Positions 1 through 64,000 of a stretch of 64,000 bases of DNA are shown piece after piece (position 1 is the stretch's first letter; each line of letters starts with the position of its first letter). This DNA comes from Sphingomonas donggukensis. GTDB lineage: Bacteria > Pseudomonadota > Alphaproteobacteria > Sphingomonadales > Sphingomonadaceae. The stretch covers positions 2,773,501 to 2,837,500 of the forward strand of contig NZ_CP098401.1 of the NCBI RefSeq assembly GCF_023674425.1, read 5' to 3'. Both the position numbers and the translations under genes were made by a program. The notes under the pieces were generated by a model. The model ran no database searches. It was not told the DNA's origin and worked only from the letters and a program-made list of their open reading frames with translations.

Positions 1-639
1 CGCGACCGTGCGCAGCGTCGCCGTCAGCCGCGGACGCGGGCCGGCGTCGCCATTCCCCGCCGCATGCGCGCCGAGCCATTCGGGCCGCGACCGTCCGACG
101 ATCCACCCGATCGCGCCTGCACCGATCACGACGACCGGAAACGGCAGGCGCAACACCGTCAGCGCGACGAAGGCGACGATCGCGAGGCCCCGCTTGAAAT
201 CGGTGGTCAGCGCCCGCCCGGCGACGCGGACCAGCGCCTGCGAGACGATCGCCAGCACCGCGGCCTTTACCCCGAGGAAAATCGCCGCGAACCAGCCGAG
301 CCCGGTGGCGGCTACGTACAGCATCGACAGCGCCAGCATCACGATCGCGCCGGGCAGCACGAACAAGCCGCCCGCCGCCAGCCCCCCACGCACGCCGTGC
401 AACCGCCACCCGATATAGGTCGCGAGCTGCTGCGCCTCGGGTCCGGGGAGCAGGTGGCAGAAATTGAGGGCATGGAGGAATGCGTCGCCGTCGATCCAGC
501 GGCGTTTCTCGACGAACTCGGCGTGCATCAGCGAGATCTGGCCGGCGGGCCCGCCGAAGCTGGTGCAGCCGATCGCCGCCGACGCGCGGACGAGATCGGC
601 GAAGCTGGGTGGGGTGGTCGGAATATCGGTGTCGGCCAT
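1..639 (-). CDS. chrA: Chromate transporter ChrA family, N-terminal part (cut by window edge)
   Basis: The minus-strand frame starts at ATG 639 behind a GGGAGG ribosome site and stays open to the left edge, giving about 213 residues. Near the start it reads CTSFGGPAGQISLMH and then HLLPGPEAQQLATYIGWRL, the two hallmark stretches of the ChrA (CHR) family, followed by several hydrophobic membrane segments. Known members export chromate by antiport or act as sulfate-analogue permeases in the inner membrane. Only the first CHR domain is visible, so whether this is a short-chain or full two-domain member cannot be told. Downstream neighbours are outside the window. The family call is firm; substrate is inferred from the family only. 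Confidence 0.88.
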   Translation of the reverse strand, partial: MADTDIPTTPPSFADLVRASAAIGCTSFGGPAGQISLMHAEFVEKRRWIDGDAFLHALNFCHLLPGPEAQQLATYIGWRLHGVRGGLAAGGLFVLPGAIVMLALSMLYVAATGLGWFAAIFLGVKAAVLAIVSQALVRVAGRALTTDFKRGLAIVAFVALTVLRLPFPVVVIGAGAIGWIVGRSRPEWLGAHAAGNGDAGPRPRLTATLRTVA

Positions 640-817
640 CGCGGCAATGCCTCCCGGGCCCGGCGACGCGGGCGAGAAAGGCAACGCTTGGGCGTGCTAG
701 CGACGCCTGACCGGGAGGTTGCTGTGCCCCGATGTGCGCGACGATATCGCGGCGGCAGGGGCCACGCAATGGGTGCGCGGCGGCAGCACTTTGCTAACCA
801 CGGTCCTTAACGACGAA

Positions 818-847
818 AGCCCCGATGATCCGAGGATCACCGGGGCT
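818..847 (-). terminator. fliC: Intrinsic terminator after flagellin
   Basis: AGCCCCGATGATCC (818-831) and GGATCACCGGGGCT (834-847) form a 14-bp stem with one A/C mismatch and a 2-nt centre. Read on the minus strand it is followed by a short TTT run. It lies about 90 bp beyond the flagellin stop codon. A second, shorter hairpin (898-904 with 909-915) sits nearer the stop. The rest of 640-935 shows no gene. Confidence 0.65.
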
Positions 848-935
848 CTGCCATGCCCGCCTTGCGGAAGGCCATTTGCGAAGGCGGCGTCTGTTAGGGG
901 GGTGACGCCACCCCCGCAAACCCTGTGCGACGCCG

Positions 936-1772
936 TTAGCGCAGCAGCGAGAGGACGCCCTGCTGGCTCTGGTTGGCCTGCGACAGCATCGCGGTCGACG
1001 CCTGGCTCAGGATCTGGGCCTTGGCGAGTGCTGCGGTTTCGGACGAGAAGTCGGTGTCCTCGATGCGGCTGCGAGCGTCGGTCAGGTTGGTGACGTTCGC
1101 CGTCGTGTTGTTGACCGCTGCCTGCAGCTGGCTCTGGGCAGCACCCAGGCCGGCGCGGACGTCGTTGACCGTCTTCAGATAGCCGTCGATCTCGCTCAGC
1201 GCGCCGTTCGCCGTGTCGGCGTCGGTGTCGATGGTGACCGTCAGGCCGACCAGGTCCGACAGGTCGCCGATCGTCAGATCGACGGTGTCGGCGGCGTTGG
1301 CGCCGGTCTGGATCTTCTTGGTCGTCTCGGTGCCGTCACCCACGCCGGACGTGTCCGCGCCGAACAGCGCCTTGCCGTTGAACTGCGTGTTGGTGACGAT
1401 AGCGCCGATCTGCGTGGTGAGCGCGTCGACTTCGGTCTTCATGTTGGCGCGGTCGTCGCTGCTGTAGGTGTCCGACGCCGACTGGACGGCCAGTTCGCGG
1501 ATACGCTGCAGCATGTTGGTGACTTCGCCGAGCGCACCGTCGGCGGTCTGCGCGAGAGCGATGCCGTCGTTCGAGTTGCGCACGCCCTGGTTCATGCCGC
1601 GGATCTGCGCGGTCATCGACGAAGCGATGGCGAGGCCGGCGGCGTCGTCCTTGGCCGAGTTGATGCGCTTGCCGGTCGACAGGCGCTCCATGCTCGAATT
1701 CAGCGCGTTGTTCGCCATCGTCGAGGCGTTTGCGGCGCGAAGCGAGCCGATGTTGGTTCCGATAACAGTCAT
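936..1772 (-). CDS. fliC: Flagellin
   Basis: This is the filament subunit, secreted by the flagellar type III apparatus. The start is set at ATG 1772 because the protein then begins [14 protein letters not shown], the conserved flagellin N-terminus, with GGAGA just upstream; the open frame itself extends further to 1991 without flagellin similarity. The product is 278 aa, short for a flagellin: conserved N-terminal D0/D1 (to about residue 140), a reduced variable centre, and a conserved C-terminus ending [11 protein letters not shown]. It is transcribed divergently from the FlbD-like activator. FliS and FliD, its chaperone and cap partners, are encoded at the end of the same cluster. No flaF or flbT was seen nearby. 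I found no convincing sigma-54 or sigma-28 promoter in the roughly 290 bp between the two starts. Confidence 0.95.
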
Positions 1773-2001
1773 TATCTGGGTCTCCGTTTCAGCTGACGAT
1801 CCCGCCACCCCCCCTATTGCGGAAGTTCGAGCCGTCAGGTGGGGTAACGGCCGGTTGCGGGCGACATTAAGCACTTTCGCCAACCACCCGAATTTTTCTC
1901 GGACGCGGCACCGCCACCCGGGAATCACGACTCCCGCGCGCGATACACGGGCGGCTGCGCCCGGATCGTTGAGGCAGAAATTTGCCGGCAACCGGCCATG
2001 C

Positions 2002-2016
2002 TTTACGCGCCGTTAA
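2002..2016. promoter_or_regulatory. CtrA-like box upstream of the FlbD-like activator
   Basis: TTTA-N7-TTAA (2002-2005, 2013-2016), followed by CC, matches the alphaproteobacterial CtrA consensus TTAA-N7-TTAAC with one mismatch in the first half. It lies about 46 bp before the chosen start of the activator gene. CtrA is known to control early flagellar genes in alphaproteobacteria; binding here is inferred. A very similar site is at 19058-19072. Confidence 0.45.
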
Positions 2017-2062
2017 CCACTCGGCGCGCATCTCCCGTCTCGTTCAGGGGGATTTTCTCGCA

Positions 2063-3340
2063 ATGGTGTCACTCTTCCCATCGGCCGCTGTGCTCCGCCA
2101 GAAATATGCGCTGGTCTCCGGACTGCGTGCGCAGGGCTTCGCGATCGGCTCGTTCGAGACCGGCAAGCCGACGCCGGGCGACCTGTTCCTGATCGCCGAC
2201 GGAGAGACGCCGCCCGTCGCCGGTCGCACGCTGGTGATGGGGGAGGGCGATCCCCACGCGGTCCCGTTCAAGGACGGCAATCCCGCCCGCCTGACCTTTT
2301 CCGCCGAGAACGCGGCACTCGGCGCCGGCTTCGCCACCGCGATGCTGCGCCCGAACGCGCCGGTCGCCGCCGATCCCGAGAGCCTGGCGCTCTACACGCT
2401 CGCCGAGCGGATCGCCGCGTCGAACATCACCGTCCTGATCGGCGGCCCGACCGGCACCGGCAAGGAAGTGCTCGCCCGCGCCATCCACAACGGATCGCCG
2501 CGCGCCGACGGCCCATTCATCGCCATCAACTGCGCCGCGCTGCCCGAGACGATGCTGGAAGCGATGCTGTTCGGCCATGTGAAAGGCAGCTTCACCGGCG
2601 CGTCTTCGGGGGGCGAGGGCTTCTTCCGCGCCGCGAACGGCGGGACTTTGCTGCTCGACGAGATCGCCGAGATGCCGCTCGGCCTGCAGGCCAAGCTACT
2701 GCGCGCGCTGCAGGAGCGCGAAGTCGTGCCGATCGGCGCGACCCATGCCGAGAAGATCGACGTCCGCGTCATCGCCTGCGCCAACCGCGACTTGCAGAGC
2801 GAAGTCGCCGCCGGCCGCTTCCGCGCCGATCTCTACTACCGCCTTTCGGTCTTCCCGCTCTCGACCCGCGCGCTGGCCGATCGCCGCGGCGATATCCCGG
2901 CGCTCGCCGCCGCGATGATCGTCCGTCACGCCGGCGACCGTGCGTTCCTGCCGTGGCTGTCGGGCGATGCGCTCGACATGCTGGTGCGCCATGACTGGCC
3001 GGGCAACGTCCGCGAGCTGGAGAATGTGATCCAGCGCGCGCTGCTTCTGGCACGCGGCGACACGATCGAAATCGGCGACATCATCTTCGATCGTCCCAGC
3101 CACGTCCCCGAGCGCCTGTTCGAGGAGCGGCTGGACGAGGGCGAGCAGACGCTGGGCAAGGTCGTCCAGATGAGCGAATTCGCCGCGATCCGCGAGACGC
3201 TGGCCGCGTGCGGCGGCAGCCGGATCGAAACCGCAAAGCGCCTCGGTATCTCGGAGCGCACGTTGCGCTACCGCCTCGCCAAGGCGCGCGAACAGGGCGA
3301 CGCGATCGTCGCCCCGCATGACCGGAAGGCTTCAGCATGA
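2063..3340 (+). CDS. flbD: Sigma-54-dependent flagellar activator, FlbD-like
   Basis: This 425-aa protein has a short N-terminal region without a recognisable phospho-acceptor receiver, an AAA+ sigma-54 interaction domain and a C-terminal Fis-type helix-turn-helix. Walker A GPTGTGKE is near residue 127, the sigma-54 contact loop reads GSFTGA near 175 (GAFTGA in most family members), Walker B LLLDE is near 196, and the helix-turn-helix lies at about 386-410. I chose ATG 2063 because AGGGGG precedes it; an in-frame codon at 1982 has no such site. The gene overlaps fliE by 4 bp (ATGA). Its position at the head of the fli operon and divergent to flagellin suggests it activates flagellar genes, as FlbD does in Caulobacter. 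The GSFTGA variant is conservative. Confidence 0.85.
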   Translation: MVSLFPSAAVLRQKYALVSGLRAQGFAIGSFETGKPTPGDLFLIADGETPPVAGRTLVMGEGDPHAVPFKDGNPARLTFSAENAALGAGFATAMLRPNAPVAADPESLALYTLAERIAASNITVLIGGPTGTGKEVLARAIHNGSPRADGPFIAINCAALPETMLEAMLFGHVKGSFTGASSGGEGFFRAANGGTLLLDEIAEMPLGLQAKLLRALQEREVVPIGATHAEKIDVRVIACANRDLQSEVAAGRFRADLYYRLSVFPLSTRALADRRGDIPALAAAMIVRHAGDRAFLPWLSGDALDMLVRHDWPGNVRELENVIQRALLLARGDTIEIGDIIFDRPSHVPERLFEERLDEGEQTLGKVVQMSEFAAIRETLAACGGSRIETAKRLGISERTLRYRLAKAREQGDAIVAPHDRKASA

Positions 3341-3711
3341 GCGGGATCGACGGGGTGGGCGGTGCGATGGGCATCGACCGGGTGCTGGCGCTGCGCAGCC
3401 AGATCATGGAACGCAACCAGGCGCTCAGCCGCGCGGCTTCCGAAGCCGGCGCCAGTGCGCCCGCGATCGGCGCGCCGGCCGCAAAGGGCCCGGTCAGCTT
3501 TGCCGACACGCTCGGCGAGGCGCTGAAATCGGTCAACGAAAGCCAGGCGCGTGCCGGCGATCTTTCCGCCCAGTACGAGCGCGGCGAGACCATCGACATC
3601 GCCAAAGTCATGCTCGCCCGCCAGCAGGCGTCGGTCGGGTTCGAAGCCACCCTCCAGGTCCGCAACAAGCTGTTGTCTGCGTACAAGGACATCATGAGCA
3701 TGCCGGTGTAA
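3337..3711 (+). CDS. fliE: Flagellar hook-basal body protein FliE
   Basis: FliE joins the MS ring to the proximal rod. The 124-aa product has a low-complexity Ala/Gly/Pro-rich N-terminal third and the conserved C-terminal half, including SFADTLGEALKSVNESQ and the terminal VGFEATLQVRNKLLSAYKDI stretch typical of FliE. Its ATG overlaps the stop of the upstream activator gene (ATGA), which indicates translational coupling, and fliF follows after one base. Length is slightly above the usual 100-110 aa because of the N-terminal extension. Confidence 0.92.
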   Translation: MSGIDGVGGAMGIDRVLALRSQIMERNQALSRAASEAGASAPAIGAPAAKGPVSFADTLGEALKSVNESQARAGDLSAQYERGETIDIAKVMLARQQASVGFEATLQVRNKLLSAYKDIMSMPV

Positions 3712-3712
3712 T

Positions 3713-5395
3713 ATGGCCACGCAACTCGCCAACATCCCCGCAACGGGCACGCCCGCCACCGGTTTCGCCAATCCGCTCGTCCAGGCGCGCGGGTTCCTGT
3801 CGCAGCCCGCGGTCAAGCGCGCGCTGCCGATGATCTTCATGGTCGGCCTGATCGCCGCCGCCGCGCTAGCGTGGGCGACGATGCGTACCCCGCCGCAGAA
3901 GGTGCTGTTCCCCGGCCTCGGCGATGCCGACAAGGCCGCGGTGATGCAGGCGCTCGATACTGCCAATATCGACAATGCGGTCGACGACACCGGATCGATC
4001 ACCGTCGGCGACGACGATTATCACAAGGCGCGGATGCTGCTCGCCGGACAGGACCTGCCGAAGGCGGCGCCGGGCGGCTATGCGCTGCTCGACCAGCTGC
4101 CGATGGGTGTGTCCCGCGCGGTCGAGGGCGAGCGCGTCAAGCAGGCGCGCGAAACCGAGATCGCGCGGTCGATCCAGGAACTCGACGCCGTTGCCGAAGC
4201 GCGCGTCCATCTCGCTACCCCTGAATCCACCGTGTTCGTGCGCGACCAGGCCGCGCCCACCGCGTCGGTGGTGCTGAAGCTCCAGCCCGGCCGCGCCTTG
4301 AGCGACGCGCAGACCCGCTCGATCGTCAACCTCGTCGCTGCATCGGTGCCGGGGATGAAGCCCGATGCGGTCACGATCGTCGACCAGATGGGCACGCTGC
4401 TCAGCAAGTCGACCGACGGCTCGGGCGGCGGCGAGAGCGACAAGCGCATCGAGATCCAGCGCCGCGTCGAGGAAAAGGTACGCGCCCAGATCGCCCAGCT
4501 GCTGACGCCCTTGGTCGGCGCCGGCAACTTCACCGCGGAGGTGCAGGCCGACGTCAATCTCGACGAGACCCAGGCGACGCGCGAAAGCTACGAGAAGCAG
4601 GGCACCGTGCGCGCCGAACAGGGCAGCTGGACCGGCAATCAGCCCGGCGCCGGCGGCCAGCCGGGCGGCATCCCCGGTGCACTCAGCAACACCGCGCCGG
4701 CTGCCTCGACGCTTGCGACGCCGGCGACCGGCGGCGCCCAGCCTGCGCCCAACGGCCAGACGACGCCCGCCGGCCCGGTGACCGACGCGATGAAACAGTC
4801 GGACAGCTTCGCCCGCTCCTACGACCTCGGCAAGGAAATCTCGGTCAGCCGCTCGGCGCCCGGCGAGATCAAGCGCCTGTCGGTCGCGGTCCTGCTGCGC
4901 GATCCCGACAAGGGCCGTCGTACCGCGATGGAGATCCAGCAGATCACGGGCCTCGTCCAGGCGGCGGTCGGCTTTAATGCCCAGCGCCAGGACCAGGTGA
5001 ACGTCATCTCGAAGAAGTTCTCGAGTCCGCTGGACGCCGCGGCGGAGCCGGCCTGGTATCAGGCCGAATGGGTGCCGATGGTGCTGCGCAACGCCACCGC
5101 GCTCGTCATCGCGCTACTCGTGCTGCTGCTCGGCGTGCGTCCGCTCGCCAAGGCGCTGATGAAGAAGCGCGACGATGCGCCCGCCGGTGCCCGCCTCGCC
5201 TTCGCCAACCCCAACGCCGATCCGCGCAGCCCCGGCGCGCCGATCGATCCCAATGCGCCGGTGTCGATCGAGATGCTCGACAGCACCCGCAACTACGACG
5301 ACCGCGTGGGGCTGGTGCGTGGCTTCACCCGGGAGAACCCGGCGCGGGCGGCGCTTGCCGTGCGCGACATGATCAAGGCGGGGGACGGCCAGTGA
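3713..5395 (+). CDS. fliF: Flagellar MS-ring protein FliF
   Basis: FliF forms the inner-membrane MS ring on which the rod, switch and export gate assemble. The 560-aa product has two membrane segments, about residues 37-57 and 460-480, enclosing the periplasmic ring-building domains (LFPGLGDADKAAVMQAL, then the VARVHLATPES-like region read as AEARVHLATPE). A Gly/Ala/Pro/Thr-rich linker at about 300-355 precedes the last periplasmic part. The cytoplasmic tail ends LAVRDMIKAGDGQ, the FliG-binding region. The stop overlaps the GTG start of fliG. Confidence 0.96.
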   Translation: MATQLANIPATGTPATGFANPLVQARGFLSQPAVKRALPMIFMVGLIAAAALAWATMRTPPQKVLFPGLGDADKAAVMQALDTANIDNAVDDTGSITVGDDDYHKARMLLAGQDLPKAAPGGYALLDQLPMGVSRAVEGERVKQARETEIARSIQELDAVAEARVHLATPESTVFVRDQAAPTASVVLKLQPGRALSDAQTRSIVNLVAASVPGMKPDAVTIVDQMGTLLSKSTDGSGGGESDKRIEIQRRVEEKVRAQIAQLLTPLVGAGNFTAEVQADVNLDETQATRESYEKQGTVRAEQGSWTGNQPGAGGQPGGIPGALSNTAPAASTLATPATGGAQPAPNGQTTPAGPVTDAMKQSDSFARSYDLGKEISVSRSAPGEIKRLSVAVLLRDPDKGRRTAMEIQQITGLVQAAVGFNAQRQDQVNVISKKFSSPLDAAAEPAWYQAEWVPMVLRNATALVIALLVLLLGVRPLAKALMKKRDDAPAGARLAFANPNADPRSPGAPIDPNAPVSIEMLDSTRNYDDRVGLVRGFTRENPARAALAVRDMIKAGDGQ

Positions 5396-6417
5396 CCGAG
5401 ATCCAGGGCGGTGCCCGCGCCTATACCGGGGTGGAGCGCGCCGCGGTGCTGATGATGCTCGTCGGCGACGAGGAGGCGGCGGCGATCCTGCAGAAGCTGG
5501 ATCCCGAGGAAGTCCGCCTGCTCGGCAAGGCGATGTTCGCGGTCGCCGACGTCAGCGAACATGAGGTGGAGGACGTGCTCGACGATTTCGTCGGCCATGC
5601 CCGCGCCCGCACCGACATCGGCTTTGATCCGCGTCCGAAGATCGAGGGCATGATGACCCGCGCGCTCGGCCAGGACAAGGCCGACAGCGTGCTCGCCCGT
5701 ATCACCCCGCCCGAGGCGCAGTGCCAGATCGACCTGCTCGACTGGCTCGACGCGAACGAGATCGCGAACCTGATCGAGGAGGAACATCCCCAGGTCGCGG
5801 CGCTCATCATCGCCAACCTCGATGCCGGGGTGGCGGCGCAGGTGCTCGAAATCCTGCCGGAAGCGATCCAGCCCGACATCCTCCACCGCGTCGCGAAACT
5901 GGGGCCGATCACGCCCGAGGCGGTCGAGACGCTGAAGGCCATGCTGTCGAGCCGCGTCGGCAACGGCGGCGGGGGCAGCGGCGGTGCCGCGGTCCAGCTC
6001 GGTGGCACGAAGGAAGCCGCCAAGATCATGCAGTCGGCGCGCAAGGCGACCGAGGCGCGCGTGATGCCCAAGCTCCACAAGATCGACAAGGATGTGGCCA
6101 AGGCGATCGAGGAGGCGATGTTCGTCTTCGACAACCTGCTCGACCTCGACGACAAGAACCTGGGCGTCCTCATCCGCAACATCGACAGCGACACGCTGGT
6201 CCGCGCGCTGAAGGGCGTCGACGAAAGCGTCCGCACCCGCTTCCTCGGCTGCATGTCGAGCCGCGCCGCCGACGGCATCCGCGACGAGATGGAAAGCCGC
6301 GGGCCGATGCGCCTGTCCGAAGTGCTCGAATCGCAGAAGGTCGTCATCGGCATCGCCCGCGGCCTCGCCAAGGATGGCACGATCATCATGGGCGGGGGCG
6401 AGGACGATTATGTTTGA
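5392..6417 (+). CDS. fliG: Flagellar motor switch protein FliG
   Basis: FliG sits under the MS ring and transmits torque from the stator. I start it at GTG 5392, which overlaps the fliF stop as GTGA, giving 341 aa of the usual size. The open frame extends upstream to 5068 but that part only shadows fliF. Conserved stretches include ERAAVLMMLVGDEEAA near the N-terminus, the EEHPQVAALIIANL motif near residue 125, and the C-terminal torque helix MFVFDNLLDLDD with its charged residues. The end reads IIMGGGEDDYV. A 154-bp gap containing a long palindromic repeat separates it from fliH, the only large gap in the first half of the operon. Confidence 0.96.
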   Translation: MTEIQGGARAYTGVERAAVLMMLVGDEEAAAILQKLDPEEVRLLGKAMFAVADVSEHEVEDVLDDFVGHARARTDIGFDPRPKIEGMMTRALGQDKADSVLARITPPEAQCQIDLLDWLDANEIANLIEEEHPQVAALIIANLDAGVAAQVLEILPEAIQPDILHRVAKLGPITPEAVETLKAMLSSRVGNGGGGSGGAAVQLGGTKEAAKIMQSARKATEARVMPKLHKIDKDVAKAIEEAMFVFDNLLDLDDKNLGVLIRNIDSDTLVRALKGVDESVRTRFLGCMSSRAADGIRDEMESRGPMRLSEVLESQKVVIGIARGLAKDGTIIMGGGEDDYV

Positions 6418-6447
6418 GGGTAATGGGGTAATTCTGCCCCGCAAAAT

Positions 6448-6550
6448 CCGTTCGTTTCGAGTAGTCGTCGAGCTTGTCGAGACGACGTATCGAGAAATCT
6501 TTCTCGATACGGGCTCTCGACTACGCTCGATCCCTACTCGAAACGAACGG
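6448..6550. repeat. REP-like nested palindrome between fliG and fliH
   Basis: CCGTTCGTTTCGAGTAG (6448-6464) is repeated inverted and perfect at 6534-6550. Inside it lies a second perfect hairpin, CGTATCGAGAAA (6486-6497) with TTTCTCGATACG (6500-6511), and smaller GTCGTC/GACGAC arms. The whole can fold as a multi-armed cruciform or RNA cloverleaf. It interrupts a flagellar operon 20 bp before the fliH start. It shares the core GAGCYTGTCGAR with the palindrome at 19615-19683, which suggests a dispersed REP/BIME family; copy number in the genome cannot be seen here. Confidence 0.85.
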
Positions 6551-6570
6551 TGTGTGACGGGGGCGGTGGC

Positions 6571-7302
6571 ATGAGCTTCCTCCCCGGTTTCGCCAGCCGC
6601 CACGATGCCGCCGCTGCCGCGCTCGGTGCCGCCTTCGCGCTGCCCGCTGCGTTCGAGACGCGCGACCTGACCGCTCGTCCCAAGCCGCGCGGCTTCGCGC
6701 CGCAGGGGGAAGCCGGCCCGCGCCATTTCGCGCCGCGCGATCCCGACGCCAACCCGACCGAGGGCTGGGATCCGCTCGATCCCTCGCTCGACCAGGCCGG
6801 CGATCCCAAGGGCTTCGTCGATCCGGTCGCCGCCGCCCACGCCGCGGGGCACGCGGAGGGCTATGCCGCCGCGCTTGCCGAGGCCGCCGCCGACGCCGGG
6901 CGTGACGCGGCACTCGCCGCCGCACTCGGTACCGCGCTGGGGCAGGGGATCGCGTTCGACCGCGACCGGATCGCGCGGCAGATGCGCCAGACGGTGCTGC
7001 TGCTCGTCGCGCGGCTGGTCGGCGACGTCGGCGTGTCCGCCGAGCTGCTCGCGGGCCGCATCGAATCCGCGGTCGATATCCTCGCCGACTCCGCCGAAAG
7101 CGCGCTGCTGCGCCTCCATCCCGACGATGTCGCGCTGGTCGAGGGGCGGCTGCCCAAGACGCTGTTCCCGGTCGGCGACGCAGCGATCGCGCGCGGCAGC
7201 TTCGTGCTCGAAAGCGCGTCGACCATCGTCGAGGACGGCCCCGACCAGTGGCTCGCGCAGCTGACTGCCGCGATCGACCGGGTTGCCGTGCCCGCATGCT
7301 GA
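6571..7302 (+). CDS. fliH: Flagellar export regulator FliH
   Basis: FliH is the stator-like partner that holds the export ATPase FliI at the gate. The 243-aa product is Ala-rich with the FliH features: a Gly-containing N-terminal helix around AAAHAAGHAEGYAAALAEAA (about residue 90) followed by the C-terminal FliI-binding region. Sequence conservation in the family is weak, so the call leans on its place directly before fliI, with a 7-bp overlap. The start is ATG 6571; an in-frame codon at 6550 would overlap the upstream palindrome. GGGGGCGG lies just upstream as a poor ribosome site. Confidence 0.82.
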   Translation: MSFLPGFASRHDAAAAALGAAFALPAAFETRDLTARPKPRGFAPQGEAGPRHFAPRDPDANPTEGWDPLDPSLDQAGDPKGFVDPVAAAHAAGHAEGYAAALAEAAADAGRDAALAAALGTALGQGIAFDRDRIARQMRQTVLLLVARLVGDVGVSAELLAGRIESAVDILADSAESALLRLHPDDVALVEGRLPKTLFPVGDAAIARGSFVLESASTIVEDGPDQWLAQLTAAIDRVAVPAC

Positions 7303-8615
7303 ACGTCTTCGCGGAACGCTATCTCGACGATCTGGGCGTGCGCGACTTCGCGCCCCGTCCCCGCGTGTCGGGGCGACTGTCGTCCTACGATGGCTTGCTG
7401 ATGGAGGCGATCGGCCTGTCGCTGCCGGTCGGCACGGTCTGTTCGGTCGGCGACACGGTGGAAGCGGAGGTGATCGGCTTCCGCAGCGGCAAGACGTTGC
7501 TGATGAACCTCGGCGGCCCCGCCGCTCTCCTGCCCAACGCGCCCGTCCGTCCGATCGGCCCGCCCGGAGAGGCGGAGGTCGGCGCGGCGCTGCTCGGGCG
7601 CGTGGTCGATGGTGCCGGCAAACCGATCGACGGGCAGGGGCCGATCCGCGGTGCCCAACGCTGGCCGCTCGCGGGCAAGCTCCAGTCCCCGCTCGACCGC
7701 GGCCGCGTGCTCCAGCCGATGGACGTCGGCGTGCGCGCGATCAACGGGCTGCTCACCATCGGCCAGGGCCAGCGCGTCGGCATCATGGCCGGCTCGGGCG
7801 TCGGCAAGTCGGTGCTGCTCGGCATGATCGTCCGCGCAGCCAAGGCCGACGTGGTCGTCGTCGGCCTGATCGGCGAGCGCAGCCGCGAAGTCGCCGATTT
7901 CCTCGAAACCAAGGTGTTCGGCGAAGCGCGCGCGCGCAGCGTAGTCGTCGCCGTCCCCGCCAACCATTCGCCCGTGCTGCGCATCCGCGGCGCGCTGCGC
8001 GCCACCGCCATTGCCGAGGCGTTCCGTGCCGAGGGCAAGAACGTCCTGCTCATCATGGATTCGCTGACCCGTGTTGCTCATGCCGGTCGCGAGATCGGGC
8101 TGGCGCTCGGCGAGCCCGCGTCCGCGCGCGGATACCCGCCGTCGGCAATCGCGATGCTGCCCAATCTGATCGAGCGCGCCGGCACCTGCGCGCTGACCGG
8201 GGGCGCGATCACCGCGATCTACACCGTGCTGGCCGACGGCGACGACGGCAACGACCCGGTCGTCGATTCGGCGCGCTCGATCCTTGACGGGCACATCGTT
8301 CTGAACCGCGCGCTGGCCGAACGCGGCGTCTATCCCGCGATCGACATCGGCCCGTCCGTCAGCCGCGTGATGACCGATATCGTGCCGCGCCAGCATCAGC
8401 ACGCCGCCCGCATCCTGCGCCGTCATCTGGCGACGTATGAGGAAAACCGCGACCTCGTTCTGATGGGCGCTTACCGCGCCGGCGCCGACCCCGCGATCGA
8501 CGCCGCCATCGCCTATCACGGCGCGGTGATGGATTATGTTCGCCAGGATGCGGACCAGGTCGTCGGGCTGGAGGAAGCGGTGACCGAGCTGACCGGCGTC
8601 TTCGGCGATGGCTGA
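7296..8615 (+). CDS. fliI: Flagellum-specific ATP synthase FliI
   Basis: FliI is the hexameric ATPase of the flagellar type III export apparatus. The 439-aa product has Walker A GSGVGKS at about 166-172, Walker B LLIMDSLTR near 250, and the family signature RGYPPSAIAMLPNLIERAG near 280. The start ATG 7296 overlaps the end of fliH. The C-terminus overlaps fliJ by 8 bp, which matches their joint function. Length and all catalytic motifs are normal. Confidence 0.96.
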   Translation: MLNVFAERYLDDLGVRDFAPRPRVSGRLSSYDGLLMEAIGLSLPVGTVCSVGDTVEAEVIGFRSGKTLLMNLGGPAALLPNAPVRPIGPPGEAEVGAALLGRVVDGAGKPIDGQGPIRGAQRWPLAGKLQSPLDRGRVLQPMDVGVRAINGLLTIGQGQRVGIMAGSGVGKSVLLGMIVRAAKADVVVVGLIGERSREVADFLETKVFGEARARSVVVAVPANHSPVLRIRGALRATAIAEAFRAEGKNVLLIMDSLTRVAHAGREIGLALGEPASARGYPPSAIAMLPNLIERAGTCALTGGAITAIYTVLADGDDGNDPVVDSARSILDGHIVLNRALAERGVYPAIDIGPSVSRVMTDIVPRQHQHAARILRRHLATYEENRDLVLMGAYRAGADPAIDAAIAYHGAVMDYVRQDADQVVGLEEAVTELTGVFGDG

Positions 8616-9036
8616 CAAGAACAAGGCGAAGCTCGCCCGCCTGCACCGCGTCCGCACGCTGCAATTGGGGCAGGTGCAGGCGCAGGAGATTGCCGCCGGT
8701 GCGCGCGTCGACAGCGAATCGGCGCTCCAGTCGCGCATCGCCCAGCTCGCCGCCAACATCACCCCGCAGGCCGAGGACACGGGGTTCGCCGCGAGCCTCG
8801 CCGCCGCAGCCTATTACCGCGACCGGCTCCACGCCTCCGCGCTCGCCGCCGAAAAGCGCGTCGAGGTCGCCGCAGCCGGTCTCGAGCGCGCGCGCGAAGC
8901 GACCCGCGAAGCCCGCCGCGACCAGTCCGCGATCGAGAAGCTGATCGTCCGTGCCGAGGCGCAGGCGGCGCTGAAGGAATTGCGCGCGATGGAGGAAGCG
9001 CCGGCGTTCAGGCGAAACCGGCACGCTCCTTGCTGA
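8608..9036 (+). CDS. fliJ: Flagellar export chaperone FliJ-like
   Basis: This 142-aa, highly charged and helical protein (Ala, Arg, Glu and Gln rich) is predicted to be almost entirely coiled coil, as expected of FliJ, which links FliI to FlhA and recycles export chaperones. Sequence similarity in this family is always low; the position directly after fliI with an 8-bp overlap and the size are the main evidence. The last residues (RRNRHAPC) look non-conserved. Confidence 0.8.
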   Translation: MADKNKAKLARLHRVRTLQLGQVQAQEIAAGARVDSESALQSRIAQLAANITPQAEDTGFAASLAAAAYYRDRLHASALAAEKRVEVAAAGLERAREATREARRDQSAIEKLIVRAEAQAALKELRAMEEAPAFRRNRHAPC

Positions 9037-9075
9037 GGGGTTCGGGCTAGCTTTCGCCAGAGGACCGCCGCCCGC

Positions 9076-11112
9076 ATGATCCAGCTTTCGACCCTGCCGT
9101 CACCGGGCGCGATAGACACCGCCCGCCCCGCCGGGTCTCCCCTTGCCACCACCAGCGATTTCGCGCTCGCGCTCGCCCAGTTGGCAGCGCCGGGCGCAGC
9201 CGCCGTGACGCCGGCGCTCGTAGCGCCATCGCCCGTTATGGGCGACGACGCCCTGCAAGCCGTTGCCGACCCCGGCAAGCCGTTGCCGGTGATCGCGACC
9301 GGCGACGTCGCCCGCTTCGTGCCGCCGCCGGCGGTGGTGCCGGTATCGGGCACGCGTGCGCTCGAGTTGACGGTCGTCGAGCCGCCAGCGCCCGACGCGC
9401 CGGTGACCGTCGAGGCAGAACCTGTCGCCGCAGTGCCCGGAAAACCACGGCCAACGGTGACCCCCGATATCGTCTTCGTCACGCCGCTCGACCCGGGTAC
9501 GCCGGCCCCGGTCGCGCCCGTCGTCATCACCACCACCACGCCCCGGCAGGGCGCGCCGCTGCCGCGCCCGATGACGCAGCCCGTCGCGCTCGGTGCCGAC
9601 CCTGAAACGATCGCCACAGTTTCGAGTGAACCGGTGCCCGCTGCGCTCGCTGCGCCCGACACGCTGGCTCCGGAAACGCCCCGCGCACCCCGGAGCCGCG
9701 ATCGCAAACCCGCGCAGGTCGCTGTTGCCGCGTCGGGACCGTCGATGGGCAAGGATCAGCCGACCACCGAGGCCGTCGCAACCCCGACGCGTCGCAAGCG
9801 TGTCGATGCTGCTGCCGGCATCGCGCCGCCGACGCCTGAAGCGCCCACCGTCGCCGGACCGCCACCCGTCGTTCCGACACCGCCCGTCTCGCCGGCGATG
9901 GAGGTCAGCTCCGCCAAACCCGACGGGGCTGCAATGGTCATTGGCGGCAAGGCGCCAATCCCCGACACAGCCCTTGTCGTCGAGCCGGCCAGCCCGCCAC
10001 CGAGCGGCGCGCCGACATCGCAGCCTACCGCGCCATCCGCCGCGCCGCCGATCGACATCGCAGCACCGGCTAGCGACCCGAAATCCCGACCGGTGACCGA
10101 CCCGCGCGCGCCGGTGCAGTCGCACGAGGTGTCGCCGTCGAATACGCCTGTCCCGACGCCGGAGCGCCCCGACGTGCCGGCCCCTGCCGCAGTCGCAGCG
10201 TCGCCTGCGCTTTCGGCAGTGATCGGACGCCCCGTGCCCGGAGAGCCGACGCCCGCTGCCGTTGCACGCCCGCGTGTCGCCGCGACGCCGACCCAACCCT
10301 CCGTGGCCCCGGCGCCCGTCATCATGGCGTCGATCGCGCCGCCGACCGCTGCCCCGTCGGTCGTCGTGCCCGCCAGCACGTCGGTAATTACAATGCCGAC
10401 GATCGAACCCACCGCCCACGCCCCAGCGATAGCGGCGCGCGCGCCCTCGTTCGAACCGGCTGCTCCGGTGCAGGTGACGGTCGTCGCACCCGCAACCCCG
10501 CCGGCAGCCATCAGCGCACCGCAAGTCGCGAGCCAGGCATTCGCCGCCGCGATCTTCGAAGCCGAACGCCCCGCCGCGCGTGTCCGGCGCGACGATCCGC
10601 TTGCCGATCTCGCCGACGCGTTCCCGCTGGCGGGTATCGCCGCGCCGGTCGCATCGTTGCCGCATGCCCTGGCGCCGACGGCTCCCGTGCCGGTGGCGCA
10701 CGTCGACACCGCCCGCGCCGAATGGATCGGCGCGATGATCGACCATATCGAGACGCTGCAGGGGGAGAACGGCGTGGGCGAGACGCGCATCCGCCTGTCG
10801 CCCGACGCGCTCGGCACCGTGGACGTCGCGGTCAGCCGCGACGACAGCGGCACCGTGCAGGTCCGCCTGACCAGCGACAATCCGCACGCCCGCGCGCTGC
10901 TGACCGAAGCCGCGCCGCGCCTTGCCGATATGGCCGAATCGCGCGGTCTTCGCATGGGCGGCGCCAGCGTCGATACGCACGCGCAGCCTCAGTCGCAGGG
11001 CCAAAGCGACGCGCGCCAGCCACAGGCGCCGACGCCCGCCACGCCGCCGCGCCCGCGCCGCGCCGCCGCCAACGACGACACCGACACCACCACCGATTCG
11101 CGCCTTGCGTGA
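9076..11112 (+). CDS. fliK: Flagellar hook-length control protein FliK
   Basis: FliK is the secreted molecular ruler that measures hook length and switches export specificity at FlhB. The 678-aa product has a very long Pro/Ala/Thr/Val-rich, low-complexity N-terminal region (about residues 1-530) and a compact C-terminal Flg_hook domain at about 555-645, reading GVGETRIRLSPDALGTVDV and then DNPHARALLTEAAPRLADM. A His/Gln/Pro-rich tail follows. This is longer than the 400-450 aa of enterobacterial FliK. The long Pro-rich part has generated open shadow frames on both strands, which are not genes. Confidence 0.9.
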   Translation: MIQLSTLPSPGAIDTARPAGSPLATTSDFALALAQLAAPGAAAVTPALVAPSPVMGDDALQAVADPGKPLPVIATGDVARFVPPPAVVPVSGTRALELTVVEPPAPDAPVTVEAEPVAAVPGKPRPTVTPDIVFVTPLDPGTPAPVAPVVITTTTPRQGAPLPRPMTQPVALGADPETIATVSSEPVPAALAAPDTLAPETPRAPRSRDRKPAQVAVAASGPSMGKDQPTTEAVATPTRRKRVDAAAGIAPPTPEAPTVAGPPPVVPTPPVSPAMEVSSAKPDGAAMVIGGKAPIPDTALVVEPASPPPSGAPTSQPTAPSAAPPIDIAAPASDPKSRPVTDPRAPVQSHEVSPSNTPVPTPERPDVPAPAAVAASPALSAVIGRPVPGEPTPAAVARPRVAATPTQPSVAPAPVIMASIAPPTAAPSVVVPASTSVITMPTIEPTAHAPAIAARAPSFEPAAPVQVTVVAPATPPAAISAPQVASQAFAAAIFEAERPAARVRRDDPLADLADAFPLAGIAAPVASLPHALAPTAPVPVAHVDTARAEWIGAMIDHIETLQGENGVGETRIRLSPDALGTVDVAVSRDDSGTVQVRLTSDNPHARALLTEAAPRLADMAESRGLRMGGASVDTHAQPQSQGQSDARQPQAPTPATPPRPRRAAANDDTDTTTDSRLA

Positions 11113-11131
11113 CCGTGAAAGGATCTGAACG

Positions 11132-11803
11132 ATGAGCGACAAGACCAAGACCGACACCGCCGAAACCCCGAAGAAGAAGGGCAAGCTGGTCAAGCTGCTG
11201 ATGATGGGCGTCGGCCTGATCGCGCTGGTCGGCGGGGGCGTCGGCGCCGGTCTCTATGCCGCGTCGAGTGGCCTGATCGGTGGCGGCCATGCGGCGGAGG
11301 GCGCCGCCGAAGCCGATACCCCGCGGCTGGTGCCCAAGGCCGAGGAGAAGCGCGCGTCTGCCGCCGGCTCTGAAGGCGGCGAGGGCGGCGGCGAGGGTGC
11401 GGCGGCAGAGGGCGAAGGGGAGGGCGCGGCCAAGGCCGAATCGCACGCCGGCCTGCCGACGCCAAAGGGGGCGGGCGGCGACAAATACGCCTCCACCTAC
11501 TACACCATCGAAAAGGAGTTCACGTCGAACCTGAAGGAAAGCGTGCACTTCATCCAGGTCGGGCTGGCCGTCTCCACGCCCTACGACGACCGCGTCATCG
11601 ACAATCTGAAGACCCATGAGATCGCGGTGCGCTCCGCGGTGCTGATGACGCTCGGCGACACCGACGAGGATACGGTTTTCACCAACGACGGCAAGCAGCA
11701 ATTGCAGCGCCGGCTGGCCCAATCGATCAACGGCGTGCTGAAGCAGAAAGAAGGATTCGGCGGCGTTGGTAACGTCTACTTTACCAATTTCGTTGTTCAG
11801 TGA
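11132..11803 (+). CDS. fliL: Flagellar basal-body-associated protein FliL
   Basis: FliL forms a ring around the stator units and supports torque. The 223-aa product has a Lys-rich cytoplasmic start, one membrane helix at about residues 23-45 (MMGVGLIALVGGGVGAGLYA), an Ala/Glu/Gly-rich linker (about 50-110), and the periplasmic FliL domain from about 120. That domain contains IEKEFTSNLKE and the end YFTNFVVQ, typical of the family. AAGGA lies before ATG 11132. fliM begins 7 bp later. Confidence 0.93.
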   Translation: MSDKTKTDTAETPKKKGKLVKLLMMGVGLIALVGGGVGAGLYAASSGLIGGGHAAEGAAEADTPRLVPKAEEKRASAAGSEGGEGGGEGAAAEGEGEGAAKAESHAGLPTPKGAGGDKYASTYYTIEKEFTSNLKESVHFIQVGLAVSTPYDDRVIDNLKTHEIAVRSAVLMTLGDTDEDTVFTNDGKQQLQRRLAQSINGVLKQKEGFGGVGNVYFTNFVVQ

Positions 11804-11809
11804 CCGTGC

Positions 11810-12772
11810 ATGGTTAACAGCACGGCAACCGAAACGATCGAACGGCGCGAACGGCCACGGGCCCCGGCGGAGCATACGGCTTCGCTGGGGGGCGCGAATC
11901 TCAATCCGTTCGGCGACCTGCACACGCTCCAGCACCTCTCCGCACGGCTCGCGCGCAGCCTCAGGACGGTGTTCGAGCCGGTGCTGCGCACCTCCCTGCG
12001 CACCTGGGCGGAGCCGATCGTCGTGCAGCGGTTCGCCGATTATTCGGCGGAACGCGACGGCGCGCTGACCGCCTGGCTGCCGCTGGCGATGACGACCGCC
12101 GGCGCTTCCGCGAGCGACTGCCGCGTGCTGGCCGTGCTCGACGGCGGCTTCGTCGTCGAGACGCTCGACCTGTTCTTCGGCGGCAACGGCGATCGTCCGC
12201 GCGTCATGCCGTCCGAATTCACCCCCGCTGCCGAAGCGATGATCCGTCGCCTCGGCCAGATGGTCGCCGACCCCTTGAGCCGCGCGTGGGAACCGCTCGC
12301 CCGCGTCGCGTTCACGCCGGGCCATCCCGAGGCGTCGCCCGCGATGCTCCAGGGGGTGGACGGCGACGATGCGATGATCGTCACCCGCTTCGGCCTCGCC
12401 GCCGGGGACCGGGAGCCGGTATTCATCGACCTCGTCTATCCGGTCGCCGCGCTGAAACCCTTCGCGCCGACGCTGACCGGCAAGGTCGTCGGACGCACCG
12501 CGACCGCCGAGCCCAAATGGCGCGCCGGGCTGACCCGCGCCGCCATGAACGTCAAATTCCCGGTCCGCTCGGTGCTCGCCGAACCGACCATCGCGCTCAC
12601 CACGCTGATGGAGCTGAAGGTCGGGGACGTCATCCCGGTCAGCTTCGGCGCCGACGTGCCTGTCATGGTCGGCGGCGACCGCCTCGGCACGGGCACTGTC
12701 GGCACCTCCAACGGCTATGCAGCCATCCGCATCACCCAGATCGACCGTCTCGACGAAGAGGATTTCCAATGA
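11810..12772 (+). CDS. fliM: Flagellar motor switch protein FliM
   Basis: FliM lies between FliG and FliN in the C-ring and normally binds phospho-CheY through an N-terminal peptide. The 320-aa product has the middle CheC-like domain (LDLFFGGNGDRPRVMP near 120) and a C-terminal SpoA domain (MELKVGDVIPVSFGADVPV near 265). The N-terminus reads MVNSTATETIERRERPRAP and shows no LSQxEIDALL-type CheY-binding motif. An in-frame stop (11801-11803, the end of fliL) excludes a longer start. So the missing motif is a property of the gene, not of start choice. The gene overlaps fliN by 4 bp. Confidence 0.92.
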   Translation: MVNSTATETIERRERPRAPAEHTASLGGANLNPFGDLHTLQHLSARLARSLRTVFEPVLRTSLRTWAEPIVVQRFADYSAERDGALTAWLPLAMTTAGASASDCRVLAVLDGGFVVETLDLFFGGNGDRPRVMPSEFTPAAEAMIRRLGQMVADPLSRAWEPLARVAFTPGHPEASPAMLQGVDGDDAMIVTRFGLAAGDREPVFIDLVYPVAALKPFAPTLTGKVVGRTATAEPKWRAGLTRAAMNVKFPVRSVLAEPTIALTTLMELKVGDVIPVSFGADVPVMVGGDRLGTGTVGTSNGYAAIRITQIDRLDEEDFQ

Positions 12773-13065
12773 ACGACATGACCGGCGGATTTCCCGTCGA
12801 GCCTTCGGTCGCTGCCAATTTCCGGCTGCTCCAGGACGTCGATGTCAAGCTGACCGTAGAGATCGGCTCGACCCAGCTTTCCCTGCGCGAACTGCTCGCG
12901 CTCGGTGAAGCGAGCGTGATCGAGCTCGATCGCCACGCCAACGAGCTGCTCGACGTCTTCGTCAACGGCACGCTGATCGGCCGCGGCGAAGTCGTGACCG
13001 TCGGCGACAAGTTCGGCGTGCGGATGACCGAGCTGGTCAGCCCCGACAAGCGCGCGAGCCGCTGA
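12769..13065 (+). CDS. fliN: Flagellar motor switch protein FliN
   Basis: FliN forms the base of the C-ring. The product is only 98 aa and consists essentially of the SpoA domain: VDVKLTVEIGSTQLSLRELL, then SVIELDRHANELLDVFVNG and IGRGEVVTVGDKFGVRMTEL, all classic FliN motifs. The variable N-terminal part of enterobacterial FliN is reduced to about 20 residues. The ATG overlaps the fliM stop (ATGA). Confidence 0.96.
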   Translation: MNDMTGGFPVEPSVAANFRLLQDVDVKLTVEIGSTQLSLRELLALGEASVIELDRHANELLDVFVNGTLIGRGEVVTVGDKFGVRMTELVSPDKRASR

Positions 13066-13069
13066 CGCC

Positions 13070-13345
13070 ATGATGTGGTCCTATATCCTGAAGCTCGTCA
13101 TTCTGCTGCCGCTGGTCTGCGGCCTGCTGATCGGCTGCCTGTATCTCTGGCGCCGGCTCGAGGCGCGGATGCCCGGCAACCAGGGCGAGAAGCTGCTGAA
13201 AGTGCGTGAGACGATGATGATCTCACCGGGCCTGCGCCTCGCGGTGCTCGATTTCGAAGGGCGCCGGCTGCTGATCTCGGTCGGTCGCGGTGGCGTGACC
13301 TTGATCGACAAGGCTGGCGCCAGCGTCGGGACCGACCTGAAATGA
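13070..13345 (+). CDS. fliO: Flagellar biosynthesis protein FliO
   Basis: FliO helps assemble the FliP ring of the export gate. The product has 91 aa: one N-terminal membrane helix (about residues 5-27) and a small cytoplasmic beta domain with LKVRETMMISPGLRLAVLDF and RRLLISVGRGGVTLI, matching the FliO family. It lies between fliN and fliP and overlaps fliP by 4 bp. Small size is normal for this poorly conserved protein. Confidence 0.88.
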   Translation: MMWSYILKLVILLPLVCGLLIGCLYLWRRLEARMPGNQGEKLLKVRETMMISPGLRLAVLDFEGRRLLISVGRGGVTLIDKAGASVGTDLK

Positions 13346-14181
13346 TCCGCGACCTGATTCTGCCAAGTTTCGACAGCACGTCGGGCCGCACCTTCCGCGC
13401 GCTGCTCGTCGTGTTCGCGGTGATGACCGCGATGCTCGTCGCCTTCCCGGCGTTCGCGCAAGCCGCGCCCGCTGCCCCGATCGCGCCCGTCGCGCCCGGC
13501 GTCGGCGACGGCATCGACCGTGCGCTCGGCCAGCTCGGCGGTGGGCAGGCCCCGCTCAGCCTGTCGCTGCAGGTCCTCATCATCATGGGGCTGCTCACGA
13601 TCCTGCCGAGCCTGCTCCTGATGATGACCAGCTTCACGCGCATCGTCATCGTGCTCGCGATCCTGCGTCAGGCGCTGGGCCTCCAGAATTCGCCGCCCAA
13701 CCAGGTGCTGATCGGCCTTTCGCTGTTCCTGTCGCTGTTCGTGATGGCGCCGACCATCTCCGACGTGAACACCCGCGCGATCCAGCCCTATTCGGCCGGC
13801 AAGATCGAGGCGACGCAGATGATTGCGGAGGGCGGCAAGAGCTTCCACGCCTTCATGATCAAGCAGACCCGCGTGAAGGACGTGACGATGTTCGCCGGCA
13901 TGGCGAAGAGCGGTCCATACGCGAACCCCGCCGACGTGCCCTTTGCGGTCCTGCTGCCGGCTTTCGTCACCTCCGAATTGAAGACCGCGTTCCAGATCGG
14001 GTTCCTGATCTTCCTGCCCTTCATAGTCATCGACCTGGTGGTCGCGACGGTCCTCATGTCCTTGGGCATGATGATGCTCAGTCCGCAGATCATCTCGCTG
14101 CCGTTCAAGCTGCTGCTGTTCGTCCTCGTCGACGGCTGGGCGCTGACGATGGGCAGCCTCGCCAACAGCTTCGTGAGTTAG
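13342..14181 (+). CDS. fliP: Flagellar export gate protein FliP
   Basis: FliP forms, with FliQ and FliR, the core of the export channel. The 279-aa product begins with a cleavable signal sequence ending near AFAQAAPA (about residue 42), then four membrane helices. The family signature MMTSFTRIVIVLAILRQALG is near residue 95 and LGMMMLSPQIISLPFKLLLF near the end. Length and order fit. fliQ follows after 4 bp. Confidence 0.97.
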   Translation: MIRDLILPSFDSTSGRTFRALLVVFAVMTAMLVAFPAFAQAAPAAPIAPVAPGVGDGIDRALGQLGGGQAPLSLSLQVLIIMGLLTILPSLLLMMTSFTRIVIVLAILRQALGLQNSPPNQVLIGLSLFLSLFVMAPTISDVNTRAIQPYSAGKIEATQMIAEGGKSFHAFMIKQTRVKDVTMFAGMAKSGPYANPADVPFAVLLPAFVTSELKTAFQIGFLIFLPFIVIDLVVATVLMSLGMMMLSPQIISLPFKLLLFVLVDGWALTMGSLANSFVS

Positions 14182-14185
14182 CGTA

Positions 14186-14455
14186 ATGGACGCCGATTAT
14201 TTCCTGACCGTCGCGCGCGAAGCGATGTGGGTGCTGGCGCTCGCGTCCGCCCCGATCCTGATCCCCGCGCTGGTCTCCGGCCTGATCCTCGGCATGATCC
14301 AGGCGGCGACGTCGATCAACGAGCAGACGTTGAGCTTCGTGCCCAAGCTGATCGTGGTCGCGGTGTCGCTGGTCGTGTTCGGCGCGATGATCCTGGGGCT
14401 GCTGAGCGATTTCACGACGAGCATCTTCGAGCGCATTCCGGATCTGGTAAAATGA
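14186..14455 (+). CDS. fliQ: Flagellar export gate protein FliQ
   Basis: The 89-aa product has two membrane helices and the typical FliQ core IQAATSINEQTLSFVPKL in the loop. It is part of the FliPQR export gate. It is followed by a 208-bp non-coding spacer with a strong hairpin before fliR, an unusual gap in an otherwise overlapping operon. Confidence 0.96.
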   Translation: MDADYFLTVAREAMWVLALASAPILIPALVSGLILGMIQAATSINEQTLSFVPKLIVVAVSLVVFGAMILGLLSDFTTSIFERIPDLVK

Positions 14456-14526
14456 TGCGAAGCGCCAGCGCGGCCACGCCCGCGCGCCCGGCGCAAGCAC
14501 GGCCGGCGACGGCGACGCCGACGTCC

Positions 14527-14589
14527 GACGACGCGGCTTTGCCGCGGCGCGCTGCGCGTGTGGTCGCGCCGCGGCAAAGCCGCGCCGTC
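14527..14589. repeat. Long GC-rich hairpin between fliQ and fliR
   Basis: GCGGCTTTGCCGCGGCGCG (14533-14551) pairs perfectly with 14565-14583. Extending outward with one mismatch gives a stem of about 24 bp (14527-14550 region with 14566-14589) and a 13-nt loop. No U-run follows, so it is not a standard terminator. It fills the only non-coding gap in the fliP-fliR segment and could stall transcription, protect mRNA ends or be a mobile repeat copy. Confidence 0.8.
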
Positions 14590-14663
14590 AGTCGGGCGCA
14601 TCGCGCCCGCTGGCTGGGCTTGGCCGAGTGGCGCGCAGCGTGCGCGCTCTCACGGCCCGCGCC

Positions 14664-15437
14664 ATGCTAGGCTTCGGCCTCTCGATCGAGCCGCAGCTCT
14701 GGACGCTCGTCTTCACGATGGTGCGCGTCGGCGCGGCATTCGTCGCCGCGCCGGTGTTCGGTGCGGTGTCGGTGCCGGTGCAGGTCCGCATCCTGCTGGC
14801 CGGCGCGATCTCCATCCTGGCGATGAACGCGCGCGCCATCGCCGCGCCCGAACAGATCTTCTCGCTCACCACCATCGTCATGGTGATGGGGGAGGCGCTG
14901 GTCGGGCTGGCGATCGGCTTCGTTCTCCAGATCGCGTTCGCGGCACCGCTGATCGCCAGCGAGTTGATCGGCACGTCGATGGGCATCGGTTTCGCGCAGG
15001 CGGTCGATCCGCTGAACGGGCGGTCGTCGCCGGCGATCGGCCAGTTCCTCTCGATCCTGCTGACCTTGCTGTTTCTCTCGGTCGACGGGCACCTGATCCT
15101 GGTCGACCTGATCCTGCGCAGTTACGAAGCGATGCCGCCGGGCGCCGCCTGGCTGTCGCCCGACCGCCTGCGCAACATCGCCTTCTTCGGCGGCTATGCG
15201 TTTCTCGCCGGGCTGTTGCTGGCGCTGCCGGTCGGGTTCCTGCTGCTGTGCCTCAACCTGATCGTCGGCATGCTCTCGCGATCGGCGCCGGCGCTCAACC
15301 TGTTCGCGGTCGGCCTGCCCGCCAGCCTCGCGGTCGGGGTCGTCGCGCTGGTCGCGGCGATGCCGGCGATGGGCGATTACATGCTGGTCATGGTGCATGA
15401 GGCACTGGAGATGACCGCGATGCTGGTGTTCGGCTGA
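14664..15437 (+). CDS. fliR: Flagellar export gate protein FliR
   Basis: FliR completes the FliPQR gate. The 257-aa product has about six membrane helices with family stretches IASELIGTSMGIGFAQAVDP-like sequence near 110 and FLLLCLNLIVGMLSRSAPAL near 200. ATG 14664 gives a normal N-terminus (MLGFGLSIEPQ); an in-frame upstream codon at 14628 would add 12 residues of unsupported sequence. The last base of its stop overlaps the ATG of flhB (TGATG). Confidence 0.95.
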   Translation: MLGFGLSIEPQLWTLVFTMVRVGAAFVAAPVFGAVSVPVQVRILLAGAISILAMNARAIAAPEQIFSLTTIVMVMGEALVGLAIGFVLQIAFAAPLIASELIGTSMGIGFAQAVDPLNGRSSPAIGQFLSILLTLLFLSVDGHLILVDLILRSYEAMPPGAAWLSPDRLRNIAFFGGYAFLAGLLLALPVGFLLLCLNLIVGMLSRSAPALNLFAVGLPASLAVGVVALVAAMPAMGDYMLVMVHEALEMTAMLVFG

Positions 15438-16564
15438 TGTCCGAATCCGCCGGCGAAAAGACAGAACTCCCTACTCAAAAGCGCCTGACCAAGGCGCGCG
15501 ACGACGGCCAGATCCTGCGCAGCCGCGAATTCGCGTCCGCACTCGGCATCCTGGTCGGGTGCGCGTGGCTGGCGATGCTCGGCCCCGGACTGCTGTCGGC
15601 GTGCAAGGCGGTAATGGCCGCAGGCTTCACCTTCGGGCGCGCCGACGTCGAGCATTTCGAACCGTTCCGTCCGCTGGCGGAAGCCGGGTGGAAGCTCGCG
15701 CCGTCGCTCGCCATCCTGTTCGCCGTCTCGATCCTCGCCGCGATCGCCAGCCAGGCGGGCCTCGGCTCGCTGAGTTTCAACGCCAAGCTCTGGACGCCCA
15801 AGCCGTCGAAACTCAACCCCGCCTCCGGATTGAAGCGCATCTTCGGCGCGAACGGCTGGGTCGAACTCGGCAAGTCGCTGCTGAAGGTCACGCTGCTCGG
15901 TTCGATCGGCTGGTACATGCTGTCGTCGATCTCGGCGAGTTCGATCGGGCTCGTCAGCGCCGATTTCAACCGCGCGGTCGGCACGCTCGGCGGGCAGTTC
16001 CTGACCTTGCTGTTCGTGATGGCCGGCGGTCTCGTCCTGATCGCGATGATCGACGTGCCGATCGCTGCCTTCCGCCTGAACAAGATGCTCCGCATGTCGA
16101 AGGACGAGGTGAAACAGGAGCACAAGGAAAGCGAGGGCAGCCCGGAGAACAAGGCGCACATCCGCTCGCGCCAGCGCGAAATCCTGAAAGGCGGCTTCCG
16201 CAAGGCGATGGGCGAGGCGCATGTCGTGCTCACCAACCCGACCCACTTCGCGGTCGCGCTGCGCTACGACCAGGGTCGCGATCAGGTGCCGGTGGTGGTC
16301 GCCAAGGGCCGCGGGGCGACCGCGCTCGCGATCCGCGAACTCGCCGCCGACATGGCCGTGCCGACGCTCGAATATCCCTCGCTCGCCCGCGCGGTCTATT
16401 ACACCAGCAAGGAGGGGCAGGAGGTCCGCGACGACCTGTACATGGCGATCGCCACCGTCCTCGCCTTCGTGTTCGGGGTGAACCAGGCGGCAGGCGGCAT
16501 CCAGCCGCTCGTCACCGTGCCCGCGACCGCGCGCTTCGACGAAAACGGCGTGAAACAGGGCTAA
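15437..16564 (+). CDS. flhB: Flagellar export switch protein FlhB
   Basis: FlhB controls the change of export from rod/hook to filament proteins. The 375-aa product has four membrane helices and a cytoplasmic domain with the autocleavage site N267-P268-T269-H270 intact (VLTNPTHFAVALRYDQG). The N-terminus GEKTELPTQKRLTKARDDGQ is typical of the family. Its partner flhA is not in the window. It lies directly after fliR with a 1-bp overlap. Confidence 0.97.
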   Translation: MSESAGEKTELPTQKRLTKARDDGQILRSREFASALGILVGCAWLAMLGPGLLSACKAVMAAGFTFGRADVEHFEPFRPLAEAGWKLAPSLAILFAVSILAAIASQAGLGSLSFNAKLWTPKPSKLNPASGLKRIFGANGWVELGKSLLKVTLLGSIGWYMLSSISASSIGLVSADFNRAVGTLGGQFLTLLFVMAGGLVLIAMIDVPIAAFRLNKMLRMSKDEVKQEHKESEGSPENKAHIRSRQREILKGGFRKAMGEAHVVLTNPTHFAVALRYDQGRDQVPVVVAKGRGATALAIRELAADMAVPTLEYPSLARAVYYTSKEGQEVRDDLYMAIATVLAFVFGVNQAAGGIQPLVTVPATARFDENGVKQG

Positions 16565-16609
16565 ACCGGGGCCGAACCCGGTCGTTCTATTCGGGGAAGG
16601 GAACGCGTT

Positions 16610-18046
16610 GTGGTCGATTCGATTGCCAAGACCCTGGGGGCCGGATCGGGCATCGACATCGGCTCGCTGGTGACGAGCCTCGTCGAGGCGCAATATTCGG
16701 TGAAGTCGAAGCAGTTCGAGAACCGCGCCGAGACGCTGACCTCCCAGATTTCGACGGTCGCCAGCCTGAAGAGCGCGATGTCGGGCTTTTCGACCGCGCT
16801 CGCCGGCCTTGTCAGCGGCGGCTCGCTCGCGACGCAGGTATCGAGCAGCAACACCGGCGTCGTGAAGGCGACGCTGATCGCCGGCGCCTCGGTCGCCGGG
16901 CTCAACGCGCGGATCGAGGTACGCTCGCTCACCTCGGGCCAGTCGATGGCGACCAACGCGGCGACGCCGGCGGGCGCGCATATCGGCAGCGGCCAGATCA
17001 AGGTGCAGTTCGGCAGCTATGCCGCGGACGAGAACGGCATCGACACCTTCATCGCCGACGCCACCGACCTGCCCGCCATCGACATCGCGCAGACCGACGG
17101 CACGCTCGCCGGCATCGCCGCGAAGATCAACGGAACCGCCGGCCTCGGCCTCGTCGCGTCGGTCGTCACCGACGGCACCGGCGAGCGGCTGGTGGTCAAG
17201 GGGCCGAACGGCGCGGACAAGGCGTTCACGCTGACCGCGACCGATGATCCCGCCGACCCGGGGCTTGCCGCGCGGATCAACGCGGCGACCGGGACGGACG
17301 GCATGGCGCGTGGCAGCGCCGCTGCCGACGCCCGCGTCGCGGTGGACGGCATCGAGTTCCGCCGCACCTCGAACACCATCCAGAATCTGGTGCCCGGCGT
17401 GAAGCTGGAGCTTCAGTCGGTCGCGCCCGGGACCATCGTCACGCTCGGCACCACCGCGCCGACCACCGCGCTGCAACAGGCGGTCAACGACGTCATCGAG
17501 ACGTTCAACGAATTGCAGAAGATGGTGAAGGCCGCGACCGACCCCGCGACCGGCCCGCTCGCGCGCGACCCCGCCGCCGCCGAATTGCAGCGCATGTTGC
17601 GCAACCTGACGACCACGAACCTGACCGGTGCGACCGATGGCAGCCCGGCGTCGCTCGCGTCGATCGGCGTCGTAACCAACCGCGACGGATCGCTGTCGGT
17701 CGATGCGGGCAAGCTCGCCAAGGTTCTGGTGGCGAACCCCGCCGCGGTCGAGAAGATGTTCGCGAACGGCGGCACCGGCGCATCGGGCAAGGGGCTCGGC
17801 GCGGCGCTGGCGGCGATCAGCGTGCGCACCACCGACCGGACCTACGGCCTCGGCGCGTCGGAGGCCCGCTACTCGCGCGCCCAGACGTTGCTCAGCGACG
17901 AACAGTCGCGCCTCGCCGACCAGCAGGCATCGACCAAGACCCGTCTGACGCAGCAGTTCGCCAGCATGGATTCGCGCGTCGCCGCCTATCGCTCGACCCA
18001 GGCCTTCCTGACCCAGCAGGTCGATGCCTGGAATTCGGGCAACTGA
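16610..18046 (+). CDS. fliD: Flagellar filament cap protein FliD
   Basis: FliD (hook-associated protein 2) caps the filament and folds exported flagellin. The 478-aa product starts at GTG 16610 behind GGGGAAGGGA. It has the FliD N-terminal region (GAGSGIDIGSLVTSLVEAQY) and a C-terminal coiled-coil region with LTQQFASMDSRVAAYRSTQA and FLTQQVDAWNSGN, which resembles the conserved end of the family. fliS follows after 2 bp, as in many bacteria. Confidence 0.94.
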   Translation: MVDSIAKTLGAGSGIDIGSLVTSLVEAQYSVKSKQFENRAETLTSQISTVASLKSAMSGFSTALAGLVSGGSLATQVSSSNTGVVKATLIAGASVAGLNARIEVRSLTSGQSMATNAATPAGAHIGSGQIKVQFGSYAADENGIDTFIADATDLPAIDIAQTDGTLAGIAAKINGTAGLGLVASVVTDGTGERLVVKGPNGADKAFTLTATDDPADPGLAARINAATGTDGMARGSAAADARVAVDGIEFRRTSNTIQNLVPGVKLELQSVAPGTIVTLGTTAPTTALQQAVNDVIETFNELQKMVKAATDPATGPLARDPAAAELQRMLRNLTTTNLTGATDGSPASLASIGVVTNRDGSLSVDAGKLAKVLVANPAAVEKMFANGGTGASGKGLGAALAAISVRTTDRTYGLGASEARYSRAQTLLSDEQSRLADQQASTKTRLTQQFASMDSRVAAYRSTQAFLTQQVDAWNSGN

Positions 18047-18048
18047 TC

Positions 18049-18450
18049 GTGCCGCGCTATGCCACCGCCTTCGCCCGGCCAGAAGCGACCTACCGCGCCG
18101 TCGATCTCGCCGGACGCACGGGGGGAGAGGATGCCGCCGGCCTCGTCGGGCTACTCTACGGCGAAGCGGTGCGCGCGCTGCGCTCGGCGGCCTGGGCAGC
18201 CGAGAACAACCGCTACGACATCAAGAGCGAGCGCGTCACCCGCGCCATCGCGATCCTGTTCGCACTCGAAAGCGGGCTCGATTTTGAGCGTGGCGGCGAC
18301 ATCTCGAAGACGCTGTCGCGCCTCTACCAAGGCGCGCGCAGCGAAGTGGTGGAGGCGAGCATCGGCAGCGATCCGCAGCCGTTCCTGACCGTCGCCACTA
18401 CGCTCGAGGAAATCGCCGGCGCGTGGGAAGCGGCGCGCCGCCTGAGCTGA
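18049..18450 (+). CDS. fliS: Flagellin export chaperone FliS
   Basis: FliS keeps flagellin unpolymerised in the cytosol and delivers it to FlhA. The 133-aa product, starting at GTG 18049, is helical with the FliS pattern: ERVTRAIAILFALESGLDFE and SKTLSRLYQGAR. It stands immediately after fliD. Sequence identity in the family is low, so position counts for part of the evidence. This is the last gene of the flagellar block. Confidence 0.86.
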   Translation: MPRYATAFARPEATYRAVDLAGRTGGEDAAGLVGLLYGEAVRALRSAAWAAENNRYDIKSERVTRAIAILFALESGLDFERGGDISKTLSRLYQGARSEVVEASIGSDPQPFLTVATTLEEIAGAWEAARRLS

Positions 18451-18494
18451 GCCCGTGCTAGGCGCGAACGATTTTCTCCGGTAGCGCACCCGCC

Positions 18495-19043
18495 ATGAGC
18501 CAACCGCATATCGTCGCGCTCGGCGGCACCACCCGCCCGCAATCCTCCACCGGCCGCGCGCTCGCCGCCGCACTGAAAGTCGCCGAGGATCATGGCGCGC
18601 GCACGACTCTGCTGACCGGCGACGCCATCGGCTTCCCGAATTTCGAGCCCGGCTCGACTGGTGGCGAGCCGAACGTCGAGGCCTTCGTCGCGGCGCTGCG
18701 CTCCGCCGATGGGGTCATCGTCGGGTCACCCGGCTATCACGGCACCTTCTCCGGCATGGTCAAGAACGCGCTCGATTACGTCGAGCTGATGGCGGGGGAC
18801 GAGCGCCCCTATTTCCACGGCCTGCCGGTCGGGCTGATCGCCACCGCGGCAGGATGGCAGGCGGCGGTCTCGACGCTCATTGGCCTGCGCAGCGTCACCC
18901 ATGCGCTGCGCGGCTGGCCGACGCCGCTGGGGGTCGCGATCAACACCGCCGACGGGCCCGATGCGATCCCCCGCGCGCAACCGCAGATCGAGATCATGGT
19001 GGGGCAGATGTTCGCCTTTCTCGCACCGCGGGTCCGGAGCTGA
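18495..19043 (+). CDS. NADPH-dependent FMN reductase family protein
   Basis: The 182-aa product has a flavodoxin-like fold of the NADPH-dependent FMN reductase family: an N-terminal phosphate-binding region (ALGGTTRPQSSTGRALAA), the family motif VIVGSPGYHGTFSGMVKNAL near 75, and the GLPVGLIATAAG strand near 115. Such enzymes reduce FMN or quinones, or supply reduced flavin to monooxygenases. Nothing in the neighbourhood identifies the partner. It follows fliS after 44 bp but is probably a separate unit. Confidence 0.85.
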   Translation: MSQPHIVALGGTTRPQSSTGRALAAALKVAEDHGARTTLLTGDAIGFPNFEPGSTGGEPNVEAFVAALRSADGVIVGSPGYHGTFSGMVKNALDYVELMAGDERPYFHGLPVGLIATAAGWQAAVSTLIGLRSVTHALRGWPTPLGVAINTADGPDAIPRAQPQIEIMVGQMFAFLAPRVRS

Positions 19044-19057
19044 CGGTCCGCGCGCGG

Positions 19058-19072
19058 TTGACGCGGCGTTAA
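19058..19072. promoter_or_regulatory. CtrA-like box before a response regulator gene
   Basis: TTGA-N7-TTAA (19058-19061, 19069-19072), followed by CC, differs from TTAA-N7-TTAAC at one base. Its 17-bp context is nearly identical to the site at 2002-2016 (15 of 17 bases). It lies 46 bp before the start of the response regulator gene, the same distance as at the first site. Confidence 0.45.
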
Positions 19073-19118
19073 CCATGACCGCCTAGCGTCTCCGGCCATC
19101 ATGGGGAGACGGTGTGTC

Positions 19119-19613
19119 ATGGCCGGGTACAGCGACATCGAACGCAGCGGGCACGCCACGATCCTGGCGGTCGACGATCGCCCCGCCAATCTGGCCGCGC
19201 TCGGCAGGCGTCTGCGCGAAAGCGGCTACGACGTGGTCCTGATCGACGGCGGGCGCGCGGCGCTGGAACGGATCGCGCGCGGCGGGATCGATCTCGTCCT
19301 GCTCGATATGGTGATGCCCGGCCTGTCCGGCGTGGACGTGCTGGCCGAGATTCGCGCCGATCCCGAGACCCGCGACCTGCCCGTCATCATGGTCACCGCC
19401 CGCGCCGAACCGCAGGCCGCGGTCGAGGCGCTGGCCGCCGGCGCCGACGACTGGATCGCCAAGCCCTTCGCATTTGAAAGTCTCATCGCCCGCATCGCGC
19501 GCGCGCTGGCGCGGTCGGTGGCCCGGCCAACCCTGACGCCGACCGCGGATCGCGCCCGGCTGGTCGCGTCGATCCAGGCACTGCACGATCAGGTCGCGCG
19601 GCTGACCCTGTAA
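19119..19613 (+). CDS. Single-domain response regulator
   Basis: The 164-aa product is a CheY-like receiver with an extra C-terminal helix and no output domain. The acidic pair D19-D20, phospho-acceptor D63 (LVLLDMVMPG), a Thr at VTA near 90 and the Lys of AKPF near 112 are all present, so it should be phosphorylatable. I chose ATG 19119 because GGGGAGA precedes it; ATG 19101 would add six residues. The last 40 residues (LVASIQALHDQVARLTL) are not part of the receiver. No kinase is adjacent. A CtrA-like box lies upstream, so cell-cycle or motility control is possible. Confidence 0.88.
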   Translation: MAGYSDIERSGHATILAVDDRPANLAALGRRLRESGYDVVLIDGGRAALERIARGGIDLVLLDMVMPGLSGVDVLAEIRADPETRDLPVIMVTARAEPQAAVEALAAGADDWIAKPFAFESLIARIARALARSVARPTLTPTADRARLVASIQALHDQVARLTL

Positions 19614-19614
19614 T

Positions 19615-19683
19615 CCCGTTCATGCTGAGCCTGTCGAAGCACGTGTTCCGGGCACGTGCTTCGACAGGCTCAGCACGAACGGG
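19615..19683. repeat. Long palindromic repeat between convergent genes
   Basis: The left arm at 19615-19645 is mirrored at 19653-19683 with 30 of 31 positions paired and a 7-nt loop. The arms carry GCTGAGCCTGTCGAAGCACG. It lies between the stop of the response regulator gene (plus) and the stop of the transporter gene (minus), so it may end both transcripts. The core GAGCCTGTCGAA resembles GAGCTTGTCGAG in the element at 6448-6550. Confidence 0.88.
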
Positions 19684-19713
19684 GGATAATGGGCCCCGGC
19701 TTCCACCCCAGTC

Positions 19714-20661
19714 CTACCGCGTCCAGTGCTGCCGCACGAAATAGCCCGTTACGCCCAGCCCGATCACCACGCACAGCGCCACGATCGCGTCGAACGCCCA
19801 CGGCTCCTTCGCAAACCACAGCCCGTCGACGTTCATGCCGTACAGACCGGTCAGGAAGGTGAGCGGCAGGAACACCATCGCCGCGATCGCGATCACCAGG
19901 CTGCGCTGGTCGATCAGCTCGCCGCGCAGGTCGGTCAGGGTCTCGTGCATCAGCCCGGCGCGTTCGCGGATCGATTCGACTTCCTCCGCCATGCGCGCGG
20001 CGCGGTCGGCGGCGGAGGACAAATGGAGCCGGTCGTCGTCGTGCAGCCAGTCGGCGGGCAGCGCGGCGAGCTTTTCGAGCGCGGCGCGCTGCGGGAACAG
20101 GAAGCGGCGATATCCGATCGCCTCGATCCGCACATGGTTGACCTTGCGGCGCAGTTCGAAGGCGTGATGCGCGTCAAGCCGGCTCTCGCAATCGTCCAGC
20201 TCGTCGCCCAGATCGGCGACGACGGGGTCCAGCTCCTCGGTGATCGCGCTGGCGAATTCGGCGATCAAATCGCCGGGGTCGGCGATGGTGCCGGTCTTGA
20301 TCTCCGCCTTCACCGCCTCCAGCGCGTCGAGCGGCTTGCGCGTCACCGAGAAAACGAATCCGGCGCGCGCGAACAGCCGCACCGATGCCAGCATGTCGCT
20401 GCCGAGCTTCTCCTGCGACAGGCCGCGCAGGTTCAGCAGCGCACCATCGCCCATCGCGGTGCAGCGGGGCCGCGTCTCGGCGGCGGTCAACCCCTCGATC
20501 GCGTAATCGGGCAGGCCGGCAGTGTCGGCCAGCCAATCCTTCGCCTCGCCGTCGGACACGCACAGGTGGATCCACACCAGATCGGCCTGCTCGGCGGGCG
20601 CGGTCTTCAGCGGGATGTCGCGAGCAACCCCCTTGGTCACGGCAACGGCGAAACCGCTCAT
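19714..20661 (-). CDS. zntB: CorA/ZntB family divalent-cation transporter
   Basis: The 315-aa product starts at ATG 20661 behind GGAGGA. It has a large soluble N-terminal funnel domain and two C-terminal membrane helices with the family signature GMN (FLTGLYGMNVDGLWF) near residue 280. The aromatic/acidic residues after GMN and the short tail (YFVRQHWTR) fit the ZntB branch rather than classical CorA. ZntB transports zinc, in work on enterobacterial members by proton-coupled uptake. The start overlaps the end of the siroheme-like gene by 4 bp, so they are probably co-transcribed. Confidence 0.85.
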   Translation of the reverse strand: MSGFAVAVTKGVARDIPLKTAPAEQADLVWIHLCVSDGEAKDWLADTAGLPDYAIEGLTAAETRPRCTAMGDGALLNLRGLSQEKLGSDMLASVRLFARAGFVFSVTRKPLDALEAVKAEIKTGTIADPGDLIAEFASAITEELDPVVADLGDELDDCESRLDAHHAFELRRKVNHVRIEAIGYRRFLFPQRAALEKLAALPADWLHDDDRLHLSSAADRAARMAEEVESIRERAGLMHETLTDLRGELIDQRSLVIAIAAMVFLPLTFLTGLYGMNVDGLWFAKEPWAFDAIVALCVVIGLGVTGYFVRQHWTR

Positions 20662-21410
20662 CGGCGATCCTCCAGATGGACGATGATACCCGGCGGCAAC
20701 TCGGCGGGCGGGCTGCCAGCGATCCGCACCGCATCCGCGCGCGCGCGGTCGAGGATGGCGGCGGCGATGCCGGGCGCGTGATAGACGCGGTCGGCCTGCG
20801 CGAGCGCGCGGGCGGCGGCGAGGGTCAGTTGGTCGGGATCGGGTGAGGTGATCGCGAACACCGCCAGCCGCGCGGGCGCCGCCTCCGCCCCGGCCAGCCA
20901 GCCTTCGACATCGCCATCCCCGGCCAGCGGATCGAGCACCCCGCCGGGCGCCAGCGCCGCCCCGATCGCCCGCCGCCGCTCGCCGCCGTCGGGATAGCGC
21001 GCGCGGATACGCTCGCGCGCGGCATGAAGCGCGCGTGCCAGTGCTCCGAGGTCCGCCGGCAACCACGCCTCGATCCGCTGGCGTAGCGCCGCCGCCAGCC
21101 CCGCCGAGACACCCCCGGTCCCGACCGCGACGATCACGTCACCCCGCTCGACGATCGCGGGCAGGGTGAAGTCGCAAAGATCGGGCCGATCGACCGCGTT
21201 CACCAGCACGCCCCGCGCCTTCAGCCGCGCGACCGCCCCCTCGTCATCCACCACGATCGCCAGCGCAGCCTGCGCATCCTCGCCCACCACGACCGCGCCG
21301 GCCCGCTCCAGCAACCGCCGCTTCGCCGCCGCCATCTCGCCCGTGCCGATCAAGATCACCGGTCGCCCGCGCAGGCGCATGAAGATCGGCAGGCTGGCGA
21401 GGCTGCTCAC
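20658..21410 (-). CDS. Siroheme synthase-like protein with truncated methyltransferase domain
   Basis: Residues 1-165 match the CysG N-terminal (Met8-like) precorrin-2 dehydrogenase/ferrochelatase module: nucleotide-binding GRPVILIGTGEMAAAKRRLL, the catalytic Asp in NAVDRPDLCDF, and VAVGTGGVSAGLAAALRQRI. The last 70 residues (ITSPDPDQLTLAAARALAQA, then DRVYHAPGI) resemble only the first part of the SUMT methyltransferase domain, which normally runs another 170 residues. So the protein cannot make precorrin-2 itself. The start GTG 21410 overlaps the lysA stop (GTGA); ATG 21380 is an alternative. Downstream it overlaps the transporter gene by 4 bp. Confidence 0.78.
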   Translation of the reverse strand: MSSLASLPIFMRLRGRPVILIGTGEMAAAKRRLLERAGAVVVGEDAQAALAIVVDDEGAVARLKARGVLVNAVDRPDLCDFTLPAIVERGDVIVAVGTGGVSAGLAAALRQRIEAWLPADLGALARALHAARERIRARYPDGGERRRAIGAALAPGGVLDPLAGDGDVEGWLAGAEAAPARLAVFAITSPDPDQLTLAAARALAQADRVYHAPGIAAAILDRARADAVRIAGSPPAELPPGIIVHLEDRR

Positions 21411-22663
21411 AGCCAGTCCGGCACCCGCTCCGCGGCCATGATCGTGCCCGGATCGATGCGGTCGGCGACCACCGCGAACCGGTCGCCGTCGACCAGCACT
21501 TCGGGCACCAGCGCGCGGCTGTTGTAGGTCGATGCCATCGTCGCGCCGTACGCGCCGGCGGTGCGGAACACCGCAAGGTCGCCCGACGCCACCGCGTCGA
21601 TCTCGCGGTGCATCGCGAAGGTGTCGCCGCTCTCGCACACCGGCCCGGCGATGTTCGCGGTCATCCGCTCGCCATTGGGGCGCACGGCGGCGAAATCGTG
21701 GAAGGCATCGTACAGCGCGGGACGGGCGAGGTCGTTCATCGCCGCATCGACGATCACCCAGGGGTCGCCGACGCCCGGCTTCACCCAGATCACCTTCGTC
21801 GCCAGCACGCCCGCATTGCCGGCGATGACGCGGCCGGGCTCGAACATCAGCGTGACGCCCCAGTCCTTGGTCACCCGCGCCACCATCGCGCCGAGTTCCG
21901 CGGGGGTCGGGAACACATCGCCGTGGCGGTACGGCACGCCGAGACCGCCGCCCAGATCGACGTGCGTGATCGTGTGGCCGGCGCCGCGCAGTTCGGCGAC
22001 CAGCTCGCCGACGCGCGCGTACGCGCGCTCGAGCGGTGCAAGGCTCTGCAACTGGCTGCCGATGTGGATCGCGACCCCGCGCAGGTTCAAGCCCGCCAAC
22101 CCCGACAGCCGCGCGAAGATGCCCGCCGCATCGCTGATCGCGACGCCGAACTTATTCTCGGCCTTGCCGGTCGAGATCTTGGCATGGGTGCCCGCATCGA
22201 CGTCCGGATTGACGCGCAGCACTGCCGGCGCGGTCAGCCCGCGTTCGGCGGCGAGGCGGGCGAGGACATGGCCCTCCTCCTCCAGCTCCAGGTTGAACTG
22301 GCCGATCCCGGCCTCCAGCGCGGCGACCAGCTCGTCCTCGGTCTTGCCTACCCCTGAAAACACGATGTCGGCGGGCGGCATTCCGGCGGCGATCGCGCGG
22401 CGCATCTCGCCCCCGGATACAACGTCCGCGCCATAGCCTTCGTTCGCGAGCACGCGCAGTACGGCCAGGTTCGGATTGGCCTTGATAGCATAGGCCAGGT
22501 GGACGTCGCCGGCCTGCTCCAGCCCCTCGCGGAATACCTGCGCATGCCGCGCGAACGTGCCGCGCGAATAGATGTACACCGGCGTGCCGACGGCTTCCGC
22601 GATTACGCGGACGGGGACGTCCTCGACGTGCAGTTCGCCGTCGCGGTAGTGGAAATGGTCCAT
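21407..22663 (-). CDS. lysA: Diaminopimelate decarboxylase
   Basis: LysA decarboxylates meso-diaminopimelate to L-lysine with PLP. The 418-aa product has the Schiff-base lysine K61 in YAIKANPN, the Gly-rich PLP phosphate-binding stretch DLGGGLGVPY near 240, and the C-terminal ACESGD-like motif read as PVCESGDTF with the catalytic Cys near 340. Length is normal. It lies 19 bp after a small lipoprotein gene and behind argH, an arrangement frequently seen in alphaproteobacteria. Confidence 0.96.
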   Translation of the reverse strand: MDHFHYRDGELHVEDVPVRVIAEAVGTPVYIYSRGTFARHAQVFREGLEQAGDVHLAYAIKANPNLAVLRVLANEGYGADVVSGGEMRRAIAAGMPPADIVFSGVGKTEDELVAALEAGIGQFNLELEEEGHVLARLAAERGLTAPAVLRVNPDVDAGTHAKISTGKAENKFGVAISDAAGIFARLSGLAGLNLRGVAIHIGSQLQSLAPLERAYARVGELVAELRGAGHTITHVDLGGGLGVPYRHGDVFPTPAELGAMVARVTKDWGVTLMFEPGRVIAGNAGVLATKVIWVKPGVGDPWVIVDAAMNDLARPALYDAFHDFAAVRPNGERMTANIAGPVCESGDTFAMHREIDAVASGDLAVFRTAGAYGATMASTYNSRALVPEVLVDGDRFAVVADRIDPGTIMAAERVPDWL

Positions 22664-22682
22664 CGAAGCCGGGTTTTTCGTA

Positions 22683-22919
22683 TCAGTTGGGCGGAAGGTC
22701 GAAATCGTCGCGGCTGCGCTGTTCGCTCGATTTCAGCAGCTCGTCGCTGCGCAGCGGGCGTGCCTGCGTGGAGGGCGTCAGCAGCTGCGTCGCGGTCGGC
22801 GTGGCGGGCGCGCCGTACGGCTTGACGGGCAGCGACACGCCCTTGGGCGGCTTCAGCTCGCCGCGACCGCCGCAGGCCGCCAGCGTCAGGAGCAACAGGG
22901 CGGGACCGAGCTTTCTCAT
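22683..22919 (-). CDS. lptM: Small lipoprotein, LptM-like
   Basis: The 78-aa product has a lipoprotein signal with lipobox LTLAACGG (Cys near 20) followed by [11 protein letters not shown], comparable with the Cys-Gly-x-x-G-x-L-x-x-P start of LptM (YifL), which helps LptD mature in the outer membrane. The rest is Pro/Ser/Thr rich and disordered-looking, ending DDFDLPPN. It sits between argH and lysA with an ATGA overlap to argH. E. coli yifL also lies beside a lysine-pathway gene (dapF). The family assignment is by resemblance and context only. Confidence 0.7.
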
Positions 22920-24310
22920 GCTTCCTCCTCGCGCATCCGGCGCGCCGCGGCAATGGCGGCGCGCACCCGCACCGGCGCGGTGCCGCCGAAACTGGTACGG
23001 CTGGCGACCGAGGCGTCGACGGTCAGTACGCCGTACACGCGGTCGTCGATGCGCGCGTCGATCGCTTGCAGGTCGGCGAGCGGCACCTGGTCGAGCTTGC
23101 ACCCCAGCGCCTCGGCCCGCGCCACCGCGCGGCCGGTGATGTGGTGCGCCTCGCGGAACGGAATCCCGCCCTCGCGCACCAGCCAGTCGGCCAGGTCGGT
23201 GGCGGTGGCGAAGCCGGCCTCGGCCACGCCGCGCATCCGCTCGGTCCGGAACGTCGCGCTCTCGACCATGCCGGTCATCGCCGCGATCGACAGCGCCAGC
23301 AGGCCGTGCGCCTCGAACACCGGCGGCTTGTCGTCCTGCATGTCCTTTGAGTAGGCGAGCGGAAGGCCCTTCATCGTAATCATCAGCCCGGTGGCGAGGC
23401 CGATGATGCGCCCGCTGTGCCCGCGCACCAGTTCGGCGGCGTCGGGGTTGCGCTTCTGCGGCATGATCGAGCTGCCGGTCGACCATTGGTCGGAAAGCGC
23501 GACGAACCCGAACGGCTGCGACGCCCACAGCACGAATTCCTCGGCCAGCCGCGACAAGTGCAGCGCGCACTGGCTGGCCGCGGTCAGATATTCGATCGCG
23601 AAGTCGCGGTCGCTCACCGCATCCAGGCTGTTGGTGGTCGGCGCATCGAACCCCAGCGTCGCGGCGGTCGCATCGCGGTCGAGCAGGAAGCCGGTGCCGG
23701 CCAGCGCCGCGCTGCCGAGCGGACACAGGTTCAGCCGCGCCCGCGCATCGCTAAACCGCCCGCGGTCGCGCGCGATCATGTCGTGATACGCCATCAGATG
23801 ATGGCCCAGCGTCACCGGCTGCGCGCTCTGCAAATGGGTGAATCCCGGCATCACCGCATCGGCGTGCTCGTCGGCGCGGGCGATCAGCGCGTCCTGGAAC
23901 GCGCCCAGCGCCGCGATCGTCTGGTCGATCGCGTCGCGCACCCACAGCTTGAAGTCGGTCGCGACCTGGTCGTTGCGGCTACGCGCGGTGTGGAGGCGCC
24001 CGGCGACCGGCCCGATCCGCTCGGCCAGCCGCGCCTCGGTCAGCATGTGGATGTCCTCCAGCGCCAGATCCTCGGGCACGCCGTTCGCGGCATAGTCCGC
24101 CGCGACCTCTTCCAGCCCGTCGGTGATCGTCGCGGCATCCTCCGCCGACACGATTCCCTGCGCCGCCAGCATCGCGACATGCGCCTTCGATCCGGCGATG
24201 TCCTGCGCCCACATTTGCTTGTCGAACGGGATCGATGCATTGATCGCGCGCATCACCGCGGACGGCCCCTCGGCGAACCGCCCACCCCACATGCTGTTGG
24301 AGGAATTCAT
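22916..24310 (-). CDS. argH: Argininosuccinate lyase
   Basis: ArgH splits argininosuccinate into arginine and fumarate. The product is 464 aa with [14 protein letters not shown] near the N-terminus, [20 protein letters not shown] near 110 and the fumarase/aspartase signature [12 protein letters not shown] near 280. I take ATG 24310 as start ([10 protein letters not shown]); ATG 24292 directly before WGGRF is equally possible, and neither has a good ribosome site. At 24310 the start shares the CATG palindrome with the divergent thioredoxin gene. The stop overlaps the lipoprotein gene as ATGA. Confidence 0.94.
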
Positions 24311-24911
24311 GCGCTCGACGATCGTCCCGGTCCTTCTGTGTGCCCTGCTGGCCGGCGGCTGCGATAGGCAATCGGCGCCGGGCTCGCAAGGCAACGTGCT
24401 GGACGCAGCCAACGTCGCCAGCGCCGACGAAGTCCAGCCCGACGAGGCGACCGCCGGCCCCGCCGCGCCCAAGGCCGGGACGTTCGATGCGAGCCACAAG
24501 GGCGAAGCGGCGCCGGCGCACGCCTTCGCCGACCCGTCCGGCGCCACGAAGACGCTCGCCGATTTCCGCGGCAACCCGGTGCTGGTCAACCTGTGGGCGA
24601 CGTGGTGCATCCCCTGCATCCGCGAACTTCCGACCCTCGACGCACTCGCCGCGCGGGAAGGCGGCAAGCTCCAGGTCGTGCTGCTCAGCCAGGACACCGA
24701 CGCATCGAAGGTCGCGCCGTTCGTCGCCAAGCGCGGACTGAAGGCGGCAACCGCCTATACCGATGCAAAGATGGCGTGGCTCCCCAGCGTCACCGCGACG
24801 CTGCCGACGACGATCCTTTACGATGCCGCCGGCAAGGAAGTGTGGCGCGTGGTCGGTGACCGCGACTGGTCGGGCGAGGAAGCGGCGGAGGCGATCGCGA
24901 CGGCGCAGTAG
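24309..24911 (+). CDS. TlpA/ResA-like thioredoxin lipoprotein
   Basis: The 200-aa product begins with a lipoprotein signal ([12 protein letters not shown], Cys near 18), a disordered linker to about residue 65, and a thioredoxin domain with active site W99-C-I-P-C103 and the cis-Pro in LPTTILY. It should face the periplasm, anchored to a membrane, and reduce disulfides, for example in cytochrome c maturation or redox defence. A near-perfect GGAGG lies 5 bp before ATG 24309. Its start codon overlaps that of argH on the other strand, so its ribosome site lies inside the argH 5' end. Confidence 0.9.
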
Positions 24912-24943
24912 CTCGCCATCCGGATACCGCGACACCCCTCCGT

Positions 24944-24978
24944 CTGGCTAAAGCCAGCCACCTCCCCTTCAGGGGAGG
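24944..24978. repeat. Double hairpin in the 24912-25228 spacer
   Basis: CTGGCT-AA-AGCCAG (24944-24957) is followed by CCTCCCC-TTCA-GGGGAGG (24961-24978). They resemble the GC-rich dispersed hairpins common in sphingomonad spacers and may end the thioredoxin transcript. Apart from this and the hairpin at 25171-25206, the 317-bp spacer shows no gene. Confidence 0.6.
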
Positions 24979-25170
24979 ATTGCAGCGGCGCTGGCCCCCG
25001 CCCAATCGAAAGCGTCAGCACACAGGCCTCACGATGAAGCCCCCGCTCCCCGGATCACCCCACCCCAAACAAACGCTGTCCTACACCGCCGCCATCTGGT
25101 TCACTCGACCGATGGTCCCAGCCAGTCCCCGATTCGACCGGCCCCGCGCACCCCGTCCCCAGACCTCGCC

Positions 25171-25206
25171 GAAAGTTCCCATACCACCCCGTTTCACGGA
25201 ACTTTC
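25171..25206. terminator. Possible bidirectional terminator between convergent genes
   Basis: GAAAGTTCC (25171-25179) and GGAACTTTC (25198-25206) are perfect inverted arms around an 18-nt loop. The element lies just beyond the stop of the cyclophilin gene (minus) and downstream of the thioredoxin gene (plus). No strong U-run is present, so function is uncertain. Confidence 0.4.
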
Positions 25207-25228
25207 CGAACCTTCGCCGGACCCGACC

Positions 25229-25864
25229 TTACAGCCGCCGCGCGGTCAGGATCTTGACGGTCGGCTCCAGCATCTGGCCCTTCATCACCCCCTCGCCCCT
25301 GGTGGGGGAGGTGGGCGAGGCCAGGATCGCTTTCACCACGTCCATCCCCTCGACGACATGGCCGAACGCGGCGAAGCCGGGATCGGTCGGCGATGCGTCC
25401 AGGCCGGTCATGTCGCCGACCATGATCGAGAAGTCGGCGGTCGCGCTGCCGGGCGCATTGCGCGCCATCGATATCGCGCCTTCGCTGTGGTGGATGCCGG
25501 TGAGGCTCGTCGGCTCGTGCCTGATCGGCGGGAACAGCTTCGGCGTCTCGCGCACCCCCGCCTGGATCAGCCCGCCGCCCCATGACACCTTCATCGCGCG
25601 GTAGAAGGCGATGCCGTCGAACCGCTTCGCATCGACGTAGCGCAGGAAATTGGCGGTGGTGACCGGCGCGCGCTCCTTTTCCAGCGCCAGCACGATCGGC
25701 CCCTTGGTCGTCGTCAGCCGCACCATCACCAGCGCAGGCTGCGGCTGCGGTGCCAGTGGCGCGGGCGCCGCGATCGGAGCGGGCGGCGTGGCCGGCGGAA
25801 CGGGCGGGGCAGTCTGGGCGGTCAGCACCAGCACCGCTGCGATCGAGGCGAGTCGGCGGATCAT
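25229..25864 (-). CDS. Periplasmic cyclophilin-type peptidyl-prolyl isomerase
   Basis: The 211-aa product has a signal peptide (to about residue 17), a Pro/Ala-rich linker (about 18-45), and a bacterial cyclophilin domain from about 48. The domain has GPIVLALEKERAPVTTANFL, FDGIAFYRAM, GLIQAGVRET and ISMARNAPGSATADFSIMVG. It catalyses cis-trans isomerisation of Xaa-Pro bonds, probably in the periplasm. The catalytic Arg of the F-x-R motif (FYRAM) is present, whereas the following segment is shorter than in PpiA. Confidence 0.92.
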   Translation of the reverse strand: MIRRLASIAAVLVLTAQTAPPVPPATPPAPIAAPAPLAPQPQPALVMVRLTTTKGPIVLALEKERAPVTTANFLRYVDAKRFDGIAFYRAMKVSWGGGLIQAGVRETPKLFPPIRHEPTSLTGIHHSEGAISMARNAPGSATADFSIMVGDMTGLDASPTDPGFAAFGHVVEGMDVVKAILASPTSPTRGEGVMKGQMLEPTVKILTARRL

Positions 25865-25974
25865 GTGTCCCAGCCTAGTGCGCCGCCGCCGTTAGCGGAA
25901 GCGATGCATCGGCTTCTGGCGGCGCGCATCTTGCTGTACACTCGTCGCAGCGCACCTCGCGCGGGGCAGGGCAC

Positions 25975-27480
25975 ATGAAGCGCCTATTGGCTACCATCGA
26001 TCGCGCGGGCGCCGTGCAGTCCCGGCTGCATGCCTATGTGTTCGCCTGCGCGGCGGCGTGCGTCGCGGGCGCGATGACGGCGGCGCTGGTCCATTATTTC
26101 GGCGTCGCGATGCCGTTCCTGTTCGGGCTGGGCGCGGTGATGGCCAGCGCCTGGATCGGCGGGGCGGGGCCGGCGCTGCTCGCGACCGTGCTCATGCTGG
26201 TGTTCGGCCATCTGGTCTCCCGCGACCTGCCGCCGGTGGAGACCTTGAACCTGGTGGTTCTGAGCGTCTTCTCGGTCGTGCTGGCGGTTACCGGCGAACT
26301 GCTGATGCGCGCGCGCCGGCGCGAGGCGCTCCAGACCGAGCGGCTGACGAAGCGCGACCAGTATCTCCAGTCGATCTTCGAAACGCTGCCCGCGGCGATG
26401 ATGGTGATCGACCGGGCAGGCGCGATCCTGGCCATCAACAAGACCGCAGTCGAGCTGTTCGCGATCGACGAGGCCGACCGCGAATCGCTGTCGATCCAGG
26501 ATCTTATCGCGCTGCCCGAAGCCCCTGGCGCCTCGCCCACCGCCTATGTCGACCGGCTGGTCGCCACCGCGCAGCGATCGCCGTCGGTGATCGGCCAGCC
26601 GCGCGGCGACCGGCCCCAGCTGCACCTGGCGATTGCGGTCGCGCATTTCCAGACGATCAGCCCGCAGCTCATCACCGTCTATCTGCGCGACGAGACGCCG
26701 GCGCGCCGTACCGCGGAGGCGATGGCCGAGGTGCAGGCGAGCGTCGCGCAGCTGGGTCGTGCGGCGGCGCTGGGCGCGATGGGGTCGGCGATCGCGCACG
26801 AACTGAACCAGCCGCTCGCGTCCGCCGCCAACTATGCGGGTGCCGCGCGGTCGCATCTGGTCGCGCGCGGCGATGCACCGGCGCCTGCGCTCGCGGCGGT
26901 CGATGCGACGGTCACCCAGATCGTCCGCGCGGGCGAGATACTGAAGGGTCTGCGCACCTTCGTCCGCGCCGCACCCTTCGCGCCGCAGTGGCTCGACATC
27001 CACGACGTGGTGCGCGAGGCGGCGCAGCTCGGCCATTTCGTGCTCAACGACCTGCGCGTCACACTGACCACGCGCATCGCCGACGGCGTGCATTTCGTCT
27101 GGACCGACCGCGTCCAGATTCAGCAGGTGCTGGTCAACCTGATCAGCAATGCCGCGGAAGCCGTCGCCGACCGCGACGAACGCAACGTGCGCATCGCGGC
27201 GCGTCCGCTGCCCCGCGACGAGATCGAGCTGTCGGTGACCGATACCGGCGGCGGCGTGTCCCCGGAAATCCGCGAGCGGCTGTTCCAGCCGTTCAATACC
27301 TCCAAGGGACTGGGGCTCGGCGTGGGCCTCGCCATTTCGAAGACGATTATCGAAGCGCACGGCGGCAGAATATGGTACGAAAGTGGACCAAAGGGGGCGC
27401 GTTTCTGCCTGACGCTCAAGCACAGTATGCAGCGGGGGGGCGATAGTGACAGTTGGCAGGATAGTGACGTACATCATTGA
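25975..27480 (+). CDS. Membrane-bound FixL-like histidine kinase
   Basis: The 501-aa product has several N-terminal membrane helices (about residues 20-110, a DUF4118-like arrangement), a PAS domain (about 125-235), a HisKA domain with the phospho-acceptor His near 274 (SAIAHELNQPLASAANYAG) and a HATPase domain with N-box VLVNLISNAAEA near 386 and G-box DTGGGVSP. The HELNQPL H-box is that of the FixL/DctB group. No heme-ligand His pattern of FixL was identified in the PAS, so oxygen sensing is not shown. It overlaps the following FixJ-like gene by 35 bp. Confidence 0.9.
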   Translation: MKRLLATIDRAGAVQSRLHAYVFACAAACVAGAMTAALVHYFGVAMPFLFGLGAVMASAWIGGAGPALLATVLMLVFGHLVSRDLPPVETLNLVVLSVFSVVLAVTGELLMRARRREALQTERLTKRDQYLQSIFETLPAAMMVIDRAGAILAINKTAVELFAIDEADRESLSIQDLIALPEAPGASPTAYVDRLVATAQRSPSVIGQPRGDRPQLHLAIAVAHFQTISPQLITVYLRDETPARRTAEAMAEVQASVAQLGRAAALGAMGSAIAHELNQPLASAANYAGAARSHLVARGDAPAPALAAVDATVTQIVRAGEILKGLRTFVRAAPFAPQWLDIHDVVREAAQLGHFVLNDLRVTLTTRIADGVHFVWTDRVQIQQVLVNLISNAAEAVADRDERNVRIAARPLPRDEIELSVTDTGGGVSPEIRERLFQPFNTSKGLGLGVGLAISKTIIEAHGGRIWYESGPKGARFCLTLKHSMQRGGDSDSWQDSDVHH

Positions 27481-28075
27481 CGACGATGCGGAAGTTTGCC
27501 GCTCGCTCGCTATGTTGCTGGCTGCCGAGGGGTTCGATGCACGGACGTTCGCCTCCGCCGAGTCGTTCATCGACTCGCTGCCCGCGCTGGTCCCCGGCAT
27601 CATCCTGACCGACGTGCGCATGCCCGGGATGACGGGAATCGAGCTGCTCGCGGCGCTGCCTGCGCACGATCGCACCGACCCCGTGGTGGTGATGACGGGT
27701 CACGCCGACGTGCCGCTGGCGGTGCAGGCGCTGAAGGGCGGGGCGGCGGACTTCATCGAAAAGCCGTTCGTCGCCGACGCGATCGTCTCGGCGATCCGCC
27801 ACTGCGCCGCCGCCGACCAGTCGGAGGCGCGGCGCATGCTCGCCTCGCTCACCAAGCGCGAGCTGGAGGTGTTCGTCTATCTGGTCGACGGCGCCACCAA
27901 CAAGCGGATCGCGCTGGAACTCGGCATCAGCCCGCGCACGGTCGAGATCTACCGCGCGAAGGTCATGGAAAAGATGCAGGCGAGCAGCCTGTCACGCCTG
28001 GTGCGGCTGGGCGTGGAGGCGGGGCTCGGCCACGATGTGTCGGCTGCGCCGGTGATGCTCAATCGGCAGGTCTAG
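27446..28075 (+). CDS. FixJ-like response regulator
   Basis: The 209-aa product has a receiver with acidic residues D12-D14, phospho-acceptor D56 (ILTDVRMPGMTG) and K of EKPF near 105, then a LuxR/GerE helix-turn-helix at about 138-195 (LTKRELEVFVYLVDGATNKR). It is the expected partner of the kinase whose gene it overlaps. The start is GTG 27446 after a G-rich stretch. The 3' end overlaps a convergent kinase gene by 84 bp. Confidence 0.92.
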   Translation: MTVGRIVTYIIDDDAEVCRSLAMLLAAEGFDARTFASAESFIDSLPALVPGIILTDVRMPGMTGIELLAALPAHDRTDPVVVMTGHADVPLAVQALKGGAADFIEKPFVADAIVSAIRHCAAADQSEARRMLASLTKRELEVFVYLVDGATNKRIALELGISPRTVEIYRAKVMEKMQASSLSRLVRLGVEAGLGHDVSAAPVMLNRQV

Positions 28076-29275
28076 CTGGCAGACGAAGCCGGTGGGCGCG
28101 AAGCGGAACGCGGCGTGCGCGCCCTTCGACGTCGACAGCACCCGGTCGATGAAATCGAGTCCCTGCCCGCGCGCCGCGGGCTCGCGCACCAGCGGGCCGC
28201 CGATCTCGCGCCATTCGACGTGCAGCATCGTGCGGTCGGGCTCGGCGATCCGGCACCAGCGCAGCGTCACCATGCCCGCCCGGACCGACAGCGCGCCGTG
28301 TTTCACGCAATTGGTCGCCAGCTCGTGCAGGATCAGCGCCAGCGTGTTGCCCCACCGCCGCGTGACCGCGACGTCGTCGCCCTCGATCAGGACGCGGCGG
28401 TCGGCGGGATCGTGGAAACGGTCGAGGATGCGGCGCCCGATCCGCGCCACCGAACAGTCGGCGGCGAGCACCTCGTTGCCGACATAGCCCGCGGTCTGGA
28501 GCGAGCGCAGCCGGTCGAGCAGCCGCGCGACGCCCGCGGCATCGGGGTGGCGGCCCAAAGTGTCGGTGGTCAGCGCCGCCATCAACGTCACGATGTTGCG
28601 CAACCGGTGGCCGAGTTCCTGCCGCAGCACCGCGTCGAAATCGCTTTCCGCGCGGCGGTCCTCGACATCGATCGCCGCCAGCAGACTCGTCGCGCGACCG
28701 CCGTCCGCGGCGATCGCCGGGCGTCCCGCCAGCCGCAGCTCGTGCCGCCGCCCGGGACCGCCGGCATCGGCGAATCGCAGCTCCACCGGCTGGGTCACGG
28801 GCAGGGTCAGGCGGTGGCGATCGACCGGGTCGATCAGCGCGGCGAGCATCGTGCCGGCGCGGGCGATGCCCTCTGCGCCCGGCGCCAGCAGCCAGAACGG
28901 CGCATTGGCCCACAGGATCGCGCCGGCGCGGTCGACCAGGCACAGCGGCAACGCCAGTTCGGCCAGCGCGATCGCCGGCTGCCCCTGATCCGCCAGGATG
29001 GCCGACACTACCGGTTCCTGCTCGATCAGCAGCGACTCGGCGGCGACATCGACTCGGGCTGTGCCATCGGCGGCGAAGGACACCGCGACCGGAACCACGC
29101 CCGGCGTGCCGGGCAGGTGGTCGGGCAGCGCACCGGACGGCTGCTGGGCCGAAGGCGCGGCGAGTGGCTGGGCGGGCGATTCGGCGGGCGTTTCGACCTG
29201 CTGCGCGATCACAACCGGCGATGCCCCGCGCGCGGTATCGGTGGCGGTCCAGCCCGCGATCTCGTGGATGTCCAT
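27992..29275 (-). CDS. PAS-domain histidine kinase of the HWE/HisKA_2 type
   Basis: The 427-aa product starts at ATG 29275 behind GGGAGG; the open frame continues upstream without support. It has a poorly conserved N-terminus, a PAS-like region (about 120-210; LALPLCLVDRAGAILWANAP), the H-box GHRLRNIVTLMAALTTD near 245, and an ATPase end with LILHELATNCVKHGALS, the N-box form of HWE kinases. No membrane segment is evident, so it is probably cytosolic. Its 3' end runs 84 bp into the FixJ-like gene on the other strand. Such kinases often feed general-stress or light responses in alphaproteobacteria; no partner is identifiable. Confidence 0.85.
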   Translation of the reverse strand: MDIHEIAGWTATDTARGASPVVIAQQVETPAESPAQPLAAPSAQQPSGALPDHLPGTPGVVPVAVSFAADGTARVDVAAESLLIEQEPVVSAILADQGQPAIALAELALPLCLVDRAGAILWANAPFWLLAPGAEGIARAGTMLAALIDPVDRHRLTLPVTQPVELRFADAGGPGRRHELRLAGRPAIAADGGRATSLLAAIDVEDRRAESDFDAVLRQELGHRLRNIVTLMAALTTDTLGRHPDAAGVARLLDRLRSLQTAGYVGNEVLAADCSVARIGRRILDRFHDPADRRVLIEGDDVAVTRRWGNTLALILHELATNCVKHGALSVRAGMVTLRWCRIAEPDRTMLHVEWREIGGPLVREPAARGQGLDFIDRVLSTSKGAHAAFRFAPTGFVCQLDLPIEHHRRSRHIVAEPRLHAQPHQA

Positions 29276-29509
29276 GCCCGCCTCCCGCTGCCGTGCCCCG
29301 TGCCGGTCCGGCGCGCCGATCCGACGCCACGATCCGACTGCTGAAGATGCCGGCGGCGCCAGCGGTCCGCCCGGCCCGCATCCGTCGTACGCAACGCCGC
29401 GACCGCGCGCCATCATCCGGGCTGCTCACGTCGATTGACTAGGTATTCGTCCTGATTCCGGGCCGTCCCTGTCCGGGGTATCCGGTTATACAAATTGAAC
29501 AATAGCACT

Positions 29510-30181
29510 ATGGCGCAGCCGGCGACGTCCTGTCGCAATGTTGTGCTGTGCGAAGCGGGGGCGCTGCCGGTGCATATGTTGATGGAGAACGGTTCGGTTC
29601 AACCGGCGATCATTCCGGAACTGGTCGACGAACGCAGCCTGTGCTTCGAGTCGGACACCAGCGCCAATTTCGTCATCGACATCGACGGGACGCTGCGCCA
29701 CGCCAACGACGCGGCGCGCGGCATGGTGTTTTCGGGCCTGCTGCAGATCGATGCCAAGCAGCGGCTGGGGCTGGCGCGGGGCGTCGGTCGGCATGGCTAT
29801 CCGTCATCCCCGTCGCTGCGGTCCAGCATCGGCACGCAGGTGCGCCAGATCGCGCCGAACCGCTGGCTGGCGGTGATGGTGCGGCCGATCCCCGGCGCGC
29901 CCGAGCTGCTCCACGTCCGCGCCCGCGAAATCCGCCTGGACGGAGAGATCGACCTGTCGATGGTCGCCGACGAATTCGGCATCAGCGACAGCGAGGCGCC
30001 GGTGCTCGAGGGGCTCGCCCAGGCGATCTGTCCGAAGGAGATCTCGCGCTCGCTCGGCTTGTCGATCCACACCATCCGTTCGCACATCCGCGCGATCTAC
30101 GCGAAGATCGGCGTAAGAACAGCTGCCGAGGCGCAGCGCCGGGTGCTTCAGGTATACTACGTAATGAAATCTATTAGCTGA
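29510..30181 (+). CDS. LuxR-family regulator with PAS-like sensor region
   Basis: The product, about 223 aa, has a PAS-like N-terminal part (SANFVIDIDGTLRHANDAAR near 50) and a C-terminal LuxR/GerE helix-turn-helix with SRSLGLSIHTIRSHIRAIYA. The start is unsure: TTG 29495, ATG 29510 and ATG 29573 or 29579 are in frame and none has a clear ribosome site. It lies 108 bp upstream of the chaperone-usher pilus operon in the same direction and is the natural candidate for its regulator, though this is inference. Confidence 0.82.
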   Translation: MAQPATSCRNVVLCEAGALPVHMLMENGSVQPAIIPELVDERSLCFESDTSANFVIDIDGTLRHANDAARGMVFSGLLQIDAKQRLGLARGVGRHGYPSSPSLRSSIGTQVRQIAPNRWLAVMVRPIPGAPELLHVRAREIRLDGEIDLSMVADEFGISDSEAPVLEGLAQAICPKEISRSLGLSIHTIRSHIRAIYAKIGVRTAAEAQRRVLQVYYVMKSIS

Positions 30182-30288
30182 TCGGCGTCAGTCGCGATGA
30201 TAGATAATCTCGGGGAAGATCGACCAAAAGACTGGTCCTAAGTGGAATTGCCCGATGGGGGCATTCACACAGCATTAAGGAAATTGAT

Positions 30289-30756
30289 ATGTCGATCTCC
30301 AAGCTTTTCGCAATGGGCGTTCTGGCATCGGTCGGGGCGATGGGTCTGTCGGGCACGGCCAACGCCGATACGCTGACCACCTCGGGCTCGGTCACGCCGG
30401 TCTGCTCGGTCACCTCGACGGCGCGGTCGTTCGATGCCCAGAAGGCGACCATCCAGAACATCGCCGGCGTGGTGGTGAAGTGCAACATCCCGGGGACCAA
30501 GAGCCTCACGGTCGATCCGCTCAACGGATTCTTCAGTGGCCCGACGAACCTCGACTATCTGCTGACGCTCGACCTCGACGGCGGCCTGCTGCCGTTCAAC
30601 GCGGTGAACTTCACCGGCGCGCCGCAGAGCTCGGTGATCGGGGCGCCTGACGCCAATGTCGCCGGCGGCCTGCCGGGCAACTTCTCGGTGACGCTGCTCA
30701 ACACCGCGTTCCTCGCGGGCTCGTACACCGAAACCTGGGTGATGACCGTCGCCTGA
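30289..30756 (+). CDS. Spore coat U (SCPU)-type pilus subunit
   Basis: The 155-aa product has a signal peptide cleaved near NADTLTTSG, two cysteines likely to form a disulfide (SVTPVCSVTS and VVVKCNIPG) and a beta-rich pattern ending ETWVMTVA. This fits SCPU-domain pilins of archaic chaperone-usher systems such as Csu. AAGGA precedes ATG 30289. It is followed by an intrinsic terminator and then by the chaperone, usher and second SCPU-like gene, so it is probably the major shaft subunit. Confidence 0.82.
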   Translation: MSISKLFAMGVLASVGAMGLSGTANADTLTTSGSVTPVCSVTSTARSFDAQKATIQNIAGVVVKCNIPGTKSLTVDPLNGFFSGPTNLDYLLTLDLDGGLLPFNAVNFTGAPQSSVIGAPDANVAGGLPGNFSVTLLNTAFLAGSYTETWVMTVA

Positions 30757-30766
30757 CGGTCGGTCC

Positions 30767-30810
30767 GGCCAGGATCGTCGGGGGGCGCCCGGCGGTCCTG
30801 GCCATTTTTT
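30767..30810 (+). terminator. Intrinsic terminator/attenuator after the pilin gene
   Basis: GGCCAGGA (30767-30774) pairs with TCCTGGCC (30796-30803), with further GC pairs inside, and is followed by ATTTTTT (30804-30810). It lies 11 bp beyond the pilin stop and 18 bp before the chaperone start. Partial read-through would give much more pilin than chaperone and usher mRNA, as the stoichiometry of a pilus requires. Confidence 0.85.
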
Positions 30811-30828
30811 CTGATGGGGGGAATGGTG

Positions 30829-31584
30829 ATGCGATCGCACGTCCGGATCGGCCTGATGCTCACGCTGGCGACGGTGTCGCTGCCCGCGGCCTATGCCTAC
30901 AGCGTCCAGCCGATGATCTATTCGTTGACGCCGTCCGGATCGGGCGCGAGCGCGCGGATCACCATCACCAATTCCAAGGAAGGCCTGCTCAACGTCGAGA
31001 TCGAGCCCTATTCGGTCGTCGCCGACGATGCGGGCAAGCGCACCTTCACGCCCGCGCCCGACGATTTCCTGATCTTCCCGCCGCAGGCGAGCATCCAGGG
31101 CGACAAGAGCCAGTTGTTCCAGGTCCGCTACGTCGGCGCGCCGACGCTGGCCAAGGGCAAGGTCTATGTCCTGCGCGTGCGCCAGATGAACACGATCGAC
31201 CTGGTGAAGCCGCAGGATCCGGCCGCGCAGACCCAGACCCAGCTGAAGATGTCGGTCAATTTCAACACGACCGCCATCGTCCAGCCGCGCGAGATGACCC
31301 CGAAGATCAGCGTGGAGCGCGATCTGGCCCCGGACGCCAACGGCATCCTGCGCGGCCGCATCACCAACACCGGCGTCGGGGTGGCCGATCTGACCCGCGT
31401 CGCCTGGGGGCTCGACCGCGCGGGCAAGCAGGAAGCGATCGCGCAGGACCAGGTGAAATACGGCGAGGCGATCTTCCTCGAACCCGGGCATAGCCGCGAC
31501 ATCGCGCTGTCGGACAAGATCAGGACACCGGCCCGGCTGGTCCTGACGCAACCGGGGGACAAAAATGGAGCGCGGCGATCGTAG
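30829..31584 (+). CDS. Periplasmic pilus chaperone (PapD-like)
   Basis: The 251-aa product has a signal peptide (to about residue 20) and two immunoglobulin-like domains. The first contains ARITITNSKEGLLNVEIEPY and the conserved FLIFPPQASIQGDKSQLFQVR segment with its basic and hydrophobic donor-strand residues. The second is less conserved. It should hold pilin subunits in the periplasm by donor-strand complementation and hand them to the usher. ATG 30829 is preferred because GGGGGGA lies 7 bp before it; ATG 30814 and 30823 are possible. The 3' end overlaps the usher gene by 20 bp. Confidence 0.85.
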   Translation: MRSHVRIGLMLTLATVSLPAAYAYSVQPMIYSLTPSGSGASARITITNSKEGLLNVEIEPYSVVADDAGKRTFTPAPDDFLIFPPQASIQGDKSQLFQVRYVGAPTLAKGKVYVLRVRQMNTIDLVKPQDPAAQTQTQLKMSVNFNTTAIVQPREMTPKISVERDLAPDANGILRGRITNTGVGVADLTRVAWGLDRAGKQEAIAQDQVKYGEAIFLEPGHSRDIALSDKIRTPARLVLTQPGDKNGARRS

Positions 31585-34207
31585 CGAGGCATATCCTCGA
31601 TCTGGGGTGGGACGACGCCGGCGCGGGATCACGCGCCGCCTGATGACGACGGTGGCGGTCGCTGCGATCGCCGCTGCGCCCGGGATCGCCGGAGCGACGG
31701 ACATGGCAGCCGCAGCCGGCATCGCCGGCGCCGGCACCGCGTCGCCCCGGCTCATGGTCGATCCGGCCCCGCTGGCCGGCGACGAGCGCGTCACGGCGCC
31801 CGGGCCTCCCCCCCGCTCGGGCGCGGTGACGCCAGCCGACGCGCAGGATGCGCCGGCGCCACGGTCGATCGTGCCGCGCGGACAGGTCGACATATTGGCG
31901 CCCCTGCTCGTCAACGACCGTCTGGTCGGGGAGATCGATGTGAAGGCCGATGCGGCAGGATCGGGCGATATCGACGCGGCACGGCTCGCGGCGCTGCTCG
32001 GCGGCCTGCTCGATCCCGAACTGCGCGCCGGGCTGACCGCGCGGATCGCCGGACGCGCGCGGGTACCGCTCGACGGGCTGTCGGTGGACCCGATGACCAT
32101 CGTGTACGACCCCGCGACGCTGGAGGTGCGCGTCACCCTGCCGCCGGCGCGCATGCTGTCGCAGACCGTCAGTTTCCGTGGCAGCGAGACGCCCGAACCC
32201 GGACGCTACATGCCGCAGGCGCGCTATGCCGGCGGCGTGGCGCTGGGGGCGACCCAACGCTTCATCGAAAGCGGCCCCAACACCGGGCGCGCGCCGCTGC
32301 TGCTGAGTGCCGACGGCTTCCTGACGGTCGGCAGGTTCCCCGGCGTCACACTGCAGAGCGGCGGCCTGTTCACCGAAGTCCCGGGCGGTCGCTACACCTT
32401 CGAACGCGCGCAGACTCGCGTCAGCTACGACGATTTCGGAAAGGCGATCCATTATGTCGCCGGCGAGTTCAATCCGGCGCTCACCGGTTTCCAGGGCGGC
32501 GCGCGGATGCTCGGCATCGGCGTCGCGCGCGACTATGCCGGCATCCGCCCGTTCGAGAATATCCGCCCCTCGGGCCGCGGCGGGATCACGCTGGAGCGGC
32601 CGTCCACCGTGATCGTCGAGGTGAACGGGATCGAGACGCGCCGGCTGCAGCTCGATTCGGGCCGCTACCAGCTGACCGACCTGTCGGCGGCATCGGGCGC
32701 CAACGACGTGCGGCTGTTCGTGCAGGACGACCTCGGCCGCCGCGAAGTCGCCTCGGCGGCGTTCTTCACCGCCACCGCGATGCTCGCCCCCGGGCTCACC
32801 GATTTCGGCTTCGCGCTCGGCAGGCGGGAAAGCGTGCGCACCGTGTACGGCGGGCCGCTGACCGCGACCGGATACGTCCGGCGCGGCATCGGCGGCAACC
32901 TGACGCTGGGGGCGGGGGGGCAATATGCCGCCGGCGACTGGCAGACCAATGGCGAGGCGGTGGTCGGGACTCCGCTCGGCCTGTTCCGCTTGCAAGGTAG
33001 CGCCAGCAACGTCGCGGGCCGCGCCGGCCACGCGGTCAGCCTCGACTGGCTGCACAGCTTCGACCGGGGCGGCACGTCGTGGAGCTTCACGGTGCTGTCG
33101 ACGCTGTTCAGCCGCGACTTCGCATCGCCCTTCGACCGGCTGGGGCGGGTCAACGACAACAAGTGGCGGATCGATGCGCGCGCCGACTGGCGCCGCGGGC
33201 CGCTGTCGCTGGCGCTCACCTCGACGCTGGCGCGCAACCGGTCGCGTACCGAGGAGCAGCGGATCGAACTCACCGGCTATTATTCGCGGGGACGCGTGGC
33301 CTTCAGCGGGGGCGGCGGGTTCGAGAAGCTCGGCACGAACGGCTGGCGCCCGCGTGCGCTGCTCGGCATCTCGGTGCAGCTCGGCCAGCGCACGACCGCC
33401 TCGATCCGCGCCGACACCCGCCGCGGCGCGGTGGTGGGCGAGATCAGCCGCTACCCGCTCGACCAGGTCGGCGACGTGTCGGGAAGGGTGCAACTGGTCC
33501 GCGAACACGACCGCATCGGCCTGGCCGGCGACGCGCGCTATTTCGGCAACCGCTTCATCGCCGGGCTGGAACAGAGCCTCTTCTATGCGCAGAATCCGAA
33601 CGGCATCGGCACGCGGGAGACGATCGTGCGCGCCTCCACATTCGTCGGCATCGCCGACGGCTCGATCGCGCTCGGGCGTCCGACCACGGGCAATTTCGCG
33701 ATCTACGACCGGCACCGCTCGTTGAAGGGGGCCGCGATCACGGTTCGCGACGAATCCGGGCTGGTCGTCGCCAGGCAGGACTGGCTGGGCGCGCCGATCG
33801 CGCCGTTCAACCGCGTGTTCAGCCCCGTGCTCCAGACCTATGAGGTCGATCCGGTGCCGACCGGCTATGATCTGGGCGAAAGCCGGCTGTCGGCCTTCCC
33901 CGGCGCCTTTTCGGGCTACCGCGTGCCGGTCGGCTCGGACGCGTCGCGGGTCGCGATCGGATATCTGATCGGTCCCGACGGGCCGATCGCGACGATGTCG
34001 GGCGTCGTCGAGCGGATCGGCGGGCCGAAGTCCGAACCCCGTCCCTTCTTCACCAACGCCGCCGGGCGCTTCGCGGTCGATAGCCTGGAGCCCGGCACCT
34101 ACCGGATGATGATCGGAACGACCGAGGTCGCGCGGTTCGCGATCGGTTCCAAGAGCGAAGGACTGGTCGATGTCGGAAAGCTCTCTGCGAAAGCTATCCC
34201 GCAATAA
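31565..34207 (+). CDS. Outer-membrane pilus usher
   Basis: The 880-aa product has a signal region (about residues 25-45), a Pro-rich linker, an N-terminal chaperone-binding domain (VDILAPLLVNDRLVGEIDVK), a 24-strand barrel (GRYTFERAQTRVSYDDFGK, VEVNGIETRRLQLDSGRYQL, DVRLFVQDDLGRREVASAAF), and C-terminal domains with FTNAAGRFAVDSLEPGTYRM. These are usher features. The first 25 residues are Arg-rich and unusual, so ATG 31643 (MTTVAVAAIAAAP) is a possible alternative start. It overlaps both neighbours, which argues for one operon. Confidence 0.88.
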   Translation: MERGDRSEAYPRSGVGRRRRGITRRLMTTVAVAAIAAAPGIAGATDMAAAAGIAGAGTASPRLMVDPAPLAGDERVTAPGPPPRSGAVTPADAQDAPAPRSIVPRGQVDILAPLLVNDRLVGEIDVKADAAGSGDIDAARLAALLGGLLDPELRAGLTARIAGRARVPLDGLSVDPMTIVYDPATLEVRVTLPPARMLSQTVSFRGSETPEPGRYMPQARYAGGVALGATQRFIESGPNTGRAPLLLSADGFLTVGRFPGVTLQSGGLFTEVPGGRYTFERAQTRVSYDDFGKAIHYVAGEFNPALTGFQGGARMLGIGVARDYAGIRPFENIRPSGRGGITLERPSTVIVEVNGIETRRLQLDSGRYQLTDLSAASGANDVRLFVQDDLGRREVASAAFFTATAMLAPGLTDFGFALGRRESVRTVYGGPLTATGYVRRGIGGNLTLGAGGQYAAGDWQTNGEAVVGTPLGLFRLQGSASNVAGRAGHAVSLDWLHSFDRGGTSWSFTVLSTLFSRDFASPFDRLGRVNDNKWRIDARADWRRGPLSLALTSTLARNRSRTEEQRIELTGYYSRGRVAFSGGGGFEKLGTNGWRPRALLGISVQLGQRTTASIRADTRRGAVVGEISRYPLDQVGDVSGRVQLVREHDRIGLAGDARYFGNRFIAGLEQSLFYAQNPNGIGTRETIVRASTFVGIADGSIALGRPTTGNFAIYDRHRSLKGAAITVRDESGLVVARQDWLGAPIAPFNRVFSPVLQTYEVDPVPTGYDLGESRLSAFPGAFSGYRVPVGSDASRVAIGYLIGPDGPIATMSGVVERIGGPKSEPRPFFTNAAGRFAVDSLEPGTYRMMIGTTEVARFAIGSKSEGLVDVGKLSAKAIPQ

Positions 34208-35078
34208 GGTGCCGCTCGCGGTGCTGGTGGCGGCCGGCATCGCCGCGCTGGCCGCCACGCCTGCCGCCGCCTGCACGGTGCGGCTCGGGCCGGTCAATGC
34301 GGTGCCGATCGCCTACGACCCGTTCGTCGTCGCGGCGGCGGGGGGATGGGTCCGCGTGTCGGTCGACCTGGTCGACGGCGACGCCTGCGACACCGCGGTG
34401 GTGCTGACCGACGACGGCGCGTCGCCGCTGCGCACCCTGACGTTCGGTCCCGGCGCCGCGGTCGCGTTCCGCCCGCGGCTGCGGCCCGGCGCGAACGTGC
34501 GCGAGGGTACCGACCCGGCGGAGGCGAGCGTGGCGCTGACCGCCGCCAGCCCGCATGCCGAGATCGCCTGGTACCTCGAAAGCACCGGCGACGGCGTGCT
34601 GCCGCCGGGCGACTATGTCCAGCCGGTCAAGGTGCAGGTCCGCGCGCCGGTAGAGGGCGGGCCGCCGTCGACCGGCGCGGTGGCGCTGCGCAGCGTCGCG
34701 CGGGCGCAGATCAACCTTGCCGGCACCGCCGTCGCCTATGACTCCGGGTCCGATGCTGCGACGATCGAACTCGGCGAACTGCGCAGCGGCAGCAGCGGTC
34801 GCGCCTTCCTGCAGCTGCGTGGCAATACCCAGGCGCATCTGTCGTTCACCTCGCAGCAGCACGGCTATCTCGCGAGCACCGGGGCGAGCGGGCGGATCGC
34901 CTATGCGATGACCTTCGACGGGCGCCCGGTTGACCTTGCCGCGCCGGCGACCATCGCCATCGACGCCCCGCCCTCGCTGCGCGGCGCCTCGTTCGAACTG
35001 GCGGTCCGCGTCCCCGACGTCACCGGCGCGGTCGCCGGCCGCTACAGCGACACGGTGGTGATCGACGTCTCGCCGTAA
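34170..35078 (+). CDS. SCPU-domain protein, probable pilus tip subunit
   Basis: The 302-aa product has a signal peptide ending near ATPAAACTVRLG and two beta-rich regions, the second (about 165-302) ending GRYSDTVVIDVSP, the usual final strand of SCPU domains. Twice the length of the pilin and last in the operon, it corresponds in position to CsuE-type tip adhesins. The start lies 38 bp inside the usher gene. Binding target unknown. Confidence 0.72.
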   Translation: MSESSLRKLSRNKVPLAVLVAAGIAALAATPAAACTVRLGPVNAVPIAYDPFVVAAAGGWVRVSVDLVDGDACDTAVVLTDDGASPLRTLTFGPGAAVAFRPRLRPGANVREGTDPAEASVALTAASPHAEIAWYLESTGDGVLPPGDYVQPVKVQVRAPVEGGPPSTGAVALRSVARAQINLAGTAVAYDSGSDAATIELGELRSGSSGRAFLQLRGNTQAHLSFTSQQHGYLASTGASGRIAYAMTFDGRPVDLAAPATIAIDAPPSLRGASFELAVRVPDVTGAVAGRYSDTVVIDVSP

Positions 35079-35159
35079 GGGAGCGATCCGAAAGGGGGAA
35101 GCCATATGCCACACGATCTCCCGCCGACCTGGATCGGGCGGGGGCCGGCGCATCGGAAA

Positions 35160-35191
35160 AATGGTGCCACATAGAGGACAAAAATTGGCAC
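35160..35191. other. Candidate left attachment site of an integrated element
   Basis: AATGGTGCC-N4-AGAGGAC (35160-35179) matches 53052-53071, the 3' end of the tRNA-Leu gene plus two bases, at 16 of 20 positions without gaps. It also contains inverted arms GTGCCA (35164-35169) and TGGCAC (35186-35191). It lies in the 210-bp non-coding gap between the pilus operon and the sulfur genes, where gene content changes. Hybrid sites of large serine recombinases need to share only a short core, so imperfect identity is acceptable. This remains an inference. Confidence 0.45.
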
Positions 35192-35288
35192 TCAGATCGT
35201 TGGACAATTTCCGTAAACCGCGGGTGATGTGCGCGCGATGTTGCGCACGTTCAGACGAAACCGCCAGTTGAGTAGCCACGCTGCTATC

Positions 35289-36158
35289 TCACTTTGCTAA
35301 CCATTTCACCGGAATACGCAGATAGGTCACGCCGTTGGCCTCCGCTTCCTCGAAACGGCCAGCGCGGATGTTGACTTGAATTGACGGCAGCAGGAGCTTG
35401 GGCACCGACAATCCGGCGTCGCGTTGCTCGCGCATCGCGACGAAGTCGTCCTCGCTCACGCCGTCATTAACGTGGACGCTTGCGCGCCGCTGCTCGCCGA
35501 CAGTCGTTTCCCAGGCGAATTCGGTGCGCCCGGGTGCCTTGTAGTCGTGACACAGGAACAGCCGGGTCGCGGCTGGCAGCGACAGGAGGCGGCGGATCGA
35601 ACGGTACAGCGTCCGTGCGTCACCGCCCGGGAAGTCCGCGCGGGCGGTGCCGTAGTCGGGCATGAACAGCGTGTCGCCGACGAAGGCTGCATCGCCGATC
35701 AGATACGCGACGTCGGCAGGGGTGTGGCCGGGAACGTGCAGCACCTCCACCTCCAGCCCGCCGATCATGAACCGATCGCCGTCGTCGAACAGGCGGTCGA
35801 AGTCCGACCCGTCGGTCTTCAGATCGTCCATCGCGAAGACCGGGCGGAAGATTTTCTGCACATCGCGGATGTGGGCGCCGATGCCGATCCACGCGCCCGT
35901 CTTCGCCTTCATGAACGGCGCGGCGGACAGGTGGTCTGCGTGAGCGTGCGTCTCCAGCACCATCTCGATCCGCCAGTCGTGCTCGGCGGCAAAGGCGACG
36001 ATCCGCTCGGCCGAGCGGGTGTCCGCCTCGCCGCTCGCCAGGTCGAAATCGAGCACCGGATCGATGACCGCGGCGACGCGCGTGGCTGGGTCACCGACCA
36101 GATAGCTGATCGTGTTCGTCGGCTCGTCGAAGAACGCCTCGATGAAGGGCTGGGTCAT
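35289..36158 (-). CDS. Persulfide dioxygenase-like MBL-fold protein (ETHE1/Blh type)
   Basis: The 289-aa product is a metallo-beta-lactamase-fold enzyme with THAHADH at 70-76, the HVPGHTPADVAYLIGD segment and a later DTLFMPDYGTARADFPGGDA stretch, all characteristic of ETHE1/Blh persulfide dioxygenases, which oxidise glutathione persulfide to sulfite using one mononuclear iron. It is transcribed divergently from an ArsR repressor with two redox cysteines and lies beside rhodanese and TauE genes. This layout matches the BigR/Blh sulfide-detoxification cluster known from Xylella and Agrobacterium. Confidence 0.87.
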   Translation of the reverse strand: MTQPFIEAFFDEPTNTISYLVGDPATRVAAVIDPVLDFDLASGEADTRSAERIVAFAAEHDWRIEMVLETHAHADHLSAAPFMKAKTGAWIGIGAHIRDVQKIFRPVFAMDDLKTDGSDFDRLFDDGDRFMIGGLEVEVLHVPGHTPADVAYLIGDAAFVGDTLFMPDYGTARADFPGGDARTLYRSIRRLLSLPAATRLFLCHDYKAPGRTEFAWETTVGEQRRASVHVNDGVSEDDFVAMREQRDAGLSVPKLLLPSIQVNIRAGRFEEAEANGVTYLRIPVKWLAK

Positions 36159-36177
36159 GATTTCCTCCGTTAGCTCT

Positions 36178-36209
36178 TGCTAATATATTAGAGAATGCTA
36201 CATAAGCAA
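36178..36209. promoter_or_regulatory. Probable operator of the ArsR/BigR-like repressor
   Basis: CTAATATATTAG (36180-36191) is a perfect 12-bp palindrome in the 68-bp divergent spacer, flanked by wider TTGCT (36178-36182) and AGCAA (36205-36209) arms. An AT-rich palindrome in this position is what BigR/SqrR-type repressors bind. It would control both the dioxygenase gene and the repressor-rhodanese-TauE genes. The local AT-richness also fits promoter elements. Confidence 0.6.
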
Positions 36210-36226
36210 TACCTTATGGAGTAATT

Positions 36227-36544
36227 ATGATGCTCAAGCCGCCGATGGACATGACGACGTTCGAGGCGAAGGCCGGTGCAGTCGCGGATACGCTGAAGGC
36301 GATTGGCAATGCGCGGCGGCTGATGCTGCTGTGCAAGCTGGTCGAGCAAGGCGAAGTGACGGTCAGCGACCTCGCCCGCGACGTCGGGCTGTCGCAGTCG
36401 GCATGCTCGCAGCACCTCGCCAAGATGCGCGACGAGGGGCTCGTCGCCTTTCGGCGGGAGAGCCAGACGCTCTGGTATCGGATCGCCGATCCCCGCGTCG
36501 AGACGCTGCTCGCCACCCTCTACCAGCTCTATTGCAAGGACTAA
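36227..36544 (+). CDS. bigR: ArsR-family persulfide-sensing repressor (BigR/SqrR-like)
   Basis: The 105-aa winged-helix product has the recognition region VSDLARDVGLSQSACSQHLA and the wing RRESQTLWYRI. Cys36 and Cys103 are placed as the redox pair of BigR and SqrR, which form a di- or tetrasulfide and release DNA in the presence of persulfide. A third Cys at 60 lies in the recognition helix, where most relatives have a small hydrophobic residue. The gene leads a plus-strand unit with rhodanese (4 bp gap) and TauE. Confidence 0.88.
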   Translation: MMLKPPMDMTTFEAKAGAVADTLKAIGNARRLMLLCKLVEQGEVTVSDLARDVGLSQSACSQHLAKMRDEGLVAFRRESQTLWYRIADPRVETLLATLYQLYCKD

Positions 36545-36548
36545 TCCG

Positions 36549-37067
36549 ATGACCGTAAACGCCCTTTCGCCTGCCGATACCCGCCTCGCGATCGACAGCG
36601 GCGCGCGCCTGATCGACATCCGCGGCGCCGACGAACATGCGCGCGAGCGCATTCCCGGGGCGACCAACGTGCCGCTCGACCGCATTGCCGACCTGCCGCG
36701 GGACGGGCGTCCCGTCGTGTTCCATTGCCGGTCGGGCATGAGGACCGCCGCCAACGCGGCGCAGTTACGGGCAGTCGTCGGCGACGCGCCGGCGTTCCTG
36801 CTCGACGGCGGGATCGATGCATGGCGGAGCGCCGGCCTGCCAACGATCGCCGATCGCTCCCAGCCCCTGGAAATCATGCGGCAGGTGCAGATCACTGCGG
36901 GCGCGCTGGTGCTGACCGGCGTGCTGCTCGGCCTGTTCGTCGCCCCCGGCTTCTTCGGCCTGTCCGCGTTCGTCGGGGCTGGGCTGATGTTCGCGGGTGT
37001 GACGGGTTGGTGCGGCATGGCCAATCTACTGCGCATCATGCCCTGGAACCGGCGCGCGGCGGCCTGA
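36549..37067 (+). CDS. Rhodanese with C-terminal membrane domain
   Basis: The 172-aa product has a rhodanese domain (about 1-100) with active-site loop C60-RSGMR and a following DUF2892-type segment with two membrane helices (about 112-160; GVLLGLFVAPGFFGLSAFVG and GWCGMANLLRIMPWN). It would carry sulfane sulfur at the inner membrane, passing persulfide sulfur between thiols, thiosulfate and the dioxygenase. It stands between the repressor and the TauE gene. Confidence 0.9.
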   Translation: MTVNALSPADTRLAIDSGARLIDIRGADEHARERIPGATNVPLDRIADLPRDGRPVVFHCRSGMRTAANAAQLRAVVGDAPAFLLDGGIDAWRSAGLPTIADRSQPLEIMRQVQITAGALVLTGVLLGLFVAPGFFGLSAFVGAGLMFAGVTGWCGMANLLRIMPWNRRAAA

Positions 37068-37072
37068 CGATC

Positions 37073-37843
37073 ATGCAGACCGTTCTCGCCCTCGCGTCCG
37101 GCGGGCTCATCGGGCTCGTTCTTGGCCTGGTCGGCGGGGGCGGGTCGATCCTGGCAGTTCCGCTGCTCGTCTATGTCGTCGGTATCGGGTCGCCGCACGC
37201 CGCGATCGGCACGGCGGCGGTGGCGGTCACCGCCAACGCGCTGGCCAGCCTGATCGGACACGCGCGTGCGGGGCGGGTGAAGTGGCGCTGCGCGAGCGTG
37301 TTCGCGCTCGCCGGTGTCGTCGGCGCGGCGCTGGGCGCAGAGCTCGGCAAGGCGGTCGACGGCAAGCGCCTGCTCGCACTGTTCGGCGTGCTGATGATCG
37401 GCGTCGGGCTGTCGATGTTCCGCAAGCGCCGCACGGCGGAGGCTCCGGACGTCCGGCTGACTCGCGACAGTGCCGCGATGTTGTTGCCGCGACTGGTCCC
37501 GATCGGCCTCGGCGTGGGGCTCGCCGCCGGATTCTTCGGGATCGGGGGTGGCTTCCTGATCGTGCCCGGCCTGATCCTGGCGACGGCGATGCCGCTGTCA
37601 ATTGCTATCGGCACGTCGCTGGTCGTCGTGACCGCGCTCGGCCTGACGACGGCATCGTCCTATGCCGTTTCCGGCCTCATCGACTGGCGCATCACAGCGC
37701 TGCTGATCGTAGGTGGCATCCTTGGCACGCTGGGCGGTATCGCGGCCGGTCGGCTGCTCGCCGCGCGCAAGGGCCTGCTCGAGCGGCTGTTCGCCGTCAT
37801 CGTGATCGGCGTCGGTCTCTACGTCGTCGCCTCATCTCTCTGA
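37073..37843 (+). CDS. TauE/SafE family sulfite/sulfonate exporter
   Basis: The 256-aa product has about eight membrane helices and the two repeats of the family: GLIGLVLGLVGGGGSILAVP near the start and GVGLAAGFFGIGGGFLIVPG near residue 145. Such proteins move sulfite, sulfoacetate or related anions across the inner membrane. Here export of sulfite formed by the dioxygenase is the likely role, inferred from context. ATG 37073 follows the rhodanese stop by 5 bp. Confidence 0.9.
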   Translation: MQTVLALASGGLIGLVLGLVGGGGSILAVPLLVYVVGIGSPHAAIGTAAVAVTANALASLIGHARAGRVKWRCASVFALAGVVGAALGAELGKAVDGKRLLALFGVLMIGVGLSMFRKRRTAEAPDVRLTRDSAAMLLPRLVPIGLGVGLAAGFFGIGGGFLIVPGLILATAMPLSIAIGTSLVVVTALGLTTASSYAVSGLIDWRITALLIVGGILGTLGGIAAGRLLAARKGLLERLFAVIVIGVGLYVVASSL

Positions 37844-37872
37844 TAGCAGCACGGGTTGCCTTGCGCCTGCTT

Positions 37873-37949
37873 CCCCGGGTAAGAGCCGCGCCAATCGCAA
37901 GGACCCGGTGAAATCCCGGGTGGCTATGCCGGCCGCCAATCCGCCGGAC
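37873..37949 (+). ncRNA. Candidate structured leader, cobalamin-riboswitch-like core
   Basis: ACCCGG (37903-37908) can pair with CCGGGT downstream (37916-37921, loop TGAAATC) or with an identical CCGGGT upstream (37875-37880), two mutually exclusive stems. A further hairpin, CCGGC (37929-37933) with GCCGG (37943-37947), follows. The GGACCCGGTGAAATCC stretch resembles the conserved GGTGAAA core of cobalamin riboswitches, and CGCCAAT could stand for their CGCCACT. An upstream CGGGTTGCC (37852-37860) also fits that pattern. It lies in the 170-bp gap before the SulP gene. Resemblance is partial; a covariance search is required. Confidence 0.35.
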
Positions 37950-38014
37950 AACATCACACATGCAACCAGACTGCGCCGCGGATAGCTGCGTCATGTGCCC
38001 TGATGTGGATTCCC

Positions 38015-39511
38015 ATGACTTTCGATATCGTCTCCTATCGCCGCCAGTGGTTCACCGACGGCGCCGCCGCCCGCCGCGACATCATGGCGGGCATAGTCGT
38101 TGCGCTCGCGCTCATTCCCGAGGCGATCGGCTTCTCGATCATCGCCGGCGTCGATCCGCGCTTCGGCCTTTACGCTTCGGTGGCCATCGCCATCACGATC
38201 TCGCTGATTGGCGGGCGGCCCGGCATGATCTCGGCGGCGACTGCCGCCGTCGCCGTTCTCGTCTTCCCGCTCGTTCACACGCACGGAGTCGAGTATCTGT
38301 TTGCCGCAACGATCCTGATGGGGTTCATCCAGATCATTGCGGGATTGCTTCGTCTGGATCTCGTCATGCAATTCGTATCGCGGTCGGTTATCACCGGCTT
38401 CGTCAATGCGTTGGCCATCCTCATCTTCATGGCGCAGCTGCCCCAGCTCACAAACGTCGGCTGGGAAACCTACGCGATGGTCGCTGGAGGGCTCGCGATC
38501 ATCTATGGCCTGCCTCGCCTCACCAAGGCCGTGCCGTCGCCGCTAGTCGCAATCCTCATACTTAGCGTGATCAGCATTGGCATGGGTTTGGACGTCAATA
38601 CAGTCGGCGACATGGGCAAGCTGCCCGAAGGACTGCCCAGTCTCGCTTTGCTGAACGTGCCGCTTTCGCTCGACACGCTGAGGATAATCCTGCCCTACTC
38701 GCTGACGATGGCGGCGGTCGGCCTGCTCGAATCGCTGCTCACCGCCCAGATCGTCGACGACATGACCGACACCGACAGCGACAAGCGCGTCGAATGTGCG
38801 GGTCAGGGCGGTTCGAATATCATCGCCGCATTCTTCGGCGGCATGGGCGGTTGCGCGATGATCGGCCAGTCGGTCATCAACGTCACTTCCGGCGGGCGGG
38901 GACGCCTATCGACCTTTGTTGCCGGCGCGTTTCTCCTGTTCCTGCTAGCGGTTCTCGGACCATTCGTCGGCAAGGTGCCGATGCCGGCGCTGGTCGCGGT
39001 CATGATCATGGTTTCGATCGGCACGTTCAGCTGGAACTCGATCGTGAATTTGCGCCGTCATCCGCCGACGTCGTCGGTCGTGATGTTGACGACCGTGGTG
39101 GTGGTGGTCGCGACCCATGACCTTTCGTTGGGCGTCCTCGCCGGCGTCCTCCTCTCCGGCATCTTCTTCGCCGGCAAGGTTCAGCAGATGTTTGCCGTCG
39201 AGCGCTTTGCGACGCCGGATAGCGAGCGGGCAACCTATCGCGTGACCGGTGAAATTTTCTTCGCGTCGGGCGATCGTTTCACGCGGGCGTTTCAGATTGA
39301 GGAAAAAGCCCGCGAAATTGTCATCGATGTTACCGACGCCCATTTCTGGGATATCTCAGGTGTGGGCGCGCTCGATAAGATTGTTGCTCGTCTGCGGCGC
39401 GATGGCCGAAGTGTCGAAGTGGCTGGTTACAACCGCGCCAGTGCCGACCTCGTCGATCGGTTCGCGCTGCACGACAAAACAGGGGTCGAAATGGGTCTGG
39501 CACCGCACTGA
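38015..39511 (+). CDS. SulP family anion transporter with STAS domain
   Basis: The product is 498 aa from ATG 38015 (ATG 38003 would add four residues; neither has a good ribosome site). It has about 12 membrane helices with the SulP features DIMAGIVVALALIPEAIGFS near residue 18 and GGMGGCAMIGQSVINVTSGG near 288. A C-terminal cytoplasmic STAS domain follows (about 395-495; FFASGDRFTRAF, IDVTDAHFWDISGVGALDKI). SulP proteins carry sulfate, bicarbonate or other anions. Beside a sulfide-oxidation module sulfate is an attractive substrate, but bicarbonate is equally possible. GC content is lower than in the flagellar block. Confidence 0.88.
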   Translation: MTFDIVSYRRQWFTDGAAARRDIMAGIVVALALIPEAIGFSIIAGVDPRFGLYASVAIAITISLIGGRPGMISAATAAVAVLVFPLVHTHGVEYLFAATILMGFIQIIAGLLRLDLVMQFVSRSVITGFVNALAILIFMAQLPQLTNVGWETYAMVAGGLAIIYGLPRLTKAVPSPLVAILILSVISIGMGLDVNTVGDMGKLPEGLPSLALLNVPLSLDTLRIILPYSLTMAAVGLLESLLTAQIVDDMTDTDSDKRVECAGQGGSNIIAAFFGGMGGCAMIGQSVINVTSGGRGRLSTFVAGAFLLFLLAVLGPFVGKVPMPALVAVMIMVSIGTFSWNSIVNLRRHPPTSSVVMLTTVVVVVATHDLSLGVLAGVLLSGIFFAGKVQQMFAVERFATPDSERATYRVTGEIFFASGDRFTRAFQIEEKAREIVIDVTDAHFWDISGVGALDKIVARLRRDGRSVEVAGYNRASADLVDRFALHDKTGVEMGLAPH

Positions 39512-39559
39512 CGCGGTCGAGATCTATCGTCTAGCGCCTCGGCCCCCCCGCTTTGCGTT

Positions 39560-41245
39560 TCAGTAGAGGCCGTAGCGCAGGACGAGCAGACCGGAGAGGG
39601 TGACCACCATGATCGCAACGAGCGGCAGGCCGGTGCGGGTGTAATCCTTGAACCTGTAGTCGCCGGCCGACATGATCAGCATGTTGGTCTGATAGTCGAC
39701 CGGCGTCGCGTAGCAAAGGTTGCAGCCGAACAGCACGGCAAGGACCAGCGGCTCGACGGGGATCCCCAATTGTTGCCCGAGGCTGAAGGCGATCGGTGTG
39801 CCCACCGCCGCCGCCGTGGTGTTCGACGCGAAATTGGTAAGGATTGTAACGAAGAGCATCACCGCAGCCAGAACACCCGCCGGCGGGAGGAACTGCAGTC
39901 CCAGCGCGATCAACTCGCTCAGCCAACTAGCTGCCCCACTTTCTAACACAATCCGACCGATCGCGATGGGCACGAGGCCGATGCTGGCGGGGAGGACCGC
40001 GGCGGCCATAATGGCAAGCGCGAGCGATGCCTTGGCAGTGCGCGGCAGTTCCTTCGCGCCGTCGAGAACAAACATGTTCTCGGCTAGCGACATTCGCTCG
40101 ATACTGCCGAGTGACCCGGCGACCAGCAGGATATCGCCCTCGTCAAAAGGACTTTCGACCGCGGTCTCGACCACCGGCTGCGCGATCCACGGGCGATGCG
40201 CGCGATGCACGCCAAGGATCGCGACGTTATACAGTTCGGCGACGTTCGCGGATGCCACCCCTTTTCCGACCAGTCCCGAATCCTTCGTCACCGCAAGTTC
40301 CGCGACGGTCAGGTCCTCCCCCGTCCTTGAATAGCCGCTGTGCAGTCGATCCATCAGCCAGGCGGGGGCCGCCGTGGCGCCAAGAATCCGCATTGTCTCC
40401 TCCAGGGCATCATGCGATGCCCGCACCAGCATCTGGTCGCCCATCGCGGCGTCGCCGAGGATTTCGACATCGGCCGGCAGTCGGGCGGCCATTTGATCGC
40501 GCGGCAGGTTACGGGCGAACGAATTCTCACCCAGCCGCAGCATCGCCGTGAAACGGCGTGGTTCGTGCCCCGCCTCGACCGAATTGTCGGGTAGCAGACG
40601 CGGCATAACCAGCCAGATGAACGGCAACGCCACGAGCGCCGCCAGCAACACGATCGGCGTGAAGTGGAACACCGACATCGGCGGTAGGCCGAGGTCGCCG
40701 GCGATCGATACGACCAGCAGGTTGGTCGAGGTGCCGATCGTCGTCGACATGCCGCCGATCAGCACCGCACTGTTCACCGGGATCAGCGTGCGTGACGCGG
40801 GCAATCCGCCGTTCGCCGCGATGGCTGCCATCACCGGCAACATCAGGACGAGCACCGGCGTGTCGTTGACCATCATGCTCATGCCGAACGCCAGCAGCAG
40901 TGTGACGAGCAAGCCGATCTGTCGATTGAACTGCCAAACCCGCGTCAGCAACCGTGCTGCCGGTTCAAGTGCGCCGGTGGTGACCAGCCCGCGTCCCAGC
41001 ACCATCAGCGCACAGATCGTGATGAGCGCGTAATGGCCGAAACCCTCGAACGCTAGCTTGAGCCCATCGGTGGGAGCCTGGCCTGGCAGTGGGAACCAGT
41101 AGAGCCCGAGCGCAATCGCGCTGATCGTCAGGAGCGAAATGATCTCCACCCGCGCGCGGCCCGATACGAAGCCGTAGAACATCGCCGCGGTCAACAGCAT
41201 CGCGCCGATGGCGTGGGCGGACGGGGCGGTGAGCAGGCGGCTCAA
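39560..41245 (-). CDS. SLC13/DASS-type permease with RCK_C domain
   Basis: The 561-aa product has two membrane halves, each with an SNT/STNL-type substrate motif (GGMSTTIGTSTNLLVVSI near 165 and TNFASNTTAAAVGTPI near 490), and a central cytoplasmic region with a TrkA-C-like domain (about 285-385; GEDLTVAELAVTKDSGLVGK). Related permeases take up sulfate or dicarboxylates with sodium. It is the last gene of a six-gene minus-strand operon. The start is TTG 41245, which overlaps the ClC stop as TTGA behind GGGA; no ATG of this frame is closer. Confidence 0.85.
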   Translation of the reverse strand: MSRLLTAPSAHAIGAMLLTAAMFYGFVSGRARVEIISLLTISAIALGLYWFPLPGQAPTDGLKLAFEGFGHYALITICALMVLGRGLVTTGALEPAARLLTRVWQFNRQIGLLVTLLLAFGMSMMVNDTPVLVLMLPVMAAIAANGGLPASRTLIPVNSAVLIGGMSTTIGTSTNLLVVSIAGDLGLPPMSVFHFTPIVLLAALVALPFIWLVMPRLLPDNSVEAGHEPRRFTAMLRLGENSFARNLPRDQMAARLPADVEILGDAAMGDQMLVRASHDALEETMRILGATAAPAWLMDRLHSGYSRTGEDLTVAELAVTKDSGLVGKGVASANVAELYNVAILGVHRAHRPWIAQPVVETAVESPFDEGDILLVAGSLGSIERMSLAENMFVLDGAKELPRTAKASLALAIMAAAVLPASIGLVPIAIGRIVLESGAASWLSELIALGLQFLPPAGVLAAVMLFVTILTNFASNTTAAAVGTPIAFSLGQQLGIPVEPLVLAVLFGCNLCYATPVDYQTNMLIMSAGDYRFKDYTRTGLPLVAIMVVTLSGLLVLRYGLY

Positions 41246-42600
41246 TTCCCATCGCTCCGCGCTGAGCCGATAGGAGCATCAGGGGCGTCGCTTTCAGGCT
41301 CGCGTGGATCCCCAGGCGGCAGGAAAGCCTGCGAGAGCGCGTGGTAGAGCCGCTCCTTCGAGACTGCCTGCGCCACGACGTCGGCAATCAATGCCGACGC
41401 GAGCAGCGGCATCATCAAACCGCGGCTGGCGGTCGTCTCGGAAATGATGATGACTGCCGTCAGCGGTGCGCGGACGACGCCGGTGAAATAGGCGACCATG
41501 CCGAGCAGCACGATCGCGCCGGCGGGATAGGTCGGAAACAGCCAGCGCAGCATATCGCCGACGCCCGCGCCGACCGCCAGCGAAGGCGCGAAGATGCCGC
41601 CCGGCATGCCCGAAACCGCCGTTGCCAGGGTCGTCGCCAGCTTCGCGATCCCGAACCAGTGCGGCACGTCGGCACCCGTGATGATCGCTCGCGCAGCCCC
41701 GTACCCGGTTCCCCAGGTCAGGCCGCTACCGACGCCGATGATTGCCACGATGAGACCGAGCGATCCCGCGAAGAGCGCAGGCCGTGCGCGCGCCCGCGCG
41801 ACTGCCGCCCAGCGCGTCCTGCCGGTCGCCAGTACAGCGCGCGAAAAGAACGCGCCCATCAACCCGCCCAGCACCCCTGCCACAGGAGCAGCCAGCATCG
41901 TCTCGCGAACCGACAGAGTCTGACGCATGACCCCGAAGTAGATATAGTCGCCCGACAGCCCCAGGCTGGTCATGCCGGCGATCAGCACCGCGGTCATGAC
42001 CAGCAGCGTCATGCGCTGCTCGTAGGCGGCGGCCAGTTCCTCGATCGCAAATGCCACCCCGGCGAGCGGCGTGTTGAAGGCGCCGGCAACGCCGGCCGCT
42101 CCACCGGCGATGAACACCGACGCCCTCAGCGGGATCGCCATCAGCCGATGGGCATAGCCCATGATCGCGGCAGCGACCTGTACGGTTGGTCCCTCCCGGC
42201 CAGTCGATGCCCCGACCAGCAAAGTGCCAATCGTCAGGACGAGCTTGACGATGACTGTCCGCGCCGAGACAAGCGCGCCCATCGCGTGATCCGGATCGCG
42301 GGTTGCCGCCATGACCTGCGGAATCCCCGATCCCCGCGCTGCCGGGGCGAAACGCGCGGTCAGCCAAGCGATGGCGGCATATCCCAACGGCGTGACGATC
42401 AGCGGCGCCCACCACCACCGCGCGACCAGTGCGATGAAGCGCTCTCCCGCCCAGTCGGCGAGATGCGCGAAGGCAAGCGCGACCAGACCGATCGTCACCG
42501 CCCCACCGAGGATCGCCACGCGGCGCCGCCACACCGGTGCCGTCGGTCCGTGCTGGCGCAGCAGGTCGCGCGCCTGCTCTGGCAATCGCGGCCCCATCAT
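41242..42600 (-). CDS. ClC-family chloride channel/antiporter
   Basis: The 452-aa product has the ClC ion-binding motifs GSGIP (near 100), GREGPTVQV with the gating glutamate (near 145), and GGIFAPSLAVGAGVGDML (near 340). The gating Glu suggests Cl-/H+ exchange as in E. coli ClcA. No C-terminal CBS domains are present. It starts with two ATGs behind GGAGGG. Start and stop both overlap the neighbouring genes by 4 bp. Confidence 0.94.
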   Translation of the reverse strand: MMGPRLPEQARDLLRQHGPTAPVWRRRVAILGGAVTIGLVALAFAHLADWAGERFIALVARWWWAPLIVTPLGYAAIAWLTARFAPAARGSGIPQVMAATRDPDHAMGALVSARTVIVKLVLTIGTLLVGASTGREGPTVQVAAAIMGYAHRLMAIPLRASVFIAGGAAGVAGAFNTPLAGVAFAIEELAAAYEQRMTLLVMTAVLIAGMTSLGLSGDYIYFGVMRQTLSVRETMLAAPVAGVLGGLMGAFFSRAVLATGRTRWAAVARARARPALFAGSLGLIVAIIGVGSGLTWGTGYGAARAIITGADVPHWFGIAKLATTLATAVSGMPGGIFAPSLAVGAGVGDMLRWLFPTYPAGAIVLLGMVAYFTGVVRAPLTAVIIISETTASRGLMMPLLASALIADVVAQAVSKERLYHALSQAFLPPGDPREPESDAPDAPIGSARSDGN

Positions 42601-43805
42601 CCCTCCGCGGGTGCGCCGACTGCCGTGGCGACAAGGCATATCAGCCCGACCGCGACGAAGCCGATCCGTTGCGCGGTGGTCCCCTTTCCGTCCTTGATCG
42701 AGACGATCAGCGCCAGCGCGCACTGCAGCCCATAGAATAGCGCGAAGGCGCGCGACGACAGCGCAACGACCTCGAAGGGGTCGGTCAGCCACACGACGAT
42801 GATGGCGAGCGCCCCCGCCAGCGCGAAGGCGAGCGGCACGCTGATCTTGCGGCGCGACACTTCGTTTACCAGTCCACCCGATCCGATCGAGTCGGCGACG
42901 GCCGCGCTCAGCTGGCTCGACACCGCACCGGCAAGGACGAATATCCCCAGCGCCGGCGCGATCAGCTCCATGATGTCGAGGATGCCGGCCACGCCCTCGG
43001 TCGCGGCGGCGCGGCTGAGGAACGGCGTCAGCAACGCGATGAAGGCAAGGTAGATCGCTGACGAGATCCACTGCGCATGGCGCATCGTGCGGACCCGCAA
43101 TTCGGTCGGGTAGGCGTGGCCCAGATAGCGCGACGTCTCGAACCCCTGCACCGTGATGAGCAGGCCGAGCAGCATCGGCACGCTGGCGAAGGAAAGCTTG
43201 AGCGGCGGCAGCGGATCGCCTGCGCCGGTCATGGCCCAGGCAATGCCCAGCGCGGCGAGCAGGCCTGCGATGATCCCGATCTTGATCGAGACGGTGCCAT
43301 GCGCGAGATGCTCGACCTTTCGCAGGTTGCCGCCGAGCGCCAGCAGCGTCATCAGCACGATCAAGACGGTGACGATGATGTTGGCTGCCAGCGGCTGCGA
43401 CGCGGGATCGATCGCGATCGGCTTCAGCGAGAACTCGGCCAGCAGCTTGAGATAATAGGCGACCGATACGGCATAGGCGAGGGCCAGCACCCCCTGTGTG
43501 ACCCGCGCGAGCCAAGCGACCGGATCGTTGAATCGCGCCGCGGCCAGGTGCGGCTCGACATGGACGATGTTGAACCGGATCACCCAGCCGGCGGCATAGG
43601 CGATCGCCAGCAGCAGGGCCATCGCGCCCAGCGCGGCGCCACCGAATTCGCGCGCGAGCAGCGGCCCACATATCAGGAAGCCCGATCCGATGATCGAGGC
43701 GAGCGGAGTCACCGTCGCCCGCCAGCCGTCCGATCGCGCGAACCTGCCGAACGTCAGCGCCGCCGCGACGACGACGGCGACGACCAGAGCAATGGTGACG
43801 ATCAT
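42597..43805 (-). CDS. APC-superfamily (Nramp-like) membrane transporter, substrate unknown
   Basis: The 402-aa product has about 11 membrane helices. The N-terminal stretch TVTPLASIIGSGFLICGPLL resembles the unwound first helix of LeuT-fold (APC/Nramp) transporters, and LITVQGFETSRYLG near 220 resembles the helix-6 region. The metal-binding DPGN and MPH motifs of true Nramp proteins are absent, so manganese transport is not supported. ATG 43805 follows GGGAGG. The gene overlaps DUF2254 upstream and ClC downstream by 4 bp each. I cannot name the substrate. Confidence 0.6.
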   Translation of the reverse strand: MIVTIALVVAVVVAAALTFGRFARSDGWRATVTPLASIIGSGFLICGPLLAREFGGAALGAMALLLAIAYAAGWVIRFNIVHVEPHLAAARFNDPVAWLARVTQGVLALAYAVSVAYYLKLLAEFSLKPIAIDPASQPLAANIIVTVLIVLMTLLALGGNLRKVEHLAHGTVSIKIGIIAGLLAALGIAWAMTGAGDPLPPLKLSFASVPMLLGLLITVQGFETSRYLGHAYPTELRVRTMRHAQWISSAIYLAFIALLTPFLSRAAATEGVAGILDIMELIAPALGIFVLAGAVSSQLSAAVADSIGSGGLVNEVSRRKISVPLAFALAGALAIIVVWLTDPFEVVALSSRAFALFYGLQCALALIVSIKDGKGTTAQRIGFVAVGLICLVATAVGAPAEG

Positions 43806-45211
43806 GCGGTTCCTCCCAACCAGGCATTGCCGTCGCGGACGCGACGCTTGTAATCCGGTTCCGCAAGCGCACGGAGCAGGTCGTCGGCGCGCGATAGCAC
43901 GGCATCGCGGCAGGCTCCGTCTAGCGAACCGTCCGCAAGCGCACGGAAATCGCCGGCGTGGCGCGCCAGCGTGGCGATCCGCCCCGGATCGTCGCAGCTG
44001 AGTGCGACGTCGCCCAGCGCGTTCAGGAAGCGCTTCCCGGCAATCATGTCGGCGCTGGCATATTGCGCCAATGCGCCGAAAGCGCGATCGATGAAGCCGG
44101 CGAAGGTCATCGGATGTGCGATCACACGCAGCACTCCGTCCTCGTCGGCGCGCAACCGCGACGGCAGGTCGCGCCGGGCGAGGTCCGCCATCGCGGCCCC
44201 TAGCCAGTCGAGACAGCTGTTGGCGGTGAACGGGTCGTTGACGCCGGGCGACAGCGCCCGGGCAGCGATCTCGACCAGTTCGTCGATCAGGAAGCGCAAA
44301 TCCTGCAGCGCGGTGCGCCGCGATCCGACCGCGAACGCGCCGCGCAGGGCTTTGACGGTATCTTCGTCGCAGCGTTCGGCGGGCCACGCCTCCAGCAGCA
44401 CGCTGCCCTTGTGCGCAAAATCCCCCGACTGATACTGGAGGCGAAGGATGAGGTCGTGGTCACGCGCGGCGTCCAGCAGGGTGCTTTCGTCGATCAGCTG
44501 GATATAGCCGGTATGCTTGGCGCGGACGGGGGCTCGGCGCTCGTATTCGGTGCGGCCGACATCCGCGCGAAAGGCGGTCGGCACGCGCGGGCCGTCAGTC
44601 CCTTCGTCGAGAGGAACGCCCACGAACACGGGAAAGCGCAGGTCGATCTCTTCGATGAGCCGATCGCCGATGCGCTCGATCACATTGTTGATGTGAATCC
44701 GCATCGGCACGTGGTGGATGAAGAAGATCAGCACCGCGATCGAGCAGAGGACAAGGATCAGCGCCACGAGCAGCGCGAGCTGCGGCACGAACGCCGGTGT
44801 CCCCGCTCCGCTCTCGCCGGCCGAGCGGATCGTGCGCAGGACGATCAGCGAATAGACGAAGGTGGCGATGAATGTGCCAAGCGTCACCTGGTTGCCGCGA
44901 TCGGACATGAAGTTGCTGAGCAGCCGCGGGCCGTATTGTCCGGAGGCATAGACCACCGCAGCGATCGTCACCGAGAAGGTCGTGCCGGCGACACCGATCA
45001 TCGAGCCGCCGATCGACGACAACAGGCTTCGCGCGCCATCCGGCCGGGCGGCATAGAGCCAGGGCAGTCCGTCCATCCAGGTCGAGCCGGCGTGGCTGTC
45101 GATATAGACCATCGCCAACGCCAGCAGCAGCGCGGCCATCGCCATCACCGTCGGCACGAACCAGTAGCTTTCGCGCAGGTCGTTCGACAGGCGCAGCAGG
45201 CGGGCTTTCAC
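43802..45211 (-). CDS. DUF2254 membrane protein
   Basis: The 469-aa product has four membrane helices (about 17-38, 65-90, 108-125, 145-165) and a long cytoplasmic or periplasmic C-terminal part. The conserved stretches TTFSVTIAAVVYASGQYGPR and SPGVNDPFTANSCLDWLGAA identify DUF2254, a family without an established function. The start is GTG 45211, overlapping the CPA1 stop as GTGA. Being coupled to an antiporter and ClC suggests a role in ion or pH homeostasis. Confidence 0.88.
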   Translation of the reverse strand: MKARLLRLSNDLRESYWFVPTVMAMAALLLALAMVYIDSHAGSTWMDGLPWLYAARPDGARSLLSSIGGSMIGVAGTTFSVTIAAVVYASGQYGPRLLSNFMSDRGNQVTLGTFIATFVYSLIVLRTIRSAGESGAGTPAFVPQLALLVALILVLCSIAVLIFFIHHVPMRIHINNVIERIGDRLIEEIDLRFPVFVGVPLDEGTDGPRVPTAFRADVGRTEYERRAPVRAKHTGYIQLIDESTLLDAARDHDLILRLQYQSGDFAHKGSVLLEAWPAERCDEDTVKALRGAFAVGSRRTALQDLRFLIDELVEIAARALSPGVNDPFTANSCLDWLGAAMADLARRDLPSRLRADEDGVLRVIAHPMTFAGFIDRAFGALAQYASADMIAGKRFLNALGDVALSCDDPGRIATLARHAGDFRALADGSLDGACRDAVLSRADDLLRALAEPDYKRRVRDGNAWLGGTA

Positions 45212-46485
45212 GTGTCGATCTCCGCCTCGGTCGTGTTCAGTCGCTGCAGCACCCGCTTGATCGTGCCGCCCTGCACGATCACCGAGAACAGGACGACGAC
45301 ATAGGTCGCCGCCAGGATGACCGAACGCGCCGGACCGTCCGGCAGACCCAGCGCCAGCGCGATCGATATGCCGCCGCGCAGACCGCCCCAGATCAGCGTC
45401 ACCGGCGCGACCAAGCCGTAGCGATGCGTGGGCCGGATCGCCCTGAGCGGAAGCAGCACTGACAGCGCGCGTGCAGCGAGCGCCAGCGGGATCGCCGCCA
45501 CGCCCAGCACCACCAGCCTGAGGTCGCCAGGGATCGTCACCACCTCGAGCCCGATCAGCAGGAACAGCACGGTGTTCAAAATGTCGTCGATCAGGTCCCA
45601 GAACTTGTGCAGATAGTCGCGCGTCGTGGCGCTCATCGCGTGGGCGACGCCGGCGTTGCCAATGATGAGGCCCGCAACCGCCATCGCGACCGGGCCGCTG
45701 GCGTGCAATGGCCGCGCGATCGCGTAGCCCCCCATCACGACCGCGAGGCTGATGAGCACTTCGACCTTGTAGTCGTCGATCGAGCGCATCATCCGGAACG
45801 CGATCCAGCCGATGACGAGGCCCAGCACCACGCCGCCCCCTGCCTCCACGGCGAACAGCTCGGCGGCATGGCCGACGGAAAAGGCTTGCCCCGACAGCGC
45901 CGACGCCAGCAGGATCGTGAAGATGACCACGCCGACGCCGTCGTTGAACAGGCTTTCGCCGGCGACCGTCGCCTCCAGGGTCGGCGAAACCACCGCCCGT
46001 TTGAGCACGCCCATCACCGACACCGGATCAGTCGGGCTGATAAGCGCGCCGAAGACGAAGCACCAGATCGGCGGGAGTTCGAAGCCGACCGCCCGCGCAA
46101 GCAGCAGGAACCCGCCGCCGACCAGTGCGGTCGACAGCGCCACGCCGATCGTGCTCAGCACGATGATTGGCCAGCGTCCGCGCTGGAGCTCGTGCCAGTC
46201 GACATGGAGCGCGCCTGCAAACAACAGGAACGACAGCATCCCGTCCATTAGCGTCGTATGAAAATCGATTCCCTCGATGAACCGCACGATGTCGTTCGAG
46301 AAGTCGGCCCCCGGCAGGACGCGATCGATCGCAACGACGAGCAGCGACGCGATCGCCCCCATCACAGTCAGCCCGATCGACGACGGCAGCTTCAGGAAGC
46401 GATAGTTGACGTAACCGAGCACGGCGGCAAGCGCGATCAGGATCGCCGCTGCGTCGAACGGCGTGAGCGCGAGACCGCCGATCAC
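45208..46485 (-). CDS. CPA1 family Na+/H+ antiporter
   Basis: The 425-aa product has about 12 membrane helices with the CPA1 signatures GALISPTDPVSVMGVLKRA and VAGESLFNDGVGVVIFTILL, including the ion-binding Asp of the FNDG motif. It lacks the long hydrophilic tail of NhaP or NHE proteins, ending NTTEAEIDT. I take GTG 46485 (overlap GTGA with the upstream stop) as start; the open frame upstream is a shadow. It should exchange Na+ or K+ for protons across the inner membrane. Confidence 0.93.
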   Translation of the reverse strand: MIGGLALTPFDAAAILIALAAVLGYVNYRFLKLPSSIGLTVMGAIASLLVVAIDRVLPGADFSNDIVRFIEGIDFHTTLMDGMLSFLLFAGALHVDWHELQRGRWPIIVLSTIGVALSTALVGGGFLLLARAVGFELPPIWCFVFGALISPTDPVSVMGVLKRAVVSPTLEATVAGESLFNDGVGVVIFTILLASALSGQAFSVGHAAELFAVEAGGGVVLGLVIGWIAFRMMRSIDDYKVEVLISLAVVMGGYAIARPLHASGPVAMAVAGLIIGNAGVAHAMSATTRDYLHKFWDLIDDILNTVLFLLIGLEVVTIPGDLRLVVLGVAAIPLALAARALSVLLPLRAIRPTHRYGLVAPVTLIWGGLRGGISIALALGLPDGPARSVILAATYVVVLFSVIVQGGTIKRVLQRLNTTEAEIDT

Positions 46486-48047
46486 TGAGCGACCCCGATC
46501 GTCAGCGTGAAGCGCTGTCCAGCGGCCGGTGCCCCGACCGCCGCGATGCTCTGGGTCGCGAGCACGGCGGCGATGGCCTGCGCGCGCCGCTGTGTCAGGC
46601 TCAAGCGCCGTGGCGTGTCGCCCGCCGGCAGGCCGGGCACCGCGAGCGCGGCCACGTTCCATCGCCGCGCGGCCCAGGCCGAGGTCAGCACCGCGGCTCG
46701 TCCCGCCGCATCCAGCGTGTCGGCATTGTCGGCGAAGGCGATTTCGGGGAGCGGCCCCTGCGGTGGCACGATCGCCACGCTCCAGCCGTCAGCCTCCGCA
46801 GCAGCGCGGGCTTCCAGCGTGCGGTAGGTGGCGATCGTCGCGCCGGGCAGCGGGACGGCCGCCGCGGTTGCCCTGCGGTGGTCGCGATCGATCGTCACGT
46901 CGTCGGCGGAAACTCCGGTGATGAGCCCGATCATGCGAGCCAGCGCAGTCATGCGCTGCGCCTCGATCTCGGGCGCGGCTCCCGCCTGGCGCAACTCCTC
47001 GCGCTGCGCTTCGAGCGCGTCGGCCCCGGCTTCCAGCATGATCTGGTCGATATCGAGCCGCACGGGCCTGCCGAGCGATTGCTCGATTGCGGCCTGGAGG
47101 GTTGCGGTCTTCTGCATTCGCGCGCGCGGCGCGATCACCACGGACCGAACCGTGATCGGATCGCGGTCGAACGCGACCTCGAGCTGCGTCACGCGTGCAT
47201 CGTCACCGAACCGCGCATTGAGCAGCGAGCGCACCTGCGACACTGTCAGCGCCTCGCGCGCGATGCGGTTGAGCGCCAGTCCCAGCGGCACCGCCATCAC
47301 CGCGAACACCAGCAGCAGCAGGACAGTTTGCGTCCAGCTCTGTCGCGTCGAGAGATGGTGTCCGAACCCATAGTAGCGCGCCATCACCGTCGCCGAGAGC
47401 GCAATGGTGATGAAGTTGGTGACGAACAGGGCCAGTGCGCCGCCGAGCACCGGCAGGTTTCCGGTGGCACAGCCATAGCCGACGACGGCAAGCGGCGGCA
47501 TCAGCGCGGTCGCGATCGCGACGCCGACGATCGTCTCGCCCCGCCCGCGAATGATCGCGAAGCTGCCCGCCAGCGCCGCGAACAGCGCAACGCCGAGGTC
47601 GAACAGGTTCGGCCGCGTCCGCGCGACGATCTCCGCGGTCGGTGCCTGGAGCGGCGAGACGGTGACGATCAGCGCGGTAAAGGCAATCGCCACGGCGGAC
47701 CCGACGGCTAGTGCGAAGAGCGACCGGCGCATCTCGGCGAAATCGAACAGCGCGAGGCTGAATCCGAAGCCGAGGATCGGACTCATCAGCGGCGAGATCA
47801 ACATCGCGCCGATCACGACGGCCGGGGACGACAACAAGAGCCCCAGCACCGCGATGCCCGCCGACATCATCGTCATGAAGGCGTAGCGCGGCGACCAACC
47901 GCTTTCCGCGGCGATCCGCGCAACGACGGCCTCGTGGTCGACCGGTGCGACGACCCGCCGCCGCCACCACCGGTACAGCGTAAAGCCGCGCAGGCGATCG
48001 AAAACCCGGTCGCTACCTGCCTGCATCGTGCCAGTCGCTCCCGCCAT
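46482..48047 (-). CDS. DUF389 membrane protein with C-terminal extension
   Basis: Residues about 55-250 contain the DUF389 core: FMTMMSAGIAVLGLLLSSPA, VIGAMLISPLMSPILGFGFS and TALMPPLAVVGYGCATGN, with five or six membrane helices. A C-terminal extension of about 250 residues follows (about 265-521) whose end (LSLTQRRAQAIAAVLATQSI) recalls OmpA-like or BON-like periplasmic regions, but I cannot assign it. ATG 48047 is chosen because GGTGGA precedes it; GTG codons up to 48083 are in frame. It is the first gene of the six-gene operon. DUF389 has no established biochemical role. Confidence 0.85.
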   Translation of the reverse strand: MAGATGTMQAGSDRVFDRLRGFTLYRWWRRRVVAPVDHEAVVARIAAESGWSPRYAFMTMMSAGIAVLGLLLSSPAVVIGAMLISPLMSPILGFGFSLALFDFAEMRRSLFALAVGSAVAIAFTALIVTVSPLQAPTAEIVARTRPNLFDLGVALFAALAGSFAIIRGRGETIVGVAIATALMPPLAVVGYGCATGNLPVLGGALALFVTNFITIALSATVMARYYGFGHHLSTRQSWTQTVLLLLVFAVMAVPLGLALNRIAREALTVSQVRSLLNARFGDDARVTQLEVAFDRDPITVRSVVIAPRARMQKTATLQAAIEQSLGRPVRLDIDQIMLEAGADALEAQREELRQAGAAPEIEAQRMTALARMIGLITGVSADDVTIDRDHRRATAAAVPLPGATIATYRTLEARAAAEADGWSVAIVPPQGPLPEIAFADNADTLDAAGRAAVLTSAWAARRWNVAALAVPGLPAGDTPRRLSLTQRRAQAIAAVLATQSIAAVGAPAAGQRFTLTIGVAQ

Positions 48048-48227
48048 GCCATTCCACCCGTGCACAATCACCAGATCAAGCACATTTAGGCTGGCCAGCC
48101 GATCGTGTCTGCCTCGACGGCTCGAACGGCGGGAACTTCAGTAAATGATCCACGCGCTTGGATAGGCAAGTATGCCGCTATAACGTGCGGTCTGTCACCC
48201 CGATTTGTCGACGTACAGCTCTCACTG

Positions 48228-48248
48228 TTCTGTATAGCGAATACAGAA
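48228..48248. promoter_or_regulatory. Perfect dyad, possible operator of the six-gene operon
   Basis: TTCTGTAT (48228-48235) and ATACAGAA (48241-48248) form a perfect 8-bp inverted repeat around AGCGA. It lies about 180 bp upstream of the DUF389 start and 72 bp from the end of a small minus-strand gene. No regulator can be named. The rest of 48048-48319 shows no convincing gene. Confidence 0.4.
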
Positions 48249-48319
48249 GAGCCTCGCTTTTCTGCCGTTTTCAAGGAATCGCGCCCAGCCGTAGATTCCG
48301 AACGACGGCATAGATCAGC

Positions 48320-48520
48320 TCAGGCCTCTCGACGATCGATGCTACGCTTGGCGAACTCCGCCGACCTGCTCTTTCCCTCAAGTTCAATCAGCCTATTGGT
48401 CGCAACAAGCGGCTGAAACGTTTTATGTCCTTCGCTCGCTCTCACCGCCGCAATGACTTGTGCGAATGGATTGCTATGATCGCTTGAAGGCTTGCGTAGC
48501 TGTTTCTTCTTCCTCGGCAT
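48320..48520 (-). CDS. Small basic hypothetical protein
   Basis: The 66-aa product starts MPRKKKQLRKPSSDHSNPFA and is Lys/Arg rich throughout, with no recognised domain. GGGAAC lies about 9 bp before the ATG. It would be co-directional with the six-gene operon, but the spacer of about 270 bp contains a dyad. Its basic N-terminus could bind nucleic acid. It may be spurious. Confidence 0.45.
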   Translation of the reverse strand: MPRKKKQLRKPSSDHSNPFAQVIAAVRASEGHKTFQPLVATNRLIELEGKSRSAEFAKRSIDRREA

Positions 48521-48600
48521 GAACTGGTGTTCCCGCTTTATCTTCTGCCAATCGCCTAAATTGGGTGTGCGATGGCTCCGCCTCTTGAAACGGAGGCTAT

Positions 48601-48750
48601 ATGGACGACGGTAAAGACATCGATAGTGAGTTGCCGAGCGACAAGGCGCGCGAGGGTAGCGTCAATGAGCGAGTGATCAATGTAGCTGGACGTGCGCGCG
48701 CAATTCAAAAGCTCCGTGCACGATTCGAAAAGAAGCCTGATCGCCAGTAA
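48601..48750 (+). CDS. 49-aa hypothetical protein with strong ribosome site
   Basis: ATG 48601 follows GGAGG at ideal spacing and reads MDDGKDIDSELPSDKAREGS to a stop at 48750. The first half is acidic and the second half basic (RARAIQKLRARFEKKPDRQ), suggesting a helical small protein. A good intrinsic terminator lies 30 bp downstream, so this may be a complete single-gene unit. No family recognised. Confidence 0.6.
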   Translation: MDDGKDIDSELPSDKAREGSVNERVINVAGRARAIQKLRARFEKKPDRQ

Positions 48751-48779
48751 CGGCGCGACAAATCGTTATAGCCCGTGAG

Positions 48780-48810
48780 AACCCCAGCCGTCTGCGACGG
48801 CCGGGGTTTT
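48780..48810 (+). terminator. Intrinsic terminator
   Basis: AACCCCAGCCGTC pairs with GACGGCCGGGGTT (48780-48792 with 48796-48808, one mismatch), with loop TGC and a T run to 48810. It ends the small gene at 48601-48750 and isolates it from the ParB-like gene. Confidence 0.85.
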
Positions 48811-48880
48811 CGCGTTATCTTCTACCAGCCGCCACTTCGCACATGCCTAACGACGAGGTCCTCACCACCCGGAGGATCAT

Positions 48881-50011
48881 ATGACCGACACAGAAAATCG
48901 CGAGATCGGTGCGCACGCCCACCTGTTGGAAAGCGCTTGGATCTATCGCGCAGACCCAGCGGACTGCGATCTGCATTGGGCCAACACGCGCGACCGCGAT
49001 CGCCTCGACGACCATATCGAAAGCCTTAAGACGTCGATCCTGACGAGTGGTCAATTGTCGCCCGCGACCACGGTCGAGGCGCCGGACAACCCCGATCGTT
49101 ACTTGCTCCTGACCGGTGGCTGCCGCGCCGAAGCGGTCCGTCGCGCCCGCAAAGAAGGTCATAACATCGATCTCGTACTGCTGATCGTGTCTGCCACCGA
49201 CGACGTCGCGGCCGAGATCGTATTCGCCGAGCAGGCGAAGACCAAGAGCTGGTCGGCCCACGAATATGCCCTGCACCTCGATAAGCTGTGTGATCAGTTC
49301 GGGTCGAACAAGCAGGTCGCGACCAGGATCGGCCTGAATGTGAGCAACATCGGTCGCAACCGCAACGTAACCGCGCTGCCCGCTGCCGTTCTCAATATCG
49401 TAGAGGATCGTCACGAAATTTCAGCCAGCGCCGCTACTGATTTCATGCGCGCATGGCGCGGTGAGGGTAGGGCCGTCCTCGAAGACCACCTCCGCGAGCT
49501 CGCCCGCCTCGAGGACAGGCCCGCCGCCGCCTGGCTCGTCGACAGTTGCCGCGAGGCGATTGCGCTCAGTATCGATCCGCCGCCATCCAATGTCGTTCAT
49601 GTCGCTGAATTCGTCGCAGCGGATCCAGGCGCGGATGATGAGGTCGATGCGGACATGGATGCCGCGGTCTTCATGTCGCCACCAAACGAGATGTTGGGAG
49701 ATATCCCGTCATCGACGTCGACGAACCCGCTCGCAGCCAGGCGCGCAGAAATGCGAATCGAGAACGGCGAGCGGGAGGTCGAGATCGTACTGCCCGACGA
49801 CCAAGTGGTCGGTCGCGCGAAGAAGGTCGCCGGTGGCGCGATGATCATGACCATCGATGCCCCAGATCAGCATCCGCTTAACGAGATCGGCGGCAATCCT
49901 CGACGCGCTGCGGCGCCTGTACATCCAGTGACCCCACGGGGGTTGCGCGCGCACCCCCCCTTCTCTGCCGACTGGCAGAAAACCCACAACAGAGAGAAGT
50001 CAGGTGATTAG
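48881..50011 (+). CDS. ParB-like partition/nuclease-family protein
   Basis: The 376-aa product has a ParB/Srx-type N-terminal domain (about 25-120; RLDDHIESLKTSILTSGQLS and LLTGGCRAEAVRRARKEGH) and a KorB-like helix-turn-helix (about 140-170; QVATRIGLNVSNIGRNRNVT). The remaining half is poorly conserved and acidic, then Pro/Arg rich. GGAGG precedes ATG 48881. No parA gene accompanies it, so it is unlikely to be a full partition system. It may regulate transfer or stability of the element that also carries the serine recombinase. Confidence 0.82.
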   Translation: MTDTENREIGAHAHLLESAWIYRADPADCDLHWANTRDRDRLDDHIESLKTSILTSGQLSPATTVEAPDNPDRYLLLTGGCRAEAVRRARKEGHNIDLVLLIVSATDDVAAEIVFAEQAKTKSWSAHEYALHLDKLCDQFGSNKQVATRIGLNVSNIGRNRNVTALPAAVLNIVEDRHEISASAATDFMRAWRGEGRAVLEDHLRELARLEDRPAAAWLVDSCREAIALSIDPPPSNVVHVAEFVAADPGADDEVDADMDAAVFMSPPNEMLGDIPSSTSTNPLAARRAEMRIENGEREVEIVLPDDQVVGRAKKVAGGAMIMTIDAPDQHPLNEIGGNPRRAAAPVHPVTPRGLRAHPPFSADWQKTHNREKSGD

Positions 50012-50128
50012 GACAGATTCGGCAGAGGTTAAGTGTGGGCCGCGCGATAACGTATTCATATCTCTCGGCGACGCCGCGATCCGAATGCTCCGGGCCCTCA
50101 CTTACCGTCTAACGCAAACGTTAGCGCT

Positions 50129-50323
50129 GTGACCAAGCCGCGCTGGTATGCACACGGTAAGGCGGTAACGCCGGGCGACCTTAAATTCATCCTCGACGAA
50201 AAGCGCGCCGAAAAGCTCAAGCGCTCGAAGTTCCTCCGCGAACAGATGGATACACGATTTCGGGCGGACGCCGATGCCCGTAAGCTCGCCGCTGCACTAC
50301 GACGCGCCTCGAACCGATATTGA
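50129..50323 (+). CDS. Small basic hypothetical protein
   Basis: The frame from GTG 50129 encodes 64 aa beginning MTKPRWYAHGKAVTPGDLKF, strongly basic and helical. There is no good ribosome site. A 6-bp hairpin, CTAACG-CAAA-CGTTAG (50109-50124), ends 4 bp before the start and could be an operator. Its stop overlaps the next ATG (TGATG), which supports translation of both. Confidence 0.45.
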   Translation: MTKPRWYAHGKAVTPGDLKFILDEKRAEKLKRSKFLREQMDTRFRADADARKLAAALRRASNRY

Positions 50324-50529
50324 TGGTTCACGCCCTCGAGTGCCTGCAATTCGCAGCCCTTGATGCGCGCATGCGCATTGACAGGCCGACCGGGATCCCC
50401 GGTCTCGATCAGGTCAAGGACCGTGCTCCCACGATGGGGCAAGCGCGAAAGCAAATCGAACACGATGTAACGCTCGTGCAGACCTATCGCAAAATTCGGG
50501 CGCGCTCGCCGGGCAAGGCCAACGACTAG
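50323..50529 (+). CDS. Small hypothetical protein
   Basis: The 68-aa frame starts at ATG 50323 within TGATG. It reads MVHALECLQFAALDARMRID and contains no recognised domain. Support comes only from the stop/start overlap with the previous small gene and its place in the element. Confidence 0.4.
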   Translation: MVHALECLQFAALDARMRIDRPTGIPGLDQVKDRAPTMGQARKQIEHDVTLVQTYRKIRARSPGKAND

Positions 50530-50550
50530 GATACACGCCGATTGGTTCAG

Positions 50551-51213
50551 ATGCTCCCGAGCGGGTTGCCTGAGCACATGGAGAAACACTATCGCGCTGT
50601 GCATGGTCAGCAGTTGCCACGAATCACATCAGAACTGATTGCGCAGGGGATCGAACTCCTCCCAGCGATTGCACGGGGCTTAGAGCGATCCAAAAAGCAG
50701 ACCGGCAAGTCGCGCGATACGGTCGAATCTGTCCTCGAAATCGACGCCTTGCCAATTTTTCACTGCGTCGCGGCCAGCATCGCTTCACTTCTGACCGTCG
50801 ATGAACGGTCTGGCGTCGGTATGGGGCAGGTCATTGATCAGATCGCTCGGAAGAAGCCCGTCGACTGGTCGCTCAGCTGTGTAAGCGACAATGACTGCGT
50901 GCATGCGCTGTTTCTGGCGCACCGCATCGCCGTGATCCAAGATCGACACACGCCTCCGCCGAGCTTCATCAAATACGCCAAACAGCAACGCCAACTCGAT
51001 GCGCAATGCTCGTCGTGGTCGCCGCCGTTCAACTACGCGCAGGTCAGAAAGGGCCTGACAGACGTCGAGAAAGGTCGCCCGCTCCGCGATGCGCACTTCG
51101 AGGTCGAAGGGCGCAAGGTGCGACGGTCTGCAACCGCCAACCCTCGCGATCCTGAAAACGCCCGCCGCTTGCTCGAGATGCGCAGCCGGTTCTGGTTCCG
51201 CCTGCACCTCTGA
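50551..51213 (+). CDS. Hypothetical protein of the integrated element
   Basis: The product is about 220 aa. The start is unsure: TTG 50542, ATG 50551 and ATG 50578 are in frame. Visible features are a soluble mixed alpha/beta composition, three Cys around 110-150 (SLSCVSDNDCVHALF and DAQCSSWSPPF), and a C-terminal basic tail. No family recognised. The 261 bp after it, before the recombinase gene, hold no gene I can support. Confidence 0.55.
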   Translation: MLPSGLPEHMEKHYRAVHGQQLPRITSELIAQGIELLPAIARGLERSKKQTGKSRDTVESVLEIDALPIFHCVAASIASLLTVDERSGVGMGQVIDQIARKKPVDWSLSCVSDNDCVHALFLAHRIAVIQDRHTPPPSFIKYAKQQRQLDAQCSSWSPPFNYAQVRKGLTDVEKGRPLRDAHFEVEGRKVRRSATANPRDPENARRLLEMRSRFWFRLHL

Positions 51214-51474
51214 GCGGATTACCTTCTGCCAGGCGGGTGTGAACGCGTCGCTACCGCTGTGGCATGGACTCGCCACGACACAATTCCCATGCCCCGCCGC
51301 GCGGGCGCGCGTTGACGCATCGTGTCGTGATCAGAATGCCTGACAGCATCGACGTGCTCCCCGGCTAGGCAGGAATGCTGATCGCTCATCTCGGCTACGA
51401 CATTCTCGAGACGCTGGCTAACTCGGTCGATGAAGAGCTGAAGTCCTGATGATTGACCAAGATCAGGAAAGACG

Positions 51475-53046
51475 ATGACCGCCACCACCCCGCAGCGTGC
51501 CTTCGGCTACGTCCGTGTTTCCAGTGAAGAGGAAGGCGGCGGCCAGAATGCGAGCATTGCCGCTCAGCGCGCGGCAATCGAAGCGGCTGCCGCGCAGGAG
51601 GGCGTCGAACTCGTGAAGGTGTTCGAGGAACCGGATGTCTCCGGACGAAAGCTTCATCGCAAGCAGTTCGATCGGATGGTCACGCTGGCGACCGCAGCCG
51701 AGCGGCCGGTCGATATCATCTACGTGTTCCGCCTCGACCGCTATGCCCGCAATCTCTTCACTCATGTCGTAACGGATCAGAAGCTGGAGGCCGCAGGCGT
51801 CCGGCTCATCTCACTGACCGAGCGCTTCAGCGATGATGCCAGCGGTCGACTGCTGCGCAACTTCATTGCACTGATCAACGAGAAATACTCGATCGACGCG
51901 GCAGCGCATACGCGCAAGAATCGGCGAGAGAATGCCAGCGCCGGCTACTTCAACGGCGGCCGCGTTCCCTATGGTTATGAAGCGCAAACCGTCGCGGTTT
52001 TCGGGAAGAAGGAACGCAAGCAACTCTTCGTGCACGAGGCTGAAGCTAAGGTCGTCCAATCGATCTTCAGTCTGGCGCTGCAAGGCGTCGATGGTGAGCG
52101 CATGGGCACTCGCGCGATCTCAGAATACCTGAAGGCGCAAGGACATCGGATGCGCGGCAGCCTGTTCCACGATAGCTCGGTGGACGGCATTCTGACCCGA
52201 TCGCACTATCGAGGCTTCCACGTCGATCGAACGGCGGACGAGCACGGTCATCCCGCCGAGATCACTGTGGCCTGTCCCCAGTTGGTCGATCCCGATATTG
52301 TCGATCGCGTTGCAGCACTTCGGGCGTCCACGGCGCCGCGCGTCACTCCGCCGCGCACCACTAGCTCCAAAACCCTGTTGAAAAAAGTGGGCCAATGTGG
52401 CGCGCCGACGTGCGGCTCGGGGCTTACGATCAGAACCGGCAAGTCCGGACAGTATGGCGATTATATCTGCAACTCCAAGGCGACGCGCGGCGCAAAAAGC
52501 TGTGGCACCAGAGCAATCCGCCAAGACGCGCTTGACGGTATCGTAATCGATACGCTGCTTGAACGCGTGCTCGAGCCCGAACGCTTGAAACAGCTTCTCG
52601 TGGCGGTTCTCGAACGCTCGGATGCCGCCGACGAACGACGTCGCGCGGACCTGCATCGCGTGACCGCCGAACACGGCGCGACTCAGCGCCGACTGCGCAA
52701 TCTTCTCGAGATGGTCGAGACCGGACTGATCAGCCCGCGCGATCCCACGCTTGCTGGTCGGTTGGCGGAGCTTCGTGAGGCCCTGGACCAGATGAATGCG
52801 ACTCGTCGCAGTATCGAGGCGCAGTCGGCGCGTGGCGCACTGCGCATCAACGAGGCGACGGTTAAAAAGTGCGGGAAGCTGATCGCCGATCGCGTTCGCT
52901 ACGACAGCCCGGCGCTCCGGCAAGCTTATGTCGACAAGGTGGTCGTCACCAACGACAGCATTACAATTACCGGTCGCAAGGCAGCCCTTGAAGCCGCCAT
53001 CCTACACGGCAACCGCAGAGGCTCGCGCTGCGGTGCCCAGTTTTGA
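51475..53046 (+). CDS. Large serine recombinase (integrase)
   Basis: The 523-aa product has the resolvase catalytic domain with nucleophile Ser16 (GYVRVSSEEE), VSGRKLHRKQFDRM and the FRLDRYARN arginine motif. A recombinase domain follows (about 155-290), then a zinc ribbon (CGAPTCGSGL with CNSKATRGAKSCG, about 310-345) and a coiled-coil (about 385-450). This is the architecture of phage and mobile-element integrases. AGGAAAG precedes ATG 51475. The stop lies 8 bp from the 3' end of tRNA-Leu, the probable attachment site. Confidence 0.95.
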   Translation: MTATTPQRAFGYVRVSSEEEGGGQNASIAAQRAAIEAAAAQEGVELVKVFEEPDVSGRKLHRKQFDRMVTLATAAERPVDIIYVFRLDRYARNLFTHVVTDQKLEAAGVRLISLTERFSDDASGRLLRNFIALINEKYSIDAAAHTRKNRRENASAGYFNGGRVPYGYEAQTVAVFGKKERKQLFVHEAEAKVVQSIFSLALQGVDGERMGTRAISEYLKAQGHRMRGSLFHDSSVDGILTRSHYRGFHVDRTADEHGHPAEITVACPQLVDPDIVDRVAALRASTAPRVTPPRTTSSKTLLKKVGQCGAPTCGSGLTIRTGKSGQYGDYICNSKATRGAKSCGTRAIRQDALDGIVIDTLLERVLEPERLKQLLVAVLERSDAADERRRADLHRVTAEHGATQRRLRNLLEMVETGLISPRDPTLAGRLAELREALDQMNATRRSIEAQSARGALRINEATVKKCGKLIADRVRYDSPALRQAYVDKVVVTNDSITITGRKAALEAAILHGNRRGSRCGAQF

Positions 53047-53053
53047 CCGGAAA

Positions 53054-53140
53054 TGGTGCCCAGAAGAGGACTCGAACCTCCACGCCCTTGCGAGCGCCAG
53101 CACCTGAAGCTGGTGCGTCTACCAATTCCGCCATCTGGGC
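53054..53140 (-). tRNA. tRNA-Leu (anticodon CAG)
   Basis: The minus strand reads GCCCAGATGGCGGAATTGGT at the 5' end and ends CTTCTGGGCACCA. The 7-bp acceptor stem (GCCCAGA with TCTGGGC), anticodon arm CCAGC-TTCAGGT-GCTGG with CAG, a long variable arm, the GTTCGAGTC T-loop and an encoded CCA give 87 nt. The class II structure confirms leucine. The gene is the right boundary of the putative integrated element. Confidence 0.97.
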
Positions 53141-53245
53141 ACGGGGTAGGCCGGCGCCTCTAGGGGAGGGCGGTTGCGCTTGTCAACAGCGCGCGGCATG
53201 GGGGTCGGCGAAGGTTCGATCTTTTTTGTCGGAAGGTGCGTGCGC

Positions 53246-54181
53246 GTGGTCAGGAACAAGCTGGTGGTGCTGTTCGGTGGGGGCGGGTTCGTCGGGCGCT
53301 ATGTCGCGCAGGCGCTGCTCGCCGCCGGTGCGCGGGTGCGGGTGGCGCAGCGCGATCCGCGGGCGGCGGTGTTCCTGAAGCCGCTGGGTGGCCTTGGCCA
53401 GACGCAGTTCGTCGCGGTCGACGTGCGCAAGCCGGAAACGGTCGCGCGGGCGCTCGCCGGGGCCGACATGGCGGTCAACCTGGTCGGCGCGTTCGCGAAC
53501 ATGGACGCGCTGCACGTCGATGGCGCGCGCCATATCGCCGAGGCGGCGAGGGATTCGGGCGTGCAGGCGCTGGTCCACGTCTCCGCGATCGGCGCCGATC
53601 CGGAGAGCGCGTCGGCCTATGGCCGCACCAAGGGCGAGGGCGAGGCGGCGGTGCGCGCGGCGTTCCCGGACGCGACGATCCTGCGGCCGTCGCTCGTCTT
53701 CGGGCGCGAGGATGCGTTCACCAACCGCTTCGCGTCGATGATCGCCAAGGCGCCGATGGTGCCGGTGCTGCGCGCGGGCACGCGGTTCCAGCCGGTGTAT
53801 GTGAAGGACGTCGCCGATGCCGTCGTCCGCGCGCTGGAGGCGCCGGCGGTGGCGGCGGGGCGGGTGCTGGAGCTGGGCGGGCCCGACGTGCTGACGATGC
53901 GCGCGATCCAGGACTATCTGGCGCACGAAGTCGGGCGGTCGCCGGCGATGCTGGAACTGCCCGACGGCGTGGGCGCGATGATCGCGTCGATGGGCTTCCT
54001 GCCGGGCGCGCCCATCACGTCGGACCAGTGGACCATGCTCCAGCGCGACAATGTCGTGGCCAGCGCAGAGGATGGGTTCGCCGCACTCGGCATCGTGCCG
54101 ACCGCGATGGCGAGCGTCGCGGGCGCGTGGCTGGTCCGCTATCGCCGCCACGGCCGCTTCGCCAAGCGCGCCACGGCCTGA
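53246..54181 (+). CDS. NDUFA9-like NAD(P)-binding (atypical SDR) protein
   Basis: The product is about 311 aa, with an N-terminal Rossmann motif VVLFGGGGFVGRYVAQALLA, the segment VHVSAIGADPESASAYGRTK where YxxxK lies, and VLELGGPDVLTMRAIQDYL. It matches the complex I accessory NDUFA9/39-kDa family found widely in alphaproteobacteria. The start is uncertain: GTG 53246 has GGAAGG at good spacing; GTG 53240 and ATG 53198 are alternatives. The gene lies 11 bp before uppP. Confidence 0.85.
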   Translation: MVRNKLVVLFGGGGFVGRYVAQALLAAGARVRVAQRDPRAAVFLKPLGGLGQTQFVAVDVRKPETVARALAGADMAVNLVGAFANMDALHVDGARHIAEAARDSGVQALVHVSAIGADPESASAYGRTKGEGEAAVRAAFPDATILRPSLVFGREDAFTNRFASMIAKAPMVPVLRAGTRFQPVYVKDVADAVVRALEAPAVAAGRVLELGGPDVLTMRAIQDYLAHEVGRSPAMLELPDGVGAMIASMGFLPGAPITSDQWTMLQRDNVVASAEDGFAALGIVPTAMASVAGAWLVRYRRHGRFAKRATA

Positions 54182-54192
54182 TCGGACACCCC

Positions 54193-54990
54193 ATGGACTT
54201 CATCACCGCGATCATCCTCGGCATCGTCGAGGGTGTCACCGAATTCCTGCCGGTGTCTTCCACCGGCCACCTGATCCTGGCGACCGAACTGCTCGGCTAT
54301 GACGCGGCCAAATGGTCGGTGTTCAACATCGCCATCCAGCCGGGCGCGATCCTGGCGATCGTCGTGTTGTACTGGCGGACGTTCTGGGCGGTCGGCGCGG
54401 GGTTGCTGAAGTGGCAGGCCGAATCGGTCGCGTTCGTGCGCAACCTGCTGATCGCGTTCATCCCCGCGGTGGTGCTGGGGCTGGCGTTCGGCGACCAGAT
54501 CGACGCGCTGCTCGAAAATGCGACGGTCGTCGCCTGGGCGCTGATCGCCGGCGGGGTCGGCATCTTGATCGTGGAGAAGCTGGCGAAGACCGAGAATGTC
54601 TATGGCATCTCGGGCGTCAGCGTGGCGCAGTCGGTGAAGATCGGCCTCGTCCAGTGCCTCGCGATGGTGCCGGGGGTCAGCCGGTCGGGCGCGACGATCA
54701 TGGGCGCGATGTCGCTGGGGATCGATCGCCGGACCGCGGCGGATTTCAGCTTCTTCCTCGCGATCCCGACGCTGACCGGGGCGACCGCGCTGCAGCTCTA
54801 CAAGCACCGCGATGCGATCCATGGCGGCGATATCGAGCTGATCCTGGTCGGCGCGGCGGTCTCGTTCGTGGTCGCGTTGGCGGTGGTGAAGGCGTTCATG
54901 GCAGTAGTGACGCGCTACGGCTTCGCGCCATTTGCCTGGTACCGAATAGTGGCGGGTGCGGTCGCTCTGGTGTGGTTGAACGGTAGATAG
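54193..54990 (+). CDS. uppP: Undecaprenyl-diphosphatase UppP
   Basis: The 265-aa membrane protein has the UppP motifs GIVEGVTEFLPVSSTGHLIL near the N-terminus and VPGVSRSGATIMGAMSLGI near 155, with about eight membrane helices. It dephosphorylates undecaprenyl diphosphate to recycle the lipid carrier of peptidoglycan and other envelope polymers. ATG 54193 follows the previous stop by 11 bp, so the two genes are probably co-transcribed. Confidence 0.97.
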   Translation: MDFITAIILGIVEGVTEFLPVSSTGHLILATELLGYDAAKWSVFNIAIQPGAILAIVVLYWRTFWAVGAGLLKWQAESVAFVRNLLIAFIPAVVLGLAFGDQIDALLENATVVAWALIAGGVGILIVEKLAKTENVYGISGVSVAQSVKIGLVQCLAMVPGVSRSGATIMGAMSLGIDRRTAADFSFFLAIPTLTGATALQLYKHRDAIHGGDIELILVGAAVSFVVALAVVKAFMAVVTRYGFAPFAWYRIVAGAVALVWLNGR

Positions 54991-55124
54991 GGCCGGATCG
55001 GTAACTTACCTGGCGTATTTTATTGCGTGGGCGCGTAACGATCCTGCTTTCTGCGGTTCATTAAGACAGTATAGCTGACCTATCTGCCTAATTTACCGTG
55101 ACAGCATGTGTTGGCGCCGATACG

Positions 55125-55147
55125 CGATTCCCCGAACAAGGGGATCG
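55125..55147 (+). promoter_or_regulatory. Hairpin over the gltD ribosome-binding region
   Basis: CGAT-T-CCCC (55125-55133) can pair with GGGGATCG (55140-55147) around GAACAA, with one bulged T. The right arm holds the only G-rich stretch before ATG 55151, so folding would hide the ribosome site. The rest of the 160-bp gap after uppP shows no clear promoter. Confidence 0.35.
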
Positions 55148-55150
55148 GGC

Positions 55151-56589
55151 ATGGCCGGTGATACGCTGCTGAAATTCGTCGACCGCGATCAGGCCTATCC
55201 GGCAAAGCGCGACGCACAGGCGCGCGCCGATGACTTCCGCGAGATCGCCGAGCGCTACGCGTCGTCCACCGCCGAGGACCAGGCCGCGCGCTGTTCGCAA
55301 TGCGGCGTGCCGTACTGCTCGGTGCATTGCCCGCTGCACAACCATATCCCCGACTGGCTGCGGCTGACCGCGGAGGGGCGGCTGCGCGAGGCCTATCAAC
55401 TCAGCAACGCGACCTCGACCATGCCCGAGATCTGCGGGCGCATCTGTCCGCAGGACCGGTTGTGCGAGGGCAATTGCGTGATCGAATTCTCCGGCCACGG
55501 CGCGGTGACGATCGGATCGGTCGAGAAATTCATCACCGACACCGCGTGGGAGGAGGGCTGGGTCGAGCCGCTGGTGCCGGGTCGCCCGCGCGGGCAGTCG
55601 GTCGGCGTGATCGGCGCGGGACCGGCGGGGTTGAGCGCTGCGGAATATCTGCGCGGCTATGGCTATGACGTCCATGTCTATGACCGCCATGACCGGGCGG
55701 GCGGGCTGCTGACCTACGGCATCCCCGGCTTCAAGCTGGAAAAGCCGGTGGTGATGCGCCGTGTCGATCGGCTGAAGGCGGGCGGGATCGTGTTTCATGA
55801 AGGGTTCGCAGTCGGCAGCGACGCGAGCCTCGACGAGTTGCGCGCGCGCCACGACGCGGTGCTGATCGCGACCGGGGTGTACAAGGCGAGGGCGATCAAG
55901 GCGCCGGGCGTCGGCGCGGCGGGCGTGGTCGAGGCGCTCGATTTCCTGACCGCGTCCAATCGCAAGGGGTTCGGCGACGCCGTGCCCGCGTTCGACGACG
56001 GATCACTCGATGCGGCGGGGAAGCATGTCGTCGTGATCGGCGGCGGCGACACCGCGATGGACTGCGTCCGCACCGCCGTCCGCCAGGGCGCCGCCAGCGT
56101 CAAATGCCTGTACCGCCGGGACCGCGCCAACATGCCGGGGTCGCAGCGCGAAGTCGCCAACGCCGAGGAGGAAGGCGTCGAGTTCGTCTGGCTCTCCGCC
56201 CCGCAAGCGTTCGACGGCGGCGACGTCGTGAGCGGGGTGAAGGCGTCGCGGATGCGGCTGGGCGCCCCCGATGCGAGCGGCCGCCGCGCGCCCGAGGTCG
56301 ACCCGGACGGCGGCTTTTCGGTGCAAGCCGATCTGGTCATCAAGGCGCTGGGCTTCGATGCTGAAGATCTGCCGACGATGTTCGGCGCACCCGAACTGGG
56401 AGTCACCCGCTGGGGCACGCTCAGGGTCGATGCGCGGTCGATGATGACCAGCCTGGAGGGCGTGTTCGCCGCCGGCGACATCGTCCGCGGCGCGAGCCTG
56501 GTCGTCTGGGCAATCCGCGACGGACGCGACGTGAGCGAGCGGATGCACAGCTGGTTGAAGGCGAAGGCGACGAACGCGAAGGTGGCGGC

Positions 56590-56593
<4 letters not shown>
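55151..56593 (+). CDS. gltD: Glutamate synthase (NADPH) small subunit
   Basis: GltD supplies electrons from NADPH to the large subunit for glutamate synthesis from glutamine and 2-oxoglutarate. The 480-aa product has the N-terminal Fe-S cysteines (CSQCGVPYCSVHCP and CGRICPQDRLCEGNC), FAD motif GVIGAGPAGLSAAEYL near 155 and NADPH motif VIGGGDTAMDCVRTA near 300. ATG 55151 is preferred; an in-frame codon at 55106 adds a non-conserved Arg-rich stretch. The stop overlaps gltB (GTGA). Confidence 0.96.
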
Positions 56594-61107
<4,514 letters not shown>

Positions 61108-61214
61108 CCGTTCGCTGCACGGGGTCGGGCTTGGGCAATCAAATCCCGTTCAGCCGAGGCTAAGCCATTGTGCTATAAGCCTGCATCTTTCCTGTTCGAC
61201 TCGGGAGTGTTGCC

Positions 61215-61655
61215 ATGCGTCTGATCCCCATCGCCGCCGCGCTGTGCGTGGTCGCCGCTCCTGCCGCCGCGCAGCACCGCACGCCCGAAAGCGACGTCGC
61301 GCGGCGCATGGCCGACCCGGTGGTACAGGACGGTGCCGCCGCCGCGATCAGCGCGCTTGCCGGTATCGTGCTCGACACGCGCGTCGGCCCGCTCGCGCGC
61401 TGGACCGACCCGCGCGACGACATTCGTCCCAACGATACGCTGCGCGACTTGAAGCGGCGCGAGGACCCGAATTTTGAGCGGCACCTGCACAATGATGCCC
61501 GCCGCACGCTGGCGACCGCGGGTGCCGCGGCGGGCGATTTGGCGGCAATGATGGGCGAGTTGCGCCACACCGCCGACCGGCTGCAGGCCGCGGTCGCGCC
61601 GATCGCCGGGGCATATGGCGCGCCCGCTTACGACGATTACGACGACGGCTACTGA
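61215..61655 (+). CDS. Hypothetical periplasmic protein
   Basis: The 146-aa product has a clear signal peptide (MRLIPIAAALCVVAAPAAAQ) and an Ala/Asp/Arg-rich mature part with no recognised domain. It ends with an Asp/Tyr tail (YDDYDDGY). GGGAG precedes ATG 61215. It contains one conserved-looking segment, LARWTDPRDDIRPNDTLRDL. The 3' end overlaps the convergent membrane gene by 7 bp. Confidence 0.78.
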   Translation: MRLIPIAAALCVVAAPAAAQHRTPESDVARRMADPVVQDGAAAAISALAGIVLDTRVGPLARWTDPRDDIRPNDTLRDLKRREDPNFERHLHNDARRTLATAGAAAGDLAAMMGELRHTADRLQAAVAPIAGAYGAPAYDDYDDGY

Positions 61656-62209
61656 CGCCGCCGCACCCGCCAGCCGATCGCGCTCGCCGCGCCGGCCAAT
61701 GCCAGCACCGGCCAGCCGCCGTCGGTGACGAACAGATAGATGACGCTCCCCGCGGCGACTGCGCCGAGCAGCCCGGTCGCCCATGCAAGCGGCAGCACGC
61801 GCGCGCTGGTCACCGCGCCGATCGCCACTGAAGCCAGCGCGTTCGCTCCCAGCCAGATATAGGACGCCGCCGCCGACAGCGCGCCCGCGAACGGCAGCTT
61901 GACGGTTGCGAACCCGGTCATCGCATTGGGGAAGCTGTCCGCCGACAGATGCACGCCGATGCCCAGGGCAAGGCCAGGTAGCAGCCGCCGCCCCGCCGGG
62001 TGCAGCAGCACGATCAGCAGCGGAACGACGCTGTGCGTCAGTGCGCTGCGATGCCTGAGCGGCAGCAGGAAATCGAGGTCCGGCACCCCCAGCCCGACCA
62101 CGAAACTCGCCAGGATCAGGGCCGCGACGTGCCCGCGCGGAATCGTTTCGTCCAAACCGCGCAATCCCCTTTCCGCGCCCACCGGCTTTCGCCATAGAAT
62201 GAAGCCCAT
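61649..62209 (-). CDS. YdjM-like membrane protein (metal-dependent hydrolase family)
   Basis: The 186-aa product has about four or five membrane helices. PDLDF, HRSALTHSVVPLLIV and VHLSADSFP are spaced like the conserved Asp/His residues of the YdjM membrane-bound hydrolase family. The start is uncertain: ATG 62209 shares a CATG with a start codon of the divergent gene and has no ribosome site; GTG 62182 is an in-frame alternative. Confidence 0.65.
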   Translation of the reverse strand: MGFILWRKPVGAERGLRGLDETIPRGHVAALILASFVVGLGVPDLDFLLPLRHRSALTHSVVPLLIVLLHPAGRRLLPGLALGIGVHLSADSFPNAMTGFATVKLPFAGALSAAASYIWLGANALASVAIGAVTSARVLPLAWATGLLGAVAAGSVIYLFVTDGGWPVLALAGAASAIGWRVRRRQ

Positions 62210-62882
62210 GTGGCAGCTTTATCAATTCCCCCTGTGCCCCTTCTCGCGCAAGGTCCGGCTGCTGCTGGCCGAAAAGGGCGTCGGCTACGAACCGGTGCGC
62301 GAATCGCCGTGGCTGCGTCGCGATGAGTTCATCGACATGAATCCCGCCGGCCAGACCCCGGTGATGGTCGAGGTCGGGCGCGGATCGGCGCCGCTGATCG
62401 ATTCGATGGCGATCTGCGAATATTTCGAGGAAACCGTCGATAAGGCGGCGATGATCAACGGCACTGCCGCCAATCGCGCCGAAATCCGCCGGCTGGTCGC
62501 GTGGTTCGACACGCAATTCTTCCGCGACATCACGGCGCCTTTGCTCGAGGAGCGGATGGTCAAGCGCCTGGTCCACCGCATGACCCCCGATGCGGCGATG
62601 CTGCGCGAGGCGATGAAGGCCGCGGTCGGGCATCTCGACTATATCGATTACCTGCTCGATCACCGCACCTGGCTGGCCGGGGCGACGATGAGCCTTGCCG
62701 ACCTCGCCGCGGCGGCGCAGATTTCGGTGGCCGACTATCTCGGCGGGATCGACTGGAAAAGCCACGAACAGGCCAAACGCTGGTACGTCGGCATGAAGAG
62801 CCGCCCGAGCTTCCGCCCGCTGCTGGCCGAGCGGATGGAGGTCATCAGCCCGCCCGCCGATTACGAGAAGCTGGACCTGTAG
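62199..62882 (+). CDS. Glutathione S-transferase family protein
   Basis: The 227-aa product has the thioredoxin-like GST N-domain with PLCPFSRKVRLLLAEKG (Cys in the position of omega/beta-class catalytic Cys), the cis-Pro/SNAIL region TPVMVEVGRGSAPLIDSMAI and an all-helical C-domain with GATMSLADLAAAAQISV. Such enzymes conjugate or reduce with glutathione. ATG 62199 and ATG 62208 (MWQLYQFPLCP) are both possible starts. Confidence 0.9.
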   Translation: MKPMWQLYQFPLCPFSRKVRLLLAEKGVGYEPVRESPWLRRDEFIDMNPAGQTPVMVEVGRGSAPLIDSMAICEYFEETVDKAAMINGTAANRAEIRRLVAWFDTQFFRDITAPLLEERMVKRLVHRMTPDAAMLREAMKAAVGHLDYIDYLLDHRTWLAGATMSLADLAAAAQISVADYLGGIDWKSHEQAKRWYVGMKSRPSFRPLLAERMEVISPPADYEKLDL

Positions 62883-62884
62883 GC

Positions 62885-63238
62885 GTGCATTGGCGGAGAG
62901 TGGCCTCGTACTGCCTGCCGCTTTTGATCTCCGCTTGCGATTATCCTACGTTCAGTACTTCGAAGCGCGAGGCTATTGCGACGGAAGCGCGCATTCTGAT
63001 GCGGCAATGGCCGACGAAAAACTACGTGATTGTACCGAACGGTCGGTTGCCGCCGACACTCGCCAGCCTCCATCCCGATGTGGTGATGGTGCGAACGGAT
63101 GGAGTGGACATCGTCACGACCCCTTTCTTTGATGGCGGGTGGGGATATTATGTACCGAAGTCGAGAAATCCATCGTCCAGCAATCTCTTGCGGCACCGAA
63201 GCCTCGGTCACGGCGTTTATTGGTTCCAACCCCACTGA
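62885..63238 (+). CDS. Small putative lipoprotein of unknown function
   Basis: The frame from GTG 62885 (or GTG 62900) encodes up to 117 aa with a lipobox-like LLISACDYP near residue 18. The rest (IVPNGRLPPTLASLHPDVVM, then FFDGGWGYYVPKSR) shows no known domain but a regular soluble composition. GC content is visibly lower than in neighbouring genes. It starts 3 bp after the GST stop, which suggests coupling. Confidence 0.6.
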   Translation: MHWRRVASYCLPLLISACDYPTFSTSKREAIATEARILMRQWPTKNYVIVPNGRLPPTLASLHPDVVMVRTDGVDIVTTPFFDGGWGYYVPKSRNPSSSNLLRHRSLGHGVYWFQPH

Positions 63239-63253
63239 CCAGCGGACGCATTC

Positions 63254-63868
63254 ATGCTCGAACACATCCCCCATTGGCTCGGCAAGGCGCTGAAGGGTGT
63301 GCGCGCGGGTCAGGACAAGCTGGCGATCGTGCAGGAGGGTTTGGGCAGCTTCGCCGCGATCGACCTGCGGAGCCCGGCGTTCGGCAATGGCGCGCGGCTG
63401 CCCGAGCGGTTCACCGCGGACGGGGCCGGGGTGTCGCCGCCGCTGTTCTGGAGCGGGGTGCCGGCAGAAGCGACGCGCCTTGCGCTGTTGGTCGAGGATG
63501 CCGACGCGCCGACGCCAAGCCCGCTGGTCCATGCCATCGTCTGGGACATTCCCGCCGGCGACGGGCAGCTGGCGGAGGGCGCGATCGTCGCCGACGGCGC
63601 GGGCGATGCCGGCGGCGACGTCGGGCGCAATTCCTACCTGCGCGAGGGCTGGCTGCCGCCCGATCCGCCGACCGGCCACGGCGAGCATAATTACGCCTTC
63701 CAGCTGTTCGCGCTGACCGGCGATGCCGACCCCGGCGACACGCCGACCCGCGGCGACATCATCGCCGCGATGAAGGGCCGGGTGCTCGCCGCGGGGCTGC
63801 TGACCGGCACCTATTCGCGCGGCACCCCGGCGAGCGTGGGGCCGATCGGCGCGGCGGCGCGAGCGTAA
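63254..63868 (+). CDS. YbhB/YbcL (PEBP) family protein
   Basis: The 204-aa product has the phosphatidylethanolamine-binding-protein fold: RFTADGAGVSPPLFWSGVPA, LLVEDADAPTPSPLVHAIVW and GHGEHNYAFQLFAL, the ligand-pocket motifs of the bacterial branch. No signal peptide is evident, so it is probably cytosolic. The bacterial members have no agreed physiological role. Confidence 0.92.
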   Translation: MLEHIPHWLGKALKGVRAGQDKLAIVQEGLGSFAAIDLRSPAFGNGARLPERFTADGAGVSPPLFWSGVPAEATRLALLVEDADAPTPSPLVHAIVWDIPAGDGQLAEGAIVADGAGDAGGDVGRNSYLREGWLPPDPPTGHGEHNYAFQLFALTGDADPGDTPTRGDIIAAMKGRVLAAGLLTGTYSRGTPASVGPIGAAARA

Positions 63869-63871
63869 GCG

Positions 63872-64000
63872 TCACCCGTTGACGATGTTCCCGCCATTCG
63901 GGTGCAGCACCTGTCCCGACATGTAGCTTGAGTCCTCACAGGCCAGGAACAGGAACGCCGGCGCGACTTCGCTCGGCTCGCCGGGGCGGCCCATCGGCGT
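63872..64000 (-). CDS. SDR family oxidoreductase, C-terminal end (cut by window edge)
   Basis: The minus-strand frame from the right edge to TGA (63872-63874) reads TPMGRPGEPSEVAPAFLFLA, then SSYMSGQVLHPNGGNIVNG. This is the typical last 40 residues of classical short-chain dehydrogenases (the R-x-G-x-P-x-E region, then the SG-Q/x-V-x-x-NGG strand). Catalytic and cofactor motifs lie outside the window. It converges with the PEBP gene. Confidence 0.9.
   Translation of the reverse strand, partial: TPMGRPGEPSEVAPAFLFLACEDSSYMSGQVLHPNGGNIVNG

Follow-up and report, generated by a model that had tools for sequence, protein, structure and literature searches.

A translationally coupled six-gene membrane operon of Sphingomonas donggukensis as one assortment of a modular gene set, probably for Na+/Li+-H+-anion homeostasis

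Six genes for membrane proteins, aligned on the minus strand between positions 48047 and 39560 of a 64,000-nucleotide stretch of Sphingomonas donggukensis DNA (hereafter the window, part of a 2.9-Mb single-contig genome), are joined to each other by five start/stop overlaps of 4 bp. On balance, the locus appears to be one assortment of a mobile and modular gene set of sphingomonads for Na+/Li+-H+-anion homeostasis, organized as a translationally coupled operon and led by a riboswitch in relatives. In several relatives the genes lie behind an RNA switch that senses lithium or sodium, which suggests for the operon a protective role against pH stress and alkali-metal salts. An RNA sensor class of known ligand would then connect two widespread DUF families and a transporter family without a Pfam model with alkali-metal homeostasis, and by this link the function of DUF389, DUF2254 and the orphan transporter family becomes testable. 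The open-access literature searched gave neither a name nor a description of this gene set as a system, in agreement with the first-pass annotation, which had recognized no system known by name.

The six proteins of the operon

Five of the six gene assignments made in the first-pass annotation were backed by Pfam. The first gene (46482..48047, minus strand) encodes a DUF389 membrane protein (PF04087, 2.7e-39), whose start at 48047 was set by homology, a GTG upstream at 48083 being a possible alternative. Its C-terminus gave weak profile matches to YfiB, YiaD and FopA1 (E 0.03-0.5), and Foldseek returned YfiB/PAL with a probability of 0.99-1.0 but with E-values of only 0.03-0.09, on a model with a low-confidence transmembrane part. 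The Pfam OmpA model matched 8 of 26 DUF389 orthologs, with a best E-value of only 0.011. In OmpA-like peptidoglycan-binding domains, the Asp of a GHTD-type motif and an Arg bind diaminopimelate. In the alignment of the 26 orthologs, the GHTD-type motif is absent and VPGLP stands in its place, while the Arg of RRA is retained. We regard this C-terminus as a putative divergent OmpA-like domain. Weak Foldseek matches of DUF389 to ZnT transporters were disregarded because the transmembrane part of the AlphaFold model (pLDDT about 45) is unusable.

The second gene (45208..46485, minus strand) encodes a CPA1 Na+/H+ antiporter, in which both the Na_H_Exchanger domain (PF00999, 9.5e-65) and the ND motif (GESLFND) are present, the score against TIGR00831 being below the cutoff of that model. 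The third (43802..45211, minus strand) encodes a DUF2254 membrane protein (PF10011, 8.1e-123), for which no credible PDB relative was found by sequence. The fifth (41242..42600, minus strand) encodes a ClC protein (Voltage_CLC, PF00654, 3.1e-75). Its translation carries the central Ser (GSGIP), the gating Glu (GREGPT) and the internal proton Glu (AIEEL), and from these residues the protein is predicted to be of the Cl-/H+ exchanger type. The last gene (39560..41245, minus strand) encodes an SLC13/CitMHS permease (PF03600, 2.9e-48) with an RCK_C (TrkA_C) domain (PF02080, 6.9e-8) inserted between its two halves.

The product of the fourth gene (42597..43805, minus strand) had been called an APC-like permease. 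No credible Pfam, NCBIfam or PDB match was obtained for it by sequence, nor could it be placed by sequence in any known APC family. Its AlphaFold2 model, however, is confident (pLDDT 87.2, pTM 0.88) and was matched by Foldseek to b0,+AT (SLC7), SLC12, ApcT, NRAMP and KimA (probability 1.00, E about 1e-7 to 1e-5, TM-score up to 0.77). The helices are interrupted near residues 39-41 and 220-233, in keeping with the broken TM1 and TM6 of the APC/LeuT fold. The APC designation therefore holds for the fold and not as a Pfam family match; with no sequence relative and a confident APC-type model, the protein is taken as an APC-fold transporter of an unmodelled family (hereafter APC).

The CPA1, ClC and SLC13 proteins share Pfam membership with relatives known as single genes (NhaP-type CPA1, ClcA-type ClC, and SLC13/DASS permeases with RCK_C), and the catalytic motifs of the CPA1 and ClC relatives are also present in the operon. 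In contrast to these relatives, they are encoded here in one coupled operon together with DUF389, DUF2254 and the orphan APC-fold protein, and the operon proteins do not reach the NCBIfam equivalog cut-offs of the single-gene families.

Overlapping junctions

The ends and starts of successive reading frames were confirmed to lie at 46482/46485, 45208/45211, 43802/43805, 42597/42600 and 41242/41245, with the overlap letters GTGA, GTGA, ATGA, ATGA and TTGA as first reported. As a background, the window has 39 further same-strand junctions, of which 8 are 4-bp overlaps, as are 82 of 421 in related loci; this rate of about one in five (19%) is estimated from the window and related loci only. At this rate, five overlaps in succession have a probability of about 3.6e-4 per run, and the arrangement is uncommon but not remarkable genome-wide: unusual as it is, about one such run would be expected per genome.

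Stronger evidence than the run itself is the conservation of the overlap at three of the junctions. With the window counted, it is kept at the junctions DUF389-CPA1 (15/18 loci), CPA1-DUF2254 (8/10) and DUF2254-APC (13/16), and not at APC-ClC (4/8) and ClC-SLC13 (1/3). Several of the joins created by reshuffling are also 4-bp overlaps, as observed for DUF389-DUF2254 without CPA1 (L008 and L012), NhaA-DUF389 (L008) and APC-SLC13 (L021, L034 and L035). The uniform coupling had been read as a sign of fixed stoichiometry. This reading finds no support, since the overlap is conserved at just three of five junctions, the content and order of the genes vary widely, and CPA1, ClC, SLC13 or DUF2254 is often absent.

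Conservation and reshuffling of the gene set

A total of 54 loci carrying the APC protein, most of them from sphingomonads, were fetched for comparison. All six genes are present in identical order in Sphingomonas sp. A2-49 (L019), with 82-92% identity, and five of the six in L002; the block DUF389-CPA1-DUF2254-APC is contiguous in L003, L006, L007, L010, L013 (in which the DUF2254 frame is broken), L014 (Novosphingobium capsulatum) and L019. The gene set is thus conserved outside the strain, the point on which the first-pass annotation had staked its proposal. Across the 54 loci, on both chromosomes and plasmids, the operon genes are shuffled with those for NhaA, MscS, SulP, a TrkA_N potassium channel, BrkB and AI-2E. 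Plasmid copies occur, for instance, in Sphingomonas insulae, Sphingobium sp. TKS and Polymorphobacter, where the fourth gene is annotated as a hypothetical protein. A glycoside hydrolase family 97 gene, an odd enzyme for an ion-transport locus, lies between the SLC13 and potassium channel genes in L006 (1367-3292), L010 (1431-3290) and L105 (792-2723).

Among 121 congeneric genomes, the APC gene was present in 16 and is accessory. Linked pairs in the same genomes numbered 10 for APC-DUF389 (0.12 expected), 9 for APC-DUF2254 (0.08), 8 for APC-CPA1 (0.06), 10 for CPA1-DUF2254 (0.07) and 12 for ClC-DUF389 (0.25). For well-sampled pairs the linkage exceeds chance by a factor of about 30 to more than 100, the expectation being that of random placement in a 3.9-Mb genome, uncorrected for the relatedness of the genomes. 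A separate DUF389 (about 46-48% identical) adjoins ClC in nine congeneric genomes (G148, G151, G172, G193, G203, G224, G233, G234 and G179), and this pair is independent of the operon.

The varying order and content, the accessory distribution, the plasmid copies and the position of the operon near a serine recombinase and tRNA-Leu would also be expected if independently useful transporter genes had gathered and been reshuffled on plasmids and stress islands, sharing transcription but no joint mechanism. We hold such accretion to be an unlikely, though not negligible, account of the locus: three junctions retain exact 4-bp overlaps far above the background rate, the gene pool is almost wholly devoted to ion transport, related clusters have one riboswitch class in common, and two pairs of genes diverge in step, as follows.

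Pairwise divergence of APC is best correlated with that of DUF389 (r 0.81-0.90), and the divergence of DUF2254 with that of CPA1 (0.77-0.97, the lower value being obtained after three distant loci were dropped). Other pairs among these four genes are mostly more weakly correlated (0.20-0.69), with DUF389-CPA1 reaching 0.75-0.79 in two subsets. These values suggest two partner pairs, APC with DUF389 and CPA1 with DUF2254, though they do not prove that the partners interact. More speculatively, DUF389 and DUF2254 might each serve one transporter as a dedicated subunit, in the role of regulator or gate: DUF389 for the orphan APC-fold transporter and DUF2254 for CPA1. The two pairs would then be cassettes that can be exchanged, linked through 4-bp overlaps and controlled by riboswitches for alkali metals. 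We offer this reading tentatively and consider it rather unlikely; if true, it would give both DUF families their first function.

Among the loci, the transporter cassettes are swapped with the translational coupling retained. The transmissible locus of stress tolerance (tLST) is likewise a mobile stress island that includes a cation antiporter. Chaperones and proteases (Hsp20, ClpK and FtsH) form the basis of tLST, whereas none of these three was met among the genes identified as recurrent in the operon loci.

Most of the distant APC relatives outside the sphingomonad lineage stand alone among metabolic genes. When their context was searched for the substrate of the fourth gene product, the neighbours were unrelated metabolic genes without pattern, with the exception of hydrogenase operons on Alteromonas plasmids. 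These surroundings count against the homeostasis model. The relative on Alteromonas macleodii plasmids (L110:4938-6161, 38% identity) lies within a NiFe hydrogenase operon and is possibly a metal or ion transporter.

An nhaA-I riboswitch in related loci

An nhaA-I RNA scoring above the Rfam gathering threshold was detected upstream of the genes, on the operon strand, in L002, L006, L007, L008, L010, L014, L019 and the plasmid locus L105, with scores of 47.8-56.1 bits (cut-off 37). In L007 and L014 the RNA directly precedes DUF389, with no NhaA between, and both RNAs have CAGGCU where the consensus is CAGGUU. In L019 the RNA (4475-4533) lies ahead of a single open reading frame of 894 aa (4637-7321) with both NhaA and DUF389 domains; because it is seen in a single genome, this fusion may be a sequencing artefact.

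Experiments have established that RNAs of the nhaA-I motif act as Li+-I riboswitches (White et al. 2022, PMC9646797). The main text of that report deals mainly with nhaA and describes associations of Li+ riboswitches with other genes as rare; the gene set described here is a larger association. Like riboswitch-nhaA units, the operon relatives have an RNA of this family upstream, whether or not NhaA is present, and Na+/Li+-H+ antiport belongs to the set. They differ from such units in that the RNA is followed by a multi-transporter operon or by a fusion of NhaA with DUF389, and the copy in the window is without the RNA. Just 3 of the 30 nhaA-I RNAs of the genus adjoin the operon gene set (G214, G208 and G217, some of which may be the same strains as fetched loci), a proportion that speaks against the homeostasis model.

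If the operon serves Na+/Li+-H+-anion homeostasis, CPA1, together with NhaA where present, would expel Na+/Li+ in exchange for H+, and ClC would exchange Cl- for H+ while another anion would move through the SLC13/RCK permease, by which charge and pH would be balanced. The APC-fold protein may move a small solute or ion, and DUF389 and DUF2254 may be membrane partners with an accessory or regulatory role, the former for the APC transporter and the latter for CPA1. In relatives, rising Li+ (or Na+) would turn the operon on through the riboswitch.

A salt/acid or pH-homeostasis unit had been proposed at first. The nhaA-I RNA in relatives and the recurrent NhaA, MscS and potassium-channel neighbours favour a role in ion and pH homeostasis, and the sequence evidence points to Na+/Li+; acid as the specific signal is left unsupported. 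A unit for resistance to acid or weak acid, built around the ClC exchanger and an APC-fold antiporter in the manner of amino-acid-dependent acid resistance systems, is nevertheless conceivable from the company of exchanger-type ClC and an APC-fold transporter, and ClC is also paired with DUF389 elsewhere in the genus. Cooperation of ClC with amino-acid antiporters has been described for known acid resistance systems (PMC10394335). We consider an acid unit highly improbable: ClC is absent from most clusters, no decarboxylase was met among the genes identified as recurrent in them, and the recurrent leader RNA is of the Li+-sensing class, Li+ toxicity being reported to matter at high pH (PMC9646797).

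The 5' region and surroundings of the operon in the window

The 5' region of the operon in the window (48048..48880, minus strand) shares no homology with the upstream regions of relatives, the similarity ending near the start of DUF389. No nhaA-I RNA precedes DUF389 even at a permissive Rfam threshold, none scores above the cut-off anywhere in the genome, and no remnant of NhaA was detected in the upstream DNA; the one NhaA gene of the genome is located away from the operon. The absence of both riboswitch and adjoining NhaA stands against the homeostasis model for this copy, which, with its different 5' region, must be under another signal. Control by the general stress response was tried as a candidate and rejected, since 1 of 93 module transcription units has the EcfG-type motif (GGAAC-N16/17-CGTT) upstream, against 2 of 349 other units.

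Convergent to the operon lies a gene for a SulP-STAS anion transporter (38003..39511, plus strand), assigned by Pfam; a SulP gene likewise accompanies the module in L018, L020 and the plasmid locus L106. The gene in the window is preceded by a sul1 RNA (37898..37953, plus strand; Rfam RF03058, 74.1 bits against a gathering score of 36.2), a candidate riboswitch for which no ligand was found in the literature searched, and the same RNA lies ahead of the module-adjacent SulP in L018, L020 and L106. Beyond the SulP gene, genes for MBL-fold, ArsR, rhodanese and TauE/SafE proteins (35289-37843) show about 81% DNA identity to Sphingomonas plasmids and are probably a separate mobile sulfur-related unit.

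With the SulP gene and its sul1 RNA and the TauE/rhodanese/MBL set adjoining the operon, and with SulP ahead of DUF389 in L020 and L106, the whole might be a unit for sulfate or another oxyanion, in which SLC13/RCK, SulP, TauE/SafE, rhodanese and MBL (35-41 kb) would deal with sulfur anions and the cation genes would keep the charge balanced. This is very unlikely. The SulP gene and the TauE set form convergent or separate units and are found without the operon in relatives, most module loci are without both of them, and the riboswitch that leads the operon is, the SulP unit excepted, nhaA-I and not sul1.

On the other side of the operon, a large serine recombinase (51475-53046, plus strand) abuts tRNA-Leu(CAG) (53054-53140, minus strand). 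A homologous recombinase is located in the same chromosomal neighbourhood in two relatives and not in five others, and the DNA beyond differs from the window in each case. The site 51475-53140 is a probable integration hot spot beside the operon. A search for att repeats of the tRNA-Leu 3' end gave none and the left boundary is undefined; with no flanking repeat, the operon region is likely part of an island, though not a bounded one. Between operon and recombinase, a GC-poor stretch encodes a ParB-like protein (48881-50011; TIGR00180, 4.5e-13, below the cut-off), possibly a plasmid or island remnant.
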